Origin: a virus
Strand: one strand, 5' to 3'
Virus record (IMG/VR): IMGVR_UViG_3300001041_000009
Span: 54,480-118,479 of that record
Length of the DNA stretch: 64,000 bases
The notes beneath the pieces were generated by a model. It made no database searches and had not been told where the DNA came from. It worked only from the letters and a program-made list of their open reading frames with translations. Numbering within the stretch: position 1 is the first letter of the stretch; each line of letters starts with the position of its first letter. Below, piece by piece: positions 1-64,000 of this stretch. The translations under genes and the position numbers were made by a program.

Positions 1-2
1 TT

Positions 3-224
3 GCACCATTTGTTGGGCATTCGAGTGAGATGATGCGATTTACTATAACTTTAGTATCGACTATCGCCCGTGTTGAAATTGATGCATATAAAGAAGAGGC
101 GAGAGATTATCAATCGATTCTAAAAACATTCTTAAGATTTAAGGTTGTTAAGGATTCTTTCAACAGTATTGACGGTTATACCCCGTCCAATTCCATCCTC
201 GAAGCGGCTATACGAAGTCTCTAA
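3..224 (+). CDS. C-terminal end of an unknown protein (5' end outside window)
   Basis: The reading frame is open from base 3 to the TAA at 222-224, giving 73 residues of a protein that starts before the window. An internal ATG pair at 30-35 has no ribosome site, so this is a tail of a longer gene rather than a small gene. The residues are mixed charged and hydrophobic with no motif I recognise. A strong terminator follows directly, so this closes a transcription unit. Function unknown. Confidence 0.6.
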   Translation, partial: APFVGHSSEMMRFTITLVSTIARVEIDAYKEEARDYQSILKTFLRFKVVKDSFNSIDGYTPSNSILEAAIRSL

Positions 225-228
225 TACC

Positions 229-276
229 AAAAGTTATACTAGATGAATTAATTCATCTAGTATAACTTTTTTATTT
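229..276 (+). terminator. Rho-independent terminator
   Basis: A perfect inverted repeat of about 20 bp per arm (AAAAGTTATACTAGATGAA and its complement) is followed by a T run just after the stop of the preceding gene. Confidence 0.85.
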
Positions 277-321
277 ATTGAAACAAATTAATAATGATTA
301 TGTATAAAAGGAGTGGTATAT

Positions 322-1404
322 ATGTTAGAAAATATATTTTCTAAAAAAGTAACAACTAATAGACCAAAAGCTTATATTGAAGATTTTGATGTAACTCAAT
401 CACATTTAGAAACTCTCTTAATATTAGAAGAAAATTATTTTGATATTAATAGAAATCATATTCAGGTAACTCATTTAGCATTAAAAGATCAGAATGTTGA
501 TATTCTTACTGAAGGAATGGGTGATTTCATTCATTCTGTTATTGAATTCTTTAAGAATTTATTAAATCGTTTTATTGAATTCATGAAAAACGTATTTATG
601 ATTATCTATGCTTATATAGGAGATTTTGATTCATTCTTAACTAAATATAAAGATAAGTTTAGTGATCTTAAACCTGACTTTACAGTTAAAGGATATGAGT
701 ATACATTTAGTTCAAGTATTCCTAAATTGGATGAGGTAACTAACGTTATTAATGATTACAATAGTGAATTAGATAAAGTTCATACTATGAAGAAAGCTGA
801 TATTATTAAAGAAAGAGAAGAATTTACTTCAGAAACTTTTATGAATAAAGTAAGAGCTAAAGTAATTGGAGCTAATGGTGAGATTACATCTGAAGAATTC
901 TTAGATCATACTAAGAGAACTTATCGTAATAATGTAGATAAAGATGAGATTGATATAACTGTTAATAAATCATATCTTGATAAAGTTATTAATGATTATC
1001 CAAATTTAAAAAGGACATTCAACGATGCTAATAAAGAAAAAGATAGAGTTATATCTCTCATTGAAAGTATGAAAAACTTCTTTGAAAAGAGTGCATCAAC
1101 TTATTATCGAAATACAACTAAAGTTACAGGTATGCACCATATAAGTATGAATTCCAATTCATCTGGAATAACAAAAGATGATACCGTTGAACATAATTAT
1201 GATTTACAGAAGATGGATGTTATTAATACATTCTTTAATTTTAAATATACTCAATCTAAAGAAATTGGTAGTATATGTATAACGGTTATGACTGAAAAGG
1301 TTAATGCTATTAAAGAATGTATGAAGTTATATAAAGTGATTATTCGTAAATCTCTATTTAGTGGACCTGAAAAGAAAATAGAAACGATTAGAGGTGATTC
1401 ATAA
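322..1404 (+). CDS. Putative virion-associated protein, paralogue of the next gene
   Basis: 360 residues. The ATG at 322 is preferred over an in-frame GTG at 313 because AAGGAG lies 9 nt upstream of it. No enzyme motif is visible. Residues about 70-100 form an amphipathic hydrophobic segment (FFKNLLNRFIEFMKNVF), followed by long charged helices. The downstream gene has the same arrangement (EFFKRIFGIF at a similar place), so the two look like diverged tandem duplicates. The stop overlaps the next ATG by one base, which implies translational coupling. I infer an internal head or virion protein from the neighbourhood, but the sequence does not prove it. Confidence 0.6.
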   Translation: MLENIFSKKVTTNRPKAYIEDFDVTQSHLETLLILEENYFDINRNHIQVTHLALKDQNVDILTEGMGDFIHSVIEFFKNLLNRFIEFMKNVFMIIYAYIGDFDSFLTKYKDKFSDLKPDFTVKGYEYTFSSSIPKLDEVTNVINDYNSELDKVHTMKKADIIKEREEFTSETFMNKVRAKVIGANGEITSEEFLDHTKRTYRNNVDKDEIDITVNKSYLDKVINDYPNLKRTFNDANKEKDRVISLIESMKNFFEKSASTYYRNTTKVTGMHHISMNSNSSGITKDDTVEHNYDLQKMDVINTFFNFKYTQSKEIGSICITVMTEKVNAIKECMKLYKVIIRKSLFSGPEKKIETIRGDS

Positions 1405-2546
1405 TGGATTATTGTGCATTAGTATTAAGGAATAATTTAACTGTAACTAAAGAGTTTAATGAAACTATCTTTAATAGAATGGAAGATGAATCAAATTTTA
1501 TTATTACTACATTAGAGAATTATCAAGTATTATTTGAAGAAGCCCAAGTCGCTACTAATAATGCTAGTAATCAAACTACTGGTGTATTTGCAAAATTGGC
1601 TGAATTCTTTAAGAGAATCTTTGGTATATTTTCGGAGAAAACAAAATCTATGTTTGAATCAAATAAAGCTTGGATGGATGCAAATTTTAATAAGTTTGAT
1701 AAAATTGATTATAGTAAGCTTAAAATACAAATGATACCCTTTTGGAATATGCCAATAAATAGATTGAAAACTGATTTATACACCATTCAGAAACAAACGG
1801 ATAAGATTATGTCTAATAAACAAACACTAGAAAAATATAAGAATTTAGATGAAATCAAAAAGGATATTTATAGTGAATATCTAGATGCTAATGACGATTT
1901 GACTAATGGATTGAAAAACTATTATCGTGGTGGTAATGCTAAAGGCGTTGAAGCTATCGCCTTAGAAGGAGATAAATTAAAAACCCAAGTTATAGAATTT
2001 AAAAATTATTGTTTTAATTATGGGAAAGACATCGAGCCCATGGTTAAAGCTTTAATGGATGCTTCAGAAAAGGAATTTCAGCGTGTGGAAAAGGTGTTGA
2101 AGACACGTCCAGTATCAGAGAATTTCTGTTTAGTTGAAAATACGTTTTATAGTTCAACTGATATTGCTCAGTTGGATAGTTTTATCCTTCTTGAAGCCGA
2201 TCAACCTAAACAGCCCGAAAAGACTACTGATGAACCAAAGAAACTTGCCGATACGACAAAAAAAACTAATCATACTGAAGTCACTATTGTAAATAAATCT
2301 GATGCTGAACAAAAGAAAACAGATGAAGTTAATCAAAAATATGATGGGTTATCTACTATTGAATTAATATTTCTTAAAAATAATATGCAGATTAAGCAAT
2401 TAGTTATATCTGCATTAATGACAGTTTTAGAAGAGCGATTTAAAGCTTATATGAATGCATTAAAAGCTATAATTAAAGAAGCTGGTTCAACTGTAGATAA
2501 TGATCCTGATGAAAAAGGCACTAAGAAAGCAATGGGTACTAAATAA
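1404..2546 (+). CDS. Putative virion-associated protein, tandem paralogue
   Basis: 380 residues, with its ATG overlapping the previous stop codon (TAATG). Residues about 60-85 hold an amphipathic segment like the upstream paralogue, then predicted coiled helices. Residues about 270-310 form a Lys/Glu/Thr/Pro-rich linker before a C-terminal helical region. No catalytic motif is seen. Gene order and paralogy suggest a structural or head-internal protein; the function is unassigned. A bidirectional terminator lies between it and the convergent gene that follows. Confidence 0.6.
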   Translation: MDYCALVLRNNLTVTKEFNETIFNRMEDESNFIITTLENYQVLFEEAQVATNNASNQTTGVFAKLAEFFKRIFGIFSEKTKSMFESNKAWMDANFNKFDKIDYSKLKIQMIPFWNMPINRLKTDLYTIQKQTDKIMSNKQTLEKYKNLDEIKKDIYSEYLDANDDLTNGLKNYYRGGNAKGVEAIALEGDKLKTQVIEFKNYCFNYGKDIEPMVKALMDASEKEFQRVEKVLKTRPVSENFCLVENTFYSSTDIAQLDSFILLEADQPKQPEKTTDEPKKLADTTKKTNHTEVTIVNKSDAEQKKTDEVNQKYDGLSTIELIFLKNNMQIKQLVISALMTVLEERFKAYMNALKAIIKEAGSTVDNDPDEKGTKKAMGTK

Positions 2547-2557
2547 AAACTAAAAAG

Positions 2558-2588
2558 AGAATAGATGAGAGTTAATCTCATCTATTCT
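2558..2588. terminator. Bidirectional terminator between convergent genes
   Basis: The stem AGAATAGATGAGA / TCTCATCTATTCT separates the plus-strand gene ending at 2546 from the minus-strand gene ending at 2582. The minus gene's last codons fall inside the hairpin. Confidence 0.7.
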
Positions 2589-3832
2589 GTATATTTTCTA
2601 AATTCACATGTAGCATTTATAGTAAAGTCTTCACCTTGTTTATTAAAGACAATATGATTTTTACTAATACGATAATTACCACCATATTCGGTATTAATCT
2701 TTTGATTTTCAAATACAAATAAGAACTCTTTATTTGGTGTAATTACATCGGTATCAAAATCTCCTATACTGAGAGTTATAATTTTACTATTTTCACTTCT
2801 TTGTAATTTAGCCATAGAATTACAATATTCATTATTGTTCTTATTGACCATGACTTTGTATGTCCCATCTTTACGTTCAGTTGAATTTGTTCTTAGGTCA
2901 GTTGTAATACCAGTTTCTGGATTAATAATTAATAGATTATTACCTTCAGTCTGATCTGTAACAATTGAATGACTATGCATTTGTATAGTATTAGGAAGTA
3001 CATTTATAATAAATTTCTTATTAATATCATCCACATAACTTCCTGGAGTAAATACATCACTACTGATAGAATCTCGTATATTAAATACAGTTTGTGTATA
3101 TTCAGCTAATCTAAATGCTGTACACTTAACATTTAAATCAATAAAATACGTACATTCAACATCAAAGAATAATAATAATCCATTCTTATAAAATCCATAT
3201 GCTTGTTCTAAAGCCAATAATCCTCCTAAGAATGGTAGAGGAGGAAATATAACTTCTTCATATACAGTAGTATTGTCTAATGGAGTCATAAGAACTTCGA
3301 TGAAATGATTAATACCGAGCATATGCGTTAAAACATCAGTCATATTACAATTAGAAAATATCTTATTGTTTATACGCCTTGTATTAATAAGGTCCCATTC
3401 ATTAAATAAATAAAATGTAAATTCATTACTTAAATCTTTAGGAGTAGTCTCAGATTTCTCTACCTTCTTAGTTTCGTCATAAGTTGATTGACTCATAAAT
3501 GGTGTATCTTCATTTAAGTAAACTGAAAATATTCTATTGAACACATCGGTTTTAAATTGAAATTGATTACTTTTATCATATATAAACTTCTGTATTCTTA
3601 GTTTAAACCTAACACCTAATTTATTTTTTAATATATTAAAATATACTGTAGGTGTCAATATAGTAGATAATCGTATAATAGGATAGTAATCATCATCATA
3701 ATCACGTTCAATTGCAATATCAGTTATATGTTTAGGTTCTATAACTATTGGTACTGGATCATCGGGTAATAATATAACAAAAGATTCTACTATGTATTTA
3801 TAAAACTTCATATCAGTAGGCATATTATTCAT
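2582..3832 (-). CDS. Putative virion structural protein (tail or baseplate type)
   Basis: 416 residues. The start ATG has AAGGTGG about 10 nt upstream. The sequence is beta-rich with few charged helices. The N-terminal part (residues 30-60) contains ITDIAIERDYDDDYYP, a phrase typical of large-phage tail proteins that describe a spatially repeated beta domain. No enzymatic residues were found. A baseplate hub or tail-tube-associated role is an inference from this composition and from other virion genes in the window. Confidence 0.5.
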   Translation of the reverse strand: MNNMPTDMKFYKYIVESFVILLPDDPVPIVIEPKHITDIAIERDYDDDYYPIIRLSTILTPTVYFNILKNKLGVRFKLRIQKFIYDKSNQFQFKTDVFNRIFSVYLNEDTPFMSQSTYDETKKVEKSETTPKDLSNEFTFYLFNEWDLINTRRINNKIFSNCNMTDVLTHMLGINHFIEVLMTPLDNTTVYEEVIFPPLPFLGGLLALEQAYGFYKNGLLLFFDVECTYFIDLNVKCTAFRLAEYTQTVFNIRDSISSDVFTPGSYVDDINKKFIINVLPNTIQMHSHSIVTDQTEGNNLLIINPETGITTDLRTNSTERKDGTYKVMVNKNNNEYCNSMAKLQRSENSKIITLSIGDFDTDVITPNKEFLFVFENQKINTEYGGNYRISKNHIVFNKQGEDFTINATCEFRKYTE

Positions 3833-3890
3833 TTATAAATCATCCACCTTTATATTTATTATTATATATTTGTATACTAAGACAAAAAAA

Positions 3891-3922
3891 ATAAAGACTA
3901 AGCATGTAAGCTTAGTCTTTAT
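3891..3922 (-). terminator. Rho-independent terminator
   Basis: The stem ATAAAGACTAAGC / GCTTAGTCTTTAT is followed, reading the minus strand, by a T run. It ends the gene that stops at 3928. Confidence 0.85.
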
Positions 3923-3927
3923 TTATA

Positions 3928-4293
3928 TTAATATGCATTAAAGTGAGTTATTAAAAATTGTTCCGTATTAAATACACCATTCATTTTAAATTGTACTTTA
4001 CTGATACAAGCTTCAAGAATCTTTCCCTTAGGAGTATCTAAAATTTCAATAGACCCGCCAAGTATATTGTCTATCCAATAATACTGGATGATCTTAAATG
4101 CAATATTACTGAAATTACATAAGAATGGATCGGCTTTCACATCCCCTATAGAAATCAATTCACCGAACCAAGAATTACGCTGTATCGCTTCTACAATAAG
4201 CATATTACTTTTCAATTCTCTATCAACTTCTTCTTTGGTAAATTGATGATCTTTGTTTAAATAAAGTAATATAACTTCATAAATTTTAGCCAT
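3928..4293 (-). CDS. Small hypothetical protein, paralogue of the adjacent frameshifted gene
   Basis: 121 residues with AAAGAGG upstream of the ATG. It contains NSWFGELISIGD and a YYWIDNILGGSIEILDTPKG region that align with the next gene upstream (GSWFGELGIGND, YYWIGNML). The family is unrecognised. It is probably a small soluble early-type accessory protein, duplicated in tandem. Confidence 0.6.
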   Translation of the reverse strand: MAKIYEVILLYLNKDHQFTKEEVDRELKSNMLIVEAIQRNSWFGELISIGDVKADPFLCNFSNIAFKIIQYYWIDNILGGSIEILDTPKGKILEACISKVQFKMNGVFNTEQFLITHFNAY

Positions 4294-4317
4294 TAAAATA
4301 AACCTCTTTCATTCAAA

Positions 4318-4676
4318 TTAACATGCAACAAATTTAGTTATATGAATCTTTCTCGGGGATCTTTTATCATCAAATCCTTGTGGTTTAAATTTTACCGTAT
4401 TAAAGAGATCACTCAGGATTTTACCACTAGGGGTATTTAGAATAGTAATAGTGCCCATAGCATATTTCCAATCCAATAATATTTGAGAATCTTAAAAGCA
4501 ATTCTCTTATTATCAATAATCAACGGGTCGTTTCCAATTCCGAGTTCACCAAACCATGATCCACAGCGCATTAATTCAGATATATGGTCGGCACCCAATG
4601 CAATATCAATTAATTCTTTAGTAAACCTAATGTCTGTATTTAGATCAAGTAAAACCACATCATGTAATTCATTCAT
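4318..4676 (-). pseudogene. Frameshifted paralogue of the 121-residue gene
   Basis: The frame from ATG 4676 reads 79 residues and ends in a short tail (WALLLF) just after YYWIGNML. Shifting frame at the GGG near 4455 restores an open frame (GTITILNTPSGKIL and on to a TAA at 4318-4320) that matches the paralogue 3928-4293 to its end. Total length 359 nt is one base short of a full 119-residue gene. It is therefore either a real one-base deletion or a sequencing error in a homopolymer. Start and SD (TGGAAGTGGA) look normal. Confidence 0.65.
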
Positions 4677-4701
4677 TATAATCCACTTCCATTCAAATAT
4701 A

Positions 4702-4935
4702 TTATTTTCTTGGTGGGCAATTGACTACCTCATCAGCTCTGAGCATAGTTGGTTTACTATAAGGTCTATTCGCAAATTGCTTACGACCCTCTTGATAATC
4801 AATTTCATCACTTATCAGTGCCAACTCTTTACGTATTCGTCTGCAATTAAACCAACCTGTATCGAAAAGTAAATCATCATGTAATTTAAGAGAACGTTCC
4901 TTTAGTTTAGGTAGACTTACCTTACTCAATAGCAA
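4702..4935 (-). CDS. Small charged hypothetical protein
   Basis: 77 residues starting at TTG with AAGGAG about 9 nt upstream. It is rich in Lys, Arg and Glu, with one likely long helix in the first half and a VVNCPPRK C-terminus. No family recognised. It is spaced closely with its neighbours in a minus-strand operon. Confidence 0.5.
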   Translation of the reverse strand: MLLSKVSLPKLKERSLKLHDDLLFDTGWFNCRRIRKELALISDEIDYQEGRKQFANRPYSKPTMLRADEVVNCPPRK

Positions 4936-4947
4936 TTAAATCACTCC

Positions 4948-6048
4948 TTATATAAATATATTTGTTTTACTTCGTTTAGTAATAAGTTTAGTAGCGGCTG
5001 TTAATTCCATCAGAGATAATGGGTTGTTAATAAAGTACTCATCATTTATCCTTTTTAATGATACATTATCAAATTTATCAATCACTTGTGATGTAATAGT
5101 ATATAAATCCTTTATATTTAATAATTGAAATTGGGTATCTAGATCTATACATTGGTAATTATTGAGTAGTAATTGTTTATACTCTTCCTTTATTATATTT
5201 GAAAGAATATTAATGTTATAAACATCTTTACCAATTATATTAATACTAATAGCTTTATTAACCATCTTAATGATAGTAGATAAACCTATACGTTTTAATT
5301 TCTCAATCGATCGATATTTATCTCCTAGTATAGATAATATAAATGGATAATATTGAGCATTGATATTCTTATCATTAACAATTTTACTTTCAAGTTTTAG
5401 TTCAGTAATAAGATTTTCTTTACTGATAACATAACTATCATCTCTTTTTGGTCTAATAATATAGAAGTTTTTACATGCATATTGATAATCGTACTTATCT
5501 GTAGTTACAATGAAATTAATATATTCCTCATCTGAACCTTTCGTTATTATGTGAGGTATGAGAGATGATTCTATACCATCACCTTGAATGAGATATACAC
5601 CCTCCACGTACTCTAATATGATTTTAGTGAAGGGTATGGATTCGTTTAATACTGAATTTAATACAAAATTATTTGGATCGCCTGAATACTTATGTTGATA
5701 ATAAGATCTATACTCAGGTAATACTATATGATTTTTATAATGCTTAGTAGATGGATTTCCTGTATAAATATAAACCTTTGAATATACCTTATTCTTTGTG
5801 AAGAAGAGTCTATAATGTGCAGCTAGATTAATTATATTGCTTATTAACTCAAACGATCTGTCTTCTTTAACTTTTAAATATTGATCTATACTAGAACTAG
5901 ATAACTTATTAATAACTGATTCTAGATTAATAAATATATTAAACTTAGATGTATTACCAATATGAGAACAATGTTTATCCATTAATTCGTCCAGCTTTTT
6001 AAATTTGACTTTAAACATATTAAAGATAATATCCAAGGGAATCACCAA
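4948..6048 (-). CDS. Hypothetical protein with weak PIN/FEN-nuclease-like features
   Basis: About 365 residues from the TTG at 6048 or GTG at 6045; the SD is only a weak AGGGGCGG. I see FINLES near the N-terminus, VEGVYLIQGDGIESSLIPH and VTTDKYDYQ in the middle, then ILGDKYRSIEKLKRIG followed by helices. This order loosely recalls 5'-3' exonuclease / flap nuclease proteins (acidic clusters, then a GDK...GIG helix-hairpin-helix). That is only a resemblance; the acidic cluster is incomplete. It sits 6 nt downstream of the PC4-like gene, so a nucleic-acid role would fit. Confidence 0.5.
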   Translation of the reverse strand: MVIPLDIIFNMFKVKFKKLDELMDKHCSHIGNTSKFNIFINLESVINKLSSSSIDQYLKVKEDRSFELISNIINLAAHYRLFFTKNKVYSKVYIYTGNPSTKHYKNHIVLPEYRSYYQHKYSGDPNNFVLNSVLNESIPFTKIILEYVEGVYLIQGDGIESSLIPHIITKGSDEEYINFIVTTDKYDYQYACKNFYIIRPKRDDSYVISKENLITELKLESKIVNDKNINAQYYPFILSILGDKYRSIEKLKRIGLSTIIKMVNKAISINIIGKDVYNINILSNIIKEEYKQLLLNNYQCIDLDTQFQLLNIKDLYTITSQVIDKFDNVSLKRINDEYFINNPLSLMELTAATKLITKRSKTNIFI

Positions 6049-6054
6049 CCGCCC

Positions 6055-6414
6055 CTATTGTTTTATTTCGATCACGTAATTCTCATCTGTATTAAGATAT
6101 GTATTATTATTTGTAGTTATAGTAAACCGATTCCTCTTTTTAGCTACAGCTTTCTCAAGTAATTCCAATGATCCATAATCATTTTCTAATAATAAATCAA
6201 TCAATTTGTCGACTTCTTCATCAGTTAAACTAATACCTTTACCTGCTCTATGATCAGATAAATTCATACTACGTATATCTAAGGATGGTGGTTTATCATT
6301 CCAGGCAATACGCGCAACCAGTTTACACCAGTCGTGCTGATCACTCTCTTTTAAAGATCCAATAAATTCAACTATTTCAAATTTAATTTTTTCAGGTTTT
6401 TCTTTCTTTGCCAT
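6055..6414 (-). CDS. PC4/YdbC-like single-stranded DNA-binding protein
   Basis: 119 residues. Residues about 10-80 match the bacterial YdbC branch of the PC4 fold: KFEIVEFIGSL, then WNDKPPSLDIRSMN and GKGISLTDEEVDKLIDLL. YdbC proteins are known homodimeric ssDNA binders related to eukaryotic PC4. The C-terminal 35 residues are an extra polar extension. It is co-directional and nearly contiguous with the following gene. A role in replication, recombination or transcription of phage DNA is inferred. Confidence 0.75.
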   Translation of the reverse strand: MAKKEKPEKIKFEIVEFIGSLKESDQHDWCKLVARIAWNDKPPSLDIRSMNLSDHRAGKGISLTDEEVDKLIDLLLENDYGSLELLEKAVAKKRNRFTITTNNNTYLNTDENYVIEIKQ

Positions 6415-6440
6415 ACATAATCCCCTCTACAAAAAAATTA

Positions 6441-6468
6441 AAAAGATATGTGTTACCACATATCTTTT
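6441..6468 (-). terminator. Rho-independent terminator
   Basis: The stem AAAAGATATGTG / CACATATCTTTT is followed on the minus strand by a T-rich tract. It terminates the gene 6483-7073 upstream of the next minus gene. Confidence 0.8.
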
Positions 6469-6482
6469 TATTCAGTATCCGA

Positions 6483-7073
6483 TTAATCTTCGATACGGGA
6501 AATAATATTTTGAAGTTTATCAAGGCCGCCAGAATCTTCCCGATCTAAGAACTTGTTTGTTTTGATCACAGTTAAGATACTATCCCGTTTCTTAATCCGG
6601 GCGATTTCAGAAATTGTAATCGCTTGGCTTCTTGGATCGACGGCAAACATTATGCCGATAACTTTGAAGATACTACATTTGAAGTAAATGACATGTTCTC
6701 TTGGATTCGAGTTGATCTTGAAATCTCTGCAAATAGGCTGCATTGCCTCTTTTAACTCAGGGGAAATTTGATAATTTCCCTCTTCCATTCGACTGGCAAG
6801 GGCCGAGGAAATTTTATGCATTCCGGTATTAACATCCCTGGACTTATCATCAATAAATACGTATAATGACATTTCTGGACGAGCTGATCCGTCGCGGACA
6901 ACATTAGTCCGTACACCTGAAACACGATCAATTTTACATGTATCTACCAGATAGCTGTATAGGAATTCCTCTACTGCGGACCCGGTTATGTTATAGACAA
7001 CACCAACTGGATCGATCTCGACATTTGTTTCGAGTAAATTGTTTGATTTCTTTAAAGTTTGATTTACACTCAT
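6483..7073 (-). CDS. Abundant-type protein of unknown function with biased codon use
   Basis: 196 residues, starting after a good AGGAGG. Its codons use far more G and C than neighbouring genes (CGC, GCC, ATC, CCG are frequent), as in the major capsid gene, which suggests high expression. Content is mixed alpha/beta (VSGVRTNVVRDGSARPEMSL, KCSIFKVIGIMFAVDP). No family recognised. It has its own terminator and an early-type promoter motif upstream on the minus strand, so it is probably a monocistronic, strongly expressed early or structural protein. Confidence 0.65.
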   Translation of the reverse strand: MSVNQTLKKSNNLLETNVEIDPVGVVYNITGSAVEEFLYSYLVDTCKIDRVSGVRTNVVRDGSARPEMSLYVFIDDKSRDVNTGMHKISSALASRMEEGNYQISPELKEAMQPICRDFKINSNPREHVIYFKCSIFKVIGIMFAVDPRSQAITISEIARIKKRDSILTVIKTNKFLDREDSGGLDKLQNIISRIED

Positions 7074-7139
7074 TACAACAACCTCCTACTTTTATTAATC
7101 TTTTGTTATGGGAAATATAACTTTATATTATCTGTCTTA

Positions 7140-7147
7140 ATAATATA
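7140..7147 (-). promoter_or_regulatory. Early-type promoter motif TATATTAT
   Basis: TATATTAT on the minus strand lies about 65 nt upstream of the gene starting at 7073. The same octamer recurs before many transcription units here, and phiKZ/AR9-like phages are reported to use very similar AT-rich early promoters. Confidence 0.4.
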
Positions 7148-7162
7148 TAATTGAAATTAACG

Positions 7163-8041
7163 TTATCTTTTTACACGTTCGTAATCCTCCTTTATAAGTT
7201 TAATTATTATAATTCCCCAGTCGGAATTACTACAGTATATAGGATTTATTTCAGATATACATATAGTCCCATTATCAATATAACGTGTCTTTATGGTTTT
7301 ACCAAAAGAATGTACTGAATCCGATTTTGATTTATAACTATATGCAGAAGCATATGCGTCACCATCCAAGGCATTCATACCGAATAAATTATTCTTATCT
7401 CTAGCAATAGGTGAAGTGCCATTACCACTTTCTAAACGAGCAACTGCTAATGTAAAGAAACCATTAATCTTATATTTATCTTCAACATCAAGTATTGATT
7501 TCTCAATTCCTTCTAATTCAGTATCTTTAAGTAATAACCTTAAATCGTTAATAGTTAGATTTGATCGGGTCCGTATGTCTAAAGTTGTGGAACGTATAAA
7601 ATCTAAAGGTAACGATCCTCTAGATATCACGTACTTCTTAATGTTTTCATTATATTTATTTATAGTTATTAAGTAGTCAGAATGAATAAATCCATCCTTA
7701 GTCTGATACCATGTTTCCGACTTATTAATAACTTCAAGTTTTTGATCTCTAACATATTGAGTAATCTTTTCGGATTCAATAGACGGTGCACTACGTACAT
7801 TGAGGATATCAGTATCAACATAATAAAACTCACTAATTAGTACGGGTTCGGTAATTTTAGGTTCATCCACTTGTGCTATAGTTTGGATTTCAGTAGGTGC
7901 ATTGTTTTGAGTAGTGGACGGGGACGATATATTATTTGTATTATACCTAAATGATAAAAATATTAAAGATGTGAGAATAATATATGTTATAGTCATTAAA
8001 GTTATTTCAATAGATTTATTTGTTTTAATCCTTTTTAACAT
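7163..8041 (-). CDS. Membrane-anchored SH3b + N-acetylglucosaminidase (lysin-type)
   Basis: 292 residues. Residues about 12-34 are a single hydrophobic anchor. A Thr/Ser/Pro-rich linker is followed by a bacterial SH3 domain at about 72-128 (YVDTDILNVRSAPS). Residues about 180-290 form a LytG/FlgJ-type glucosaminidase domain with the catalytic Glu in ARLESGNGTS, followed by NNLFGMNA. It should cleave the glycan strand of peptidoglycan. The N-terminal anchor suggests insertion in the host membrane with the enzyme outside, or a signal-anchor-release endolysin. The SD AAAGGAG precedes the ATG. Confidence 0.85.
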   Translation of the reverse strand: MLKRIKTNKSIEITLMTITYIILTSLIFLSFRYNTNNISSPSTTQNNAPTEIQTIAQVDEPKITEPVLISEFYYVDTDILNVRSAPSIESEKITQYVRDQKLEVINKSETWYQTKDGFIHSDYLITINKYNENIKKYVISRGSLPLDFIRSTTLDIRTRSNLTINDLRLLLKDTELEGIEKSILDVEDKYKINGFFTLAVARLESGNGTSPIARDKNNLFGMNALDGDAYASAYSYKSKSDSVHSFGKTIKTRYIDNGTICISEINPIYCSNSDWGIIIIKLIKEDYERVKR

Positions 8042-8103
8042 TATTATAACAGCTCCTTTTAATTTCTTTCTTTATAGATATGTTTTAGATGTAGTAAGTA
8101 ATA

Positions 8104-8144
8104 AAAATTGTGTACATTCAGATTTACTGAATGTACACAATTTT
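8104..8144 (-). terminator. Rho-independent terminator
   Basis: An 18-bp stem AAAATTGTGTACATTCAG with a 5-nt loop is followed by a T-rich tract on the minus strand, 3 nt past the stop at 8147. Confidence 0.85.
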
Positions 8145-8146
8145 AC

Positions 8147-10084
8147 TTATGCAAGCATAATTGTTTTGAATAATTTCTTAATTCCTAATATTGAATCATG
8201 TGATATATTTATTACTAATGAGCCATAACCTCCATCCTCATAGAATTTAGTAAAATCAAATTTAGGATCAACTTTCTGTATTTCTTTCAAATATGTTTTA
8301 AAATCATTGATTGCAAAAGTACGAGCTTTTTCTGCATCTATACGTTGATCATCAGTGATTCTTGTTTTTTTATTGTAAATTACATCACGTTCAATAATAC
8401 TAATTAGAGCGAATAAGAATGCTAAGTTCTTTTTAGCAGCATCATAGTTTTTAGTTTTTAGATTAACTAATAATAATCGATGATTATCTGCGTACTCATC
8501 CATATATGATTTCTTCGGTTTCATTTCATATCTAATATTACCTTCTTTATCGATGTCTAACCCTTCAGTTAATATATTACTTAATAACAGAGTATTCTCC
8601 TTTTCATTCATCAGAATATTTATTTTACTTATAGTCATAGGAGTTAATTTACTGGGATCAGTAGTTGTAAAGTTATTCTCAACATTCAGATTCTTACAAT
8701 CATATAATTTGATCATTATAACCTCTCCTGCAATATTAGTTTTACCTAGTATATACAATTTATCTTTATTGATACCAAAATATATATCACTACCATATTT
8801 ATCATGGGTCATATATATATTATCAAGTAAATTTCTTAGGCCTGTAAAGGTTAATAAATCTTTACTATCAAGATACAAACTATAATCTTTATTGTAATAT
8901 TTAATGTTTCTACTAAGTATCATTTCTGGTAAATATTCAATTATATTGAATATATCAATATTATCTCTAGGTACATCTTTTAATAGAAATGTTTTATCGT
9001 CATTAAACTGATCTCTAACACAACTTATTTGGTTGGTCATCATTATAATATTTATTTGATTTTTAAGTTGATCTTTCAGATTGTTTAAATAATTCTTAGT
9101 ATTAAGTAGATTCATATCGGAGGATTTAAGAACAGAATCCATTATCTCTTTTGGAAAACTTAATATCGATAACATAGAAGACTCCTTATCTTTAATAGAA
9201 CTGAGGAAATCATTTAGATGATCTTCCATAGATTTAAGAGTATCGAATGAAATAATTTCTTCACTATTTATACTTAACTCACGCCGATGAATGTAGCAAT
9301 CAAAGAGAACTTCTTGAACTTTTCTTTCAATATGAAATATGTTACAGCTAAAATGATCTATTAAGTTTTGCAATATACTAATCTGCGCTTTAATATTTTT
9401 ATCAGTTCCTGATATTTTAGCATACATAGTATAACAGATATCTGATATAATATTGTAGAATATCTCATTATCCTCCTGAGTACTTGGACCTACAATAAAA
9501 TGTCCATATAGAAAAACCGTTGTATATTGATTCTGCATTATCATATTTAATAAACGTAGAGGATTCATCATATGTAAACCAGATTCAATATCATTTTTGC
9601 ATGAAGTGACTAATTGTGGAATAATATTTTCTTGTAAGCTTTTTTCAAAATCCAATAATTCTCCTCCACTAGTCATCATTTTAGATTGTATATCATCTAA
9701 TATTTCAGAAACTTTAGTATTGATATTACCATATTCAGGAATATCAACTAATCCCTCTAAAGCAAGATGATTAGTTGATCCCAAAGATTCAGTAATTATA
9801 TGCTTATCTGCATATTTATAGAATGGATTATCATGATTAATCTTTATTTTCATATTTAGAAGTTTAGCCCTTTTATTGATATTGATAGCTAAAACCTTCT
9901 TTTGAAAAGCTGGACAGAACTTAAAAAACTGAATAGCTTTTCTGATATGATCTTCATCATTTAATGGATATTTTCGTTGCACTGGTAAACCGAAACTATC
10001 TTCAGGTAATTCTCTTCTATCTTTAGCTGATAACAGATTCTCATTAATTCCCATGAAGTTATAAATCTTTTGTTTATCCATCAT
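8147..10084 (-). CDS. Large helical protein with a DUF6582-like N-terminal motif
   Basis: 645 residues. Residues about 20-55 contain the phrase DSFGLPVQRKYPLNDEDHIR followed by KAIQFFKFCP, the motif that phage prohead and structural proteins share in DUF6582-type segments. The remainder is mainly charged alpha-helix with no catalytic signature. It is a single large gene between two terminators. A virion or capsid-assembly role is inferred from the motif only. Confidence 0.55.
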   Translation of the reverse strand: MMDKQKIYNFMGINENLLSAKDRRELPEDSFGLPVQRKYPLNDEDHIRKAIQFFKFCPAFQKKVLAININKRAKLLNMKIKINHDNPFYKYADKHIITESLGSTNHLALEGLVDIPEYGNINTKVSEILDDIQSKMMTSGGELLDFEKSLQENIIPQLVTSCKNDIESGLHMMNPLRLLNMIMQNQYTTVFLYGHFIVGPSTQEDNEIFYNIISDICYTMYAKISGTDKNIKAQISILQNLIDHFSCNIFHIERKVQEVLFDCYIHRRELSINSEEIISFDTLKSMEDHLNDFLSSIKDKESSMLSILSFPKEIMDSVLKSSDMNLLNTKNYLNNLKDQLKNQINIIMMTNQISCVRDQFNDDKTFLLKDVPRDNIDIFNIIEYLPEMILSRNIKYYNKDYSLYLDSKDLLTFTGLRNLLDNIYMTHDKYGSDIYFGINKDKLYILGKTNIAGEVIMIKLYDCKNLNVENNFTTTDPSKLTPMTISKINILMNEKENTLLLSNILTEGLDIDKEGNIRYEMKPKKSYMDEYADNHRLLLVNLKTKNYDAAKKNLAFLFALISIIERDVIYNKKTRITDDQRIDAEKARTFAINDFKTYLKEIQKVDPKFDFTKFYEDGGYGSLVINISHDSILGIKKLFKTIMLA

Positions 10085-10163
10085 ATAACAACCCCTATCA
10101 TATATTTATTTTAATACATTGTTCGATAACATGCTTTTAATAGATTTTGTATGATCCCGTAAA

Positions 10164-10584
10164 TTAACTTTTACAAAATCGTATCCAACCAAGTTTGGGT
10201 AAACGTATTGTATTATCTTTTATAAGAATACTTCTATTCTTATTAGCATTAGTTCGATAACTTTGTTTTGGCCTCTTCTTACTCTTAAATTTTGGAAAAT
10301 TTGTTTTCTCTTTAAAGAATTTTTGATAAGCATTATCTAAATCTCTTATTGATTGTTGAAGGGACACAGAGTCAGCTTCTTTCAACCATGGATTAATTTT
10401 CTTTAATGCTGTTAATTCTTTACTACACATATTATAAGTAAAAGTGGTTTTATTAATCTCATAATATTCAATTTTTAAATTAAGAAAATAATTATATACG
10501 AATCGAGTACACCCCATTATTTTATCAATAATATTACTTTGTTTCATTATTAGGATATATACGAAATTTAAATGATTTATACAT
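10164..10584 (-). pseudogene. Degenerate IS605-family tnpB fragment
   Basis: An open frame of 127 residues (from 10547) matches the N-terminal helical/HTH part of IS1341/IS605 TnpB: GCTRFVYNYFLNLK, a KELTALKK segment, FPKFKSKK. The normal N-terminus (MYKSFKFRIYPN) is present in another frame from ATG 10584 behind GGAGGTG, so a frameshift separates the two near 10545. The protein stops at GWIRFCKS, before any RuvC motif. This is a dead element of a different TnpB lineage from the IStron copies in this window. Confidence 0.8.
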
Positions 10585-10602
10585 TAATAATATTTCACCT
10601 CC

Positions 10603-10645
10603 ACTTTAATTAAGTGTTATTAATGTAATAACACTTAATTAAAGT
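10603..10645. repeat. Perfect 20-bp palindromic hairpin, possible IS left end
   Basis: The arms ACTTTAATTAAGTGTTATTA and complement are separated by only 3 nt, immediately upstream of the broken tnpB ribosome site. IS200/IS605 elements carry imperfect palindromes at their ends, so this may be the old left end. It also lies between divergent units and could act as an operator or terminator. Confidence 0.5.
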
Positions 10646-10658
10646 TACGTTTCAACTA

Positions 10659-10666
10659 TATATTAT
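10659..10666 (+). promoter_or_regulatory. Early-type promoter motif TATATTAT
   Basis: TATATTAT within a 12-bp TATATATTATAT lies 33 nt before the ATG of the first HTH/alpha-CTD-like gene. Confidence 0.45.
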
Positions 10667-10698
10667 ATGATTGGAATAAATAATTAGGAGGAGTTAAA

Positions 10699-11085
10699 AT
10701 GTCAACAAAACTTAAAAATCGTAATAAAAAAATTATCGATAGGTATAACGCCGGAGAATCTGTTATTGAGTTATGTGAAGCATTCAATCTTTCACATTGT
10801 AGGATCAATGAAATAGTTAGACAAATGACTTGGGTGAAATTAGATAAGAGTCTAGACAAAAAAGGAACTGGGCCAAATTTCTTAAAATCAACAATTCAAG
10901 ATTTAAATTTATCTACTTTAACTGTAAATAAATTATTCAGACTAGGTATATATACTATTGATGATCTTGAAAGTAAATTACCTGATATCGAGAACGATCA
11001 ATATCTAAGTAAAAATATCATTATTAATATTAAGGGTAGTTTAGAAGTATATAAGAACAATTTAGGTTTAAGAAATGTCACGTGA
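10699..11085 (+). CDS. HTH + RNA polymerase alpha-CTD-like small regulator, copy 1
   Basis: 128 residues with SD TTAGGAGGAG. Residues 5-45 look like a resolvase or sigma-type helix-turn-helix (IIDRYNAGESVIELCEAF, then INEIVRQM). Residues about 65-120 resemble the RNAP alpha C-terminal helix-hairpin-helix domain: IQDLNLSTLTVNKLFRLGIY followed by TIDDLE. The fusion suggests a DNA-binding adaptor that touches or mimics RNA polymerase. The gene directly downstream is a diverged duplicate that overlaps it by 11 nt. An early promoter motif precedes the pair. Confidence 0.65.
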   Translation: MSTKLKNRNKKIIDRYNAGESVIELCEAFNLSHCRINEIVRQMTWVKLDKSLDKKGTGPNFLKSTIQDLNLSTLTVNKLFRLGIYTIDDLESKLPDIENDQYLSKNIIINIKGSLEVYKNNLGLRNVT

Positions 11086-11461
11086 TAATTTATATGGGCG
11101 AAATTTACAAATATTTAAAAAATATAGTTTAGGTGAGTCTAAGGAAAATATTTCTGCTGAATTTAATATAACTAAAATTCAAATTGGATGTATTATTAAA
11201 CGTATGATTTCAAAAGCAAAAACATCTAAGCGATTAAACACAAATGATGATTTACATAAATTTATATCTGGTAGTATATATGAATTAGTAATATCTTCTT
11301 ATTTAATAGATAAACTAATTGCATATAATGTATTATATATTGATGATTTAGAAAATGTTTTGATGGATATGAAAGAATTCAATTATTTAAATGAAAAGAA
11401 TATTATTACATTACGAAGTGAAATTAAAAGATTTAAAAGAAAGAGGTTATTGTATGAATGA
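11075..11461 (+). CDS. HTH + RNA polymerase alpha-CTD-like small regulator, copy 2
   Basis: 128 residues, overlapping copy 1 by 11 nt. It has the same two-part plan: an HTH (IFKKYSLGESKENISAEF) and a C-terminal helix-hairpin-helix-like part (SSYLIDKLIAYNVLYIDDLE). Sequence identity to copy 1 is low, so the duplication is old. It is translationally coupled and probably a transcription factor. Target unknown. Confidence 0.6.
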   Translation: MSRDNLYGRNLQIFKKYSLGESKENISAEFNITKIQIGCIIKRMISKAKTSKRLNTNDDLHKFISGSIYELVISSYLIDKLIAYNVLYIDDLENVLMDMKEFNYLNEKNIITLRSEIKRFKRKRLLYE

Positions 11462-11636
11462 TGATTATGAGGTTTCTCCGATAGTATGTAGTTTTATGAA
11501 TAACTGGAGATTTAAAAGCTTTGCATTGGGAATACATTTATCTAGTGAAAGTTTTGGGACATATAGAGAGTATTATATATTATTATCGCTAACGTTTTGG
11601 CAAGTTGCATTAGGTGTCAGGTTACGAACTCTTTAA
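11454..11636 (+). CDS. Small hypothetical protein
   Basis: 60 residues from ATG 11454 with AAAGAGG upstream; it overlaps the end of the previous gene by 8 nt. It is aromatic-rich (NNWRFKSFALG, YREYYILLSLTFWQ) with no known motif. It is the last gene of the HTH operon. Confidence 0.5.
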   Translation: MNDDYEVSPIVCSFMNNWRFKSFALGIHLSSESFGTYREYYILLSLTFWQVALGVRLRTL

Positions 11637-11662
11637 CAGATAATCATGTTCATTTTCATCTA

Positions 11663-11670
11663 TATATTAT
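11663..11670 (+). promoter_or_regulatory. Early-type promoter motif TATATTAT
   Basis: TATATTAT lies 43 nt upstream of ATG 11714, in the same arrangement as before the HTH operon (followed by a short AT-rich spacer and a GAGGAG site). Confidence 0.45.
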
Positions 11671-11713
11671 ACGATTAGTTAGATATAAAAATAAAGAGGA
11701 GTGTGGCCCACAG

Positions 11714-12160
11714 ATGAAAATCAATTTTAAAGAATTATCCTATTACAAGAACGTAGCTAGACAATTAGGTAACAGAAATGAAATCGTAGAAACTATTCCG
11801 GTTTGTTATTCATATGAACATATTTCAAAAATCGCAGTTATGGGAATATTAGGTAGATTACAGCGTATGTTGCAAATCAAGAAGGTTCACTTCTTCATTG
11901 AGAGTAACTGGCTGAATGACATAAATGGTAAATGTGACTTCGTTATCAATGCAAATCCAGTTCAGGTGGAATCTAAATACAGTTATCAGAACCTCATAAA
12001 CTATGAAGATTGTTCCATAGAATTTGATGAGTCTGGTATAAGTAATCTAAATACCATATTAGCATATGTTGGTAAATGTTTTAAAATTGATGATCATGTT
12101 GCAAAAGACGTTAATGCCTTATGGGATAAATACATGCGGCATTATGGTATAGTTGAATAA
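11714..12160 (+). CDS. Hypothetical soluble protein
   Basis: 148 residues from ATG 11714; GAGGAG is 12 nt upstream, a long but tolerable spacing. Mixed alpha/beta with no recognised family. It has its own promoter motif upstream and a perfect terminator downstream, so it is likely a monocistronic early gene. Confidence 0.55.
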   Translation: MKINFKELSYYKNVARQLGNRNEIVETIPVCYSYEHISKIAVMGILGRLQRMLQIKKVHFFIESNWLNDINGKCDFVINANPVQVESKYSYQNLINYEDCSIEFDESGISNLNTILAYVGKCFKIDDHVAKDVNALWDKYMRHYGIVE

Positions 12161-12171
12161 ACCTTTACTTA

Positions 12172-12215
12172 AGAGAATGAATAATATGGAATTAATTCCA
12201 TATTATTCATTCTCT
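12172..12215. terminator. Bidirectional terminator
   Basis: A perfect 22-bp palindrome (AGAGAATGAATAATATGGAATT and complement) with no loop lies between convergent genes. Confidence 0.8.
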
Positions 12216-12230
12216 AATATTTATTTTTTT

Positions 12231-12290
12231 TTATAAATCGGGAGTTATTTGTCTAACAATAGCATCTACTTTTTCTTTAGTATAAATCAT
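12231..12290 (-). CDS. Possible 19-residue peptide coupled to the nuclease gene
   Basis: An ATG that overlaps the TGA of the upstream nuclease gene (TGATG) reads MIYTKEKVDAIVRQITPDL and stops. GAGGT lies 6 nt upstream. The arrangement is typical of translational coupling, but the peptide is very short and may be chance. Confidence 0.3.
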   Translation of the reverse strand: MIYTKEKVDAIVRQITPDL

Positions 12291-13093
12291 CAATTTACCT
12301 CAATCGATTCCCTGACTATAAATATAGGTTTAGATACTTCACCATCTTTGGATTCAATAAAGTTCTGTTTACTTTTCATAAGAAATTCAAAGAAAGGCTC
12401 ATAATTCTTATTGAGTATTTTAATATAACTAAATTCTTTTTGGCTCATAAGAATTTCATCTTTTAGTTTCTCCTTGACATCATCCACAGCTTTAATCTTC
12501 GGGTGGGCGTTTCTGTTACCCTCACCCGATTTTATTTCAATCTCAAGATTAAGTGATGGTATAAATACATCCGGAAAATAAAATTTCGTTTGTCCTTCAT
12601 ATTCATAATAATATTGGTGAGGACTTGGGCTCATAATATCGTTTGAATCCCACTCCATCAATATATCAAGTAACTTTAAAAAGTCTAATTCATAAGTACC
12701 AGTATATATCATTTTTGTATTATCGGTCCAAATATACTCACCTGATATACTCCTATTGGCTAACATTTTTTTTTGTTGATCTGGACTATTTAATAAATGA
12801 ATCTTACCGTATTTACCGATCATTCTTTGTTTAAATATATCTCGATATTTAATTTTACATTTACGCTCAGGCACATCACAAAACCTATTATATTTACCAG
12901 TTATCGGATTCCATCTAGTTGAGTTTTTACATATTATACAATCACCATGTTCTCTACCAGTTTTCAATGCATAATAATATTGTTGTGGTATATAATTTTT
13001 AGGTATAGATTCATTATGTTCCTCATCAATATGACTATAGACATCTTCCAATTCATTAAATTTACCATTACAGATAGGACATTTTATACTCAT
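12290..13093 (-). CDS. Zinc-finger + PD-(D/E)XK-type (homing-like) endonuclease
   Basis: 267 residues from ATG 13093 (GGATGGTGG upstream); an upstream in-frame ATG at 13120 is less likely. Residues 4-26 form a C2H2 zinc finger (CPICNGKF...HIDEEH). A second Cys cluster (CIIC...C...C) follows at about 50-75. Residues about 125-200 hold a Vsr/PD-(D/E)XK-like core: YTGTYELDFLKLLD, then YFPDVFIPSLNLEIEIKSG, with the D and ExK pair. This is the pattern of free-standing phage homing endonucleases. It likely cuts an intron-less or gene-less allele of a related phage; the target is unknown. Confidence 0.65.
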   Translation of the reverse strand: MSIKCPICNGKFNELEDVYSHIDEEHNESIPKNYIPQQYYYALKTGREHGDCIICKNSTRWNPITGKYNRFCDVPERKCKIKYRDIFKQRMIGKYGKIHLLNSPDQQKKMLANRSISGEYIWTDNTKMIYTGTYELDFLKLLDILMEWDSNDIMSPSPHQYYYEYEGQTKFYFPDVFIPSLNLEIEIKSGEGNRNAHPKIKAVDDVKEKLKDEILMSQKEFSYIKILNKNYEPFFEFLMKSKQNFIESKDGEVSKPIFIVRESIEVN

Positions 13094-13175
13094 TAAAAAT
13101 CCACCATCCTTAGATTTCATATTAAGTATTTGTTTTCTACATTTATGGGAATCGTATACTCAATGTATTTAACTA

Positions 13176-13183
13176 TATATTAT
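13176..13183 (+). promoter_or_regulatory. Early-type promoter motif TATATTAT
   Basis: TATATTAT 32 nt upstream of ATG 13215, followed by an AGAAAGAGG ribosome site. Confidence 0.45.
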
Positions 13184-13214
13184 ACTCATAGATTAATAGA
13201 AAGAGGTAGTTAAA

Positions 13215-13925
13215 ATGACTAAAAAAGAATTCTTTAAACGGAGAACTTCCCTACAATGTCTACAAATATTCTTTAATGCTTTTGTATCAATGTCTATAGC
13301 TAAATTAATATTCGATAATATCATAACAGGCCTTATTCTATTTCAATTAATTCAAATGTCTTCACAAGGAGTATCTTTAATATGGACAACATATTTAACC
13401 AATAGTCGAACCCGTTCTCTTGAATGGCAGAAAAGAATTCTTCCATATTATACTAAAATGAAATATTGTTTAGTTGTACTTAATCTAATATACCTGTCAA
13501 TCGTATTAACAACTGGGTTTAAATATTTATTTTTAATGATGTTCATCTTTATGTTTCTCAATCCACTTATGGGTTTAATAAATGGTATTGAATCTAGAGT
13601 AGAAACCATAATAATGGATGCTAAGCATGTTGAAGATGTTACTTACTTATCATCACGGAAAGGTATATTTACTACATTATCAAGTATTGCCGGAACGGGA
13701 TTTTCTTCAGGTGTATTATGGTTTACTGGTGCAACTGTATTACCATTATCAGTTTGTGTGATAATACAGCAAGGTATTAATATTATCGATGAAATTGAAA
13801 TGAGTGGATATATACATAAATATATGAAAGAATTAAATGAATACTATGATACTCAGATAAGTGAATTAGGTGGTAAGAATAAATATAATGAAGTTATTAT
13901 GAGTGATGAGATTAATATCGCATAA
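13215..13925 (+). CDS. Multi-pass membrane protein
   Basis: 236 residues. Hydrophobic segments lie at about 17-55, 85-105, 107-125 and 155-190, so four or five membrane spans are likely, with a charged cytoplasmic C-terminus. There is no transporter or holin signature that I can name. It has its own promoter motif and terminator. A host-membrane role early in infection is inferred from that isolated arrangement. Confidence 0.65.
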   Translation: MTKKEFFKRRTSLQCLQIFFNAFVSMSIAKLIFDNIITGLILFQLIQMSSQGVSLIWTTYLTNSRTRSLEWQKRILPYYTKMKYCLVVLNLIYLSIVLTTGFKYLFLMMFIFMFLNPLMGLINGIESRVETIIMDAKHVEDVTYLSSRKGIFTTLSSIAGTGFSSGVLWFTGATVLPLSVCVIIQQGINIIDEIEMSGYIHKYMKELNEYYDTQISELGGKNKYNEVIMSDEINIA

Positions 13926-13948
13926 AAATAGCTAAGGCTATTTTTTTT
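13925..13948 (+). terminator. Rho-independent terminator
   Basis: The stem AAAATAGC / GCTATTTT with a 4-nt loop, followed by T8, is placed directly at the stop codon. Confidence 0.85.
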
Positions 13949-14043
13949 GTATTAATAAGCTTAATCCTTAATTCTATCTAATTTCGAATACATATTAATA
14001 AATAATACAGTATTTGTATATGCTCAGAGGAGGTGATTTTATA

Positions 14044-14463
14044 TTGGCAGGTTTCGGATCGGAAATTGTTTTTGGTCTAGATAATTTTCAACAACAAAAA
14101 GTTTTAAGTAGTAAAGATTCTATAGTTCAGGTTTTATTAAACTTATTCTTTTTACGTCCTGGAAATATTCCAAGTTTACCATGGATTGGTATTAATATCA
14201 GATCATATCTATATAAGTTTGAAGAACAAATCGATGCCGAAGAACTAAAAGAAAAAATATATAATCAATGTAATGCTTTAGTTCCATATTTAAATCTGGG
14301 TGAAGTAAAAGCTTTTGTTGCATCTTATAATGAGAAATCTGTCTTAATCATTGTAATTCCTATAATCATTGATGGTGTTACAACTGATGTTCTTTTCGGT
14401 TTTGGTAAAAATTCTGCGGGTGAAACATTGTTTAATTATCAATTTGATAATACCGCGAATTAA
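14044..14463 (+). CDS. Baseplate wedge protein, T4 gp25-like (putative)
   Basis: 139 residues from TTG 14044; AGGAGGTGATTT precedes it, and the upstream ATG at 14014 lies before the SD. The order GFGSEIVFG, then a helix with SIVQVLLNLFFLRPGN, then a beta region with IIVIPIIIDG, fits the small GPW/gp25 fold (start of the baseplate wedge in contractile-tailed phages). It sits next to a T4 gp26-like gene, which supports a baseplate role. The match is by pattern, not by a strict motif. Confidence 0.55.
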   Translation: MAGFGSEIVFGLDNFQQQKVLSSKDSIVQVLLNLFFLRPGNIPSLPWIGINIRSYLYKFEEQIDAEELKEKIYNQCNALVPYLNLGEVKAFVASYNEKSVLIIVIPIIIDGVTTDVLFGFGKNSAGETLFNYQFDNTAN

Positions 14464-14483
14464 AATAATAAGGGGGATTTAAA

Positions 14484-16016
14484 TTGAGTGGTATGGATGA
14501 CGAAAATGTATTAAGAGATACTGGGATGGATTTAAGCCAGCTAAAAAAAACTGCAACTCAGATAACTAAACCAACTGATACTGATGAGGATCTTACAGTA
14601 TCCATTGGAAGTGATTGGGCTTCAGGTATTAAAATACACCAACCAGTAGTTGTTAATACTGATATCCCACAACTGCCTAATGATGGGGTAAGTTTATCTG
14701 ATAAAAACCAAGAATCATATGATGGTCCAGGTCTTGTTATTAACACGAATGAATTGGATCAGCAAGTGCAAAAAGCACCAGCACCTCCTGGCTTATCATA
14801 CGATGTGATGGATAGTATTGGTGAATATATGCAGGAATATGATAAAGATACAGCCGAGATTATAGCCAAAAAGGAAGAGGAAGCTAAACAGAAGAAATTA
14901 GATGATGACGAAGAGTCGGATGAAATGACACAAGATGAATTTGATCGCACTTATAATGAAGCAGTAGTTATTATTGATAAAACCGGAATGGGTAATGTAA
15001 TTAATTTCACAGATGCTGAAAGAGATAAACTTGAACGGGCTAAAAAGATCATACTTGAAGAAGTTGAAACGATAAGTCTGAAAACTATTAAGAGTAAAAA
15101 GATTAAGAAAAAAGACGGTCTTGAAACTCTTATCAAAAGACATTCTAATATACATTCAACCCCTATAGTATTATTAGCATCCGGTTATACGGCCACGATA
15201 CGAGGATGTTCAACGTATGAAGTAATGGCGTTAATGAACGATTCTCAAAATGCATTGTTAGATACTGAAAAGAAATGGTCATTGATCCATTCTAAAATAG
15301 AAGATACCAGTATTGGTAAGATGGAATACAATGATTTCCTCCACCATACTGCGGCCATTGATTATAACATATTCTTATATGGTTTACTATGTGCAACTTA
15401 TCCAGATGATGATAAAATCACATTGAAGTGTGAAAAATGTCCTACAGAATTCAGTCATCTTTATTCGGTAAAATCATTAATCCGGGCTGAGAAAATGACT
15501 GAAGCTATGAAGCACACAGTTTCCAGCACAATTGATGCATCACATTCAGTTGAAAGCGCCAAATCACATTATGCAGAAGCTCCGGTTAGTAATACGAAAA
15601 CTATTAAATTACCAGTAAGTGGTATTATAGTAGATGTGTTCGTACAGTCGGCATATGACTTTATTAATAAATCTATCAAGGAATTATCAGAAAATAAAGA
15701 GGTTAAATATAATCAAGCCTCTGTTTTATCATCTGTCGTAAATAAGATGTTTATACCCGATCCAGATAATGAAGAGGAATATTATGAGATTGAAGGGGCA
15801 TTCGAAATTGCCAAAGTGATTTATTCCCTTACTGACAATGATATTATCATCTTGACAAAACAAGGAGATTCTATCCTAGAAGGATTGAGTTTCGAATTCG
15901 GTTTAATGAATGTTCAATGTCCTAATTGTAAATATCACACTCAATCCTTACCAATGGATTTAGAAGCCATACTTTTTTACAAATATCAACAGGCAATGAG
16001 TACAAAAGTCGAATAA
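14484..16016 (+). CDS. Baseplate hub assembly protein, T4 gp26-like with zinc ribbon
   Basis: 510 residues from TTG 14484 behind AAGGGGGATTT. The first ~200 residues are acidic and low complexity. The C-terminal 280 residues resemble the T4 base plate (PF12322-type) family: YNIFLYGLLCATYPDDD, then CEKCPTEF (first CxxC) and, about 170 residues on, CPNCKYHT (second CxxC), a split zinc ribbon. In T4 the relatives gp26/gp51 guide baseplate hub assembly. The next gene lies in the -1 frame and may be reached by frameshifting or restart. Confidence 0.65.
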   Translation: MSGMDDENVLRDTGMDLSQLKKTATQITKPTDTDEDLTVSIGSDWASGIKIHQPVVVNTDIPQLPNDGVSLSDKNQESYDGPGLVINTNELDQQVQKAPAPPGLSYDVMDSIGEYMQEYDKDTAEIIAKKEEEAKQKKLDDDEESDEMTQDEFDRTYNEAVVIIDKTGMGNVINFTDAERDKLERAKKIILEEVETISLKTIKSKKIKKKDGLETLIKRHSNIHSTPIVLLASGYTATIRGCSTYEVMALMNDSQNALLDTEKKWSLIHSKIEDTSIGKMEYNDFLHHTAAIDYNIFLYGLLCATYPDDDKITLKCEKCPTEFSHLYSVKSLIRAEKMTEAMKHTVSSTIDASHSVESAKSHYAEAPVSNTKTIKLPVSGIIVDVFVQSAYDFINKSIKELSENKEVKYNQASVLSSVVNKMFIPDPDNEEEYYEIEGAFEIAKVIYSLTDNDIIILTKQGDSILEGLSFEFGLMNVQCPNCKYHTQSLPMDLEAILFYKYQQAMSTKVE

Positions 16017-16042
16017 AACAATTCTATGCCTTTCTGGATGAG

Positions 16043-16237
16043 ATGCTTGAACTTTATAAAGGGCAGCTTGATATGGATGATTTTAAATATAAATTATCGT
16101 ATCGAGAGGCCCTTATTATGAGGGAAACTAGAATAGAGCGTCTTAAACGAGAACGGGAAGAAATAGAAGAGGAACGAAAGAAAGAAGCAGAAAGGATGAA
16201 GAGTGAACAAGCCAGACAATCTATATTGCGAAAGTAA
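16043..16237 (+). CDS. Short coiled-coil protein, -1 frame continuation of the gp26-like gene
   Basis: 64 residues from ATG 16043, but no convincing SD. The same frame is open upstream past 15960, so it could be expressed as a -1 frameshift extension of the preceding gene (KQFYAFLDEM directly precedes the Met). The product ends in a very charged helix (RIERLKREREEIEEERKKEA). Tail assembly chaperones in many phages are made in this way. The mechanism here is not proven. Confidence 0.5.
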   Translation: MLELYKGQLDMDDFKYKLSYREALIMRETRIERLKREREEIEEERKKEAERMKSEQARQSILRK

Positions 16238-16284
16238 TATAGATCCCCAGCCTGTTGGTAGTAAAAAAGTAAGGGGGAGTGAGA

Positions 16285-16659
16285 ATGGAAAACGATATGA
16301 TCATTATATTCAATCAATTAACAAAGTCTGAATTGTCAGACTGTTCTCTATTTGAAAACATCTTGAATTATCATTATGAGAAATTTAAATTCTTTTATTC
16401 ATTAATAAGAAATCTATGTTTAAAAAATGTAGAGAAGATAATCTGTAATGAACAGACTGATAAACTTCTAATATATATACATTTTAAAACAAAACCATTA
16501 TTAAATAATTTCAATAAGACATTAAAAACAGAATTGGGTTCTAATACTTACATTCACGCTAAATATTTTACTCTAGATGTCATTAAGAGTTCAAACAAAA
16601 TAGATATTTCTATAATGAATAAAAATATTTCCGAGGAGCAAGAAATATATGAAGATTGA
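16285..16659 (+). CDS. Hypothetical protein upstream of beta' N-half
   Basis: 124 residues from ATG 16285, with AAGGGGGAG 5 nt upstream. No recognised family; mixed helices and short strands. Its stop lies 11 nt inside the next gene, so the two are translationally coupled. A baseplate or assembly function would fit the operon, but nothing in the sequence says so. Confidence 0.55.
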   Translation: MENDMIIIFNQLTKSELSDCSLFENILNYHYEKFKFFYSLIRNLCLKNVEKIICNEQTDKLLIYIHFKTKPLLNNFNKTLKTELGSNTYIHAKYFTLDVIKSSNKIDISIMNKNISEEQEIYED

Positions 16660-17373
16660 TTTAATACCAATTAAGAAGTTTATTCAAGTTAATTCATTAC
16701 AAGAAATCACTGAAATCATAATATTTGAAAAAGGTAGTATACCAACATCTGGTGGTTTACTATCTACAAATATATTCGGTGTATCTGTTAATGAACGACG
16801 AGAAACTTATGCTTATATTAAACTAAATGGGCACTTCTTACACCCATTTGTTTATAAGTTATTAAAACGTATGAATAGAAATTTTCAATCTATTGTATAT
16901 GGATCAAAGAATTTTATAATAGATAAAAATGGACAATTGGTTGAAGCTGAGGAATCTGGTGAGACTGGATTAGAATTCTTATATAAAAATTGGGAAAAAA
17001 TAAACTTTGAAAAGAATGCCAGTTCTATACGTAGTGAAAGAATTGACTTGCTGAGATCGTATGATAAAGATACTTTATTTACTGAGTACTGGATTGTAGT
17101 GCCAGCATTCTATCGTGATGTTAATTTACAATCAGCAACACAGGGTAAGATTAGTCATCATGAGATCAATGATAAGTACGCTAAATTATTAAGATTCGCA
17201 ACTGTGTTGAGGAACTCCAATAATTTTGATTTTGTACTTAATGGAACTAGGGCTAAGGTTCAGGAAGTCTTAGTAGAAATTTATGATTTGCTCAAAGGTA
17301 GAATAGAAAAGAAGAATGGATTAATTAGAAAAAATTTAATGGGTAAATCGGTTGATTTCGGATCGAGGAGTGT
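16649..17373 (+). CDS. RNA polymerase beta' subunit, N-terminal half, exon 1
   Basis: First of four exons (16649-17373, 17671-18358, 19468-19476, 19732-19899) that together encode 529 residues. The exon ends in LMGKSVDFGSRSV, the counterpart of bacterial LMGKRVDYSGRSV in the beta' clamp/active-centre lead-in. The protein is the N-terminal half of a bacterial-type beta' that phiKZ/AR9-like phages encode as separate polypeptides. It forms the catalytic Mg-binding side of a phage multisubunit RNA polymerase. Exon 1 ends after AGTGT (two bases of a Val codon). Without splicing the frame ends at 17398. Confidence 0.9.
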
Positions 17374-17670
17374 GGATTTACTGCACGTAGCTCCTTAATT
17401 GTCGGGAATCTCCTTAGAACTTAAACCACTTAAAGTAACAATGTTTAAGTTTGGACAATCCGCAGCCAAGATTCTATCTAATAGAATAAGGTTCAACGAC
17501 TATCACACGGAAATATGGTTATATTAATTTACCGTGAGTTAGATACATTATTGTATTGAAATGGGAGTTCAGGAATTCTTAATTTCCTGAAGATATAGTC
17601 TAGTATCCTAATGAAAATTAGGGAAGTTCATGAGAGAACTGTATAGAGTTATATTCTATATGAATAAACG
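17374..17670 (+). ncRNA. Group I self-splicing intron 1 of beta' N-half
   Basis: 297 nt. P1 pairs exon GTGT with intron GCAC, ending in a U-G pair. Core segments typical of group I are GTCGGGAATCTCC, GACAATCCGCAGCCAAG, GGTTCAACGACTA and AGATATAGTC. The intron ends with G at 17670. Joining 17373 to 17671 gives SVISAPIF, in register with beta' proteins. It has no endonuclease gene. Confidence 0.9.
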
Positions 17671-18358
17671 AATTTCTGCACCTATATTCAAAGCAAATAA
17701 ACCATCTGAGATGCAAATAGATTTTTATCATGTTGGTATTCCTCTTGCACAAACATGTTCATTATTTACACCATTTATAATAAATTGGGTTAAAAATTTC
17801 TTCCATAGAGAATTAGAGAAGGTTGGTAATAAGTATCCTGTAAGAAATCCGGACGGTTCCATGGGATATGTGAAATTAAAAGATCCCTCATTATATTTCA
17901 ACGAAGAATATCTTAAAAAACAAATTGATAGATTCATATTTAGTGTATCCGATAGATTTACACCAATTGAACTTCCCGTCGAGGAACCTAGATCTGATGG
18001 GAAGAAATTATATATGCGATTTATAGGAAAAGATTATAAACCAGGGGTTCCTGAAACTGAATCTCCCTTAGTACAAAGGAAGGCAACTTGGTGTGATATT
18101 TTATATCAAGCGGCAGTTGATGTTACATCAGATAAAATGGTATTCGTTACGAGATATCCTATTTCAGATTATTTCAGTAGCTTTCCTAACAAAATATCAG
18201 TCCTAAGTACCCACCAAACTATACCGATGTTTATTGGAAATAGAGTCTATACGAATTATCCTAGGATCGATCTTAGTTTACCTAAAGAAGAAATATCCAC
18301 TCTATTTGCAGATACTGTGAGTATGTCAAATTTATATCTACCTGGTTTAAACGGAGAT
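17671..18358 (+). CDS. RNA polymerase beta' subunit, N-terminal half, exon 2
   Basis: 688 nt. It starts ISAPIFK and ends at LPGLNGD, the first Asp of the catalytic NADFDGD motif (here N-G-D-Y-D-G-D once spliced). It covers the stretch of beta' that leads into the active centre (LFTPFIINWV corresponds to the LFKPFI region). The reading frame closes 12 codons into intron 2, so unspliced RNA gives a protein lacking the catalytic loop. Confidence 0.9.
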
Positions 18359-19467
18359 AAAAGTTGTTGTCTCCCTTTGCTAGAAATAGCTTAGTTAAAA
18401 ATCCTGTGAACGCTTAACAGGCGGTGTATGGGTATCACAATACTCATGCTAACGGTAGAAGTGAAATAAGCATTGACGAATAAGCTTCGTAAGAGAACCT
18501 AAGGTCCTGAAATATGGATAGCTGGAAATACCGTGTCAAGCTTTAATTGATTTACGAAATTCATATATTGTAAAAAAATACTTTTATACTAACTTATATA
18601 TAATAAGGGGGGTTATTATGTATAATGATGATCTAATAATTGAATCGAAAAAACATTTTGGTGTAATATATATGTTGAGAAATAATATAGATGGTAAAAT
18701 TTATATTGGTCAGACAATAAATCTACATTCACGACTTAAGGATTATAAGTATAAAAAGCTTAATAGGAAATCGAATTTATATCATATTATAAAAATAGTT
18801 AATGAATATGGATTTAATAATTTTGATTGCAGTATAATAGACACATGCACCTCTAAAAATGAAATGAACGAAAAAGAGGTATATTGGATATCAACTTTAA
18901 AAGCAAATGATCCTAATATTGGATATAATAAGAAAACAGGTGGGGTCGGTGGAACTATGAATAGTGAGTCTAAATATAAGATGAGTGAAAGTACAAAATT
19001 ATTTAGACATTCTGAACAAACTAAACGAGATAAATCTAAACCTATAATTGCATTTAAAGATGGGTTATTTCATATATTCCAAGGAGCGAAGTCATTTGCT
19101 GATTCAATAGATAGTAATAAAAGTTCTGTAACTCATGCGGTTCGATTTGGACGTATTATTCAAGGATATTTTGTATTCTATTGTGATAAAAATTCCCGTA
19201 ATGAAATATTGATTAAAATAGAGTCTAAACTAAATGATACACCCAAAATAAAAACCCCCATGTTAAAATTACAATATGTGAAAATATGTAAATTAATTAG
19301 AGAAGATGTAGAGACTAACGAAAATTACTATCATATAATTATATAGTAGTTAGTAGTGTACTGACTAATTTGTGGGTTAGTTGGGAAGTGCAGGACACCT
19401 AATTAATAATTTATTATTATACGGTGAAGATATAGTCCATGCCATATGAAAATATGGAGTTTACATG
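18359..19467 (+). ncRNA. Group I intron 2 of beta' N-half, carrying a GIY-YIG endonuclease gene
   Basis: 1109 nt. P1 is GGAGAT (exon) with GTCTCC (intron), five Watson-Crick pairs plus U-G, with a 10-nt loop. The core differs from the common family in this window (AATCCTGTGAACGC, GGATAGCTGGAAATACCGTG), so it is a separate group I lineage. P7 GGTGAAGATATAGTCC is near the 3' end. The endonuclease gene sits in a peripheral loop. The 3' end is the G at 19467. Confidence 0.85.
18618..19346 (+). CDS. Intron-encoded GIY-YIG homing endonuclease
   Basis: 242 residues with SD AGGGGGG. Residues 8-35 hold the GIY-YIG block (GVIYMLRNN, KIYIGQT), then the conserved Arg in SRLKDY and the metal-binding Glu in NEKEVYWI at about residue 90. 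The C-terminal half carries DNA-contacting modules, including a NUMOD1/IENR1-like segment (FQGAKSFADSIDSNKSSVTH). It should nick or cut the intron-less DxDGD site of beta' genes to move its intron. It is the only endonuclease among the six beta' introns seen here. Confidence 0.9.
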   Translation: MYNDDLIIESKKHFGVIYMLRNNIDGKIYIGQTINLHSRLKDYKYKKLNRKSNLYHIIKIVNEYGFNNFDCSIIDTCTSKNEMNEKEVYWISTLKANDPNIGYNKKTGGVGGTMNSESKYKMSESTKLFRHSEQTKRDKSKPIIAFKDGLFHIFQGAKSFADSIDSNKSSVTHAVRFGRIIQGYFVFYCDKNSRNEILIKIESKLNDTPKIKTPMLKLQYVKICKLIREDVETNENYYHIII

Positions 19468-19476
19468 TACGACGGT
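19468..19476 (+). CDS. RNA polymerase beta' N-half, 9-nt micro-exon (Y-D-G)
   Basis: TACGACGGT encodes Tyr-Asp-Gly, the middle of the catalytic N-G-D-Y-D-G-D loop. It is bounded upstream by intron 2 (ending ACATG) and downstream by intron 3, whose P1 pairs ACGGT with GCCGT. Only with this exon does the spliced product carry all three Mg-chelating Asp residues (exon 2 Asp, micro-exon Asp, exon 4 Asp). Confidence 0.85.
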
Positions 19477-19731
19477 CATTGTATTGCCGTATTTTCCTTA
19501 ACTGTCGGGAAACTCCTTATAGCTTCTTTAATGGAAGATTGGACAATCCGCAGCCAAGTCTCTTATATAAGAGAAAGGTTCAACGACTAGAAGTAATTCG
19601 TAGATATAGTTATATATCGAAATGGGAAAACAATAGATTTATTCTATTGAAGAGATAGTCTAATATCCTATATTAATATAGGGAAGTTCATAAGAGAACT
19701 GTATGGATTAAATATCTATATGAATATTTTG
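19477..19731 (+). ncRNA. Group I intron 3 of beta' N-half
   Basis: 255 nt, of the common family: TGTCGGGAAACTCC, GACAATCCGCAGCCAAG, GGTTCAACGACTA, GAGATAGTC and the terminal GTTCATAAGAGAAC hairpin. It ends with G at 19731. P1 uses the micro-exon and therefore depends on that 9-nt exon for 5' splice-site recognition. No endonuclease gene. Confidence 0.88.
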
Positions 19732-19899
19732 GATCAGGTTACAGTAAAGGGTTTATTTAGTCAAGAAGCTAATAAAGAAGCTATTGAAATTATGACATCT
19801 AAAGCTCATATTCTAAATATCGCTGGTAGTAATATGAGAAAGACAACCAATGAGGGTGTTCATACACTATATATGATGACACGTTTCGAAAATGATTAA
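19732..19899 (+). CDS. RNA polymerase beta' N-half, exon 4 (C-terminus)
   Basis: 168 nt. It starts D-Q-V-T-V, completing DYDGDQ, and continues through EANKEAIEIMTSKAHILN to LYMMTRFEND and stop. This matches bacterial beta' from GDQMAVHVPL to the LGLYYMTR region, where phiKZ/AR9-type polymerases also break beta'. The remainder of beta' is encoded at 45244-48065. Confidence 0.88.
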   Translation, partial: DQVTVKGLFSQEANKEAIEIMTSKAHILNIAGSNMRKTTNEGVHTLYMMTRFEND

Positions 19900-19938
19900 T
19901 GAGATAGAGCTATGTGTAAAACATAGCTCTATCTCATT
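19898..19938 (+). terminator. Rho-independent terminator after beta' N-half
   Basis: An 18-bp stem AATGAGATAGAGCTATGT with a 5-nt loop begins in the stop codon. Confidence 0.8.
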
Positions 19939-20657
19939 ATCGTATTTTAAGATAATTAAAATATATATTATACTAATATAAGTATTATAAAATAAGAAAG
20001 GATGGTTATAATGTGTCACCACAATAATAGTTAACAGAAATGAAGGTGATTATATAGCAAAGCCTTATTATTAACCCTTATCACTAACCTACTATATTAT
20101 ATATAGAAAGGTGGTGAGGCCCCTCTTAAGTTTGTAACGATACTTAATTAAAGTATTATACAATTCTTACTAGGGAAGGTGGTGAAAAGCTGCATATATT
20201 ATAATTAATATGTGGAGTTTCTAACCTCTATACTAATCGTATAAATATCATTTATTCAATTTACTGAGTAGGAAGGGTATATAGTTTAGAGATTGTAATA
20301 TAAAGTTGTTTAGACGTAGATAAATATTTGATATTTAAGACATAATTACTGAACGTGTAGAAGGAAATATAACATAGTTGTTGACGCTCTATATCATGTA
20401 CAAAATATGTTAGTTTCTTAGTTTGATATAGAAAACTGATGGTGTGTTTGCCCGCGTATCTACTTATAATATATGTAGCCCTCTATGGATGAAGGCGAAG
20501 ATATTATTTTAGAAGGCGATACTATCGGAGGATTTGAGTAAACTTTAATATTACTCAAATAAAAATGGTTAAAAGTGTTTTAGGTATTTAATACATATTT
20601 TCATTAAGATGAGAATATCTATTAACAATTTAAATGACCATTATTGGCTTAAACATA
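19939..20657. other. Promoter-rich stretch with no long gene
   Basis: About 720 nt without a gene of normal length. TATATTAT motifs occur on the plus strand at 19964, 20093 and 20195. They are followed by ribosome-site-like AGGATGG or AAGGTGGTGA runs and only tiny frames, such as ATG 20011-20034 (seven codons) and ATG 20485-20541 (18 codons). It may encode short early transcripts or leader peptides, or be the remains of deleted genes. No tRNA or intron core is visible. Confidence 0.4.
19964..19971 (+). promoter_or_regulatory. Early-type promoter motif TATATTAT
   Basis: TATATTAT occurs just after the beta' N-half terminator. It would start a transcript through the gene-poor stretch. Confidence 0.4.
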
Positions 20658-20703
20658 AAAGAAACCCCATATGTGTATGAGATTACACATATGGGGTTTC
20701 TTT
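20658..20703. terminator. Bidirectional terminator
   Basis: A 20-bp stem AAAGAAACCCCATATGTGTA with a 6-nt loop and flanking A/T runs lies between the gene-poor stretch and the minus gene ending at 20708. Confidence 0.85.
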
Positions 20704-20707
20704 AGTA

Positions 20708-21064
20708 TTATTTTTTTTCTATGGCATCGGGTTCAGGTTTTTTGCGCTGGTTGGTGGGTTGTGCGATTGCGATAACCGGTTTAATCTCTTCGATTACAGG
20801 AACCACTTCCACTTTTGTCTCCACGATAGGTTCAACAATCTCTTCGATCACGTCTGGAGTGATTTTGGCATCGAAGTTTTTAGTGTTCAGGACCACTTCA
20901 GATCCATCAGAAAGAACCTCAACAACTTTTATGTTGCGGGTAATCATGATGAAGATGGTACGAACATCCTCCATATATGGAGTCAGGATTGGACCTGAAA
21001 TTCCTCCCTTTGGATATATAATATCATTAGAGAGGACTTTAACCATTTTATTAGTAACTTTCAT
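20708..21064 (-). CDS. Small, probably abundant virion-type protein
   Basis: 118 residues from ATG 21064 (AAAGGGGTT upstream). Codon use is GC-enriched, like the capsid gene. The N-terminal 60 residues form a compact beta-like domain (VVEVLSDGSEVVLNTKNF). The C-terminal half is a Val/Glu/Pro/Ile-rich extended tail (EEIVEPIVETKVEVVPVIEE). This composition suits a small capsid decoration or head protein; that is inference. Operon with 21090-21335. Confidence 0.6.
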   Translation of the reverse strand: MKVTNKMVKVLSNDIIYPKGGISGPILTPYMEDVRTIFIMITRNIKVVEVLSDGSEVVLNTKNFDAKITPDVIEEIVEPIVETKVEVVPVIEEIKPVIAIAQPTNQRKKPEPDAIEKK

Positions 21065-21089
21065 TTTATATTCAAACCCCTTTCCGTAA

Positions 21090-21335
21090 TTATATTTTTC
21101 CTTCAGGTATATATTGTTCTTCGAGTGTAGCCAGATCGATATCCTCAGCATCTCCATACTCGGGGATTTTATCAATCAGTTTAGTAATTTCAGGATCATC
21201 TTCAGCACCATCCATTAAATCATCATTTAAGAATATATCTCGTATATCATCATCAGTAGTATGTTTAATTGTAGCTTCAGTGACAAATTCTCTGTTTTGA
21301 TTCTCTCTGATACTTTTTTTAAGATTATTTAACAT
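21090..21335 (-). CDS. Small acidic hypothetical protein
   Basis: 81 residues with SD TGAGGTGAT. It is strongly acidic in the second half (DDDIRDIFLNDDLMDGAEDD). No known family. It precedes the abundant-type gene by 25 nt and is probably co-expressed with it. Confidence 0.55.
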   Translation of the reverse strand: MLNNLKKSIRENQNREFVTEATIKHTTDDDIRDIFLNDDLMDGAEDDPEITKLIDKIPEYGDAEDIDLATLEEQYIPEGKI

Positions 21336-21391
21336 AATATAATCACCTCACATAATTCACTTATTTATTTAAATGTTTTAGAAAAAAATAA

Positions 21392-22582
21392 CTAATTCGC
21401 CATGAATTTATTATAGTACACACGGAGAATAAATAATAGCATAGGAATTAGAATGAATGAATTTAAATCGTACTCAATATAATCGTTCTCAGCCAATGGT
21501 CCCATATCAAATGTATCGATAACATTCACATTATTATTAAAATAATCAATAATTGTTTTATAACTAACCTTATCTGATGGTATACTATTGATTATGCTAT
21601 TAATAAGTATATCATCAATATATGGCAAACCAATATCTGAGAAATATATACTCTTTACATATACGTCATTATAGTACCTGAATATAGATGATGTATTAGC
21701 TACACTACCAGTTGCATAATTAATATGCTCTGGAATCATACTCTTTTTATTTTTTTCTAAAATGTGATAAAATGACTTATCGTATTCAAGAGGAAATTTA
21801 TGATTGTCATCCTCATTTACTAAAAACAATGTATCATATTCATATCGTTCATTAAATAACTGATGTTTATTAATAAAGAATGTTAGATATTTATCATAGT
21901 ATTTTATATGGCTGATTTCATCAATATACATAAAACTGTTATATCTTATATTATAGAACAATATTTTATATTTTTCACAGATTTCTTTATACATTTCATT
22001 CATAAGAATAATTTTCTCGTATATATCAGATCGAATTATACATTTCTCCTGCGTTCCTATATTAGTTAGAACACAGTTATATACTTCTTCAACCTGTAAT
22101 AATAATTGATTTTTAATATCGGGTGTTAACGATCTAATAACAAATGAAATCTTATAATAGTTATTACTCTTAATGGTATCATAATTAACAGTTGTTACCA
22201 TAAATAAATAATTACTATCTAGATATGTTATCGTAAAACAATCATTAGGAAGTGGCCGTATGGTATTAGGTAATATAACTACTTCACCATCATATGAAGT
22301 ATCTAGGCCTATTTCGTCATCTGTTAAATCTAGCAGAATTGTATCAAGTCCATAAATTGGAAGATCATCAATTCGCTTAAATCGTATAGGAGAATTATAA
22401 TCAATAATACGCTCCACATTTAAAAAACCTGTATCTGTTATAGATGTAATATTATTTATATTGTAATACGTTATAAATGTAGGGGTTTTATCTAGAAATC
22501 TTGAGTATTGAGAATTCATCCTCTCTTCATATTTAAAGATGTTATTGTTTATAAACCTTTTTTCATCAATTAAATGTCCCAT
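21392..22582 (-). CDS. Putative virion structural protein
   Basis: 396 residues with SD AATAGGTGG. The N-terminal 180 residues contain a beta-rich part: DKTPTFITYYNINNITS, GLDTILLDLTDDEIGLD, GEVVILPNTIRPLPND. Such wording is common in neck or tail completion proteins of large phages. A hydrophobic segment near the C-terminus (ILIPMLLFILRVYY) may be a membrane or buried helix. No catalytic motif. Assignment is by style and context only. Confidence 0.5.
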   Translation of the reverse strand: MGHLIDEKRFINNNIFKYEERMNSQYSRFLDKTPTFITYYNINNITSITDTGFLNVERIIDYNSPIRFKRIDDLPIYGLDTILLDLTDDEIGLDTSYDGEVVILPNTIRPLPNDCFTITYLDSNYLFMVTTVNYDTIKSNNYYKISFVIRSLTPDIKNQLLLQVEEVYNCVLTNIGTQEKCIIRSDIYEKIILMNEMYKEICEKYKILFYNIRYNSFMYIDEISHIKYYDKYLTFFINKHQLFNERYEYDTLFLVNEDDNHKFPLEYDKSFYHILEKNKKSMIPEHINYATGSVANTSSIFRYYNDVYVKSIYFSDIGLPYIDDILINSIINSIPSDKVSYKTIIDYFNNNVNVIDTFDMGPLAENDYIEYDLNSFILIPMLLFILRVYYNKFMAN

Positions 22583-22733
22583 AAATATACACCACCTATT
22601 TTAGTTATTATTAGTTAATTGTTAGAGGTAAAGATATATAACCAATACTTATAAAATAGTATAATTAATCTTCATGTGGTAATGAATTAAACATAATATT
22701 AAAATAACATAATACAAAGGAGTTGAAGTTAAA

Positions 22734-23174
22734 ATGGATAAAATAATTCTTATTGGTGGTGTACCATTTAAAGCTGTAGAAAATCCTGATGGAACGCATT
22801 CTGCGGCAGCTATATTAGACGGAACTGATGCTACTGGTGTATCACAAGCAACTGGGGGTACTGGAGCCAGAGGATGGTTATCTAGTATATATAGAGCATT
22901 ATGTGGTAGTACGTCATTAACTGGGGCATTAAAATTAGTCACTACTGCTGGAACCAGAACTCAATTACCTAATATACCATGTCGGGAGGTAACTGTTATC
23001 GGTTTGGATACTAATACAGGAAGTGTCTTCGCCGGTGGAGTAAATGTTTCATTGGCTGTTTATGGGGTGAAGCTTGGTGCCAAGGAAGCATTCACATTTG
23101 CTGTAGCCAATGCTAATCAAATCTATATTGATTCATCTATAAGTGGGGAGGGAGTCAGTTATGTCGCAATCTAG
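22734..23174 (+). CDS. Tail-fibre-associated or receptor-binding accessory protein
   Basis: 146 residues. Gly/Ala/Thr-rich beta sequence with ATGVSQATGGTGARGWLSSI, a phrase common to small structural proteins beside Bacillota phage fibres. GC content is higher than the genome. It overlaps the fibre gene by 14 nt. Likely a virion surface or adhesion protein acquired with the fibre. Confidence 0.6.
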   Translation: MDKIILIGGVPFKAVENPDGTHSAAAILDGTDATGVSQATGGTGARGWLSSIYRALCGSTSLTGALKLVTTAGTRTQLPNIPCREVTVIGLDTNTGSVFAGGVNVSLAVYGVKLGAKEAFTFAVANANQIYIDSSISGEGVSYVAI

Positions 23175-25323
23175 GTATGATCCAAGTGCTGGTATTAAGA
23201 AAGATCTTATGACGTATAAGGCAGAGAATGTGCAGGAGTTAGCAACAAAAGCACGTCAAGTAGACTTGGATTTAGAAAGCGCAAGAATAACAAATCTTGC
23301 AACACTTTCGGCAGGAAGCACTACTGGAGATGCTGAGTTAATTGACGGTAGAGTTGGTGCAGACGGAGCAACCTATGCAAATATAGGAACCTCAATAAGA
23401 GGGCAGATTGGCAAAATAGATAATTTAGTTGGCGATAAGTTGTCTGGCACAGCAACCGAATCTTATGCTGATTTAACAATTGGCACGTTTAACGATGCTG
23501 ATGGTTCAGAAGTTGTGTCAAACATAAGGGCTAGGGTGATACTTGAGTCCGAATTCGTCGCTAACCTGTCCTGCAAGCTAGGTTATCAGTTTCTTATAAA
23601 AGGGTGTGATATAAAGGGAACTGCTATTACAACAATAGGTGGATGGATTGCGTCGAACGCTGTGTATATAAACCCGTTAAGCCATAAATATTTATACATT
23701 ATAGTAAAAGATAATAGTGATGCGGATATAACTGGGATTGATTTAGATAGCATTTTAAGTGTTATAAGTCATAACACAGTTATATTGTCAAGGGTTGAAA
23801 CTACTGTTAGGTATGGTGGGGATGTCATAAGTGCTTATGCTAATCTGATAACTGGTAATATTGATGCTACTGGTAATAAGTTTATTATCAATACGAGGGC
23901 ATTTATTGTGCTTCCCACGTATAATCTAAGCGGATTTGAGGCGGCAACTGGTTTTCAGCTTGTCGTGAATGCTAATAACGATGGGTATGGACAGCCTTTT
24001 GAATTTATACAAGATTGGTGTACGGAATACGCTTTTGATAGTGATTACCTATATGTCGCAGTTATTATTAAGGCGATTGACGGTAGTAATGTTACAAATT
24101 TAACGTCAAGTCTTACTGTAAATTATTATTCTGAGAAAAGAAAACTTGCAGCATATGGAGAAGTGCAAGCACTTTCGCAAGAACTATCACTACAAGGGAA
24201 TGGACAATACATCGGTAAAAATATTTTGTGGTTAGGAACATCAATTCCTGAACAAGGGCACCCTATCCTAGTCGGTACGGCAATTGGAGCAACCGTGACT
24301 AATAAAGCTGTCGGTTCGTCAATGATGCGTATAGGTGGTTCTGTTTATGATACCTCTGAGTTGGGTGATGACCTTGGAATAACTGGTCTATGGATGGCAA
24401 ATGTACTGCGTACATTATCAATGACACAGGAAGAACGTAGGCGGTTGTTTGATTGCTGGAAAACAACGGATCGTAAAGCCTATCTTATAGCAAAGGGTTA
24501 TACTGAAGGAGAAGTAACAAGTGTTATTGGCTATGGGGATATGCTTGCAGATACATATGTTAGTGTAGACCCTGTAACACCTGTTATAGGGATTCCGGCT
24601 TTAAAACCAATTGACGTTTATGCGAATAATGGTGCAACATATAATAGTATGCGATGGTTGGCATATTCTTACTGTTGGGATGATTCCATGGATATCGAAG
24701 GTGATTTAAGCATAACTGGGAAAATCACAGGTGCTATGCTTGGACGTATTGAGTCATACATTGCTACTTCGGATGCAATTGTTTTCGAGCATTTTAGGAA
24801 TGATGCCACAGGAGACGCTTCTGCTTTAACCTATACTAGCGTCCCAGCAACTTCAAATGATAGGCATTATGCTGTGGGTGCGTTTATTTATCTGGTACAA
24901 CAAATACGTTTACGTAAACCACGAATAAAAATACTAATGGTTGGGCATTACGACAATGACGACAGTAGATATCAGTTAGGACATGTTTGGGAAGCAGAGG
25001 AAACGGCATCTAATTACTTTGGATTTCCACTTTATAAGCTATGGGAAGAAAGTGACGTAAGGGCAAGGACACAAATTACAACCACTGGATATTGGGATGT
25101 GTCTCATGTATGGCACGATACAGGTTATAACGGGTCGAATCATGTGGGTTCAAATCTTGAAAATCTAAACGAAAACCCTCGTCAAGTTGATGGTGTGTGG
25201 GTGCATGACTTATCACTTCGGCAAATATGGATGTACGACGATATACATCCAATGTCCGATTCCTGTAAACAGCACTTTGCAGGCTTGATTTCAGCATGGA
25301 TGAAAACCCAATCTATATTGTAG
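23161..25323 (+). CDS. Tail fibre with C-terminal SGNH/GDSL hydrolase domain
   Basis: 720 residues from ATG 23161. Residues about 30-95 are a fibre stalk-like segment (ARITNLATLSAGSTTGDAEL, DGRVGADGATYANIG). Residues about 355-715 form an SGNH hydrolase: block I GKNILWLGTSIPEQG (Ser in GTS), an HFRNDA segment, MVGHYDNDD, and block V DDIHPMSDSCKQHFAG (catalytic Asp/His). It should deacetylate or de-esterify host surface glycan. GC content and codon use differ from neighbours, a sign of transfer. A terminator follows. Confidence 0.85.
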   Translation: MSQSRYDPSAGIKKDLMTYKAENVQELATKARQVDLDLESARITNLATLSAGSTTGDAELIDGRVGADGATYANIGTSIRGQIGKIDNLVGDKLSGTATESYADLTIGTFNDADGSEVVSNIRARVILESEFVANLSCKLGYQFLIKGCDIKGTAITTIGGWIASNAVYINPLSHKYLYIIVKDNSDADITGIDLDSILSVISHNTVILSRVETTVRYGGDVISAYANLITGNIDATGNKFIINTRAFIVLPTYNLSGFEAATGFQLVVNANNDGYGQPFEFIQDWCTEYAFDSDYLYVAVIIKAIDGSNVTNLTSSLTVNYYSEKRKLAAYGEVQALSQELSLQGNGQYIGKNILWLGTSIPEQGHPILVGTAIGATVTNKAVGSSMMRIGGSVYDTSELGDDLGITGLWMANVLRTLSMTQEERRRLFDCWKTTDRKAYLIAKGYTEGEVTSVIGYGDMLADTYVSVDPVTPVIGIPALKPIDVYANNGATYNSMRWLAYSYCWDDSMDIEGDLSITGKITGAMLGRIESYIATSDAIVFEHFRNDATGDASALTYTSVPATSNDRHYAVGAFIYLVQQIRLRKPRIKILMVGHYDNDDSRYQLGHVWEAEETASNYFGFPLYKLWEESDVRARTQITTTGYWDVSHVWHDTGYNGSNHVGSNLENLNENPRQVDGVWVHDLSLRQIWMYDDIHPMSDSCKQHFAGLISAWMKTQSIL

Positions 25324-25346
25324 TCACAGACAAAGATGATCAATTT

Positions 25347-25379
25347 AAACTCTAGATAAAACAAAATTATCTAGAGTTT
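25347..25379 (+). terminator. Rho-independent terminator after tail fibre
   Basis: A 13-bp stem AAACTCTAGATAA with a 7-nt loop. Confidence 0.75.
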
Positions 25380-25403
25380 ATTCTAATATTGGGAGGTAAT
25401 AAT

Positions 25404-25637
25404 ATGAGTTCTATCGAATCCCTAACAGAGTATTTAAAAAAACTAGATAGTAAAAAGGAAAACCCGTTTACATTTCGTTTAAGCTCATGTTTTTTAAGTG
25501 GTTCAAATTGCAGTTGTTGTGGTGCATATAAAAATGGTAGATGCACTTATCACGATAATGATAAATCTGAAATTGTCTTAACTAAAGCAATTGAGATATT
25601 AGGATTAGAAAATGTATTAAGTGTGTGCAGATTATAA
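25404..25637 (+). CDS. Small cysteine-rich protein, possible zinc binder
   Basis: 77 residues from ATG 25404 with TGGGAGGT. It contains a Cys cluster C-x6-C-x-CC-x8-C (SCFLSGSNCSCCGAYKNGRC), compatible with a small metal-binding knuckle. Family unknown. A short terminator follows directly. Confidence 0.6.
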   Translation: MSSIESLTEYLKKLDSKKENPFTFRLSSCFLSGSNCSCCGAYKNGRCTYHDNDKSEIVLTKAIEILGLENVLSVCRL

Positions 25638-25656
25638 GAGCCGAAAGGCTCTTTTA
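25636..25656 (+). terminator. Short terminator hairpin
   Basis: AGAGCC-GAAA-GGCTCT followed by TTTATT at the end of the Cys-rich gene. Confidence 0.7.
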
Positions 25657-25682
25657 TTATGGGAAGGTGGGTGAAAAATATT

Positions 25683-25841
25683 TTGAGCAATAAAAAAATG
25701 CAAGAATATTGTTATGCCAAAAAAGATGTGAAATGTCCGAAACAGGGTGAATATTCACGACGAGGAATTTGTTTATCATGTGAGCATTGTCCCAAAATAA
25801 TATGGTTTGGTTGCGGAATACCTGCAGGAATTGGTGACTAA
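25683..25841 (+). CDS. Small cysteine-rich protein, possible zinc ribbon
   Basis: 52 residues from TTG 25683, chosen because GGGAAGGTGG lies 12 nt upstream; ATG 25659 is in frame but overlaps the SD and has none of its own. The Cys pattern C-x7-C-x11-C-x2-C-x2-C-x8-C suggests zinc binding. It is similar in style to the preceding Cys-rich gene. Function unknown. Confidence 0.5.
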   Translation: MSNKKMQEYCYAKKDVKCPKQGEYSRRGICLSCEHCPKIIWFGCGIPAGIGD

Positions 25842-25989
25842 CTCTGTAAATTCAGATCCATCTTTGGTAGATTTAATGTCGTAGTTGACGCATTATACGA
25901 CATAATTAATAAATTGTCAAATCGTGAATTATTAGTTACTTTCGTGATAACAAATTATTAATTATTTGATAACGAAAGGAAGTAATGAT

Positions 25990-26097
25990 ATGATGAATGA
26001 ATTAATTTTAAACATTTATAAAGAAGAGATTTTTAATAATATATACGATAAAAATAAATATTTATCTATTGATCCAAGCAATATGGGTTGCATTTGA
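25990..26097 (+). CDS. Possible 35-residue peptide
   Basis: ATG 25990 behind GAAAGGAAGT reads 35 residues (MMNELILNIYKEEIFNNIY and on) and stops at the base of the hairpin at 26096. Composition is plausible for a real peptide. No family. Confidence 0.35.
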   Translation: MMNELILNIYKEEIFNNIYDKNKYLSIDPSNMGCI

Positions 26098-26158
26098 CGG
26101 CATTAGTATGGTATACTCTTACTAGAAATAGGAAGGAGTTGTGCCATACTATGCCGTC
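26096..26158 (+). promoter_or_regulatory. Long stem-loop enclosing a ribosome site
   Basis: GACGGCATTAGTATGG (26096-26111) pairs with CCATACTATGCCGTC (26144-26158) with one bulge. The loop holds GGAAGGAG (26131-26138). The ATG of the following small gene (26151) lies in the 3' arm, so folding would hide the start codon while exposing the SD. Confidence 0.6.
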
Positions 26159-26282
26159 CCTTTATCTTGATTTACTCAAACTTGAGATTTTAGAGAATTT
26201 TCCTGAATTGAATACAGATTTGCAAGTAAATACATTAACTGGTATATTAAATAAATACAATATCTCCATCCTGTCGTGTTAG
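26151..26282 (+). CDS. Small protein interrupted by the TnpB element
   Basis: 43 residues from ATG 26151 (MPSLYLDLLKLEILENF...). The frame runs through genomic sequence up to about 26269 and then uses a stop inside the element's right end. This suggests the element truncated the gene or fused its last codons. Translation is probably controlled by the hairpin above. Confidence 0.45.
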   Translation: MPSLYLDLLKLEILENFPELNTDLQVNTLTGILNKYNISILSC

Positions 26283-26420
26283 TAGTACTTGTTAGATACC
26301 ACAATAACTTAACCGTTAAGGTTCTTTAAACCGTCCGACCAACGGCGAAATCTCTATTTACGTTAGTTAATAAAGATCCTTTAAATGACTTATAAATATT
26401 AATAGAAGCATTGTTATCCC
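26270..26420 (-). ncRNA. Predicted omega RNA / right end of TnpB element
   Basis: Sequence after and overlapping the tnpB 3' end is conserved with the remnant at 34951-35100: hairpins GAACCTTAACGGTT and CCGTTGGTCGGACGG, ending CTAACACGACAGGA. In IS605-type systems this is the scaffold of the guide RNA, and the flanking 16-20 nt beyond the end (here reading ATGGAGATATTGTATT on the minus strand) form the guide. Confidence 0.5.
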
Positions 26421-27558
26421 TACCATCTATATGTCCGCATATTGGACAATTAAAGATTCTTTGAGATAACTTTAACTTAGTTTTAAGTTTATGATTACAT
26501 TCAGAGCATGTAATGGTACTATTAGGTAATGCTAAAATATATTCACTACCATAAAAGTGACATTTATATTTTAACACCTGTGTAAACATAAAGTCACCAA
26601 CTCTGTGTATACCTCTATTTATACGCGTATTACCATCGGACTCTGTTAATAACTCTTTAAAACTAAACTCATCAACTATTACGTTTCTATAAGTCTTAGC
26701 TAAGAATGTAGATACCTTCTGAATATAATCCATTCTGATATTCACTATTTTGACGTGAATATCATTAAGTTTGGTTCTCGCTTTTATATAGTTCTTTGAT
26801 GGGTTACGTTTATCATACTTCTTTTTAGAAACTATTACTGAGAGTTTATCAACTTTCTTCTCTAGTTTCTTAATAATTCCCTTCGGAAATTTAGGATTTA
26901 TGATATCGTTTCCATCAAAACAAACTACTGGATTATGTATTCCTAAATCTATACCTACCATATTTTTCTTATGTTTATGCTTTGGGATATCTATTTCATA
27001 AGTGAATGATACATAATATTTAAAATTCTTCATACTAATAGTCATTGTTTTTATATCATAGTGATATAAAAAGCTTATATCTTCAAAAGTTTTCAATGGC
27101 ATGTGACCGTATTCTCTATTAATAATAAAAGAGAATAACTTCTTATCAATAATTTTAACATTACCTTTATTCGTCTTGTATATTCTAAAAGAACCATTTC
27201 CATGAATCTTTCTTTTAAAATGTAATTTACATCGTTTCTTGTCTTTAATATCTTTAAAGAACTTATTAATAGCTATATTAAAATCACTAGCCACTTCATT
27301 CTTTATTGACTTATTATACTCTTGAGTCCATTCAAATCCCGGTTCCTTTTCTTTCTTAGAGTATATATGAGTAATATAATCAAACTTATCAAAGAACTTC
27401 TTTAATGTTTTATCAATAATATTACCATTATGCTCTAAAAGGGTATTAAAATATTCTAAAGCATTATTGTATATGAATCTTCTATATCCAAAGCATTTGT
27501 TTAAATATATCTCTTGTTCTTTAGTTGGTCGTATTCTCGTTTTAAAAGTCTTAATCAT
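26326..27558 (-). CDS. tnpB: TnpB RNA-guided nuclease (IS605 OrfB family)
   Basis: 410 residues with SD AAAGGGGGTGA. N-terminal helical/HTH part MIKTFKTRIRPTKEQE, RuvC-I Asp in GIDLGIHNPVV (about 202), RuvC-II Glu in VDEFSFKELL (about 300), a four-Cys zinc ribbon (CSEC...CPIC) at about 350-372, and RuvC-III Asp in GRDNNASIN. All catalytic residues are present. It should cut DNA at sites set by its omega RNA, favouring element retention. It is closely related to the TnpB in the terminase IStron at 62856. Confidence 0.9.
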   Translation of the reverse strand: MIKTFKTRIRPTKEQEIYLNKCFGYRRFIYNNALEYFNTLLEHNGNIIDKTLKKFFDKFDYITHIYSKKEKEPGFEWTQEYNKSIKNEVASDFNIAINKFFKDIKDKKRCKLHFKRKIHGNGSFRIYKTNKGNVKIIDKKLFSFIINREYGHMPLKTFEDISFLYHYDIKTMTISMKNFKYYVSFTYEIDIPKHKHKKNMVGIDLGIHNPVVCFDGNDIINPKFPKGIIKKLEKKVDKLSVIVSKKKYDKRNPSKNYIKARTKLNDIHVKIVNIRMDYIQKVSTFLAKTYRNVIVDEFSFKELLTESDGNTRINRGIHRVGDFMFTQVLKYKCHFYGSEYILALPNSTITCSECNHKLKTKLKLSQRIFNCPICGHIDGRDNNASINIYKSFKGSLLTNVNRDFAVGRTV

Positions 27559-27681
27559 TTATCTTCACCCCCTTTCTTATATTATTTGTTATAAGTATAA
27601 TAATATCTTATTAGGAATGAATTATTAAGACTACTGATTAAGTTATTTCTCTAAGTTTCCTTAAAGCACAGACTATATAAC

Positions 27682-27720
27682 AAAAGACATATAATTAAAA
27701 AAAATAATTATATGTCTTTT
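27682..27720. terminator. Hairpin at the left boundary of the TnpB element
   Basis: A 16-bp stem AAAAGACATATAATTA with an A7 loop sits 4 nt outside the element's left boundary. It is probably the pre-existing terminator beside which the element inserted. Confidence 0.6.
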
Positions 27721-27813
27721 GTTATATATTGGTAAATAATTTACTAAACAGATAATTAAGAAAGGGTAGATTGCTCACTACCTTTTCCCACAGTCCTCCT
27801 CTTTTTTATATAA

Positions 27814-27855
27814 GAAGATGGATAAACAATCTTAAATGATCGTTTATCCATCTTC
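27814..27855 (-). terminator. Hairpin downstream of the primase operon
   Basis: The stem GAAGATGGATAAAC / GTTTATCCATCTTC begins just past the stop at 27861 on the minus strand. Confidence 0.6.
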
Positions 27856-27860
27856 ATTTT

Positions 27861-28181
27861 TTATGTCGTTTTAGGAGGTATGAAAGTTGACTTAAGTTCT
27901 TTATCCTTTAGCTTATCACACCATTCTGAGGTATATGGACATGTGACTAATCCTTCACTTTCTTTTTCATTTATTTCCTCAGTTTTACTCTTATATGTCT
28001 CAGAGTCAACAGCCTCCACTTCACTACTAAGATAATACTTTTCACCGCAGTATTTTATAATTAAGGTATTCAATTCATTTAGAAACGAATCTATTTTAGA
28101 TGGGACAATTTCTCCAACCAATGAGCCTTTTATAAAATATCGTGTTAACTCAGTTATACGTTTATTCATATAATAATTCAC
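27861..28181 (-). CDS. Hypothetical protein downstream of primase
   Basis: 106 residues, overlapping the primase stop by 4 nt (ATGA type). Helical N-terminus, acidic middle (EEINEKESEG) and a C-terminal CPYTSEWCDK. Family unknown. Tight coupling to primase suggests a replication accessory role, but no motif supports it. Confidence 0.5.
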   Translation of the reverse strand: MNYYMNKRITELTRYFIKGSLVGEIVPSKIDSFLNELNTLIIKYCGEKYYLSSEVEAVDSETYKSKTEEINEKESEGLVTCPYTSEWCDKLKDKELKSTFIPPKTT

Positions 28182-29206
28182 CTTTCTATTTTTCGTTTGA
28201 TAATCTTTATTTTATCTTTAGTAACACCATAATCCTTACCTATTTCATTATAGAATAGATTAATTGTATGTATCCAGTCTTTTAATTCATAATATAACTT
28301 CTTATAAAATATAGGTGATTTATCTTTATCAGAATAAATATTTACATCCACATTACCAAAGATTCCCATTTGAATAAAATATTTTATTACAGATACAAAA
28401 CCACAACCATTTACACTAGTATAGATAATATTCTTATGTTCCTTTTCGTATAAATGATGATATATACCTAAGATATCAAAAACACCTTCAGCTATATTAA
28501 TAGTAATTTTATCACGCGTCAAAAGATCTATTGAGTTTGGTATAGTATAAAACTTTCGAGTGTTATCCAGATTATTATATACGTTATATTTATCATATCT
28601 CTCATTTCTTCCAGTAATATCTCTGAAATTTATAAACTCGTTTCTCGCAGTTAAAAACCCCACATAGTCATTATGTAATAATCTAGCTTTATATTTATTT
28701 GTAGTTAAAGTATCAATACCATTAAATTTTAAGAATTCTCCTAAATTAAACACAACCTTTAGATTAACCAATTCTTCTATGGTAAATTTTACACCCAGTC
28801 TTCCTTCAATATATTTTTGTTTTAATGAAGTTCTTTCATTATCACTAGGTGTTGGAACTCTTAAATTTAGATTGTTATTATATAAAGTAAAAGATTTGTT
28901 ATTAGTACCTAAAGATGCTTTATTATAAGATAATAATCCACTGTTTAATTGTAAATCATTAATCTTAAATGAACGCAACATAGTTGGTGTGAGAATACCA
29001 CTAATATCACATCGAAAACAATGAAATATTACAGGTTCATCATTGAACATATCTATCTTAACAGAAAAATGCCCATGTGAAAGATCTTTTTGTGAATCTA
29101 AACAAACTGGACATCTTAATAAGATTTGTTTAGGGCCATTTTGTTTGGCAGATTGAATTTGTAATAATTTATTTCTTAAGTGGTTTTTCATCTCAAGATT
29201 ATTCAT
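28178..29206 (-). CDS. DNA primase (zinc finger + TOPRIM)
   Basis: 342 residues. Residues 32-66 form a CHC2-like zinc-binding site (CPVC...FHCFRC). The middle holds the primase catalytic part. A TOPRIM domain follows, with the Glu in INIAEGVFDIL (about 235) and the Asp pair in NIYSDKDKS (about 292). It synthesises RNA primers for phage replication. The zinc finger and TOPRIM are fused in the usual order, but there is no helicase domain. The start uses a weak SD. Confidence 0.85.
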   Translation of the reverse strand: MNNLEMKNHLRNKLLQIQSAKQNGPKQILLRCPVCLDSQKDLSHGHFSVKIDMFNDEPVIFHCFRCDISGILTPTMLRSFKINDLQLNSGLLSYNKASLGTNNKSFTLYNNNLNLRVPTPSDNERTSLKQKYIEGRLGVKFTIEELVNLKVVFNLGEFLKFNGIDTLTTNKYKARLLHNDYVGFLTARNEFINFRDITGRNERYDKYNVYNNLDNTRKFYTIPNSIDLLTRDKITINIAEGVFDILGIYHHLYEKEHKNIIYTSVNGCGFVSVIKYFIQMGIFGNVDVNIYSDKDKSPIFYKKLYYELKDWIHTINLFYNEIGKDYGVTKDKIKIIKRKIER

Positions 29207-29245
29207 AATTTATTCATCTTTATATACATATAGAATTCCTCCTTA

Positions 29246-29282
29246 TTAATAGTAGTGAATCGAAAAGATTCACTACTATTAA
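29246..29282 (-). terminator. Rho-independent terminator
   Basis: A 16-bp stem TTAATAGTAGTGAATC with a 5-nt loop just past the stop of the intron-split gene at 29290. Confidence 0.8.
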
Positions 29283-29289
29283 TGATTTG

Positions 29290-29895
29290 TTATAATTGAT
29301 TCAAGAAATTAAGAAACTCATCGGATATCATATCAGAGTTAATATCCAATGTAGTACCCAACTTGTCTCGATTATCATAATCAACACATGTAAATGTTGT
29401 ATTAAGAATAGTTGATAATAGATTAAGTATTAGATTAGATTTCTTTAATTCTTCTAAAGTTGAAAATTTATCTTGCATTAATGATTGATATATAGAAGAA
29501 TTTTCAATCTTCATTAAGAATTTAGTATTTTGAATTGTACGAGTATTTAATTTACCTTCAATGTTACTTGTTAAAACCTGGGGTAAGTAAGTATTTCCTT
29601 GGATTTGTAATTTACGTTTAAGAAGTATTAGTAAGGTTAAATATTGTCTTCGGGTTAATAGATTAAGATCTCGATAATTACCAAAATGTCTAGCATAGAA
29701 AAAGAATATGAGACTAACATGAAATTTATTAATGTGATGATTGATCTTATAATATTCTAATTCATCTTCACTGATCTTAACTTTCATTTTATTCTTAATT
29801 CTCTTAATAGTTTTCTTTATATTAATCCCAGATAATATAATTAAAGATTCATCAATCTTATTACTGTTAATCTCAAGCTTATCTAATCCTGATAA
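29290..29895 (-). CDS. Intron-split unknown protein, exon 3
   Basis: 606 nt, starting L-S-G-L-D after the intron-terminal AAAG. It completes a 513-residue protein with exons 30532-31379 and 30169-30256. Mostly helical and charged (KKTIKRIKNKMKVKISEDEL, LTRRQYLTLLILLKRK). No family recognised. A Met at 29907 lies within the intron's last bases and is not the true start. Confidence 0.75.
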   Translation of the reverse strand, partial: LSGLDKLEINSNKIDESLIILSGINIKKTIKRIKNKMKVKISEDELEYYKINHHINKFHVSLIFFFYARHFGNYRDLNLLTRRQYLTLLILLKRKLQIQGNTYLPQVLTSNIEGKLNTRTIQNTKFLMKIENSSIYQSLMQDKFSTLEELKKSNLILNLLSTILNTTFTCVDYDNRDKLGTTLDINSDMISDEFLNFLNQL

Positions 29896-30168
29896 CTTTA
29901 TATTCATATAGATTATAACTCTATACAGTTCTCTTATGAACTTCCCTAAATTACTTTAGGATAATAGACTATATCTTCTTCATAATATTATGAAGTTTCT
30001 CCACTTCGATTTAGTTATAAATCTACGAGTCACACTCTAGTCGTTGAACCTTATTCTTGTATTAAGAATCTTGGTTGCGGATTGTCCAATCTTAAACATT
30101 ATTACTTATAGTAGTTTAAGCTATAAGGAAGTTCCCGTCAGTTAAGAGAAAACCGGCTTCTATAAAAA
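29896..30168 (-). ncRNA. Group I intron 2 of the unknown protein gene
   Basis: 273 nt on the minus strand, common family: CTGACGGGAACTTCC, GACAATCCGCAACCAAG, GGTTCAACGACTA, AGATATAGTC, GTTCATAAGAGAAC. P1 pairs exon CGGT with intron GCCG. The last base is G. Joining gives KKDLDG-LSGLDK in frame. No endonuclease gene. Confidence 0.87.
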
Positions 30169-30256
30169 ACCGTCGAGATCTTTTTTATTGTTTAACTCAA
30201 TTAATGAGAATTCATAAGGTTCTCGTATGAAGTAACCAAGCTGTTTTTCTAAGCAT
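30169..30256 (-). CDS. Intron-split unknown protein, exon 2 (88 nt)
   Basis: 88 nt encoding C-L-E-K-Q-L-G-Y-F-I-R-E-P-Y-E-F and on to L-D-G between two group I introns. The frame is restored with both neighbours (one base completes the Val codon left by exon 1). Confidence 0.8.
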
Positions 30257-30531
30257 CGTGTTCACATAGGTTGTTAATCTATGCAGTTCTCTTATGAACT
30301 TCCCTATAGTTATATAGGATATAAGACTATATCTTCTCATCTTAATTAAGATGAGTTTTCTTATTTCAATCTAAACTATAGATCTACGAGTCACACTCTA
30401 GTCGTTGAACCTTATTCTTATATAAGAATCTTGGCTGCGGATTATCCAATCTTAAACATTATTACGATTAAGTAGTTTAAGCTATAAGGAACTTCCCGTC
30501 AGTTAAAGAAAAGGTGGCATTAGATTATTTT
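30257..30531 (-). ncRNA. Group I intron 1 of the unknown protein gene
   Basis: 275 nt on the minus strand. P1 pairs exon GTGGT with intron GCCAC. The core segments CTGACGGGAAGTTCC, GGATAATCCGCAGCCAAG, GGTTCAACGACTA and AGATATAGTC are present. It ends in G before ATGCTTAG. No endonuclease gene. Confidence 0.87.
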
Positions 30532-31379
30532 ACCACACTGTTAAAACTGATAATGTTTTTATCAAATGTATATTTGAACATAGTTTCAGAAATTATCTTC
30601 TCCTTTAATAGTTTATCAAGCTCTATTAACGGATCTGTTCCAAATATTTCTCGCTGGTCCCATATAACTCGATGTTTTGTAGCATTCACATTAACTTTAG
30701 CCAATGTAGATACCCATAGTTTATTATAGATATCAACCTCTTCATCATATTTATACATATAGAACAATCGTTCATAAAATTGAAAGATATAATTCGGTTC
30801 CTTTAACATAGATGACGAATTGATAAAATGAAATATGATAGGAACCATTATCTTCATACTCATTGAGATCATCATTAATAGTTTTGCATGTTCATTTGTA
30901 AATTCCATTGATTTGGTATATTTAATACCATTATGTGAAGTAACATCAACATGGTAATTGTCTTCTACTAAGTGTCGTATTTTATTCTTTAATGATTCTG
31001 TAAACAGAATAGAATACAACATCTTGATGAAAGATATTAACTTAATAGACTTTTTCTTATTGTCAATAATGTATTTGAGTTTTATATATGACAATAATAA
31101 CTCATTATCTAAATCATAATACTTAATGAAATAATTTAGATAATGACATATACCTTTAGATATAGTGCCATCTTTATTCAGTACATGATCCAAACGTTTC
31201 ACATATGATTCTTTTTTAATAACAAAAGTATTTAAACTTGTTATATTATCCTTGTTAAATATTTTGTCAAATGGTATTATTACTAGTTTTCCATCATGTC
31301 GGATAATCACATCCCTTTCTTCAGGTTCCCATTCATCAACTAATATAACTGAACGTATATCATCATTTGACATTAACAC
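30532..31379 (-). CDS. Intron-split unknown protein, exon 1
   Basis: 848 nt encoding 282 residues plus two bases. Start ATG has AAAGGAG upstream. Mainly alpha-helical, with long charged helices and a distinctive stretch AKVNVNATKHRVIWDQREIF near the splice junction. Two group I introns indicate a conserved, essential gene, since these introns otherwise sit in polymerase and terminase. The full product is 513 residues. I do not recognise the family; a replication, transcription or virion role is possible. Confidence 0.75.
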
Positions 31380-31405
31380 AACTCCTTTTATGTTTTCTTA
31401 AAGTA

Positions 31406-31413
31406 ATAATATA
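31406..31413 (-). promoter_or_regulatory. Early-type promoter motif TATATTAT
   Basis: TATATTAT on the minus strand, 27 nt upstream of the intron-split gene's ATG at 31379. Confidence 0.4.
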
Positions 31414-31418
31414 TAAAT

Positions 31419-32174
31419 TCATTTAGATTTTATTTTAGGTTTAGATGACTTACGCGCAACTATCTTCTTAAGAGGTACTATTCTCTTTACAGTATCAGAA
31501 ACTCTTTCAATTACCTTCTTAGGTTTTTTAAGTGCATCTTCTTTAATTTTTCTTTTTTCATCCCTAAGACGCTTATCCTCTTTCTTTATATCAATGTCGA
31601 TTCTATCCGTAGGTCTAATTAATTCATTAAACTTCTTAACGTCAAAAGGTTTAGCTATAGAATTAAGATGCATTTTATTTAGGTATTTTCTATTTTCCTC
31701 TATATAATGACAAGCGAAATATATCGATTTATCGTAGTTAACGACTTCGCCGGGGTTACGAACAAGAGGATTCTGATCTAAAACGATATCTTTATATTTA
31801 TTAGCCAAATGAGGAATAAGTAAACCATATTCATTATAAGTATATGCAAATGTATATACGAAATTAGGACTATTGGAAAAGAAGATCATATAGTAATTAT
31901 TAATGAAATTGTCGTATTTGAAATCATCTTCACCCATAGTGAAATGTAGTACCACATCATATGTATTAGTTCGTTCGGTTTCACTAGGTATTTTAAAATG
32001 GAAATAATATTCATCTTTGTCTCTGTACACATCAAGAGTTATAGGTTTCTCTTTCACTAATTTAAGAAATCTTCTATTTAGATCATCTCGTATAATTTGT
32101 ATGTTACCTTGTGCAGTACTTCCAGGGCCTGCTGGATTTTTAATAAAGGCTTTAAGATTTTGCGCCATATACAT
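31419..32174 (-). CDS. Putative virion protein with basic C-terminal tail
   Basis: 251 residues, strong AAAGGAGG 8 nt before ATG. Residues 1-170 form a mixed beta domain (ITLDVYRDKDEYYFHFKIPS, FVYTFAYTYNEYGLLIPH). Residues about 200-251 are a Lys/Arg-rich disordered tail (KKPKKVIERV, ARKSSKPKIKSK). The basic tail suggests contact with DNA or an acidic partner. Assigned to structure by similarity in style to head-tail proteins only. Confidence 0.5.
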   Translation of the reverse strand: MYMAQNLKAFIKNPAGPGSTAQGNIQIIRDDLNRRFLKLVKEKPITLDVYRDKDEYYFHFKIPSETERTNTYDVVLHFTMGEDDFKYDNFINNYYMIFFSNSPNFVYTFAYTYNEYGLLIPHLANKYKDIVLDQNPLVRNPGEVVNYDKSIYFACHYIEENRKYLNKMHLNSIAKPFDVKKFNELIRPTDRIDIDIKKEDKRLRDEKRKIKEDALKKPKKVIERVSDTVKRIVPLKKIVARKSSKPKIKSK

Positions 32175-32203
32175 AATTAATTTCCTCCTTTAAAAGTAAA
32201 TAA

Positions 32204-32232
32204 TTGGAGATATGACAAAATCATATCTCCAA
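32204..32232 (-). terminator. Rho-independent terminator
   Basis: The stem TTGGAGATATGA / TCATATCTCCAA just past the chaperonin stop at 32241, with a T-rich tract on the minus strand. Confidence 0.75.
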
Positions 32233-32240
32233 ATTGTTAA

Positions 32241-34052
32241 TTATTCAGTTGGTTGTGGAATAGATATATATTGATTACTAGATATCAGCAAAGAGATTAT
32301 AGATGTTGATGCTTTTAATATCTCAATATCAGTATGGCATGAATTGATGACATCATCGGAGAATTTCTCGTTAATCAAATCCCAACATTGTCTCCGATCA
32401 ATTGCTTCGTTTACTAAACTATTAATATATACATCAGATTCATGAGTATATTTATTCTTTAATACTTTAAAGAATACTTCTTTGAAAGCAGTATCAAATA
32501 ATCTCAAAACGATTTTATCAAGTTCAGGTATACCGAAATCATTACATAATAGTTTTTGTATAGTAATAGGGATCGCCAAATTCCCACCAATATTGAATCC
32601 ATAATTATATGCAGATTCACAAGATTTAACCGCATCTTCAACAAGGTCGAAGTTACTATCCTTTTCAAGTGTGGAATAACCACCGACGGATATTATTCCC
32701 ATTTTTCCACGTAATTTAGAAATTCGTTGTTTGAGATCATATAGTTCCGAATTAACTACTCCGAGTTGACTGTGAGTTTCTTCAACTCGTTTATATTTAG
32801 AGACAGCATCATTCATATATCTTTGATGTTCGTCAGTATTCATCTTAAAACAATCTTTTATTAAGCTGGTTTTATCGCCGATTGAAATCTTACCAACTTC
32901 TCCAACATATTCTTCAAGATTAATTTTACCTTCAATTATATCCTCAGCCGCAGATTCATTAATCATCATAGCTCCGGTCATCATACAGAAATCATTAAAA
33001 TATTCATTATGCATATCACTTATTAACGCCACTTTTGTATACACAACTGTACATTTTTGAGTTGCTCTAAATTCTATATTACTATTACGACGGATTAGAT
33101 TTAACAATTGATTATCATAATATGGAGCTATCACAACAATTCTTCTATCGGAATTAAGAGCCTCTTGTATAAGAGGTTGTATTATTTTCTCATAATGAAT
33201 CATTTCAATCTTATGATTGAACATTAACATCATCGGTTTGGTAATATCACATGTACCCGCATCATTAGTAATAAATATCGGGTCCATATAATTTATCATG
33301 CATTTGTAACCGTTAACTATCTCGAAGTTAGTTTTACCCGTTCTGGATTTATTAAATTCGATACTGGAATTTCCCGTATCGGCATAAATAAAGCGTATCA
33401 TTTCTGAAACCTCTTTATTTCCATTCGTTGAAATTATAGCAAGTTTATAGATATCAGAAAATTCAGGATCTTTAATAGGATCTATCTTAGTAGAATTAAT
33501 TAAGATGATACCCGTTATTAGCTCAACACAATGTTTTACAACATCCATTAAATCTTTGGATCTAATAGTTTTTAATTCCTCACATTTACTAAGATTATTG
33601 AAAATTGAATCGGCTGCTACGATCGAAGATGTACTTCCATCACCGATTTTTAATATAATTTGCGAGCTTATATTAAATAACAATTGTAAGATATGATTAT
33701 TAATTTCTTCAGTGAAATGGATCTTCTTCAATACCGACCAGCCGTCTTTTGTGATACACATTTCACCAAAACGTTCGATCAAAGTCGTAGATCCATAGGG
33801 ACCAAGAGTTTTCACTAAAGCCGATGATACTTGACTAAATACATTGAGTATTCGCTGTTTAAACTCGTCCTCACTCAATATATTCCATTGATACTCTGTA
33901 TTTTTTTTAACTTCAGGTATGCCTCGAAACCCGAGTGGAATATATTCACCACCGCCCATTACTACTTCATTACTCAAGATGTTCTCTCCATTTATAATCC
34001 TCCGTTTATAACTCTCACCAGTATAACCACAACCGTCAGTACAATAATCCAT
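32241..34052 (-). CDS. Phage-encoded GroEL-like (group I-type) chaperonin
   Basis: 603 residues, SD AGGAGGT. After a 55-residue N-terminal extension come the equatorial motifs: VSSALVKTLGPYGSTTLIE (about 75-93), ITKDGWSVLK (100-109), and the ATP-site KIGDGSTSS (about 135-143). Near the C-terminus GIISVGGYSTLEKDS, VEDAVKSCESAYNYG and GGNLAIPI match the second equatorial half. The apical region is diverged. Phages of the phiEL and AR9 type encode such chaperonins, which fold phage proteins without a GroES partner. No groES-like gene is seen here. Confidence 0.88.
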   Translation of the reverse strand: MDYCTDGCGYTGESYKRRIINGENILSNEVVMGGGEYIPLGFRGIPEVKKNTEYQWNILSEDEFKQRILNVFSQVSSALVKTLGPYGSTTLIERFGEMCITKDGWSVLKKIHFTEEINNHILQLLFNISSQIILKIGDGSTSSIVAADSIFNNLSKCEELKTIRSKDLMDVVKHCVELITGIILINSTKIDPIKDPEFSDIYKLAIISTNGNKEVSEMIRFIYADTGNSSIEFNKSRTGKTNFEIVNGYKCMINYMDPIFITNDAGTCDITKPMMLMFNHKIEMIHYEKIIQPLIQEALNSDRRIVVIAPYYDNQLLNLIRRNSNIEFRATQKCTVVYTKVALISDMHNEYFNDFCMMTGAMMINESAAEDIIEGKINLEEYVGEVGKISIGDKTSLIKDCFKMNTDEHQRYMNDAVSKYKRVEETHSQLGVVNSELYDLKQRISKLRGKMGIISVGGYSTLEKDSNFDLVEDAVKSCESAYNYGFNIGGNLAIPITIQKLLCNDFGIPELDKIVLRLFDTAFKEVFFKVLKNKYTHESDVYINSLVNEAIDRRQCWDLINEKFSDDVINSCHTDIEILKASTSIISLLISSNQYISIPQPTE

Positions 34053-34126
34053 TAGTTTACCTCCTATTATTTCGTTAGATTCATTAAGACATTGTTTTAC
34101 CCGTAGTATTTTATAATATTTTAAGT

Positions 34127-34825
34127 TTATTTAAAATCACTTTTTACAATATCAATTGGCATGAATGTAGCAAATTTAAATATTCTCTCTTTTATAGCGT
34201 CATCTAAATTCATTCGAAGATTTAACTTATTATCAATATACGTAAAATTGTATCCATAGTTAGCAACTAGAATATTAGTATAAGCTATCTTATCAGTAGC
34301 CAATAAAGCTGATACATCCATAATATCAGCAAGTATATATGAGGTAATACCATCGATAGTATTAATAACATTAATTAAGTTGCCCGTGACATAATTAACT
34401 TTGTCCATATCGTTATAGTTCATCTGAATGTCTAAGTGGATTTTCTTATCATATTCTTGACTATGAATATATATCTTCTTAGTAAATTTTTGATGTAGAA
34501 TAAAGCTCAATGATTTACCTATAGTCAATAATTCAGATTCAATAAACATATCATAATATTTATCACTAATTTCTTTCATAGCCGTATTACAATCAAATTC
34601 CTTTTTTGCAAGTGTATGAAATATATTTTTATGTTGACGTTTAAGACAAAATAAATCAAGTTGTTTCTTATTCAAATTCTCTATCTGGGATAAATCTAAG
34701 AAATCATTATAATATGATTTATACTTTTGTAATATTTGATTAAGAATAAATGGATTGCGACTCTTAATGACATCATCATATGTTATAAAGATAATTTCAT
34801 CTTTTGTTGTAAATTCATTTGACAA
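34127..34825 (-). CDS. Hypothetical protein downstream of chaperonin promoter region
   Basis: 232 residues, SD AGGAGGT. Mostly helical N-terminal half (NPFILNQILQKYKSYYNDF, LNKKQLDLFCLKRQHKN), then a beta part (KIYIHSQEYDKKIHLDIQ). No recognised motif. Separated from the gene upstream by a terminator and a TnpB-element remnant. Confidence 0.5.
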   Translation of the reverse strand: MSNEFTTKDEIIFITYDDVIKSRNPFILNQILQKYKSYYNDFLDLSQIENLNKKQLDLFCLKRQHKNIFHTLAKKEFDCNTAMKEISDKYYDMFIESELLTIGKSLSFILHQKFTKKIYIHSQEYDKKIHLDIQMNYNDMDKVNYVTGNLINVINTIDGITSYILADIMDVSALLATDKIAYTNILVANYGYNFTYIDNKLNLRMNLDDAIKERIFKFATFMPIDIVKSDFK

Positions 34826-34853
34826 ATAATAACCTCCTTAGTAACAGTAAAAA

Positions 34854-34887
34854 AATAATGGGCTATATTATTTTATAGCCCATTATT
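34854..34887 (-). terminator. Rho-independent terminator
   Basis: The stem AATAATGGGCTATA / TATAGCCCATTATT is followed by T7 on the minus strand. Confidence 0.85.
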
Positions 34888-34950
34888 AATTTTATCTAGA
34901 TGAATTTACTCTTCTTCTTATATCATCGGCGGATATTTTAATTCTATCGT

Positions 34951-35115
34951 CCTGTCGTGTTAGTAGTATTAGTTAGATACCATAATAACTTAACCGTTTA
35001 AGGTTCTTTAAACCGTCCGACCAACGGCGAAAATCTTTATTTACGTTAGTCGATAAAGATTTTTTACAACTTATAAATATTATTAACAGGCTTGGTTATC
35101 GCCACTATTTATAAG
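34951..35115 (-). mobile_element. Solo right end of a TnpB/IStron element
   Basis: The minus strand preserves the last ~35 codons of a tnpB (degenerate RuvC-III region GGCGATAACCAAGCC) and the conserved right end through CTAACACGACAGG, closely matching 26270-26420. Everything upstream is deleted. The flanking minus-strand bases (ACGATAGAATTAAAATATCC) would be the guide if the omega RNA is still made. The insertion seems to break the 3' end of an older gene (ISADDIRRRVNSSR stop at 34892-34948). Confidence 0.75.
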
Positions 35116-35135
35116 TCTCGTATTAACACATAATT

Positions 35136-35276
35136 TTACTCAGAATCAGAATATTTTGTGCCGAAAAATGGAATACCTTCCTTCTCGGCTTTTAATCTAC
35201 CAATTTCATTTTGAGCATCTAATAATTGTAACCTAAGATTTTTTTCACGTTTAGATTCAAAACCAAGAAATCCCAT
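35136..35276 (-). CDS. 46-residue coiled-coil peptide
   Basis: ATG 35276, 1 nt after the stop of the SSB-like gene, reads MGFLGFESKREKNLRLQLLD and on through AQNEIGRLKAEKEGIPFFG to TAA at 35136. A heptad-like helix is visible. Tight spacing indicates translational coupling. Length and composition support a real small gene. Confidence 0.55.
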   Translation of the reverse strand: MGFLGFESKREKNLRLQLLDAQNEIGRLKAEKEGIPFFGTKYSDSE

Positions 35277-35277
35277 T

Positions 35278-36090
35278 CTAGTTTAGAAACTTCTCAATAT
35301 CATCAATATTACTCAGATTTTCAACATTAGTCTGAGGTTCAGTTCGAGATGAATTCTCCTGTCTTCCACCATTAGAGAAAATATCTCCACGACCATATGA
35401 ATTCTTTTGTGGGCCGGTAATGGTTATACCAAGTTTACCAGCAATTTCACCGATGTCACTGTTTAATTTGTCTTTAAAGTATTTGTCTACACAACGTGAT
35501 GCGTGGACTGTTGAGTTTCCGAGTCCGATAATGGATGTCTTTAAGACATTAAGGAATACCATTAGCTCGGCATTGAGACTAGGTCCCATTTCAAATGCGC
35601 CGGTAGTTTCATCGTAGTTGTCAATGCTTATGTCTGAGTTAAATGAATAATACATACTCATAGAAGGTAGTTTGGTTTTAGGATCAAGAGACTTATGAAT
35701 TGCAATATATGGCGCAATTGATCCTATTAATTTTTTACCGGTTGAAACGATCAACAATGAATCACTTCCAACTGGAATACCAACGGAATGAGCCTCATCT
35801 TTTTCAATAGCCGGAAGAATTTCTTTTTCGATTTTTGTAGCAAGAATAAAAGCTTTTTCAGGAGTCAACGCGGTAGATACTACCTTCTCATAATCAAATT
35901 TTCTTGTTTCAGTTTGCTTGCTCAATTCTAGGGCAGGATGCATCCTCAATGAGATTAGACCATTCCAATACCCGATTAAGAATGCGGCTCCACCATCGTA
36001 TCCATCTTTGTTAAAGAATGAAAGTCCTTTAGTGTTAACATTAGCAGCTTCACGTGAATTGTTCTGACCATTATTTGTATTAAACGCCAT
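35278..36090 (-). CDS. Putative single-stranded DNA-binding protein
   Basis: 270 residues with SD TAGGAGGT. A beta-rich body (FLIGYWNGLISLRMHP, SVGIPVGSDSLLIVSTGKK) is followed by a Gly/Ser/Asn-rich linker (SYGRGDIFSNGGRQENSSR) and a short acidic tip (IDDIEKFLN). That body-linker-acidic-tip plan is the hallmark of SSB proteins, though the OB-fold residues are diverged. Codon use is GC-enriched, as expected for an abundant protein. It lies in the minus-strand replication region. Confidence 0.6.
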   Translation of the reverse strand: MAFNTNNGQNNSREAANVNTKGLSFFNKDGYDGGAAFLIGYWNGLISLRMHPALELSKQTETRKFDYEKVVSTALTPEKAFILATKIEKEILPAIEKDEAHSVGIPVGSDSLLIVSTGKKLIGSIAPYIAIHKSLDPKTKLPSMSMYYSFNSDISIDNYDETTGAFEMGPSLNAELMVFLNVLKTSIIGLGNSTVHASRCVDKYFKDKLNSDIGEIAGKLGITITGPQKNSYGRGDIFSNGGRQENSSRTEPQTNVENLSNIDDIEKFLN

Positions 36091-36171
36091 TTGTTTTTAC
36101 CTCCTATTAATTAACTCATTATCTTAATATAAAGTTCGTGGTCTAATAAAATATAATACGAACTGATGGAA

Positions 36172-36477
36172 TTATTCTCTCATTCGTATATTTTCAGTTG
36201 TACCAAATTCAGATCTTCGATCAATAAAGGACGATTCCTTTAATATAGATACAACTATTTCTTTTGTTACAGGATGATAACCGGATATTGAGATCTTATT
36301 TAAAATATTATTACCTTCACATATATAGATTGATAAACAAGGACCATCCATAATTATAGCATACGGCCTATGTTTATTAATAAATTTATCAGCTATTATT
36401 TCAATATCTGTTGTTTCAAATATTTGCTCGTCGTACCTTTCCCATGCTCTATGTTGATTTACTAATAAATATCTCAC
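36172..36477 (-). CDS. Hypothetical protein
   Basis: 101 residues, SD AAAGGAG. Mixed alpha/beta (YAIIMDGPCLSIYICEGN). Family unknown. Downstream of a similar-sized gene, between radical SAM and SSB-like genes. Confidence 0.5.
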   Translation of the reverse strand: MRYLLVNQHRAWERYDEQIFETTDIEIIADKFINKHRPYAIIMDGPCLSIYICEGNNILNKISISGYHPVTKEIVVSILKESSFIDRRSEFGTTENIRMRE

Positions 36478-36499
36478 AATTTAACAACTCCTTTAAATT

Positions 36500-36682
36500 T
36501 TATAATTCTGCCATTGGACGTATATTTATATCATCTCTAATAATTTTATCTTTATCATCTAGAATAAACTCAAATGAGTAAAGCATATTATCAAAAGAAC
36601 TAACATATTTTTCAGCAAACCAATTAAGATTAGTTATTTCAAACCGATCAATACTTCCTTTTTCAGTAACGATAATTCTCAT
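36500..36682 (-). CDS. Small hypothetical protein coupled to the radical SAM gene
   Basis: 60 residues from ATG 36682, next to the radical SAM stop (TAATATG arrangement), so likely coupled. Sequence MRIIVTEKGSIDRFEITNLN and on, rich in strands. Family unknown; could be a partner or substrate of the radical SAM enzyme, which is speculation. Confidence 0.45.
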   Translation of the reverse strand: MRIIVTEKGSIDRFEITNLNWFAEKYVSSFDNMLYSFEFILDDKDKIIRDDINIRPMAEL

Positions 36683-36683
36683 A

Positions 36684-37697
36684 TTAATACACCACAGGCG
36701 GATAAAATTCACGATTATAGACTATATTACATCTATTACATTTGAGAACATGATTGGTTTTTATAGTTCCATCGAGTACCTCCAATACATCACCACATTG
36801 TTTACATGTACTAACTCGGAATACCTGATTAAATTCAGCCCTAGTTAATACACTACTGCTAATATGCGCCATTTCACTTTTGATTATATCAAAATCCCTC
36901 TTACTTTCCCAATCACGTGTTAAATGACCATTTGGATGTAATATTAGCTCATAAATAAACCAATCAAATGAATTAGATGGTTCTAGTAAACTAGTTTTCC
37001 ATATAACTTTCATACCATTTATAAGTTGGATTTTAACTCTAGATACTGTATCTGACTTAATATATATCGGTTTGGTATTATTGAATAGGTTCTCTTCTGT
37101 TGTTGGGTCGAGTGTCATTTCAGTTGTTTTAATCTTCTTAAAGCAGATAGATGATGCCCCATGAGATTTACCAAATTCTATATACTCAAGTATATCCCCA
37201 TGATCATTGAACTGATCTATAAGAACAGCAGTAAATGTTACATCAATTCCTAAACTATTTAATTTTGAGTTAGTTCTTATTAAAAGCTCACCCGCCGTAC
37301 TATACCTTCTATTCATTAAAAGTCCATTTGTTGTAGTATAACGTCTATTCATTATACGTTCATTGATAAAAGTATTAAAATGATGAATACTAATAGAGAC
37401 ATGATCTACTATATCTCCTAAATCATCAATAACGTCATACAAGTTAGATCCATTTGTTAATAAAGTTACATCTTTGAATTTAGATTTATATTTCTTTATG
37501 AGTTGCAGTAAGTCTTTTAAATACGGACTTAAAGTCGGTTCACCACCAGTTAGTTTTAAACTTAGATGACCATCAGGTAACTCACTTATTATGGATTCAA
37601 CTTTAGTAATATAATTGTCACAGGCCTCAGTTTGTTTCCAGAAACAAAAACCACATTTTGCATCACAATCCCCAGGCACAATAATCGAAAAATCCAT
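36684..37697 (-). CDS. Radical SAM protein with C-terminal zinc ribbon
   Basis: 337 residues. The 4Fe-4S motif C-x3-C-x2-C is at 11-18 (CDAKCGFC), the SAM-binding GGE motif at 51-53 (LTGGEPTLSP), and a TLLTNGS strand follows. An internal tandem repeat, MNRRY-T/S-T..LL, occurs twice at about 116-137. The C-terminus has CKQC and CNRC pairs, a zinc ribbon or auxiliary cluster. The chemistry should be 5'-deoxyadenosyl radical formation on an unknown substrate. A MoaA/QueE-like base or peptide modification is possible. Not part of an evident biosynthetic operon. Confidence 0.85.
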   Translation of the reverse strand: MDFSIIVPGDCDAKCGFCFWKQTEACDNYITKVESIISELPDGHLSLKLTGGEPTLSPYLKDLLQLIKKYKSKFKDVTLLTNGSNLYDVIDDLGDIVDHVSISIHHFNTFINERIMNRRYTTTNGLLMNRRYSTAGELLIRTNSKLNSLGIDVTFTAVLIDQFNDHGDILEYIEFGKSHGASSICFKKIKTTEMTLDPTTEENLFNNTKPIYIKSDTVSRVKIQLINGMKVIWKTSLLEPSNSFDWFIYELILHPNGHLTRDWESKRDFDIIKSEMAHISSSVLTRAEFNQVFRVSTCKQCGDVLEVLDGTIKTNHVLKCNRCNIVYNREFYPPVVY

Positions 37698-37780
37698 TGT
37701 TCTTTTCCTCCTCTAAATTTTAAGAATATTACTAAAGTTTTTTCAATTCTAGATTTATTATATTAGTTACACGATAAGCT

Positions 37781-38485
37781 TTAATCATGTTCATGGATTA
37801 TAACATCCGATGGGAGATTAATTTTAATAAGATACCTATCTTTGAAATATCCGGGTGGTTTCAAAAGCATAGTACTTGGGAATCCTTTACGTAAGCGCCC
37901 ACTAAAAGTTCCCTTATTTATACCATATTGCTTCGCCCACATACCCATAGTTTTCGTTACTCCATTAATCGTTATGTGCACATTACTTCTAGTATTATTA
38001 TTTTGCTCGGACGAAGTTGACCAACGACAATTAGATGGCTCGTAGTTACCATCATTATTGATTCGATCGATTGATAAATTAGATTGATAACCGCTTCTCA
38101 TAGCCCATTCAATAAACGTTTTTAATCCAGTCTTTTCATCTAACCATTCATCACAAATTTTAATTCCTCTACCACCATAATTTTTATATGATATGGTTGA
38201 AGTCTTTAAACAACGACTCTTCATACCATATAATATACCATATAATCTATTGTAGCTAAAACCATGCTTAGTGTTACTTTTTAAAATACTAACTTTTCGC
38301 ACACATCCACAATTGGTAGATATTCCTCGAACTAAACTATTAGAGCTAACATATCTTCGAGTTTTATCAGAACAACTACATTCACATAAAAATGAAGTTC
38401 TCTTTAAATAGTTTATTAACATTGGAGAATCAACTATTGTCCATAATCCAAATTTTTCTCCAGGTTTAATATCCAAACGCCTCAT
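37781..38485 (-). CDS. Free-standing HNH homing endonuclease
   Basis: 234 residues. N-terminal Cys-containing region (FGLWTIVDSP, CECSCSDK, GCVRK), then the HNH core: YKNYGGRGIKICDEW, LSIDRINNDGNYEPSNCRWS and the EQNNNTRSN tail, as in phage HNH/AP2-type endonucleases. A C-terminal helix-turn-helix (MGMWAKQYGINKGTFSGRL) should contact DNA. It sits between the DNA polymerase and the radical SAM gene and is probably a selfish insertion. Confidence 0.88.
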   Translation of the reverse strand: MRRLDIKPGEKFGLWTIVDSPMLINYLKRTSFLCECSCSDKTRRYVSSNSLVRGISTNCGCVRKVSILKSNTKHGFSYNRLYGILYGMKSRCLKTSTISYKNYGGRGIKICDEWLDEKTGLKTFIEWAMRSGYQSNLSIDRINNDGNYEPSNCRWSTSSEQNNNTRSNVHITINGVTKTMGMWAKQYGINKGTFSGRLRKGFPSTMLLKPPGYFKDRYLIKINLPSDVIIHEHD

Positions 38486-38497
38486 TTATATACACCC

Positions 38498-40432
38498 CTA
38501 AATCTTTAAAATATTAGAAAAATACTCATATCTGGATGTCTTAATAGTTTCTAATTGAAGAGACTCAAGAATACTGGTAAATCTTGACAGATTATCATTC
38601 ACAATAGTATCGACATCAATAAACACCCTCAACCAATCTGGAATATTTGGAAATGAACGTGGGATAGCAAATGCCTGTACACCTTTTTCTGAAATAGCTT
38701 TTTCCGGATTATTAAATACCCTTTCTAAGAAAATATTATAATAATCTTCATTCACCCCTTTTAGTTTTTCTAATTCAGACAGTGTGCCAAGTTTTACTTT
38801 AACAATGTCTAATTTCTCAGGTAACTGAATCTCCATATCCGGGTAAATGTAATTAAATGCTATAACCGCCCTAAAACCCGTTTCCCTGAATGGGAATTTA
38901 TATGCAGAAAACGATTTAACGGACTTTGGCAATAGAAAGTCTTTCTCACCATTAATAAGAGATGTTCTTACAATATCCTCGAATCTTTCCAACTCTCTTA
39001 ATATTTCAGATATATTGATATCTGGACTATCTATCATTTTAGTTTTAACCAAATTAGTAAAAAATACTTTAGTGGCTTCCCTTGTAGTAGACTTCATAAA
39101 GTCATGTCCTGAAATAGCAGTACGTGGTGGAAATATCTCAACTCCTTCACGGAGTCGTATATTAGTTACGTAGCGCTTTTTTTTAGGTGCTAGGATAACT
39201 CGTATTTGGAAAAACTCATTTTTCATATTAATTTTAGGTCGGTATTTTTTAGGCACATGTGAATATTTACAATACCTAGCTAAAACTAAAGTTATCATTT
39301 CTGTCATAAAATAACACATTATATTGATAATAATAAATTTCATTTGATCGGGATCTTTATTAAATAATTTAGTATTATTCATAACAATATTACTCTGTAT
39401 TGCAATAAACCATGGATTTAAATGAATGAAATTTGAGTCGGTGTCTATAACTAGTACACTCTTACGAACATCGTTCTTCAATCTTTGAATTCTATCAAAA
39501 GCAAAATGGTTGTAAAAAACAAATTGCCCATAATAATCCCAGAGTTCTTTTAAATCAGATTTAATAATATCTGGTACTTTACTTGGATTTTTAAACTCAT
39601 CCACTTTTAACATAACTGAAGTTAACATATTATTTATCTTTCTTAGACTAGAAAATTCATATAAGTTATTCTTAAAATATATTCTATTAATATCTCTCTG
39701 ATTTAGGTTTAATATATAACAGAATAGTATATCCTCATATGAATCTTTATAATCCTGGAAATTTGATTTTAATCTCTTTATTAATAACTCTACTGATATA
39801 TTAGGTAGGAATCTATCATCTAAAACTTTCTTCTCATGAATAATATTCTCCATGAAATTCATGCAATCATCTAAGTCTATAAATGTTACATTATTAGTTA
39901 AGAACGCTTCATAGGCTAACTCTGTTGTAGATATTATAGATTGGCCAGTAGATGTTGTACTACTGGCCGTATAGAGGTTGAAGAAGTTTGATTTTCGGTT
40001 CCCGGAACAGCCATAGAAGGAATTTGCGTTGATTTTCTCAGTTCCCTGAAGCCTATCAAATGTGGCATACTCATATGATTTCCTGTCAAATTCTTTAAGT
40101 TTGTCCTTATATGATTTTCTTAAAGTTAGGAAATTATCCAACATTACTGCTGAGGGATTGAGTTCTTGATCCTGATTCTTAAAGAATACTCCAAATCCAG
40201 CAGCTATAGGTTTAGTTCTGTCATACCAATCAATTAAAGTAAGTAAATCAACGTCTATCTCCTTATGGTTATAGTTATTATGAATTTTTCCTTTTGGACT
40301 AACTGCTCTTTCCGAAGCAATGCTTTTAATGAATTTACTAAGTTCCTTCTCGTTTAAATCAGGGTACATGGTAGAGAATATAGATACATAATGATTTTTC
40401 CAATCAGTTAGAAATTTACCTTGTTTACTCAT
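38498..40432 (-). CDS. Family B DNA polymerase, C-terminal (palm/fingers/thumb) half
   Basis: 644 residues. Motif B KINANSFYGCSG at 133-144 (counterpart of KLxxNSxYGxxG) and motif C VIDTDS at 328-333 (YGDTDS type, catalytic Asp). The 3'-5' exonuclease domain and motif A (SLYPS with its Asp) are absent; the protein begins just after where motif A would be. The polymerase active site must therefore be completed by another polypeptide encoded elsewhere. It is the last gene of a coupled three-gene operon. Confidence 0.85.
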   Translation of the reverse strand: MSKQGKFLTDWKNHYVSIFSTMYPDLNEKELSKFIKSIASERAVSPKGKIHNNYNHKEIDVDLLTLIDWYDRTKPIAAGFGVFFKNQDQELNPSAVMLDNFLTLRKSYKDKLKEFDRKSYEYATFDRLQGTEKINANSFYGCSGNRKSNFFNLYTASSTTSTGQSIISTTELAYEAFLTNNVTFIDLDDCMNFMENIIHEKKVLDDRFLPNISVELLIKRLKSNFQDYKDSYEDILFCYILNLNQRDINRIYFKNNLYEFSSLRKINNMLTSVMLKVDEFKNPSKVPDIIKSDLKELWDYYGQFVFYNHFAFDRIQRLKNDVRKSVLVIDTDSNFIHLNPWFIAIQSNIVMNNTKLFNKDPDQMKFIIINIMCYFMTEMITLVLARYCKYSHVPKKYRPKINMKNEFFQIRVILAPKKKRYVTNIRLREGVEIFPPRTAISGHDFMKSTTREATKVFFTNLVKTKMIDSPDINISEILRELERFEDIVRTSLINGEKDFLLPKSVKSFSAYKFPFRETGFRAVIAFNYIYPDMEIQLPEKLDIVKVKLGTLSELEKLKGVNEDYYNIFLERVFNNPEKAISEKGVQAFAIPRSFPNIPDWLRVFIDVDTIVNDNLSRFTSILESLQLETIKTSRYEYFSNILKI

Positions 40433-40824
40433 TTAACATTACCTACTTTAATAAAGATATAATATCTATTAGGTTCAATATGTTTTAATTTAGGTAAATC
40501 TGGTTCATCAAGCATTGTACAGATATGTAGAGTATATAATTCTTCTGCTGATAAACTACCCCAGTCCCATTCAACATTACCATAGTTCATTCGTATAAGA
40601 CGATAATCACATAGAGCAAGATGTTCTTCCAAATACTCATCCAAAACTATATCCTGATCATCATAATTATCATCAGATTCAATATATAACAATACATTTC
40701 CACTGGGTAATAAATAAAGATTATCATAACTTTTAAGCAAATTAAACTCATCACTAACAGCATCGTTTGATAATTCTAGTAATATCTTTTCGTAAGCTTC
40801 ACCTGTTAATAATAAAACAATCAT
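40429..40824 (-). CDS. Hypothetical protein, paralogue of the upstream gene
   Basis: 131 residues from ATG 40824, 2 nt after the upstream stop; it overlaps the polymerase start by 4 nt. Shares with its neighbour the layout VLLL...GEAY, a GNVLLYIES strand and a C-terminal RYYIFIKV. Soluble and acidic. Function unknown; coupling suggests a link to the polymerase. Confidence 0.55.
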   Translation of the reverse strand: MIVLLLTGEAYEKILLELSNDAVSDEFNLLKSYDNLYLLPSGNVLLYIESDDNYDDQDIVLDEYLEEHLALCDYRLIRMNYGNVEWDWGSLSAEELYTLHICTMLDEPDLPKLKHIEPNRYYIFIKVGNVK

Positions 40825-40825
40825 A

Positions 40826-41233
40826 TCATTCACCATCATTTATATTAATAAAGATATAATATTTAGTTGGATCAAGTTTTATTGCTTCGGATTTTAAATC
40901 AGGCATGACTAAGTGGGTGTATGCATATAACTCATGACCATCATTATCACCCATCTCATTAACCCCACCATAACCATCAACTTCAACGAAACGATATTCT
41001 TCATCATCAAGAGTTGCTAATAACTGCATCATATTACCGACGTCTTGAATATGAGAATACCATTTACTATCTTCAAAGAATAAAATAATATGTCCGGTTT
41101 TTAAATAATATACATTACCATTACTTTTCAATAGATTATTTTCATCTGAAATAGAGTTATCTTTCATCCATTTTACACCTTTTAAATAAGCGGAACTATT
41201 TAATAATATAACTACTGTACTTCTTTCTGACAT
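40826..41233 (-). CDS. Hypothetical protein, first gene of the DNA polymerase operon
   Basis: 135 residues from ATG 41233 (TGAGGATG upstream). Paralogous to the next gene: TVVILLNSSAYLK, GHIILFFED, KYYIFINI. No known family. An early-type promoter motif on the minus strand precedes it. Confidence 0.55.
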   Translation of the reverse strand: MSERSTVVILLNSSAYLKGVKWMKDNSISDENNLLKSNGNVYYLKTGHIILFFEDSKWYSHIQDVGNMMQLLATLDDEEYRFVEVDGYGGVNEMGDNDGHELYAYTHLVMPDLKSEAIKLDPTKYYIFININDGE

Positions 41234-41268
41234 ATAAATCATCCTCATTTCTTTATAATACTAAATTA

Positions 41269-41276
41269 ATAATATA
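41269..41276 (-). promoter_or_regulatory. Early-type promoter motif TATATTAT
   Basis: TATATTAT on the minus strand, 36 nt upstream of the DNA polymerase operon's first ATG. Confidence 0.45.
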
Positions 41277-41406
41277 TAAATTCATATTTATTAAAATGTT
41301 AATAAGACATTAATTTGTTATCTACTATAGAAATTAGTTTTCATATGGTGGTAAAAATATATTAATGAACAATTAAATAAAAAATGTTTATAGGAGTTGA
41401 AGAATA

Positions 41407-41880
41407 ATGATTTTTGGTAAAGACGCTGGACTGGAATCTGGCACTGAAGAAATTAGTACAGAATCTCAAGCCCTCATTATGGAGGCTGCTATGTTAGACG
41501 TTATGACTACTGATGAATTACATGCATTTTGTGAAAACCATACAGAAGTTCAAGCGGCATTACGGGATCAAGTCCTTCTCGAAAAAACCATTGTCCGTTT
41601 AGACAAAAAGGCTAAAATGAGTCGTGCGAAAAAGATGGCGATATTTGAAATCGCCAAAGCCCGTAAAGATGTTAAATTCAAAAAATTGATAACTATATGG
41701 AGAATTGAACGGGCCTTGGAAAATTTCCTTGACAAGAAATATGGGGCCCAGGCAGAGCGTATGGCTCGCCAAGCCGTTAGTAACGCCCAGCGAACAAAAT
41801 CCAATATTGTTAAGAGCGTTGCCGCTAAAGTTCACGGTGAACTAAATTCGTCCATTCCAGTCCGTGGATCACACAAATAA
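41407..41880 (+). CDS. Abundant-type basic helical protein
   Basis: 157 residues, SD AGGAGTTGA. The first 50 residues are acidic; residues 60-140 are a long Lys/Arg-rich helix (LDKKAKMSRAKKMAIFEIAK). Codons are GC-enriched like the capsid gene. No family recognised. A histone-like or internal virion protein is possible. Monocistronic with its own terminator. Confidence 0.6.
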   Translation: MIFGKDAGLESGTEEISTESQALIMEAAMLDVMTTDELHAFCENHTEVQAALRDQVLLEKTIVRLDKKAKMSRAKKMAIFEIAKARKDVKFKKLITIWRIERALENFLDKKYGAQAERMARQAVSNAQRTKSNIVKSVAAKVHGELNSSIPVRGSHK

Positions 41881-41885
41881 AACGA

Positions 41886-41930
41886 ATAATTAATACTCGA
41901 TAGATTAATCTATCGAGTATTAATTATTTT
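41886..41930 (+). terminator. Rho-independent terminator
   Basis: The stem AATTAATACTCGATAGATT with complement and T-rich end after the stop at 41880. Confidence 0.8.
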
Positions 41931-41977
41931 AAAATTAGAATTTTACTTAATATCATCTATGTCGTATAATGCGTCAA

Positions 41978-42250
41978 CTATACATCAACTGCGGTTGCTA
42001 ATTCGGGCAAAGTTTTAAGATATTCATATCCTTGCTTGATAAAATTAAGTGCTGTTTCATCAACAGAAGGAGCAAAGGCAAATGCTTGTTGATTAACCAG
42101 ACTTTTACCCTCGGCATACGCCTGCTGAGAAATATATGAGTCTAGCGAGAGCGCCAATAATTCTTTATTCCCGCTTACAGCGCTAATTCTTCGATAGGCA
42201 TTTTCAACAATAATTCCACTAGGTAATTCAACGTTATTAATTATAGCCAT
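41978..42250 (-). CDS. Small protein next to tail spike
   Basis: 90 residues from ATG 42250 (AGGGAGAG upstream; an in-frame GTG at 42259 lies too close to the SD). Ala-rich, mixed helices (SYISQQAYAEGKSLVNQQAF). GC content matches the spike's C-terminal part rather than the genome. Possibly a spike or fibre chaperone or accessory protein; family unknown. Confidence 0.55.
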   Translation of the reverse strand: MAIINNVELPSGIIVENAYRRISAVSGNKELLALSLDSYISQQAYAEGKSLVNQQAFAFAPSVDETALNFIKQGYEYLKTLPELATAVDV

Positions 42251-42264
42251 TTTTTTCACTCTCC

Positions 42265-44340
42265 CTAACTAAATATTTTCAGCACAGCAATTGTAAGCGT
42301 AAATGTTAACTCGGCGGCTGTGAGGTTTCTTAGATTAACCTTAACCTGACCAATGTTCGCCGATATATGACTAGGTTCCATTGATAAAATCTGAACATTG
42401 TCGCAGGGTGAACAGTATAGAGATATACTGTCCTCGGGTTTTATTGGGGCATAAAAGATACCATTTATTATAGGTATGGTAACGACTTTTGTTTCAGATG
42501 CCAATAGGGTTACTGTGGTCGGGTATCTATACCCCCGTATTATTCCACTTGATCTATTATCGGGAATGGGTGTGTTTTGGGGTTGGTTAGCCACACGATT
42601 AACACCTGTCGCTACTATAATATTATTATTAGTTAATAGTTTTGTTAATAGTGAGTAATCGCCATTGCTAACTAACAATCCTGTTCCAAGTTTTAAATAT
42701 AAGTCACCATCACAACTATTATTCTGAAAGACACACGAGGATTTTTCATTGTCAAACTGTACGGCAGTAGTAGCATAAAACGTACTACCAACCACTATTC
42801 CTGCTGCTCCCAAAGGTGCATCTACTTCTTGCCACGTAACAGTACCATCAACTACTGTACCACCGGGAGTTGTTGAGAATAATGGATAAGTACCCCCGGA
42901 ACCTCCGCTTGTCCCAGCCACGATACATTTATGAATGTGATATGGCGTAACGTCTGAAACTACGTACGCATTTAGAGCATATACAGTATTTCGAGTCCAT
43001 AAACCAGGTTGCCTAACTAGTCTATCCGTGTGCATAGATATCCTATTACCCTTAGTTCCCAATCCATAGTGATACCATTTATTAATGGTGTGTAGGTCGA
43101 TATCTGCTACCTTATTATGTTCAAGGTAATTATCTTCAATTGCCCCACCTAAACAACTACCAACTTGTATCGCGATCCCTGTTAATGATTCAATAACGTT
43201 ATTGGTTATCCTTAAATTGCGATTTTGGAACCCAGCGAGTCCTTCCGTGTTACCTATACCATTCTCCCTTAATTCGATCAAAATATCATCAAAGGTACTG
43301 TCGTAACTTTCCTTAAACCCTGCGGCCCAACCAGCACCACCTGTTATATTACCATGAAAAAATTGCATAGATTGTATATATCTATTAGGGGAATAGATAA
43401 TAGAATCGACGTTTCTGCAATTAAAATCATGGGACTTTGTACGAATTATCTTTTCTCCATCCCACACCATAGTCCCAGCCCCTGTTATGCTATGGTATCG
43501 CATAGAACTTTCATTTATATCGCCAACATTTTCCACTATGGACGTAAAAATGAATCCAGCATCATTTTTTATAATGCCCCCACCAACGCCTATTATATAT
43601 AAAACATTTCTGTCTTGAGCGTCCGGTAATTTATTAATCAATAATGCTCCTTGTCCTGTTATGTCGTACATTCTAGCAAACTTAACAGCCCTTCTAGGGG
43701 TATTAACAACCATCCAAGTTACAGCACCGTCTACAATCGTATCTCCAACATTGTTAGGCCACACGATAGATGTACTGAGGGTCGAAGAAGTAGTACCAGC
43801 AACTGTACACTTATAAATTGCAACAGAAATAACGCTACCTATTGTAACCAACTCATTAATGGTGTATGTCGTGTTGGGTAATCTCATTATATTGGTTACT
43901 ATAGCGTTGTCTAATGCTTGTTGTACTTTTTGATAATCAGTTCCTGTAAAGATATCTGGACTTATCGCATTGTCTAGTAATTGTATCGCATTATCAGCCT
44001 TATACGCATTAAAGGAGGCTTCAACTAACCCATGCAATTTCATTAAATCATTAGATATTATAGGTTGATTATTGGCATCATATGTTAGTGATATATTTTC
44101 AGTAGTTTCAATAGTTATACCATCTAATTTATATGATTCAATTTTTAATGTATCATAACTAGGTGAAACTCCACCAGTAAGTGTAGTAACTCTAGCTATT
44201 GTATTATCTGGACGTTTATGAGCCACTATAGTATAAATACCATTTGAATCTACACCAGATTTAGTATGTGTTAAAGTCGTAAGTTTATCTCCTATAGTAT
44301 GATTTAATTCATGTATACTAATCAAACCATTGTCTGACAA
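42265..44340 (-). CDS. Tail spike, right-handed beta-helix type
   Basis: 691 residues from TTG 44340 (AGGTGG upstream). The first ~130 residues are AT-rich in codon use and look like the virion-anchoring part. Two copies of a small beta domain (YKCTVAGTTSST...DGAVTWMVV at about 180-215 and HKCIVAGTSGGS...DGTVTWQEV at about 475-510) bracket a pectate-lyase-like beta-helix (NRNLRITNNVIESLTGIAIQ). A host polysaccharide-binding or -degrading role is expected. The GC shift after about residue 130 marks a recombination joint. Confidence 0.8.
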   Translation of the reverse strand: MSDNGLISIHELNHTIGDKLTTLTHTKSGVDSNGIYTIVAHKRPDNTIARVTTLTGGVSPSYDTLKIESYKLDGITIETTENISLTYDANNQPIISNDLMKLHGLVEASFNAYKADNAIQLLDNAISPDIFTGTDYQKVQQALDNAIVTNIMRLPNTTYTINELVTIGSVISVAIYKCTVAGTTSSTLSTSIVWPNNVGDTIVDGAVTWMVVNTPRRAVKFARMYDITGQGALLINKLPDAQDRNVLYIIGVGGGIIKNDAGFIFTSIVENVGDINESSMRYHSITGAGTMVWDGEKIIRTKSHDFNCRNVDSIIYSPNRYIQSMQFFHGNITGGAGWAAGFKESYDSTFDDILIELRENGIGNTEGLAGFQNRNLRITNNVIESLTGIAIQVGSCLGGAIEDNYLEHNKVADIDLHTINKWYHYGLGTKGNRISMHTDRLVRQPGLWTRNTVYALNAYVVSDVTPYHIHKCIVAGTSGGSGGTYPLFSTTPGGTVVDGTVTWQEVDAPLGAAGIVVGSTFYATTAVQFDNEKSSCVFQNNSCDGDLYLKLGTGLLVSNGDYSLLTKLLTNNNIIVATGVNRVANQPQNTPIPDNRSSGIIRGYRYPTTVTLLASETKVVTIPIINGIFYAPIKPEDSISLYCSPCDNVQILSMEPSHISANIGQVKVNLRNLTAAELTFTLTIAVLKIFS

Positions 44341-44438
44341 ATTAATCCACCTACCCTCTTTTAAATAAAGTTTGTTTAGAGTATTTTAATAATATGTTTA
44401 AAGTTAATATAACGTATATCTTATATAGATTTTAATTA

Positions 44439-44446
44439 TATATTAT
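44439..44446 (+). promoter_or_regulatory. Early-type promoter motif TATATTAT
   Basis: TATATTAT lies 37 nt upstream of ATG 44484, followed by GGGAGGAG. Confidence 0.45.
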
Positions 44447-44483
44447 TATTGTAGATATAAAAAATATTTGGGAGGAGTTTATT

Positions 44484-45122
44484 ATGACTAACGAGGAATT
44501 AATAAAAGCGGATGTATTAAACTTTATTGACATTCAAAATCCAACAGAGGACGAACACGTAATGGCTGTTCAATTAAATGGTAATATTATTCAATTTATT
44601 AAAGGGGCATCTGAAAGAGTACAAATGTACGCTATTATAAGTGAACCTTTAGCTATCAGATATATTGAAAATCCAACTGACTTAATACAAATGATGGCAG
44701 TAGTCTGCGAGCCTACACGTATTAAATTAATCGATACTCCATGTTATAGTGCTCAATTACATGTTATTAAAACCGATCATAGATTCTTAAATTTTATCAA
44801 AAATCCTTTACCTACAATCATTGAAATTGCTCTCGAATCAACACCTAAATCCATGTTGTATATTAAAAATCCAACAAAGGAGACTCAATTACTTGCAGTT
44901 AAATTAAATCCACATACTATAAGTATTATCGAAAATCCAACTGACTATGTACAGTTAGTGGCAGTTGAGGGTGACAGCACCTCTATAATGGGTATTAAAT
45001 CTCCATGTATTAAATGTCAACGTATTGCAGTAGAAGATAGATTAGATAATATCTTACTTATTAAGAATCCTGATATTTCAGTTATTGAGTATGTTAAAGA
45101 ACGATTATTTTTAAAATTATAA
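44484..45122 (+). CDS. DUF4116-like 22-residue repeat protein
   Basis: 212 residues built from nine 22-residue repeats with consensus I-x-x-I-x-N-P-T-x-x-x-Q-x-x-A-V-x-x-x-P-x-x (for example IRYIENPTDLIQMMAVVCEP). Such repeats form an alpha solenoid and usually mediate protein binding. It has its own early-type promoter and terminator, so it is likely an early host-interaction protein. Similar repeats occur in DUF4116 proteins of bacteria, phages and giant viruses. Confidence 0.75.
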   Translation: MTNEELIKADVLNFIDIQNPTEDEHVMAVQLNGNIIQFIKGASERVQMYAIISEPLAIRYIENPTDLIQMMAVVCEPTRIKLIDTPCYSAQLHVIKTDHRFLNFIKNPLPTIIEIALESTPKSMLYIKNPTKETQLLAVKLNPHTISIIENPTDYVQLVAVEGDSTSIMGIKSPCIKCQRIAVEDRLDNILLIKNPDISVIEYVKERLFLKL

Positions 45123-45128
45123 TTATAA

Positions 45129-45160
45129 AAAAGAATGCCATCAACGGTATTCTTTTTTTT
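45129..45160 (+). terminator. Rho-independent terminator
   Basis: AAAAGAATGCC / GGTATTCTTTT stem followed by T tract. Confidence 0.8.
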
Positions 45161-45192
45161 TGTATGTTCCAATATAAATAAACCTATAAATA

Positions 45193-45200
45193 TATATTAT
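45193..45200 (+). promoter_or_regulatory. Early-type promoter motif TATATTAT
   Basis: TATATTAT lies 43 nt upstream of the beta' C-half start codon. Confidence 0.45.
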
Positions 45201-45243
45201 AATAATAGAAAAAACAGTATTATAAAAGAAGGAGGTCATATTT

Positions 45244-46049
45244 TTGGATTCGGATGTAGGAAAAATAATCAGTGAGCTATCCAATAAGATCTTTATTATC
45301 TCAAACTTAATGGCTACTAAGAAGGACTACAAAGCTAATCTAGAGTTGTTCTATGATTATTTAAAACGAGGGTTTGAAGTTAAGGAGTTGAGAACATGCC
45401 CAGTGTATTTTAAATTTTCAGATAAAGAAGGAGAACAAATTCATACTCTCCAATTAAGACATTTCTTAACAAATTATATGTTTTGGTCACCGATGATGAA
45501 GTTGGGTTATATTGATAGATTGAATGAATCTTATATAGTTGATTGTAGTAAGATATCGGCAGATTATATCAAATCATATGTTGATAGAAAGATAGTTTTA
45601 CCATTTAGAAAGATTATCAGTAATACTAAAATGAATAAAGTAATTGCAGATATGATCCACAATCTATCTAGAATATCAACTGACTTTAATATGATATTGG
45701 GGTTATCAATTAATATTGAGACGTTTATTGACGTAAGCGAACGTATACCTAGATTTAACGAAATCATACGAACGGTTATTCCAGACGGACTTCAACCTAC
45801 GGAAATAGAATCATTACTAGATGATCTAATGCATGAGCAAGTTGCCATTTTAGAAAATGATCCTGTTGGAAATATGCTACAGCCAATACTAAAATCTGGT
45901 GCTGGGATTAAACATAAACAGTTAGCAGAGTTCGCAATTAGTGGGGGGCTGAAGCCGGATCTTTCTGGAAATACAATCCCCCATCCGATCAATAGTAACT
46001 TCATAGTAGGGGGATTATCCAACATCACTAATTACTATATTGACTCCCT
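45244..46049 (+). CDS. RNA polymerase beta' subunit, C-terminal half, exon 1
   Basis: First of four exons (45244-46049, 46329-46364, 46644-46662, 46938-48065) encoding 662 residues. Start TTG has AGAAGGAGGT upstream. The exon's end matches the bacterial beta' region before the bridge helix and trigger loop: MLQPILKSGAGIKHKQLAEF, NTIPHPINSNFIVGGLS, YYIDSL (counterpart of NFREGLNVLQYFISTHG). It ends after TCCCT with two bases of a Leu codon. The partner N-half is at 16649-19899. Confidence 0.9.
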
Positions 46050-46328
46050 AAAACAACTTGGGGCGGCATAGGTGGACTTATGTTGTAAAACTATTTTAAT
46101 TGACGGGAAACTCCTTAGAACTTCTAATTGAAGATTGGACAATCCGCAGCCAAGATTCTTATATAAGAATAAGGTTCAACGACTAGAGCGTGACTCGTAG
46201 ATATAAAGTTATATCGAAATTAATGGAATCTTCTATATAGAAGATTGTGATATAGTCTTGTATCCTAATAAATATTAGGGAAGTTCATAAGAGAACTGCA
46301 TGGATTAACGACCTATGTGAAAGTATCG
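46050..46328 (+). ncRNA. Group I intron 1 of beta' C-half
   Basis: 279 nt, common family. P1 pairs exon CCCT with intron GGGG over a 10-nt loop. Core: TTGACGGGAAACTCC, GACAATCCGCAGCCAAG, GGTTCAACGACTA, GATATAGTC, GTTCATAAGAGAAC. Ends with G at 46328. Joining gives YYIDSLGGRKSL, aligned with the trigger-loop entry GARKGL. Confidence 0.88.
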
Positions 46329-46364
46329 TGGTGGAAGAAAATCATTAATTATGAATAAACTGGT
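46329..46364 (+). CDS. RNA polymerase beta' C-half, exon 2 (36 nt, trigger loop)
   Basis: 36 nt encoding G-G-R-K-S-L-I-M-N-K-L plus partial codons on both sides. It corresponds to [11 protein letters not shown] of bacterial beta', the N-terminal arm of the trigger loop. Confidence 0.85.
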
Positions 46365-46643
46365 TAATTTTTAGCCATTTCTCTTTTAATTGACGGGAAG
46401 TTCCTTACTGCTTAAACTACTAATGTAATAATGTTTAAGATTGGATAATCCGCAGCCAAGTCTCTTTATAATAAGAGAAAGGTTCAACGACTAATTTAGA
46501 GCTCAAAGTGAGTGGGTGTGAAAACTCTTAAATCGAAATGGAGAGACTCATTTAATTAAATGAGAAGAGATAGTCTGGTATCCTATAGAAATATAGGGAG
46601 TTCTTTGTGGACTACATTATGTAACGAATAATGTCAACTTACG
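46365..46643 (+). ncRNA. Group I intron 2 of beta' C-half
   Basis: 279 nt. P1 pairs exon TGGT with intron GCCA. Core: TTGACGGGAAGTTCC, GGATAATCCGCAGCCAAG, GGTTCAACGACTA, GAGATAGTC. The 3' hairpin region (GGAGTTCTTTGTGGACTAC) is diverged. Ends with G at 46643. No endonuclease gene. Confidence 0.87.
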
Positions 46644-46662
46644 TATGGGTAGATCTGGCCAT
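46644..46662 (+). CDS. RNA polymerase beta' C-half, exon 3 (19 nt, trigger loop)
   Basis: 19 nt: one base completing Val, then M-G-R-S-G-H. It aligns with KTANSGY at the tip of the trigger loop, where bacterial beta' has the catalytic trigger helix. Confidence 0.85.
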
Positions 46663-46937
46663 CAATTACAGGTGGCATTATATAGTAATATATAATGAGA
46701 AAATTTCTTTAATTGACGGGGAACTCCTTAGAACTTCTTAATTGAAGATTGGACGATCCGCAGCCAATACTCTTACTAAGAGAAAGGTTCAACGACTAGA
46801 GTAAAAGCTCGTAAGTTTATAGTTAAACTGAAATAAGAATCATCCATCATTGGATGGTGATATAGTCTTGTATCCTATATAGTTATAGGGAAGTTCATTA
46901 GAGAACTGTATGGATTTACGATCTATATGAAAATACG
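46663..46937 (+). ncRNA. Group I intron 3 of beta' C-half
   Basis: 275 nt. P1 pairs exon GCCAT with intron GTGGC (four Watson-Crick pairs and U-G). Core: TTGACGGGGAACTCC, GACGATCCGCAGCCAA, GGTTCAACGACTA, GATATAGTC, GTTCATTAGAGAAC. Ends with G at 46937. Joining gives SGH-FARLVMLL, aligned with [12 protein letters not shown]. Confidence 0.88.
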
Positions 46938-48065
46938 TTTGCACGATTAGTAATGCTTTTAACATCAGGAATAAAATTAAGTCCTACTGTTAAAACATGT
47001 AATAGCATTCATTCAATTCAATACGAAATCAAAACTAAAGAGCATTTAAGACGATTACAGGGAAGATATTATCGTCTTGAGAATACTAGAGATTATAACG
47101 TCATTGAAGGTCATGAGGAAAATATTGTTGGTAAAACTATCTATGTTAAATCTCCAGCAACTTGTTCAGCTAAAGATGGAATATGTTGGCATTGTTATGG
47201 GCAACTATATCATACCAATAAAGGTATCTCTATTGGTGGATATGCTGGATCAAGAATAACAGAACCTGTATCTCAGAGAGTATTATCAACTAAACACCTA
47301 CTAACAACAGTTTCGGAAAAGATAGAATTCAATGCTGATTTCTATAAGTTTTTCACTATTAATGCAAATGAAATTCTTCTTAATATAACTAATGACGACA
47401 TTAACTTAAATGATTATTCTTTAGTTATTATTAATAAAAATATTATTAGTATTAATGAATATGATGATACTGATTTCAATACATTTGTAACTATATTCCA
47501 TGTTAAACATAAAAAATCTGGTGAGATTATAGAATGTATGGAATTGAATCAGAAAGACTTATATATATCTCCAGATATAGTTGAGTTAATGAATAAGAGT
47601 AAATCTCATAAAGACGCTTATGAAATTGACTTTGCTAAAATTGATGATGATTCTAAGATATTCGTATTAGAAATTGAGAATAACGAATTGACACGTCCTC
47701 TTTATAACATCATGTATTTACTTAATAGAAGTGATCATGTTGGATGTAGATCTGTTGATGAGTTATGTCAAAAGATGTTAGATCTATTAATCGAATCTAA
47801 AATTGATTCAGATGCGGTTCATGGTGAATTGTTGATACACCCTCTATTAAGACACAGTAAGGATATCTTATATAGACCGGATTTCAGTAAGTATGGTGAA
47901 AAAGCTGAGTATCAAATAATGACTGTTGAATCCGCATTAGAAAAACATCCTTCTGTCTTAATAGGTTTATCCTTCCAGGCATTAGGACGACAACTTATTA
48001 ATCCATTAACATTTAAAAAGAGAGAAGCTTCTTATATAGATTCTTTCTTTAAATCCAGACCATAA
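46938..48065 (+). CDS. RNA polymerase beta' subunit, C-terminal half, exon 4
   Basis: 1128 nt. It begins F-A-R-L-V-M-L-L-T (trigger-loop exit). It carries CSAKDGICWHCYG, the zinc-binding CxxCYG of beta' (with C upstream), then GISIGGYAGSRITEPVSQR, corresponding to GEAIGVIAAQSIGEPGTQL. The C-terminal ~200 residues cover the clamp end (FQALGRQLINPLTF). A Met at 46953 is not the real start. Confidence 0.9.
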   Translation, partial: FARLVMLLTSGIKLSPTVKTCNSIHSIQYEIKTKEHLRRLQGRYYRLENTRDYNVIEGHEENIVGKTIYVKSPATCSAKDGICWHCYGQLYHTNKGISIGGYAGSRITEPVSQRVLSTKHLLTTVSEKIEFNADFYKFFTINANEILLNITNDDINLNDYSLVIINKNIISINEYDDTDFNTFVTIFHVKHKKSGEIIECMELNQKDLYISPDIVELMNKSKSHKDAYEIDFAKIDDDSKIFVLEIENNELTRPLYNIMYLLNRSDHVGCRSVDELCQKMLDLLIESKIDSDAVHGELLIHPLLRHSKDILYRPDFSKYGEKAEYQIMTVESALEKHPSVLIGLSFQALGRQLINPLTFKKREASYIDSFFKSRP

Positions 48066-48070
48066 ACTAT

Positions 48071-48109
48071 AAAAAAATAACTAGAGATTTTATCTCTAGT
48101 TATTTTTTT
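48071..48109 (+). terminator. Rho-independent terminator after beta' C-half
   Basis: AAAAAAATAACTAGAGA stem with a 5-nt loop and T7. Confidence 0.85.
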
Positions 48110-48163
48110 ATTATACTTCGATTTAAACAAGAGAATAATGGTATAAAATGGGGGTGGATAATA

Positions 48164-48679
48164 TTGGACATAAATCGGTGTTCGGGGTGTGGGGGATACA
48201 TATCAAGGAATGAGATTCTAATAAAGCAATTAACTGATGAGAAAAATTTATTACATATTGAAATAGCAAAATTAACAAAGAGTATAATATTATATGATGT
48301 AAAAAGTAATGAACCCGACGTTGTATTACTTAGAACTTTAAGAACTAAACGAAATGAAAAAGTTACATATATTACTAATCTTACAAAGAATTTACAACAT
48401 CAAATGAAATGTGAAAAATCTACTAATAGTGATATCTTTATTAATTATTTAATTAATGAATTGACAAAATCTGGGTATAGTCAAGAACATATTAATCATC
48501 TTAGAAAAATGGCACATACTGATCATGCTAATAAATTAAAGAAGGCTAAGAAAGAAATACATAGGATTTATAACAAAGCCGATGTTATTTTATCTCACAA
48601 CGAATGGCGTAATTCAAGTGGCTGTTTTGATCCAACAGCTAAATTAGCTATAGATTCAGTATCCAAAGGAGAATTTTAA
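48164..48679 (+). CDS. Hypothetical protein with N-terminal Cys motif
   Basis: 171 residues from TTG 48164 (GGGGGTGG upstream). N-terminal CSGCGGY suggests half a zinc ribbon; the rest is charged coiled helix (KQLTDEKNLLHIEIAKL). Family unknown. Isolated by terminators on both sides. Confidence 0.55.
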   Translation: MDINRCSGCGGYISRNEILIKQLTDEKNLLHIEIAKLTKSIILYDVKSNEPDVVLLRTLRTKRNEKVTYITNLTKNLQHQMKCEKSTNSDIFINYLINELTKSGYSQEHINHLRKMAHTDHANKLKKAKKEIHRIYNKADVILSHNEWRNSSGCFDPTAKLAIDSVSKGEF

Positions 48680-48713
48680 TATATAATTAACCGTTTAACA
48701 AATATTTAATAAA

Positions 48714-48755
48714 ACATGTTATGAATAGAAAGTTTTATTTCTATTCATAACATGT
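48714..48755 (+). terminator. Rho-independent terminator
   Basis: 18-bp stem ACATGTTATGAATAGAAA with a 6-nt loop, then T-rich. Confidence 0.85.
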
Positions 48756-48784
48756 CATTTTTTTATTAAGAAAGGGTTGGATAA

Positions 48785-49147
48785 ATGAAGCCTAATAAAA
48801 CTATACAGAATATGAGTAATCATAAATTAATTACTTTATTTGAAAAGGAAATTATATCTCACAGTGGGCAAGAATATGATGAATTAGGGAATCGTGTTCC
48901 CATGTGCAGTAAAAATAGACTTAATATGTTGCGAACAGAAATAAATATCCGTTTGGACAACTCGATAAAATCTATTGAAACTGAAACAATGGATAGCTTA
49001 ATTGATAATTTAGATGTAATTGAACCTAAAGAAATGCGAAAAGTTTCTGAAGGTGATCTATCAGTACGGGAATGTATATCTACTATAATTAATTTTGTGA
49101 ATGATCTTATATTTAATTTCTGTAATTTCTTTAGAAAGTTGTGGTAG
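48785..49147 (+). CDS. Hypothetical protein upstream of helicase
   Basis: 120 residues, SD AAAGGGTTGG. Helical, ending in a hydrophobic aromatic helix (TIINFVNDLIFNFCNFF) that may be membrane-facing or buried. Ends 3 nt before the helicase ATG, so coupled. Confidence 0.55.
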   Translation: MKPNKTIQNMSNHKLITLFEKEIISHSGQEYDELGNRVPMCSKNRLNMLRTEINIRLDNSIKSIETETMDSLIDNLDVIEPKEMRKVSEGDLSVRECISTIINFVNDLIFNFCNFFRKLW

Positions 49148-49150
49148 TTT

Positions 49151-50602
49151 ATGAATAAAATAACAGTTAATCATACATCTATTATTATATCAAATTATAA
49201 TTTAGGAGACAATTTATACTTAGAGAAAATGTTATCTATATGGAATGATTCATACTTCAGGTATGATACTAAAGGATTTCAGTATGATCCTGAATTAAAA
49301 CAATTATTAATTCCTAGAGGATTAGACTTAAGTTATCTTGAGAAAAGTTTTAATGCTAATATTGAAATTGATTATAAGCCTGATCCATACGAACCAGCTT
49401 CATTTCGTTTAAAAACCGAGCCACGTGATGATATTCAAAGGAAATCTATTTCATATCTATTAGGAGAAATCCCATTTAATTATACAAAGAAATATTCACA
49501 GTTATCCCTTAATCTTCAGACCAGTTTTGGTAAAACTTATTGTGTAATAGCGGCTTTAACATTTATGAAAGTTAAATCTCTTATTATTACACATAATAAT
49601 GCTATTAAGAAACAATGGCATGACTCCTTATTATCAATGACTGACCTTGATGATTCATATATATGTAATATCGAAGGTAGTTCTGTTATAGAATTGATAC
49701 TGAAAAGTAAAACATTAAAATATAAAGTATATATGGTAAATCATAGAACTTTACAAGTTTATGGTGAGAAAAATGGTTGGGATAAAATATCCAATCTATT
49801 TAAAAAAATAGCTATAGGAGTAAAGGTTATCGATGAAGCTCATATTGAATTCTATAATACTTTAAAAATAGACTTCTATACTAATACTAAGAAGACATTC
49901 TATTTAACAGCTAACTTCGAACGTTCAGAGCATAAAGATAACAAACTTTTCAATCTGTGTTTTAAGAATATAGCTAAATATGGCATAGAGACTAAAGATG
50001 ATAAAAGGAAACATATAGTATATATATCAGTTATCTTTAATTCAAAACCCACCTTAGATATACAAGCATCCATTAAAGGATTACATGGTTTCGATAGAAA
50101 TAAATATATTGACTATCAAATGCGGAATGGTATGATACACGATGTAATATTATATTTATTAAATTATTTTAATGATAAGGAAGGAAAAACATTAGTATTA
50201 TCATCTAAAATAGAGTCATCTAAAATCATTGCTGATTATATTCGATCTAATTATACAAATAAAAGTATTGCTATATATAATTCTGAAGTATCTGATAACG
50301 ATAAGTTGATAGCTTTAACATCAGATATCATAAGTTCAACTCCTAAGTCTACTGGAACCGGTTCTGATATCCCAGGTTTGCGTATACTTATAATGACTGA
50401 ACCTTATTCATCAGCTATAACAGCTAATCAAATATCAGGTAGATTAAGGGAATATTCGTCAAGTGAGTACACATTCTATATTGAATTAGTAGATAGGGGG
50501 TTCGGCAGAGTATACGATATGTACAAAAAACGTTTGAAACATTTTAAAACTAAGTGTGTTAAGATACTGGAATTAAAATATAATAATGAAAGGGTTGATT
50601 GA
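49151..50602 (+). CDS. Superfamily 2 DNA/RNA helicase (UvsW-like)
   Basis: 483 residues. Motif I TSFGKTY at 124-130, motif Ia SLIITHNN, motif II VIDEAHIEF (DEAH) at about 230-238, motif III YLTANFE, motif V near IPGLRILIMTEP and motif VI QISGRLREY (arginine finger). This is a complete SF2 core of the type phages use for branch migration and recombination (T4 UvsW). It overlaps the metallopeptidase gene downstream by a few bases. Confidence 0.88.
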   Translation: MNKITVNHTSIIISNYNLGDNLYLEKMLSIWNDSYFRYDTKGFQYDPELKQLLIPRGLDLSYLEKSFNANIEIDYKPDPYEPASFRLKTEPRDDIQRKSISYLLGEIPFNYTKKYSQLSLNLQTSFGKTYCVIAALTFMKVKSLIITHNNAIKKQWHDSLLSMTDLDDSYICNIEGSSVIELILKSKTLKYKVYMVNHRTLQVYGEKNGWDKISNLFKKIAIGVKVIDEAHIEFYNTLKIDFYTNTKKTFYLTANFERSEHKDNKLFNLCFKNIAKYGIETKDDKRKHIVYISVIFNSKPTLDIQASIKGLHGFDRNKYIDYQMRNGMIHDVILYLLNYFNDKEGKTLVLSSKIESSKIIADYIRSNYTNKSIAIYNSEVSDNDKLIALTSDIISSTPKSTGTGSDIPGLRILIMTEPYSSAITANQISGRLREYSSSEYTFYIELVDRGFGRVYDMYKKRLKHFKTKCVKILELKYNNERVD

Positions 50603-50607
50603 GTATT

Positions 50608-51078
50608 ATGAATGAATTGGACGTTTCTAAATTAATACAACTATTACCAATGAGTTATCATAATTTAGGTTTTGGAGTTATTATATTAAAATCCAGATTT
50701 AAATATTTATTTCATTTAAACATGTTAGAATATAAGATATCAGAAAACATTGGTTTATCCATTATTAATGTACTAACCGGATATTCAATAGCGCGAATAT
50801 ATTATAAATATAACAAAATATATATTTATAAATTTAACTTCAGTAATAGTAAACATTCAATTACTTATAATAAATTATATATGGTTTTTGCTCTATTTCA
50901 TGAATTAAGACATGGTTATCAGCATGTTAGGGGAAAGACCTTTAAGACAAAATTAGATAAAGAGGATGACGCCAATTACTTTGCTAGATGTATGATGTCG
51001 AAATATTTTCAAGAAATCTCATTAATATTAGAGATCGCACCATTGTATCATAATAGGAGAATGATTAATTTTTTTTAA
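50608..51078 (+). CDS. Small zinc metallopeptidase-like protein (HExxH)
   Basis: 156 residues from ATG 50608 (TTG 50599 is an alternative). HELRH at about 98-102 followed by KEDDANYFARC gives the HExxH...D/E zinc signature of ImmA/IrrE (M78) or SprT-like small metallopeptidases. Partner or substrate unknown; could cleave a host repressor or cross-linked protein. Coupled to the helicase gene. Confidence 0.65.
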   Translation: MNELDVSKLIQLLPMSYHNLGFGVIILKSRFKYLFHLNMLEYKISENIGLSIINVLTGYSIARIYYKYNKIYIYKFNFSNSKHSITYNKLYMVFALFHELRHGYQHVRGKTFKTKLDKEDDANYFARCMMSKYFQEISLILEIAPLYHNRRMINFF

Positions 51079-51080
51079 TA

Positions 51081-51120
51081 AAATATATCGGAGTTACTTT
51101 AAAGTAACTCCGATATATTT
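51081..51120. terminator. Bidirectional terminator
   Basis: A perfect 20-bp palindrome AAATATATCGGAGTTACTTT between convergent genes. Confidence 0.8.
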
Positions 51121-51125
51121 ATTTT

Positions 51126-51563
51126 TTAACGTAAACGTTGTCTGTTTTTGAAATGACTCTCTTTTCTAAACCACTGTTGAGATTCCTGCATTTTGTTTAC
51201 GATAGATGCTGGAATAGTATCATATGTGAAAGCCATATCATATAATTTTATCATAATATCAAACATGTTGCCAACTTTTTCAAAACAATCTTTAGAAACA
51301 AATGAATCACTACCGTTAATACTCATAAATGCAATATCATCATTCTCAAGAATTTCCATAGCTTCATGAAGACTAATCACATTAACACTCAATGATTTAC
51401 AAAATTCTGCAGTATCATCAATAAGATCATTGAAATATTCATAATACCCACCAAGTAATTCATGTACTGGATCGAAATCAAGACCAATGACGTTCCAGTG
51501 TAAAATTTTTAGATTATGTTGAAATAATATTTGCGCAGCCATTAATCGTTGTAAACAATCCAA
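51126..51563 (-). CDS. Dps/ferritin-like protein
   Basis: 145 residues from TTG 51563 (GTG 51572 alternative; AGGTGGTG upstream). A four-helix pattern with Dps ferroxidase residues: His in LKILHWNV, His in DPVHELLGG, Asp in NDLIDD and Glu in DTAEF, in the spacing of Dps proteins. The C-terminal tail is Arg/Lys-rich (RKESHFKNRQRLR), suited to DNA binding. Dps in phage genomes is uncommon. It may protect DNA from oxidation or be a virion-associated ferritin fold without iron chemistry. Confidence 0.65.
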   Translation of the reverse strand: MDCLQRLMAAQILFQHNLKILHWNVIGLDFDPVHELLGGYYEYFNDLIDDTAEFCKSLSVNVISLHEAMEILENDDIAFMSINGSDSFVSKDCFEKVGNMFDIMIKLYDMAFTYDTIPASIVNKMQESQQWFRKESHFKNRQRLR

Positions 51564-51613
51564 TATTAACACACCACCTAATTATTTTTTATTATAATGT
51601 TGATCGTTATAGA

Positions 51614-52339
51614 TTAGATAACATAGAAAGCTAGATTATCTAAATGGAATAGATCCTTCATTTTCTCCAACATATCTTTTCTTTCACTAGCGGCAGAAGA
51701 CCAGTCATCGATTTTTAAATTAATAGTACCGTATGCAGTTTGAATTTCACTATAATGTTTTAATGTATTATATAAGAATGCCTGTATATCAAAAGTTGCT
51801 AATTCATAAAAAGTTTGCCATGTAGTTGCTGAAATAGATGATAAATTGGGCGCGTGTTCGACGGCAAAAGATATTGTAACTTCTCCATAACTTGTAGCAA
51901 AATTATATAAATACATTATATTTGGAGATTCAAATTTGAAAGTAATTGCTGGTGCTGCCATTGATACCAAATTAGCATTAGCTTGGGTCATCATTAACCC
52001 CTCATACGAATCGACATTATCATCATAAGAGGGAGATAAATAACCATTTCCAAGTAATTTACTTCGAGGACTTACATTTTGGATATATAATATACGCCGA
52101 TCCCCAAATATATCCGGTAATTCATATTTAGATTTAGTATATAATGATTCTAAACATACTAAAGTCTTTAGATCAAAAACCATTTCAAAAATCTGTGGGC
52201 TGAATGGACTAAATGTTTTTAAAGTTTTTAGTTTTATAACATCATATAAAGCTTGATCTGCATTTTTAAAAGGTAATGCTAATCCATAAATGCCCAGATC
52301 CATTTTTATAGAAGTCATCAGTTCACTCAAATTCATCAT
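51614..52339 (-). CDS. Neck/head-completion-type virion protein
   Basis: 241 residues, SD TAAGGAG. Contains SPFSPQIFEMVFDLKTLVCL, LPDIFGDRRILYIQNVSPR, then PAITFKFESPNIMYLYNF and AYGTINLKIDDW. This arrangement fits a conserved head-tail connector protein of large myophages, close to the head gene cluster. Function assigned by context and composition. Confidence 0.6.
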   Translation of the reverse strand: MMNLSELMTSIKMDLGIYGLALPFKNADQALYDVIKLKTLKTFSPFSPQIFEMVFDLKTLVCLESLYTKSKYELPDIFGDRRILYIQNVSPRSKLLGNGYLSPSYDDNVDSYEGLMMTQANANLVSMAAPAITFKFESPNIMYLYNFATSYGEVTISFAVEHAPNLSSISATTWQTFYELATFDIQAFLYNTLKHYSEIQTAYGTINLKIDDWSSAASERKDMLEKMKDLFHLDNLAFYVI

Positions 52340-52386
52340 AAATTTATCACTCCTTATCGTTTAGTTATTATAATAATGTAATACAT

Positions 52387-52428
52387 AAAGAATGATATAA
52401 GTGATTTAAATCACTTATATCATTCTTT
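52387..52428 (-). terminator. Rho-independent terminator
   Basis: A perfect 21-bp palindrome AAAGAATGATATAAGTGATTT just past the stop at 52432. Confidence 0.8.
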
Positions 52429-52431
52429 ATA

Positions 52432-53385
52432 TTAGACCAGTTCGACATGAATAGTGGCCGACGCACCTTGTCCGAAAATCGAATCAACAAGGACCTTCAT
52501 TTCTACAGCCTCATCAACATCCACTTCAAAAACTTGTGCATTACTCTGACCACCATCACCAGACAATCTGAGAGTTATTAATGTGCCTTGATGATATTCA
52601 CCCGAAACTTGATTTAGAAAAAATGGTACGATGTTCAAAGCCGGAGCGCTCCTGAGATCGGTTACGGACAATTTAACGTAAATAAAAGCCTTGTGTTTAT
52701 CTACAGTCGATACTGGTGTAATGCCAGTATGGCTATATCCATTGTTAGGAACTAGGATTAGGTTGGTGCTCGCAATACCAGTTCCTACCGCTCCCACATT
52801 TACAACACCAGCAGCCCCACCAGCTTCAACCACACCTACTGCTGTAATAGCACATCCGGCCAAACGCTCAGCTTCAGTAATTCGAGCAACCCACAATGGC
52901 CCAGCTACATCAGTTGAGAGAAATATGTCGTAAAACTCTGCATTACTAGACCGTGGAATGGTTATATCTATCGATTTGTCAACTGTTGGAGTAACTGTTA
53001 CTATGGCACTCGATCCTGCCGTACCATATCTATTGGCCGGAGCAACAGCAATCCCATGCGCTACAGCAGTTAATAGTCCTGCAACCTCTGCCTGATCGGC
53101 GGCAGTTATCGTAATCTTTGGAATTTTGTCGACTACTGTTATGGCATTGCGATGCGCTACACCAGTATTACGGGCCCTAATAATTGTAGTATCAGTATCA
53201 ACAACATCATCAATTACATTGGAAATGATCTCAATATCATTAGATGCAATTATATTCTGGATATTAATGAACTCATCATCAGTATATGTCCTAGTAAAAG
53301 GACCGTCCTCAGATCTAAATAATTCTCCCAGTATCTCGGTAACTGTATCCGCATTAGGTACAGTAAAGGTTAATATATGTTTCAT
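52432..53385 (-). CDS. Abundant-type structural protein with Ig-like segments
   Basis: 317 residues from ATG 53385 (GGAG 9 nt upstream). Beta-rich, Val/Thr/Ala/Gly-rich (ITITAADQAEVAGLL, GSSAIVTVTPTVDKS, GGAAGVVNVGAVGTG). GC-enriched codons, as in the capsid gene. A tail sheath/tube or capsid decoration role is plausible. No exact family known to me. Confidence 0.6.
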   Translation of the reverse strand: MKHILTFTVPNADTVTEILGELFRSEDGPFTRTYTDDEFINIQNIIASNDIEIISNVIDDVVDTDTTIIRARNTGVAHRNAITVVDKIPKITITAADQAEVAGLLTAVAHGIAVAPANRYGTAGSSAIVTVTPTVDKSIDITIPRSSNAEFYDIFLSTDVAGPLWVARITEAERLAGCAITAVGVVEAGGAAGVVNVGAVGTGIASTNLILVPNNGYSHTGITPVSTVDKHKAFIYVKLSVTDLRSAPALNIVPFFLNQVSGEYHQGTLITLRLSGDGGQSNAQVFEVDVDEAVEMKVLVDSIFGQGASATIHVELV

Positions 53386-53483
53386 ACCACACAACTCCAT
53401 TCATAATATTTTTTTATAGTATTGTTTATAATAACGATTATGAAATAATACAGATGGAGTTACACCACCTCTATTATTTCATT

Positions 53484-54317
53484 TTATAAGTGACTCATGA
53501 ACATATTAATGTCACGTTTGATTTTATCATCAATATTTACAAAGAATGTATTACCATTTTCTTTTAAAATAACATGTTTAAAATCTTTAGATAATTGCAT
53601 TGATTCCATTGATACTTCACATACATTAGATATTAATTTAACATTTGTGGATTCCATCTTAATGAAATCTATTAGTTGAGATTCTTTTACGGCAACTGTT
53701 AGATTCTCAGTAATAGTATTGCCAACAGTTCCTAGATTCTTAATAATTTTTTCTATGGGTTTTGTCATATCACGATATGCTCCATTATGACTAGGTAAAA
53801 TAACTCTATCGTATGTGACAATATGTGCTCTAGATCTCATTATTTGAGAACCATCACCTTGTTTTGCTAATTGAGCTAATGCCCTTAGACTAAAGGCCGG
53901 TTCTAAACCTTGAAGAATATTTTTGGTCATCTGAGTTCCGTACATTCCATCATCGAGTGTTTCAATTTCACCCATGAGTTTAATACCATTGAGACTAAAT
54001 GAATTTATTATATGACTTGTTAATTTTGGATTTATAGTAAGAATTCGTTTAACTTCATCTGTATCAGGATGACCAGCCTCACCGGCCCATGATCGCTTAA
54101 GCATAAGTTCACTAATATGTGGTGCTTGTAATGACTCCATCATTGGTTCTAAAATATATTTACGTCTGTTTCTATTTAGTATATTAAACTCTTGAAGACA
54201 TGTTTGGAATCTTAAAAAGAAAGAATTATTCCGATCAAAGACTTGTAAATTTATTGGTTTAACAGGGTCCATTGTGGACTCCATTACGCAATAAGCTACT
54301 ACTTGTTGTTTATACAT
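53484..54317 (-). CDS. Prohead maturation protease (S80, T4 gp21-like)
   Basis: 277 residues from ATG 54317 (AAAGGAG upstream); an upstream GTG/ATG extension is less likely. RNRRKYI near 49-55 fits the N-terminal signature N-x-N-x-R-x-Y. Catalytic His in EAGHPD at 83 and catalytic Ser in LEPAFSLRA at 143, in the order H...S typical of herpes-type/S80 phage assembly proteases. MGEIETLDD before the Ser matches the GEVETL motif. It cleaves scaffold and capsid proteins in the prohead. Confidence 0.8.
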   Translation of the reverse strand: MYKQQVVAYCVMESTMDPVKPINLQVFDRNNSFFLRFQTCLQEFNILNRNRRKYILEPMMESLQAPHISELMLKRSWAGEAGHPDTDEVKRILTINPKLTSHIINSFSLNGIKLMGEIETLDDGMYGTQMTKNILQGLEPAFSLRALAQLAKQGDGSQIMRSRAHIVTYDRVILPSHNGAYRDMTKPIEKIIKNLGTVGNTITENLTVAVKESQLIDFIKMESTNVKLISNVCEVSMESMQLSKDFKHVILKENGNTFFVNIDDKIKRDINMFMSHL

Positions 54318-54442
54318 ATTACATCTACTCCTTTCAGTATTACCAGTTTCATTATGATAATGTTTATACTGGCCGATTATAAAGAAGTCTTTATTTTTTA
54401 GCATACAACAAATATATAATAAAAAACTATAATGGGGTGTTG

Positions 54443-56101
54443 ATGATGAATGTTAATATCCAGCGTATATTGGATGCTAAAAAACCATCTCAAATTAAAC
54501 AAAGATTTGATTCATTAAAAGAAAATTATAGTGTTGTAGATTCTATTAAATACTTAGATTTCATTAGACATCAGGACTTAAAAAGTATATTAGAGAATTC
54601 TCAATATATTTATTCAGAACCCAGATCAGGAGCTGATTTCTTATTAACTGTATTAAAGACAAATGATTTAACTCTAAATGAATTGATAGTTCAAAAAGAG
54701 GGATTAACTAAAGTATTTGATCTATATAAAACTGTAGAGAGTATAAATACATTAAATCCTGAATTCATATCAACATTAACTGAATGTGGAAGATTACTTG
54801 ATTCATTGATTAATAACAAAACAGATCCATCATATATAATGAAAGAAGCTTTATATAATTTACATTTAAATTTCTTACCTCAACCTATATTAGAATCTTC
54901 ATTTAATAAAGATATGGATCAGATCATTCAGAATGTAAATTCAGAACCGCAAGTTATGGATAAATACCAAGAGTTATTGAGGGATATTAAATCAAATAAA
55001 AGTAAAGTCACCGCATCGCACTTAGTAGGTATACTTATTAGGAATACATTACTAGTTATTGGTCTTACTGTTACTTTGGCGACAGGATCAGTATTATTGA
55101 TTGTTAGCCTACCTATGGCTATAGTCCATAAATTAATCTCCGATAAAATTAACATAAAATATATAGATTCATATATAGCCGTAATTAATAAACAAATTCA
55201 ATCAATTGAAACTGAGAAAGGGCCATCGGACGATAATAAAAAGAAATTATTAAATGATTATCAACAATCGTTAATTGAAGCTAAGAAAGTATTACTTGAT
55301 TATAAAATAAAGAATCTTGATACTACGCAGGTGAAGAAATATCTAAAAGAAAGTTTATCAACTAGTAGTCAAATTATTGGTTATGATGATGATGATTTAG
55401 ATCTCGACGACGATTTAGAAGACGCTGATGAATTTAATACAGAATTATTTATTGATGATAATGACGAACTTGGTACATTAGAACATGCATTCAGTGTGGG
55501 TTTTATTACATTATTTGGAGATAATGAATCTCAGGTAACTATAGAGAATTTTAATCAATTAATGAGAACCTCTGATAAATATTCTGCTATACTTGAAGAG
55601 AGTACTGTCCGTAAACTCGCATTAAAACATGAAGAGGGTGTTAAGAAATTAGTTCATGGTGCACGAAAAATTGGATCGGATTTGGGGCGTACCCCTAATA
55701 TCACAAAAAGAACTGTAGGTCACATAGATACCCTTGTTAGTAATACTATTAATGCTGTTAAGGATATGGATAAAAATGAAAGACGTACTCGGATTGTTGA
55801 AGGTGCGTTTAAAGCCAAATTATTTAAAATATTAAAAAATGGTATTGCTTTAGGTGTTGTATTTGCTGTAAGCCCCGCTATAGCTGTAATAGGATTACTC
55901 GGAGCTATAGCGATTGATCAAAAATTAGATCGTGATGCTAGACAAGAGATTCTGCATGAATTAGAAAATGAATTAAAAATGTGTGATGAAAAGATTGAAG
56001 ATGCTCGGGGTGATCGAAATAAAGAAAAGAAATATCAACTAATGCGTATAAAACATAAACTGGAACATGATATAGGAAGAATAAAGTATTATCTAGATTA
56101 A
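54443..56101 (+). CDS. Large helical virion protein with two hydrophobic segments
   Basis: 552 residues from ATG 54443 (GGGG a few nt upstream; alternatives 54437 and 54446). Helical throughout, with hydrophobic stretches at about 200-230 (NTLLVIGLTVTLATGSVLLI) and 470-495 (NGIALGVVFAVSPAIAVIGL), and an Asp-rich linker (DDDDLDLDDDLEDADEF) in between. Possibly a head-internal or injected protein that meets the membrane. It precedes the scaffold-like and capsid genes. Confidence 0.55.
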   Translation: MMNVNIQRILDAKKPSQIKQRFDSLKENYSVVDSIKYLDFIRHQDLKSILENSQYIYSEPRSGADFLLTVLKTNDLTLNELIVQKEGLTKVFDLYKTVESINTLNPEFISTLTECGRLLDSLINNKTDPSYIMKEALYNLHLNFLPQPILESSFNKDMDQIIQNVNSEPQVMDKYQELLRDIKSNKSKVTASHLVGILIRNTLLVIGLTVTLATGSVLLIVSLPMAIVHKLISDKINIKYIDSYIAVINKQIQSIETEKGPSDDNKKKLLNDYQQSLIEAKKVLLDYKIKNLDTTQVKKYLKESLSTSSQIIGYDDDDLDLDDDLEDADEFNTELFIDDNDELGTLEHAFSVGFITLFGDNESQVTIENFNQLMRTSDKYSAILEESTVRKLALKHEEGVKKLVHGARKIGSDLGRTPNITKRTVGHIDTLVSNTINAVKDMDKNERRTRIVEGAFKAKLFKILKNGIALGVVFAVSPAIAVIGLLGAIAIDQKLDRDARQEILHELENELKMCDEKIEDARGDRNKEKKYQLMRIKHKLEHDIGRIKYYLD

Positions 56102-56121
56102 CTGAGGGGGTTATAAATAAA

Positions 56122-56802
56122 ATGGACTTTTTGGATATATTGATGGAGGCAAAAACTGGAATATCTTCTAAAAATAAAAAACCTCCTAAAACAATTCAGA
56201 TTAAACCTGATAAAGAAACTGATGATTACACAGATAGTATTGATGATAAACCAGATGACCCCCCTGACACTAATAGTGATGGAGATCCAAATACCGAAGA
56301 AGATGATGCAACAGACTATACACAAGATGATGAAGTCGTAGAACCTCAAACTGATGAAGACCCTGATACTACAGATGACGAAACTACTGATTATACGGAA
56401 GATGATGGTGAAGGTGGTGATGAAAACTCAGATAATCCAGACGATCTTGGTGACGCTACTGATAACCCAGACGAAGAAACACCAGAAGATACTGAAGATG
56501 GATCTGAGAATGAAAAGAATAACATAATTATGACAGACTTTATAAATTTGTATAATCTAACTAATAATACTATCAGTAAACTATCCAATGTTGATAAAAC
56601 AAATATCTTTATAAATAAAATACTTACCCAAGTTCTTTCCAATTTAGTATTAATCAAAAGACATATATATAATTTTATAGTGTTTAAGTTTTCTAATAAT
56701 AAATATGTTAATAATTTATACCAATATAACTTTTTTACTGAGGCATTTAGAGTAAATATTGAAATGCTTAAGAAAATAGATGTTTTTATCGCTAATTCTT
56801 AA
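56122..56802 (+). CDS. Acidic scaffold-like protein
   Basis: 226 residues, SD GAGGGGG. N-terminus MDFLDILMEAKTG, as found at the start of several T4-type head proteins. Residues about 30-135 are almost entirely Asp/Glu/Thr/Pro (disordered, highly acidic). A helical C-terminal 90 residues follow. Directly before the capsid gene, this position and composition fit a prohead core or scaffold, the natural substrate of the protease. Confidence 0.6.
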   Translation: MDFLDILMEAKTGISSKNKKPPKTIQIKPDKETDDYTDSIDDKPDDPPDTNSDGDPNTEEDDATDYTQDDEVVEPQTDEDPDTTDDETTDYTEDDGEGGDENSDNPDDLGDATDNPDEETPEDTEDGSENEKNNIIMTDFINLYNLTNNTISKLSNVDKTNIFINKILTQVLSNLVLIKRHIYNFIVFKFSNNKYVNNLYQYNFFTEAFRVNIEMLKKIDVFIANS

Positions 56803-56847
56803 AACATTTAAATAAAAAAACTTAACTGAAGGGAAGTGTTATAGACT

Positions 56848-58557
56848 ATGTACGAATACTTGGAAGCTAAAAACCATACAGCAGTAATCGGCTCTTTTAC
56901 AGTCGATAAACATTCCGATTTTAAAAACGGAGTGAAAAGTCTCCTCGAAAGTTTTCGGGGCGCTTATTCGGTAGACGCGATTGATGATCTCGTAAAGATT
57001 CTTAAAGTGGACACACTTAAAGAAGATTATAAACAACGCCTCATTGGAGATGTTTTAGAAGAAAGTTTTGAGGACCCTTACTACGCTATGCTGCCACAAA
57101 AATTGGAACAGCTTTTTGAAAACTCCGCCTTGGAAATCATTAAAGAGGCATCGTCTGTCGGTAATATGTCACCAATTGTTGGCATTTCATTGCCTATTTT
57201 GAAAAAGAACTTCATTGAGTGTCATTCCAAAGACATTGTGATGACCGAAGTTCCAACCAAACCAATCATCAAAAACGCCTTCGAGCGGAAATTCCTAAAA
57301 GACAAAGCAGGTGCCAAGTATTACATTCCAGATATTTTCTACGACGACAGTTACAAAACTGTCCTTGAGAAAACAAAAGGTAAGTTGATCAGCACGGCGT
57401 TTTACCCAACTGAGGGAACACTACCTATTCAGGATCTGGCCATTATGACATTATCAGGCGGGACTATGGAAACCCGTGATTCGCTGGCTTATGACTTCTG
57501 TATTGAAGCTGTCAAGATTACAGTTCCTGATGAAGCAGGAACTGGGACAGTAAGTAAAGTCATATCAGGGTTAAATATCCAACCAAACTTTGGAGCAAAT
57601 AATTCATTTGTCTTCAGTGTTACGGCCACCGGTGATAATGATGCAATTGTCAAAGACAATATCATGGGACAAGTTGATCAATATTCCGGTTTGGTATCCG
57701 TTGCATCTAGTGCTGGTAAAATTACTCAGGTAAGATTTGGCGGCCATTTATCCAACGAGAATAACATGGAAACTGTCGAACTCGATCGCGAAAGAGAAAC
57801 CATGGAGTGGAAGATTCCTGACGGACAGAGAATCAACACTGGTTTAACTATTGAGCGAATTAAGGATAACAAAGCTTTGCTTGACTTGGATATCACATCC
57901 GAGATCATTGCGGATATGAGTGAAGTCTTAACTCAGTTCGAAGACAGTACCGTTATGTCATTCATGGATGACAGCCTCGCTAAATGGACAGGTAAAAAGA
58001 ATCTTCCTTTCGGCTACACTGAAGGATTTGTTGAAACTTCCTCATTCAGTTGTATTCCTCCGGCGAACGTGTTCGTTACGAACTCTTCGTGGATTGCCAC
58101 AGAGTTGAAATTTAATCTTAATCGTCTTATTGATCGGCTGAAAACTAAGCTGAAAACCACGGACCTCATGTTTGTTGTATACGGCAATCCGAATAACATC
58201 AGCCTTATTCAAGATGATGTGAAATGGGTAATTGACGAAAACACGAAAATCGGCGGCATCCAGTTGGATTACAGTTTCGGTGTCATGACCGGGAACAAAA
58301 ACCGAATCCATGTTGTTAGCTCATTGAAAGTTGCTGTGTCTAAGGGCCTTAGGATAATCGCTTATCCATTAAGTAAGGAAATCATTACATTTAAGCATTA
58401 CAAATACAGCTTAAACATCGAAAACATTTACCGCAACGCGCTGACCCCATTAACTCCAAACATTATGGGAACTGCCCGTTACTTGACCACGGAAGTCCTT
58501 CCAATTCAAGGAGAATTCTCTTTGACCAACAACGGCTTCTACAGTACCACAGCCTAA
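56848..58557 (+). CDS. Major capsid protein (HK97 fold)
   Basis: 569 residues. Strong GC-enriched codon bias against an AT-rich background shows very high expression. N-terminal 130 residues may be a prohead-cleaved part. Domains: an extended arm, then a P-domain-like region (GGTMETRDSLAYDFCIEAVK), an insertion around 220-290, and a C-terminal part (NIENIYRNALTPLTPNIMGT, TTEVLPIQGEFSL) as in large myophage capsid proteins. Flanked by scaffold-like and metallopeptidase genes, with its own terminator. Confidence 0.8.
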   Translation: MYEYLEAKNHTAVIGSFTVDKHSDFKNGVKSLLESFRGAYSVDAIDDLVKILKVDTLKEDYKQRLIGDVLEESFEDPYYAMLPQKLEQLFENSALEIIKEASSVGNMSPIVGISLPILKKNFIECHSKDIVMTEVPTKPIIKNAFERKFLKDKAGAKYYIPDIFYDDSYKTVLEKTKGKLISTAFYPTEGTLPIQDLAIMTLSGGTMETRDSLAYDFCIEAVKITVPDEAGTGTVSKVISGLNIQPNFGANNSFVFSVTATGDNDAIVKDNIMGQVDQYSGLVSVASSAGKITQVRFGGHLSNENNMETVELDRERETMEWKIPDGQRINTGLTIERIKDNKALLDLDITSEIIADMSEVLTQFEDSTVMSFMDDSLAKWTGKKNLPFGYTEGFVETSSFSCIPPANVFVTNSSWIATELKFNLNRLIDRLKTKLKTTDLMFVVYGNPNNISLIQDDVKWVIDENTKIGGIQLDYSFGVMTGNKNRIHVVSSLKVAVSKGLRIIAYPLSKEIITFKHYKYSLNIENIYRNALTPLTPNIMGTARYLTTEVLPIQGEFSLTNNGFYSTTA

Positions 58558-58578
58558 AACTTGTGTGTATAAAAGCAA

Positions 58579-58615
58579 AAAACGAGAACTCTTCTATAAG
58601 AAGAGTTCTCGTTTT
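58579..58615 (+). terminator. Rho-independent terminator after capsid gene
   Basis: A 15-bp stem AAAACGAGAACTCTT with a 7-nt loop. Confidence 0.85.
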
Positions 58616-58645
58616 ACTATTACTTTTTAGGAGGATGATTTAAAA

Positions 58646-59887
58646 ATGACAATAGGAAATAAGTCTCAGGATTTCTTACTGATTGAAAAATGTTTTTCGG
58701 CTATAAAGGACAAGGTAGATATTATTAATAACTTATCAAAGATATCAACTATAATCAAAAGATCATTTGATTTAACATTTAATATCTCTATAGTGGAGAA
58801 CGATACGAATCAATTTTTTGGTATGAATATATATCCAACTATTAATACTATCAACTTAATGATTGATGCCATTCTAACTCAAAAATCTCATGCTGATGTT
58901 GTTGTTGAAATATGGAATGGTAACAAAGAATGGTTTGTTGAGATTGATTCCATTATATTATACGACAAGAATCTCAATGCAAATCCAGCAGAAATTACTG
59001 CTGTGTTATTACATGAAATCGGCCATGTAGTATATTCCAATTCTATTCCCCAAAGAGTAAATTCTATTTTGCGTTATCAAATAATGCAAACTGATTATGC
59101 CGTTAAGAAATTATGTGAAAACAATAAGATCCGTAAATTATTTGATCTAGTAATAGCCGAAGCTTGTAGTTCAAAGAACTTCCATTATACCAACGTACAA
59201 TCTGAGAGAATCGCAGATAATTTTGTTGTTAAAATGGGTTATGGAACTGAGCTTGATAACTTCATCACTAAATTAATTGCAACTAAAGGGAATAGTTTGA
59301 TTAATAGAAGTTCTGGAGAAATGGACGGTGATGTTAAAACTATTATACTATGGAGTGTTGATAATATCACTGAACTTGAATTTAGAAAGAATAAACTAAA
59401 ACATGCTATACAAACCGAATTATATAGAAATCCAAGTCATTTCATTAGGGTTGTTTTTAATTCAATCAAACAAGCTTTTTTTGGTATGGATGTTAATACT
59501 TATAAAAATATGGTAACTGAACAATTTATCATTGATACTAAACTTAAGATAGTTAATGAGTCCTTCCTTGATTGGTTTGATGTTGCGGGTAATGTCAAAA
59601 AGATTAGTCAGATCGATATTGACATGATTCTAATTGAAGTTGACAAAATTCAAAATAACGACGACCGCATTTATGTCTTAGATAGAATCTATGATAAATT
59701 AGATCTAGTTAATTCATCTATTGATATTATTAATAAAGGTGATATCACTAAAGTCAAGCAGTCGAAACAAACTTTGATAAATCTTAAAACTCAACTTGAA
59801 AAAACTAGAGAACGTATTATACAAATGCAGATCAAAGAAAAGCAATATGGTGTATTTATTAAATATCCAAAAGGATATGAGTCATAA
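58646..59887 (+). CDS. HEIGH-type metallopeptidase, head-cluster
   Basis: 413 residues, SD TAGGAGGATG. HEIGH at 123-127 gives a zinc-binding HExxH; SERIADNFVVKMGYG about 65 residues later supplies the likely third ligand Glu or Asp. The rest is helical, ending in a long coiled helix. Between capsid and terminase genes, it could process virion proteins or host proteins during assembly. The catalytic class is clear; the substrate is not. Confidence 0.75.
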   Translation: MTIGNKSQDFLLIEKCFSAIKDKVDIINNLSKISTIIKRSFDLTFNISIVENDTNQFFGMNIYPTINTINLMIDAILTQKSHADVVVEIWNGNKEWFVEIDSIILYDKNLNANPAEITAVLLHEIGHVVYSNSIPQRVNSILRYQIMQTDYAVKKLCENNKIRKLFDLVIAEACSSKNFHYTNVQSERIADNFVVKMGYGTELDNFITKLIATKGNSLINRSSGEMDGDVKTIILWSVDNITELEFRKNKLKHAIQTELYRNPSHFIRVVFNSIKQAFFGMDVNTYKNMVTEQFIIDTKLKIVNESFLDWFDVAGNVKKISQIDIDMILIEVDKIQNNDDRIYVLDRIYDKLDLVNSSIDIINKGDITKVKQSKQTLINLKTQLEKTRERIIQMQIKEKQYGVFIKYPKGYES

Positions 59888-59905
59888 AAAAGAAGGTGGC
59901 TCTTT

Positions 59906-60700
59906 ATGGCTAGAAAATTTGATTATGATGTAGACACCAGAAATATATCATTTCTACAGACTGCAATGGATTTACGACAACTTGGTATTAAGAATAATAT
60001 GTTCTTTTTGAAACTCTATGATATGTCATTAAGGGGAGTCGATCCATACTCCCCTTTTTTAACCGACGAACAAATATTCAGAATAATTAATGAGTGTCTT
60101 GTTAATCCATGGTATTTTTTAAGGGAAGTTTGTTTAATCCCAGATCAAGGTGGAACTGGAATTCCGTATCAATTAAATAGGGCGAATTTAGCTGCTACTT
60201 GGTGTTTCCTAAATGGAATTGATTTATATGAGGTAATTCCACGTCAAATAGGTAAAACACAGTCTGCTTTGGCAATTATTGATTGGAGCTTTTTGTTCGG
60301 GACAACAAATTCAGAAATGATGTTTTTAAATAAGCGTCAAGAGGATGCTAATGATAATTTGTTGCGAATGAAAAAACAGAGAGATTTATTACCTAAATAT
60401 TTACAATTTAAAGTTGTTTATAATGATGAGGGTAAAAAAGTAGAAGGTGACGACAATGTCAAATCTCTCTCCAACCCAACTAATAATAATAAAATAATTG
60501 CCAAACCATCGGCTCGTTCAGTAGAAGGAGCTGAGGGTATCGGTCGCGGATCAACTCAGCCGATTCAGTACTGTGATGAAGTTGAATTTACCCTTTTTAT
60601 TAAAACTATAGTTGAAGCATCGGGTCCAGCATATCTTACAGCCTCTCAAAATGCCAAAAGGAATAATGCCCAATATGGACGTATTTTCACAAGTACACCT
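59906..60700 (+). CDS. terL: Terminase large subunit, exon 1 (ATPase)
   Basis: 795 nt encoding 265 residues, SD GAAGGTGG. Walker A RQIGKTQS at 113-120, Walker B QYCDEVEF at about 221-228, and the coupling motif ends exactly at FTSTP. After splicing it continues GDLDTSAGQ, as in terminases with TPGDLDT. The packaging motor ATPase cuts and translocates DNA. Exon 1 ends in CCT at 60700. The unspliced frame stops at 60718. Confidence 0.9.
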
Positions 60701-61713
60701 TTAACTAGGGCTATGTGATGGTGATATCACATAGGATTTTCTTTAATTGCGGGGAACCTCTTAGAGTCTAGACTATCAAACTATTATATTTCTATAATAG
60801 TGGCTGGGAGTAATTAACCTAGATTAAGATAATAATGTTTAGAATTGGACAATCCGCAGCCAAGTCTCTGTTTAATATTTAAATAAGATTATACATTCAA
60901 TTAAACTAATTAATAAAAGAAGGAGGAAATCGATACTATGCATATTATAATAGCTATGGAAAAGGAAGAATTCAGGCCAGTTACTTATCCGAATATACAA
61001 AAAGATAGGTATATGATTAGTAATTATGGGAAAGTGTTTGATATTAAGAAAGATAAAATACGGAAAATTAATTTTAGAGATAAAAATGGATATGTTAAGA
61101 TACATTTAAGAGATAATGATAATGTCAGAAGATATATAGGTGTGCATCGATTAGTTGCATGGGAATTTTGTAAAGGTTTTGATGAAACTGTCGGGAGGAT
61201 TATTGTAAATCATAAAGACAGTAATACTGAAAATAATTATTTTGAAAATTTGGAATGGACAACATATTCGGAAAATAATTTACACGCGGTTGATCATGGG
61301 AATAATTATTGTAGAGGAATTAGTAACAATAATAATGTTTATAGTGAGGAAACAATTAGAGAAATATGTAATATGCTGACACAAAAGTTATCTATGATGA
61401 AAATTATGAATTTTTATGGTTATAAAGAAAAGAAAGAAAATAATAGTTTTTACGCACTAATTATTGCAATAAAGCATAGGAAACTTTGGAATCACATTAA
61501 TAAAGAATATAACTATTAAGCAGAGAAAGGTTCAACGACTAAATAGTAGGGCTCAAGTGAGTGGGTAAAAAAATCCCTTAAATCGAAATAAGAAACTCTC
61601 TTATTGATGAGTAATTACTTTATTAAGAGATGAAGATATAGTCTAGTATCCTAAAGAAACTTAGGGATGTCCGTATGGACTATATGAATTAACGATTCAT
61701 ATGAATATAAACG
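60701..61713 (+). ncRNA. Group I intron 1 of terL, carrying an HNH endonuclease gene
   Basis: 1013 nt. Core of the common family: TTGCGGGGAACCTC, GACAATCCGCAGCCAAG, GGTTCAACGACTA, AGATATAGTC. P1 pairs exon CCT with GGG near 60718, weaker than in the other introns, and a long hairpin CTATGTGAT/ATCACATAG follows. The endonuclease gene sits between the CAGCCAAG and GGTTCAACG segments (P5/P6 loop). Ends with G at 61713. The splice restores TPGDLDT. Confidence 0.85.
60938..61519 (+). CDS. Intron-encoded HNH homing endonuclease (NUMOD4 type)
   Basis: 193 residues, SD AAGGAGG. N-terminal NUMOD4-like part (EEFRPVTYPNIQ, RYMISNYGKVFDIKK), then the HNH core: VHRLVAWEFCKGF, IVNHKDSNTENNYFENLEW. A C-terminal helix-turn-helix (MLTQKLSMMKIMNFYGYKEK) should help bind DNA. 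It should cut intron-less terL at the TP/GD site. Confidence 0.9.
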   Translation: MHIIIAMEKEEFRPVTYPNIQKDRYMISNYGKVFDIKKDKIRKINFRDKNGYVKIHLRDNDNVRRYIGVHRLVAWEFCKGFDETVGRIIVNHKDSNTENNYFENLEWTTYSENNLHAVDHGNNYCRGISNNNNVYSEETIREICNMLTQKLSMMKIMNFYGYKEKKENNSFYALIIAIKHRKLWNHINKEYNY

Positions 61714-62498
61714 GGAGATTTAGATACTTCAGCAGGTCAGGACGCATTAAAGATTATCGCTACAACTTGTCGTTGGACTGAAAAGTTTTATGATTGGACT
61801 AAAGAAGATTTAGATGAATATATTGCAATTAATTCTGAAAGTGGAATCGTCTATATTGAATACCAATATCAACAACTTGGTAAAGATGAAATATGGTTTA
61901 AAAGTATCTGTCAGATCTTACTGAATAATCCAGTAAAGATTAAAAGAGAGGTCTTCCTTCAAAGAATGAGGGGTTCATCCGAATCTCCTTTCCCCGCAGA
62001 AGATTTGGCCACTATTGAAGAAATGAAGAAGCCAATTAAGGAAGAAATATTTATAAATAAACTATTTAAATTAGATATATATGAACCCTTGAAGAAAGAT
62101 AGGATATACTTCGTTGGAGTTGATACCTCTAATGGTTATGGTAAAGATAATACTGCCGTTACGGTATTTGACCCATATACTATAAAACCTGTTGCTGAAT
62201 TTAAATCACCATATATAGGTGTAGTTCAGACTATTAAATTTATAACTACTCTTATCAAACATCATATCCCTAAGTCTATATTATGTATAGAACGTAATTT
62301 TAATGGTGAAGCCATAATGGATTCTTTAAAATTAACAGATATACGCTCTAATTTATACTTTGATAATGATAAAGATCTTGTTTCATCCGGACTTGATGAT
62401 AAACTTGACTCAGAAGGTATGTTAAAATTAGAATCAGCTAGACGAAAACTATATGGTGTTTGGACCGGAGATAAGTCCAGAGAAGTTATGATTCATGT
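61714..62498 (+). CDS. terL: Terminase large subunit, exon 2 (nuclease)
   Basis: 785 nt encoding GDLDTSAGQDALK and on, with the RNase H-like nuclease motif YFVGVDTSNGYGKDN (first catalytic Asp, about residue 405 of the spliced protein) and SILCIERNFNGEA (Glu). It ends after CATGT with two bases of the next codon. The last terminase exon(s) lie beyond the IStron outside the window. The unspliced frame stops 4 nt into the IStron. Confidence 0.9.
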
Positions 62499-64000
62499 AT
62501 GAGTCACGTTGCATAGTAATATGTAATTGAAACTACTTTAATTGCGGGAAACTCCTTAGTGCTTAAACTACAACAAAGTAACAATGTTTAAGATTGGACA
62601 ATCTGCAGCCAATGATCTATTTATAGATTTAGGTTCAACGACTATCCGTAAAGGAGTAGGGCTCAAGTGAGTGGGTGAGAATCCCTTAAATCGAAATGGG
62701 TGGCCCCATTATAATTATTATTATAATGGGTGAAGATATAGTCTGTGCTTTAAGGAAACTTAGAGAATAACTTAACCGTAAGTCTTACTAATTCATTCCT
62801 AATACAATTATATTATACCTTTAACAAATAATATAAGAAAGGAGGTGAATAAAAATTGATTAAGACTTTTAAAACAAGAATACGACCAACTAAAGAACAA
62901 GTAACATATTTAAACAAATGCTTTGGTTATAGACGATTTGTATATAATAATACTTTAGAGTATTTTAATAAGATCCTAGAATTTAATGGTAATATTGTAG
63001 ATAAAGATTTAAGGAAGTTCTTTGATAAATTTGATTTTATTACTCATATATATTCTAAGAAAGAAAAGGAACCTGGATTTGAATGGACTGGAGAATATAA
63101 TAAGTCTATAAAAAATGAAACGGTTAGTGATGTTAACTTAGCCGTTAATAAGTTCTTTAAAGATATTAAAAATAAGCAGCGATGTAAACTACATTTCAAA
63201 AGAAAGATTCATGGAAATGGTTCTTTTAGAATATATATTAAGCAAGCTGCTGTTAAGATTCTCGATAAAAATAAATTCTCTTTTATTATTAATAGAGAAT
63301 ATGGGCATATGGAATTAAAAACATATGAAGATATAAGCTTCTTATATCATCATGAGATGAAAACAATGAGTATTAGTATGGAGAATTTTAAATATTATGT
63401 ATCATTCACATATGAAATAGATAATCCAAGTCATAACCATGAGAAAAATACTATAGGTATAGACCTAGGGATACATAATCCAGTAGTTTGTTTTGATGGA
63501 AAAGATATCATAAATCCTAAATTTCCGAAAGGGAAGATTAAGAAACTAGAGAAGAAAACTGATAAGCTTTCGGAAATAGTTTCTAAGAAGAAATATGATA
63601 AACGTAATCCATCAAAGAACTATATAAAAGCGAGAACCAAGCTTAATGATATTCACGCCAAAATAGTGAATATTAGAATGGATTATATTCAGAAGGTATC
63701 TACATTCTTAGCCAAGACCTATAGAAACGTAGTAGTTGATGAATTTAGTTTTAAAGATTTATTAACAGAGTCTGATGGTATTAAGCGTATTAATAGGGGT
63801 ATTCATAGAGTTGGAGCCTTTACGTTTACGCAGGTGTTAAAATATAAATGTCGTTTTTATGGTAGTGAATATATTTTAGCAGAACCGAATAGTACCATTA
63901 CATGCTCTGTTTGTAATCATAAAGTTAAAACTAAAATGAAGTTATCTCAAAGAGTCTTTAATTGCCCACAATGTGGACATATAGATGATAGAGATAACAA
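62499..64000 (+). mobile_element. IStron in terL: group I intron fused to a TnpB element (runs off window)
   Basis: Starts 62499 after ATGT; P1 pairs ATGT with GCAT. Group I core to about 62770: TTGCGGGAAACTCC, GACAATCTGCAGCCAA, GGTTCAACGACTA, AGATATAGTC. A tnpB gene follows after about 85 nt. From AGATATAGTCTGTGC onward it matches the element at 26270-27678. This is the structure of IStrons known in Clostridioides difficile and relatives. The 3' splice site and right end are outside the window. Confidence 0.85.
62856..64000 (+). CDS. tnpB: IStron-encoded TnpB RNA-guided nuclease (3' end outside window)
   Basis: 381 residues visible from TTG 62856 behind AAAGGAGGTGA. N-terminus IKTFKTRIRPTKEQ, RuvC-I Asp in GIDLGIHNPVV, RuvC-II Glu in VDEFSFKDLL, zinc ribbon CSVC...CPQC and the start of RuvC-III DDRDN. 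Closely similar to the copy at 26326-27558, with substitutions spread over the whole length. Intact as far as seen. In IStrons TnpB-directed cleavage of empty sites helps keep the element, while the ribozyme removes it from mRNA. Confidence 0.88.
   Translation, partial: MIKTFKTRIRPTKEQVTYLNKCFGYRRFVYNNTLEYFNKILEFNGNIVDKDLRKFFDKFDFITHIYSKKEKEPGFEWTGEYNKSIKNETVSDVNLAVNKFFKDIKNKQRCKLHFKRKIHGNGSFRIYIKQAAVKILDKNKFSFIINREYGHMELKTYEDISFLYHHEMKTMSISMENFKYYVSFTYEIDNPSHNHEKNTIGIDLGIHNPVVCFDGKDIINPKFPKGKIKKLEKKTDKLSEIVSKKKYDKRNPSKNYIKARTKLNDIHAKIVNIRMDYIQKVSTFLAKTYRNVVVDEFSFKDLLTESDGIKRINRGIHRVGAFTFTQVLKYKCRFYGSEYILAEPNSTITCSVCNHKVKTKMKLSQRVFNCPQCGHIDDRDN

Follow-up and report, generated by a model that had tools for sequence, protein, structure and literature searches.

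A 9-nt micro-exon between two predicted group I introns in the catalytic loop of a jumbo-phage RNA polymerase beta' gene

A phage RNA polymerase (RNAP) beta' gene is interrupted by three introns, the last two of which enclose an exon of nine bases that encodes the middle of the DxDGD loop, the catalytic motif that all multisubunit RNA polymerases conserve. We consider it very probable that this gene was invaded three times and that introns 2 and 3, being independent of each other, splice so as to leave the micro-exon in the mRNA.

Structure of the beta' gene

The window, i.e. the whole stretch of 64,000 nt analysed here, corresponds to bases 54480-118479 of virus record IMGVR_UViG_3300001041_000009, which totals 118479 bases. 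Judged by similarity, its locus 16649-19899 is the gene for the N-terminal, DxDGD-bearing beta' subunit of a multisubunit RNAP of the AR9/phiKZ kind, that is, of the jumbo-phage virion type. The family profile of beta' matches the solved AR9 and bacterial beta' chains, and blastn of the region against phages gave nothing but short core matches. The gene is composed as follows, a slash marking the point of insertion.

16649..17373, + strand: exon 1, from alignment to the intronless beta' of Goe21, BpSp and LPJP1
17374..17670, + strand: group I intron 1, 297 nt, without ORF, at SRSV/IS (RF00028, 65.7 bits; spliced frame fits relatives)
17671..18358, + strand: exon 2, last residues N-G-D with the first catalytic Asp (frame, relatives)
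18353..18358, + strand: 5' strand of intron 2 P1, GGAGAT, pairing with GTCTCC at 18369-18374 (L033 has the same IGS at the same site)
18359..19467, + strand: intron 2, 1109 nt, terminal G, at D/YDGD (P1, P10, P7 GACTA with TAGTC, homologues with covariation)
18363..18367, + strand: intron 2 P10 strand GTTGT, pairing with micro-exon bases 19469-19473
18618..19346, + strand: ORF for a predicted GIY-YIG homing endonuclease within intron 2 (Pfam PF01541, 45.8 bits, E=7.8e-12)
19468..19476, + strand: 9-nt micro-exon TACGACGGT, Y-D-G, with the second catalytic Asp (frame, P1 and P10, relatives)
19477..19731, + strand: group I intron 3, 255 nt, without ORF, terminal G, at DYDG/D (RF00028)
19732..19899, + strand: exon 4, starting with GATCAG, third catalytic Asp first, through the stop codon (tblastn with Goe21 beta', relatives)

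The end points of intron 1, which has a P1 of only 4 bp, were set from the reading frame. Joining the four exons (16649-17373, 17671-18358, 19468-19476 and 19732-19899) yields one frame of 529 aa. Exon 2 ends in ...AACGGAGAT at 18358 (N-G-D), the loop of the predicted spliced protein is N-G-D-Y-D-G-D-Q, and the end of the product reads ...LYLPGLNGDYDGDQVTVKGLFSQEANKEA.... D471 is the last residue of exon 2, D473 the middle one of exon 3 and D475 the first of exon 4; an earlier, sequence-only reading of this DNA had indeed assigned each Mg-binding Asp to a different exon. The micro-exon which it proposed turned out to be exact to the base, as judged from the frame, the pairings and the intronless relatives with Y-D-G, and its introns of 1109 nt (GIY-YIG) and 255 nt were recovered at 18359-19467 and 19477-19731. 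Its spliced frame agrees with ours, and needs in addition the removal of intron 1 (17374-17670), about which it says nothing.

The alignment to phage beta' proteins that it had suggested as a check was carried out with the uninterrupted homologues of the Bacillus phages BpSp and Goe21 and the Listeria phage LPJP1, and the 529 aa fit them at 37-39% identity over 99% of the length (BpSp, 39% over 99% of the spliced beta'), the profile fitting AR9. Environmental intronless relatives (L022-L024) are 71-74% identical and have the loop GGDYDGDQVT unbroken, and the nearest intronless relatives hold exactly Y-D-G between both flanking Asp. Contig IMGVR_UViG_3300025000_000391, assembled from another metagenome, has the same structure, micro-exon included, and is 99.9% identical over 8.7 kb of the window, the sole difference being 9 nt within intron 1; an assembly artefact was rejected on this ground.

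Splice-site pairings and predicted course of splicing

Both P1 helices claimed in the sequence-only reading were found, each with a U.G pair at the junction. That of intron 2 comprises 6 bp (GGAGAU with GUCUCC), and that of intron 3 comprises 5 bp (ACGGU, micro-exon bases 5-9, with GCCGU; IGS at 19486-19490), with ViennaRNA duplex energies of -7.0 and -5.7 kcal/mol, respectively. The P10 of intron 2 joins micro-exon bases 2-6 (ACGAC) to GUUGU immediately 5' of the guide, in 5 bp that follow one U.U mismatch, and the P10 of intron 3 has only 3 bp; both features weigh against the splicing model. In the 1373-nt interval, one G stands directly before TAYGAYGGT with a P1 of 5 bp or more behind it, against 0.0005 such cases per shuffle in 2000 dinucleotide shuffles of that interval.

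Each intron is predicted to be self-splicing with guanosine and would remove itself by the ordinary two-step, guanosine-initiated reaction. Intron 2 would recognise exon 2 via GGAGAU and GUCUCC and its 3' exon via the 5-bp P10 on micro-exon bases 2-6, and intron 3 would recognise micro-exon bases 5-9 via ACGGU and GCCGU. Since bases 5 and 6 are common to the P10 of intron 2 and the P1 of intron 3, the two helices exclude each other at any one moment and the steps must be sequential, the helices acting in turn. Removal of the introns in either order keeps the frame, and it is reasonable that intron 2 would leave without damage to the 5' splice site of intron 3. We infer that both introns splice in vivo, that they do so sequentially, that the strength of P10 limits skipping of the micro-exon, and that the arrangement goes back to two independent invasions, the loop being a recurrent target of several intron families.

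A single composite intron, or twintron, was considered and rejected, as P1 and 3' end are separate for the two introns and either insertion is found singly in other phages.

Group I status of the introns

The covariance-model search with RF00028 that had been proposed for both loop introns identified one of them with confidence: intron 3 matches the full-length model at 69.8 bits (E=1.1e-15; cut-off 50), and intron 1 is likewise above the cut-off, whereas intron 2 reaches 25.6 bits (E=0.00037), below 50 and with its 3' half only. The core of intron 2 is interrupted by the GIY-YIG ORF, which matches PF01541 above the Pfam cut-off of 22.6 bits and for which close relatives, when searched, were found in the same phage only. 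Its ORF-less homologue L033 scores 27.7 bits (E=3.4e-5), also below 50, so the ORF is not the sole reason for the weak score; the intron 2 family simply lies far from the Rfam model. It should be added that the Rfam group I model lacks some subgroups (PMC11878797).

Core segments of intron 2 homologues (12 for the 5' and 9 for the 3' segment; L033, L064, L124 and L135 are among the homologues) share helices, including P7 GACUA with UAGUC. Two-sided changes support 21 base pairs in the 5' and 20 in the 3' segment, the segments being aligned by sequence and the structure derived with RNAalifold without a shuffle control. Given its P1, P10, terminal G and P7 and the covarying core pairs of the homologues, we read intron 2 as a group I intron, an assignment with good support that stays below the Rfam level.

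The loop as a recurrent insertion target

Across 80 related loci and the named phages, six codon boundaries of the loop, GG/D/Y/D/G/D/Q, carry an intron in one locus or another; several of the loci listed come from near-identical copies of one phage:

GG/DYDGD: L038, L039
D/YDGD: intron 2 of the window; L033-L037
DY/DGD: L047-L053
DYD/GD: L031; AR9
D[Y/F]DG/D: intron 3 of the window; L090, phiR1-37, Madawaska, MarsHill
DYDGD/Q: L064

The convergence of introns on the same few codons is therefore stronger than the sequence-only reading had claimed. Single insertions are found at D/YDGD in L033-L037 and at DFDG/D in phiR1-37, Madawaska, MarsHill and L090. Most junctions are backed by P1 and P10; a simple scan for P1 made out none in AR9, Madawaska, phiR1-37 and L090. 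All loop junctions are phase 0, as would be expected if the required 5'-exon-terminal U sits on synonymous third positions. The L033 intron, without ORF, shares the site and IGS of intron 2 and has a 7-bp P10. L064 carries a homologue of intron 2, complete with the ORF, at a position 12 nt further downstream; the insertion there follows GGCGAT, which nearly repeats the GGAGAT that serves intron 2.

In phiR1-37 (L011 4001-6979), g178 is annotated to end just past DFDG, and the C-terminal exon that it lacks (DTFRLIGLFSDEANREAERIM...) follows ORF g179, at 6824-6979. Evidently, g178 is an intron-split gene that is not annotated as such.

The twin arrangement at other loci

A DNA-pattern scan for relatives of intron 2 revealed two further loci with twin introns around a 9-nt exon, L124/L128 and L135. 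In L124, GGTGGGGAT is followed by a 375-nt ORF-less intron of family 2, that of intron 2, then by TATGATGGT, a 327-nt family-1 intron and GATCAAGTA, the predicted spliced sequence being GLGGDYDGDQVSLKVLFSQEAN; L128 is identical to L124 over the compared sequence. L135 is a second, nvRNAP-type (paralogous) beta' gene with the layout AACGCGGAT, a 1033-nt family-2 intron with a GIY-YIG-like ORF, TTCGACGGC, a 272-nt family-1 intron and GATATATTG, which would splice to LNADFDGDILNII. The same architecture thus exists at two other loci, one of which, a paralogous RNAP, is probably located in the same phage.

The canonical rules do not hold for every copy: the L124 family-2 intron (3535-3909) would end in A rather than the usual G, a 6-bp P10 with TATGAT, read by eye, fixing its 3' exon, and the L135 micro-exon ends in C instead of the U before the 5' splice site. 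The terminal C of L135 is perhaps accommodated by a C.A wobble replacing U.G.

Intron lineages and their spread

At the DNA level introns 2 and 3 are not significantly similar, which bears out the earlier assignment to different lineages. The identity of intron 3 amounts to 69% with intron 1, to 79.7% over 231 nt with a trigger-loop intron in another gene of the same record, and to 88% over 207 nt with one that interrupts a different gene on contig G007, whereas introns at the same DG/D site in other phages are barely alignable with intron 3 (best E 0.011). The idea that intron 3 is an old resident of its site was rejected on this contrast, other introns of the genome matching it at 76-88%. 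With its closest relatives in other genes and not at the same site, intron 3 most likely derives from an ORF-less family spreading within the phage lineage, which may travel by homing in trans or by reverse splicing.

We tentatively suggest, as a possibility with clearly less than even chances, that the ORF-less family-1 introns multiply at the RNA level, by reverse splicing guided by an internal guide sequence of 4-6 nt, and that the resulting insertions make the micro-exons of a phage whose group I introns would number roughly 35-40. If so, introns could settle only a few bases away from others, at points where the tens of bp that a homing endonuclease needs as its target are gone, and both RNA polymerases would depend on exact splicing of 9-nt exons.

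Alternative explanations

Exon skipping as the main outcome, in which intron 2, the micro-exon and intron 3 leave as a unit and an inactive or regulatory N-G-D-D-Q product results, is highly improbable in our estimation. It has precedents in tandem phage group I introns (Twort orf142, SIOphi; PMC11878797), and loss of a 9-nt exon stays in frame; yet the product would be without one universally conserved catalytic Asp, and the coding sequence of the micro-exon is kept in three separate twin loci. Furthermore, the P10 strand of intron 2 gives -3.0 kcal/mol with the micro-exon and +0.8 kcal/mol with exon 4 (ViennaRNA), so poor pairing with exon 4 argues that retention should beat skipping. Marginally less credible still is a decaying pseudogene with loop introns that are no longer spliced. 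Such a state would suit the heavy intron load and the weak canonical signals of some copies (the A end in L124, the -1 C in L135), but all exons are open and fit relatives over 529 aa, intron cores and P1 are intact, the second assembly differs over 8.7 kb inside intron 1 only, and a virion RNAP is expected to be essential from general knowledge of jumbo-phage RNAPs.

A further explanation addresses how the arrangement arose and could hold alongside the splicing model: the GIY-YIG enzyme would cut empty DxDGD loops, and repair would copy intron 2, the micro-exon and intron 3 together as a cassette. The same pair of families surrounds a 9-nt exon in three loci, including the paralogous RNAP, and both introns would lie, by general knowledge, inside any usual co-conversion tract. 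Nevertheless, the copies of intron 3 in these loci do not resemble one another most: intron 3 itself finds its best match in another gene (88%), and the L135 copy in a further intron of the genome. This kinship speaks against a co-mobile cassette, as does the occupation of the intron 2 site without partner in L033, and we regard joint transfer as unlikely, although less so than skipping or decay. The preferred reading remains that of independent introns, both spliced, with the micro-exon retained.

Other introns, micro-exons and the probable second genome piece

The record (G000) carries about 15 or more introns; one RF00028 search gave 16 matches at E<=0.001, some of them halves of one intron, and missed intron 3. 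Within the middle beta' gene (45226-48065, + strand), three group I introns lie in the trigger loop:

46050..46328, + strand: trigger-loop group I intron a, 279 nt (RF00028, junction)
46329..46364, + strand: 36-nt micro-exon, trigger loop GGRKSLIMNKL (spliced product fits L103, L104 and L106)
46365..46643, + strand: trigger-loop group I intron b, 279 nt (RF00028, junction)
46644..46662, + strand: 19-nt micro-exon, MGRSGH (spliced product fits relatives)
46663..46937, + strand: trigger-loop group I intron c, 275 nt (RF00028, junction)

Its spliced trigger loop, IDSLGGRKSLIMNKLVMGRSGHFARLVMLL, agrees with relatives. The beta gene, elsewhere on the record and interrupted by about six introns, has a 20-nt exon GATAGTACAAGAACTGCGAT (L019 5368-5387) within a conserved motif, flanked by group I introns of 775 and 288 nt (L019 4593-5675, G000 about 18592-19674); a 147-aa ORF lies on the opposite strand inside a beta-gene intron (L019 4714-5157, -). 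Two further tandem family-1 group I introns occur at 29900-30512 (-) of the window.

Contig G007, which bears L135, has 22 RF00028 matches in 100 kb, with more closely spaced group I introns, and likely short exons, at 38115-38666, 5406-6383 and 7164-7779. On the 218-kb relative G002, G000 and G007 map to halves that complement each other (5-98 kb and 98-200 kb), so that they probably belong to a single genome, as its two pieces, or to sister genomes. A repeated element is common to their ends, but its identity of only 85% does not amount to proof. The element, at 26411-27678 and 62520-64000 of the window, is about 85-87% identical to the start of G007 and may have broken the assembly between the two. 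With a view to a possible phage nucleus, in which splicing could precede translation, the chimallin profiles phrog_4795 and PF25677 were compared with the record, the probable second piece and three relatives and had no match; as AR9 and Goe21 gave none either, the result speaks neither for nor against such a link.

No RF00028 intron was detected in relatives G001-G003, and G005 and G006 have 14 or more matches each; among close relatives the load ranges from none detected in 160-230 kb up to 16 or more matches in 118 kb, which allows its cost and spread to be compared between phages.

Implications and comparison with known systems

In this phage lineage the DxDGD motif would arise only by joining three exons, one of them of nine bases. 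The loop introns form a natural series for the study of ribozyme choice between adjacent splice sites, of minimum intron spacing and of family spread. Gene callers will present such RNAP genes in truncated form, for which the phiR1-37 record is an example.

The same gene, virion RNAP beta', has two group I introns in AR9 (g145) and PBS1. One of those of AR9 lies in the same loop (DYD/GD) with an intron-encoded endonuclease; unlike in the window, it is single there and isolates no micro-exon. The beta' introns of phiR1-37 (g178/g179), Madawaska and MarsHill occupy exactly the intron 3 site (DFDG/D), are hardly alignable with intron 3, and have no companion at D/YDGD. In PhiPA3 gp210, a group I intron with an endonuclease lies by conserved Asp residues of a jumbo-phage vRNAP beta gene (PMC11620839), in contrast to the window a beta subunit, an HNH enzyme and a single intron. 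The phage genes Twort orf142 and SIOphi TerL/phiNIT1 are, like ours, split by several group I introns, with a small exon and exon skipping described (PMC11878797); that any of their exons cuts a catalytic loop is not reported. The phage papers searched described no exon as short as 9 nt, and no paper was returned when full texts, in a literature of incomplete coverage, were searched for group I introns together with microexon and bacteriophage.

Outside phages, a 1-nt micro-exon lies between two group IB introns in placozoan mitochondrial cox1, with RNA-seq support (PMC5436844), and a possible one of 18 nt between group I introns in Ophiostoma cob, likewise mitochondrial (PMC12308204). As in the window, the placozoan micro-exon is isolated by two group I introns; that case is mitochondrial and outside a catalytic polymerase motif, whereas ours is a phage gene with 9 nt between two unrelated intron families. 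Micro-exons between group I introns are thus already known.
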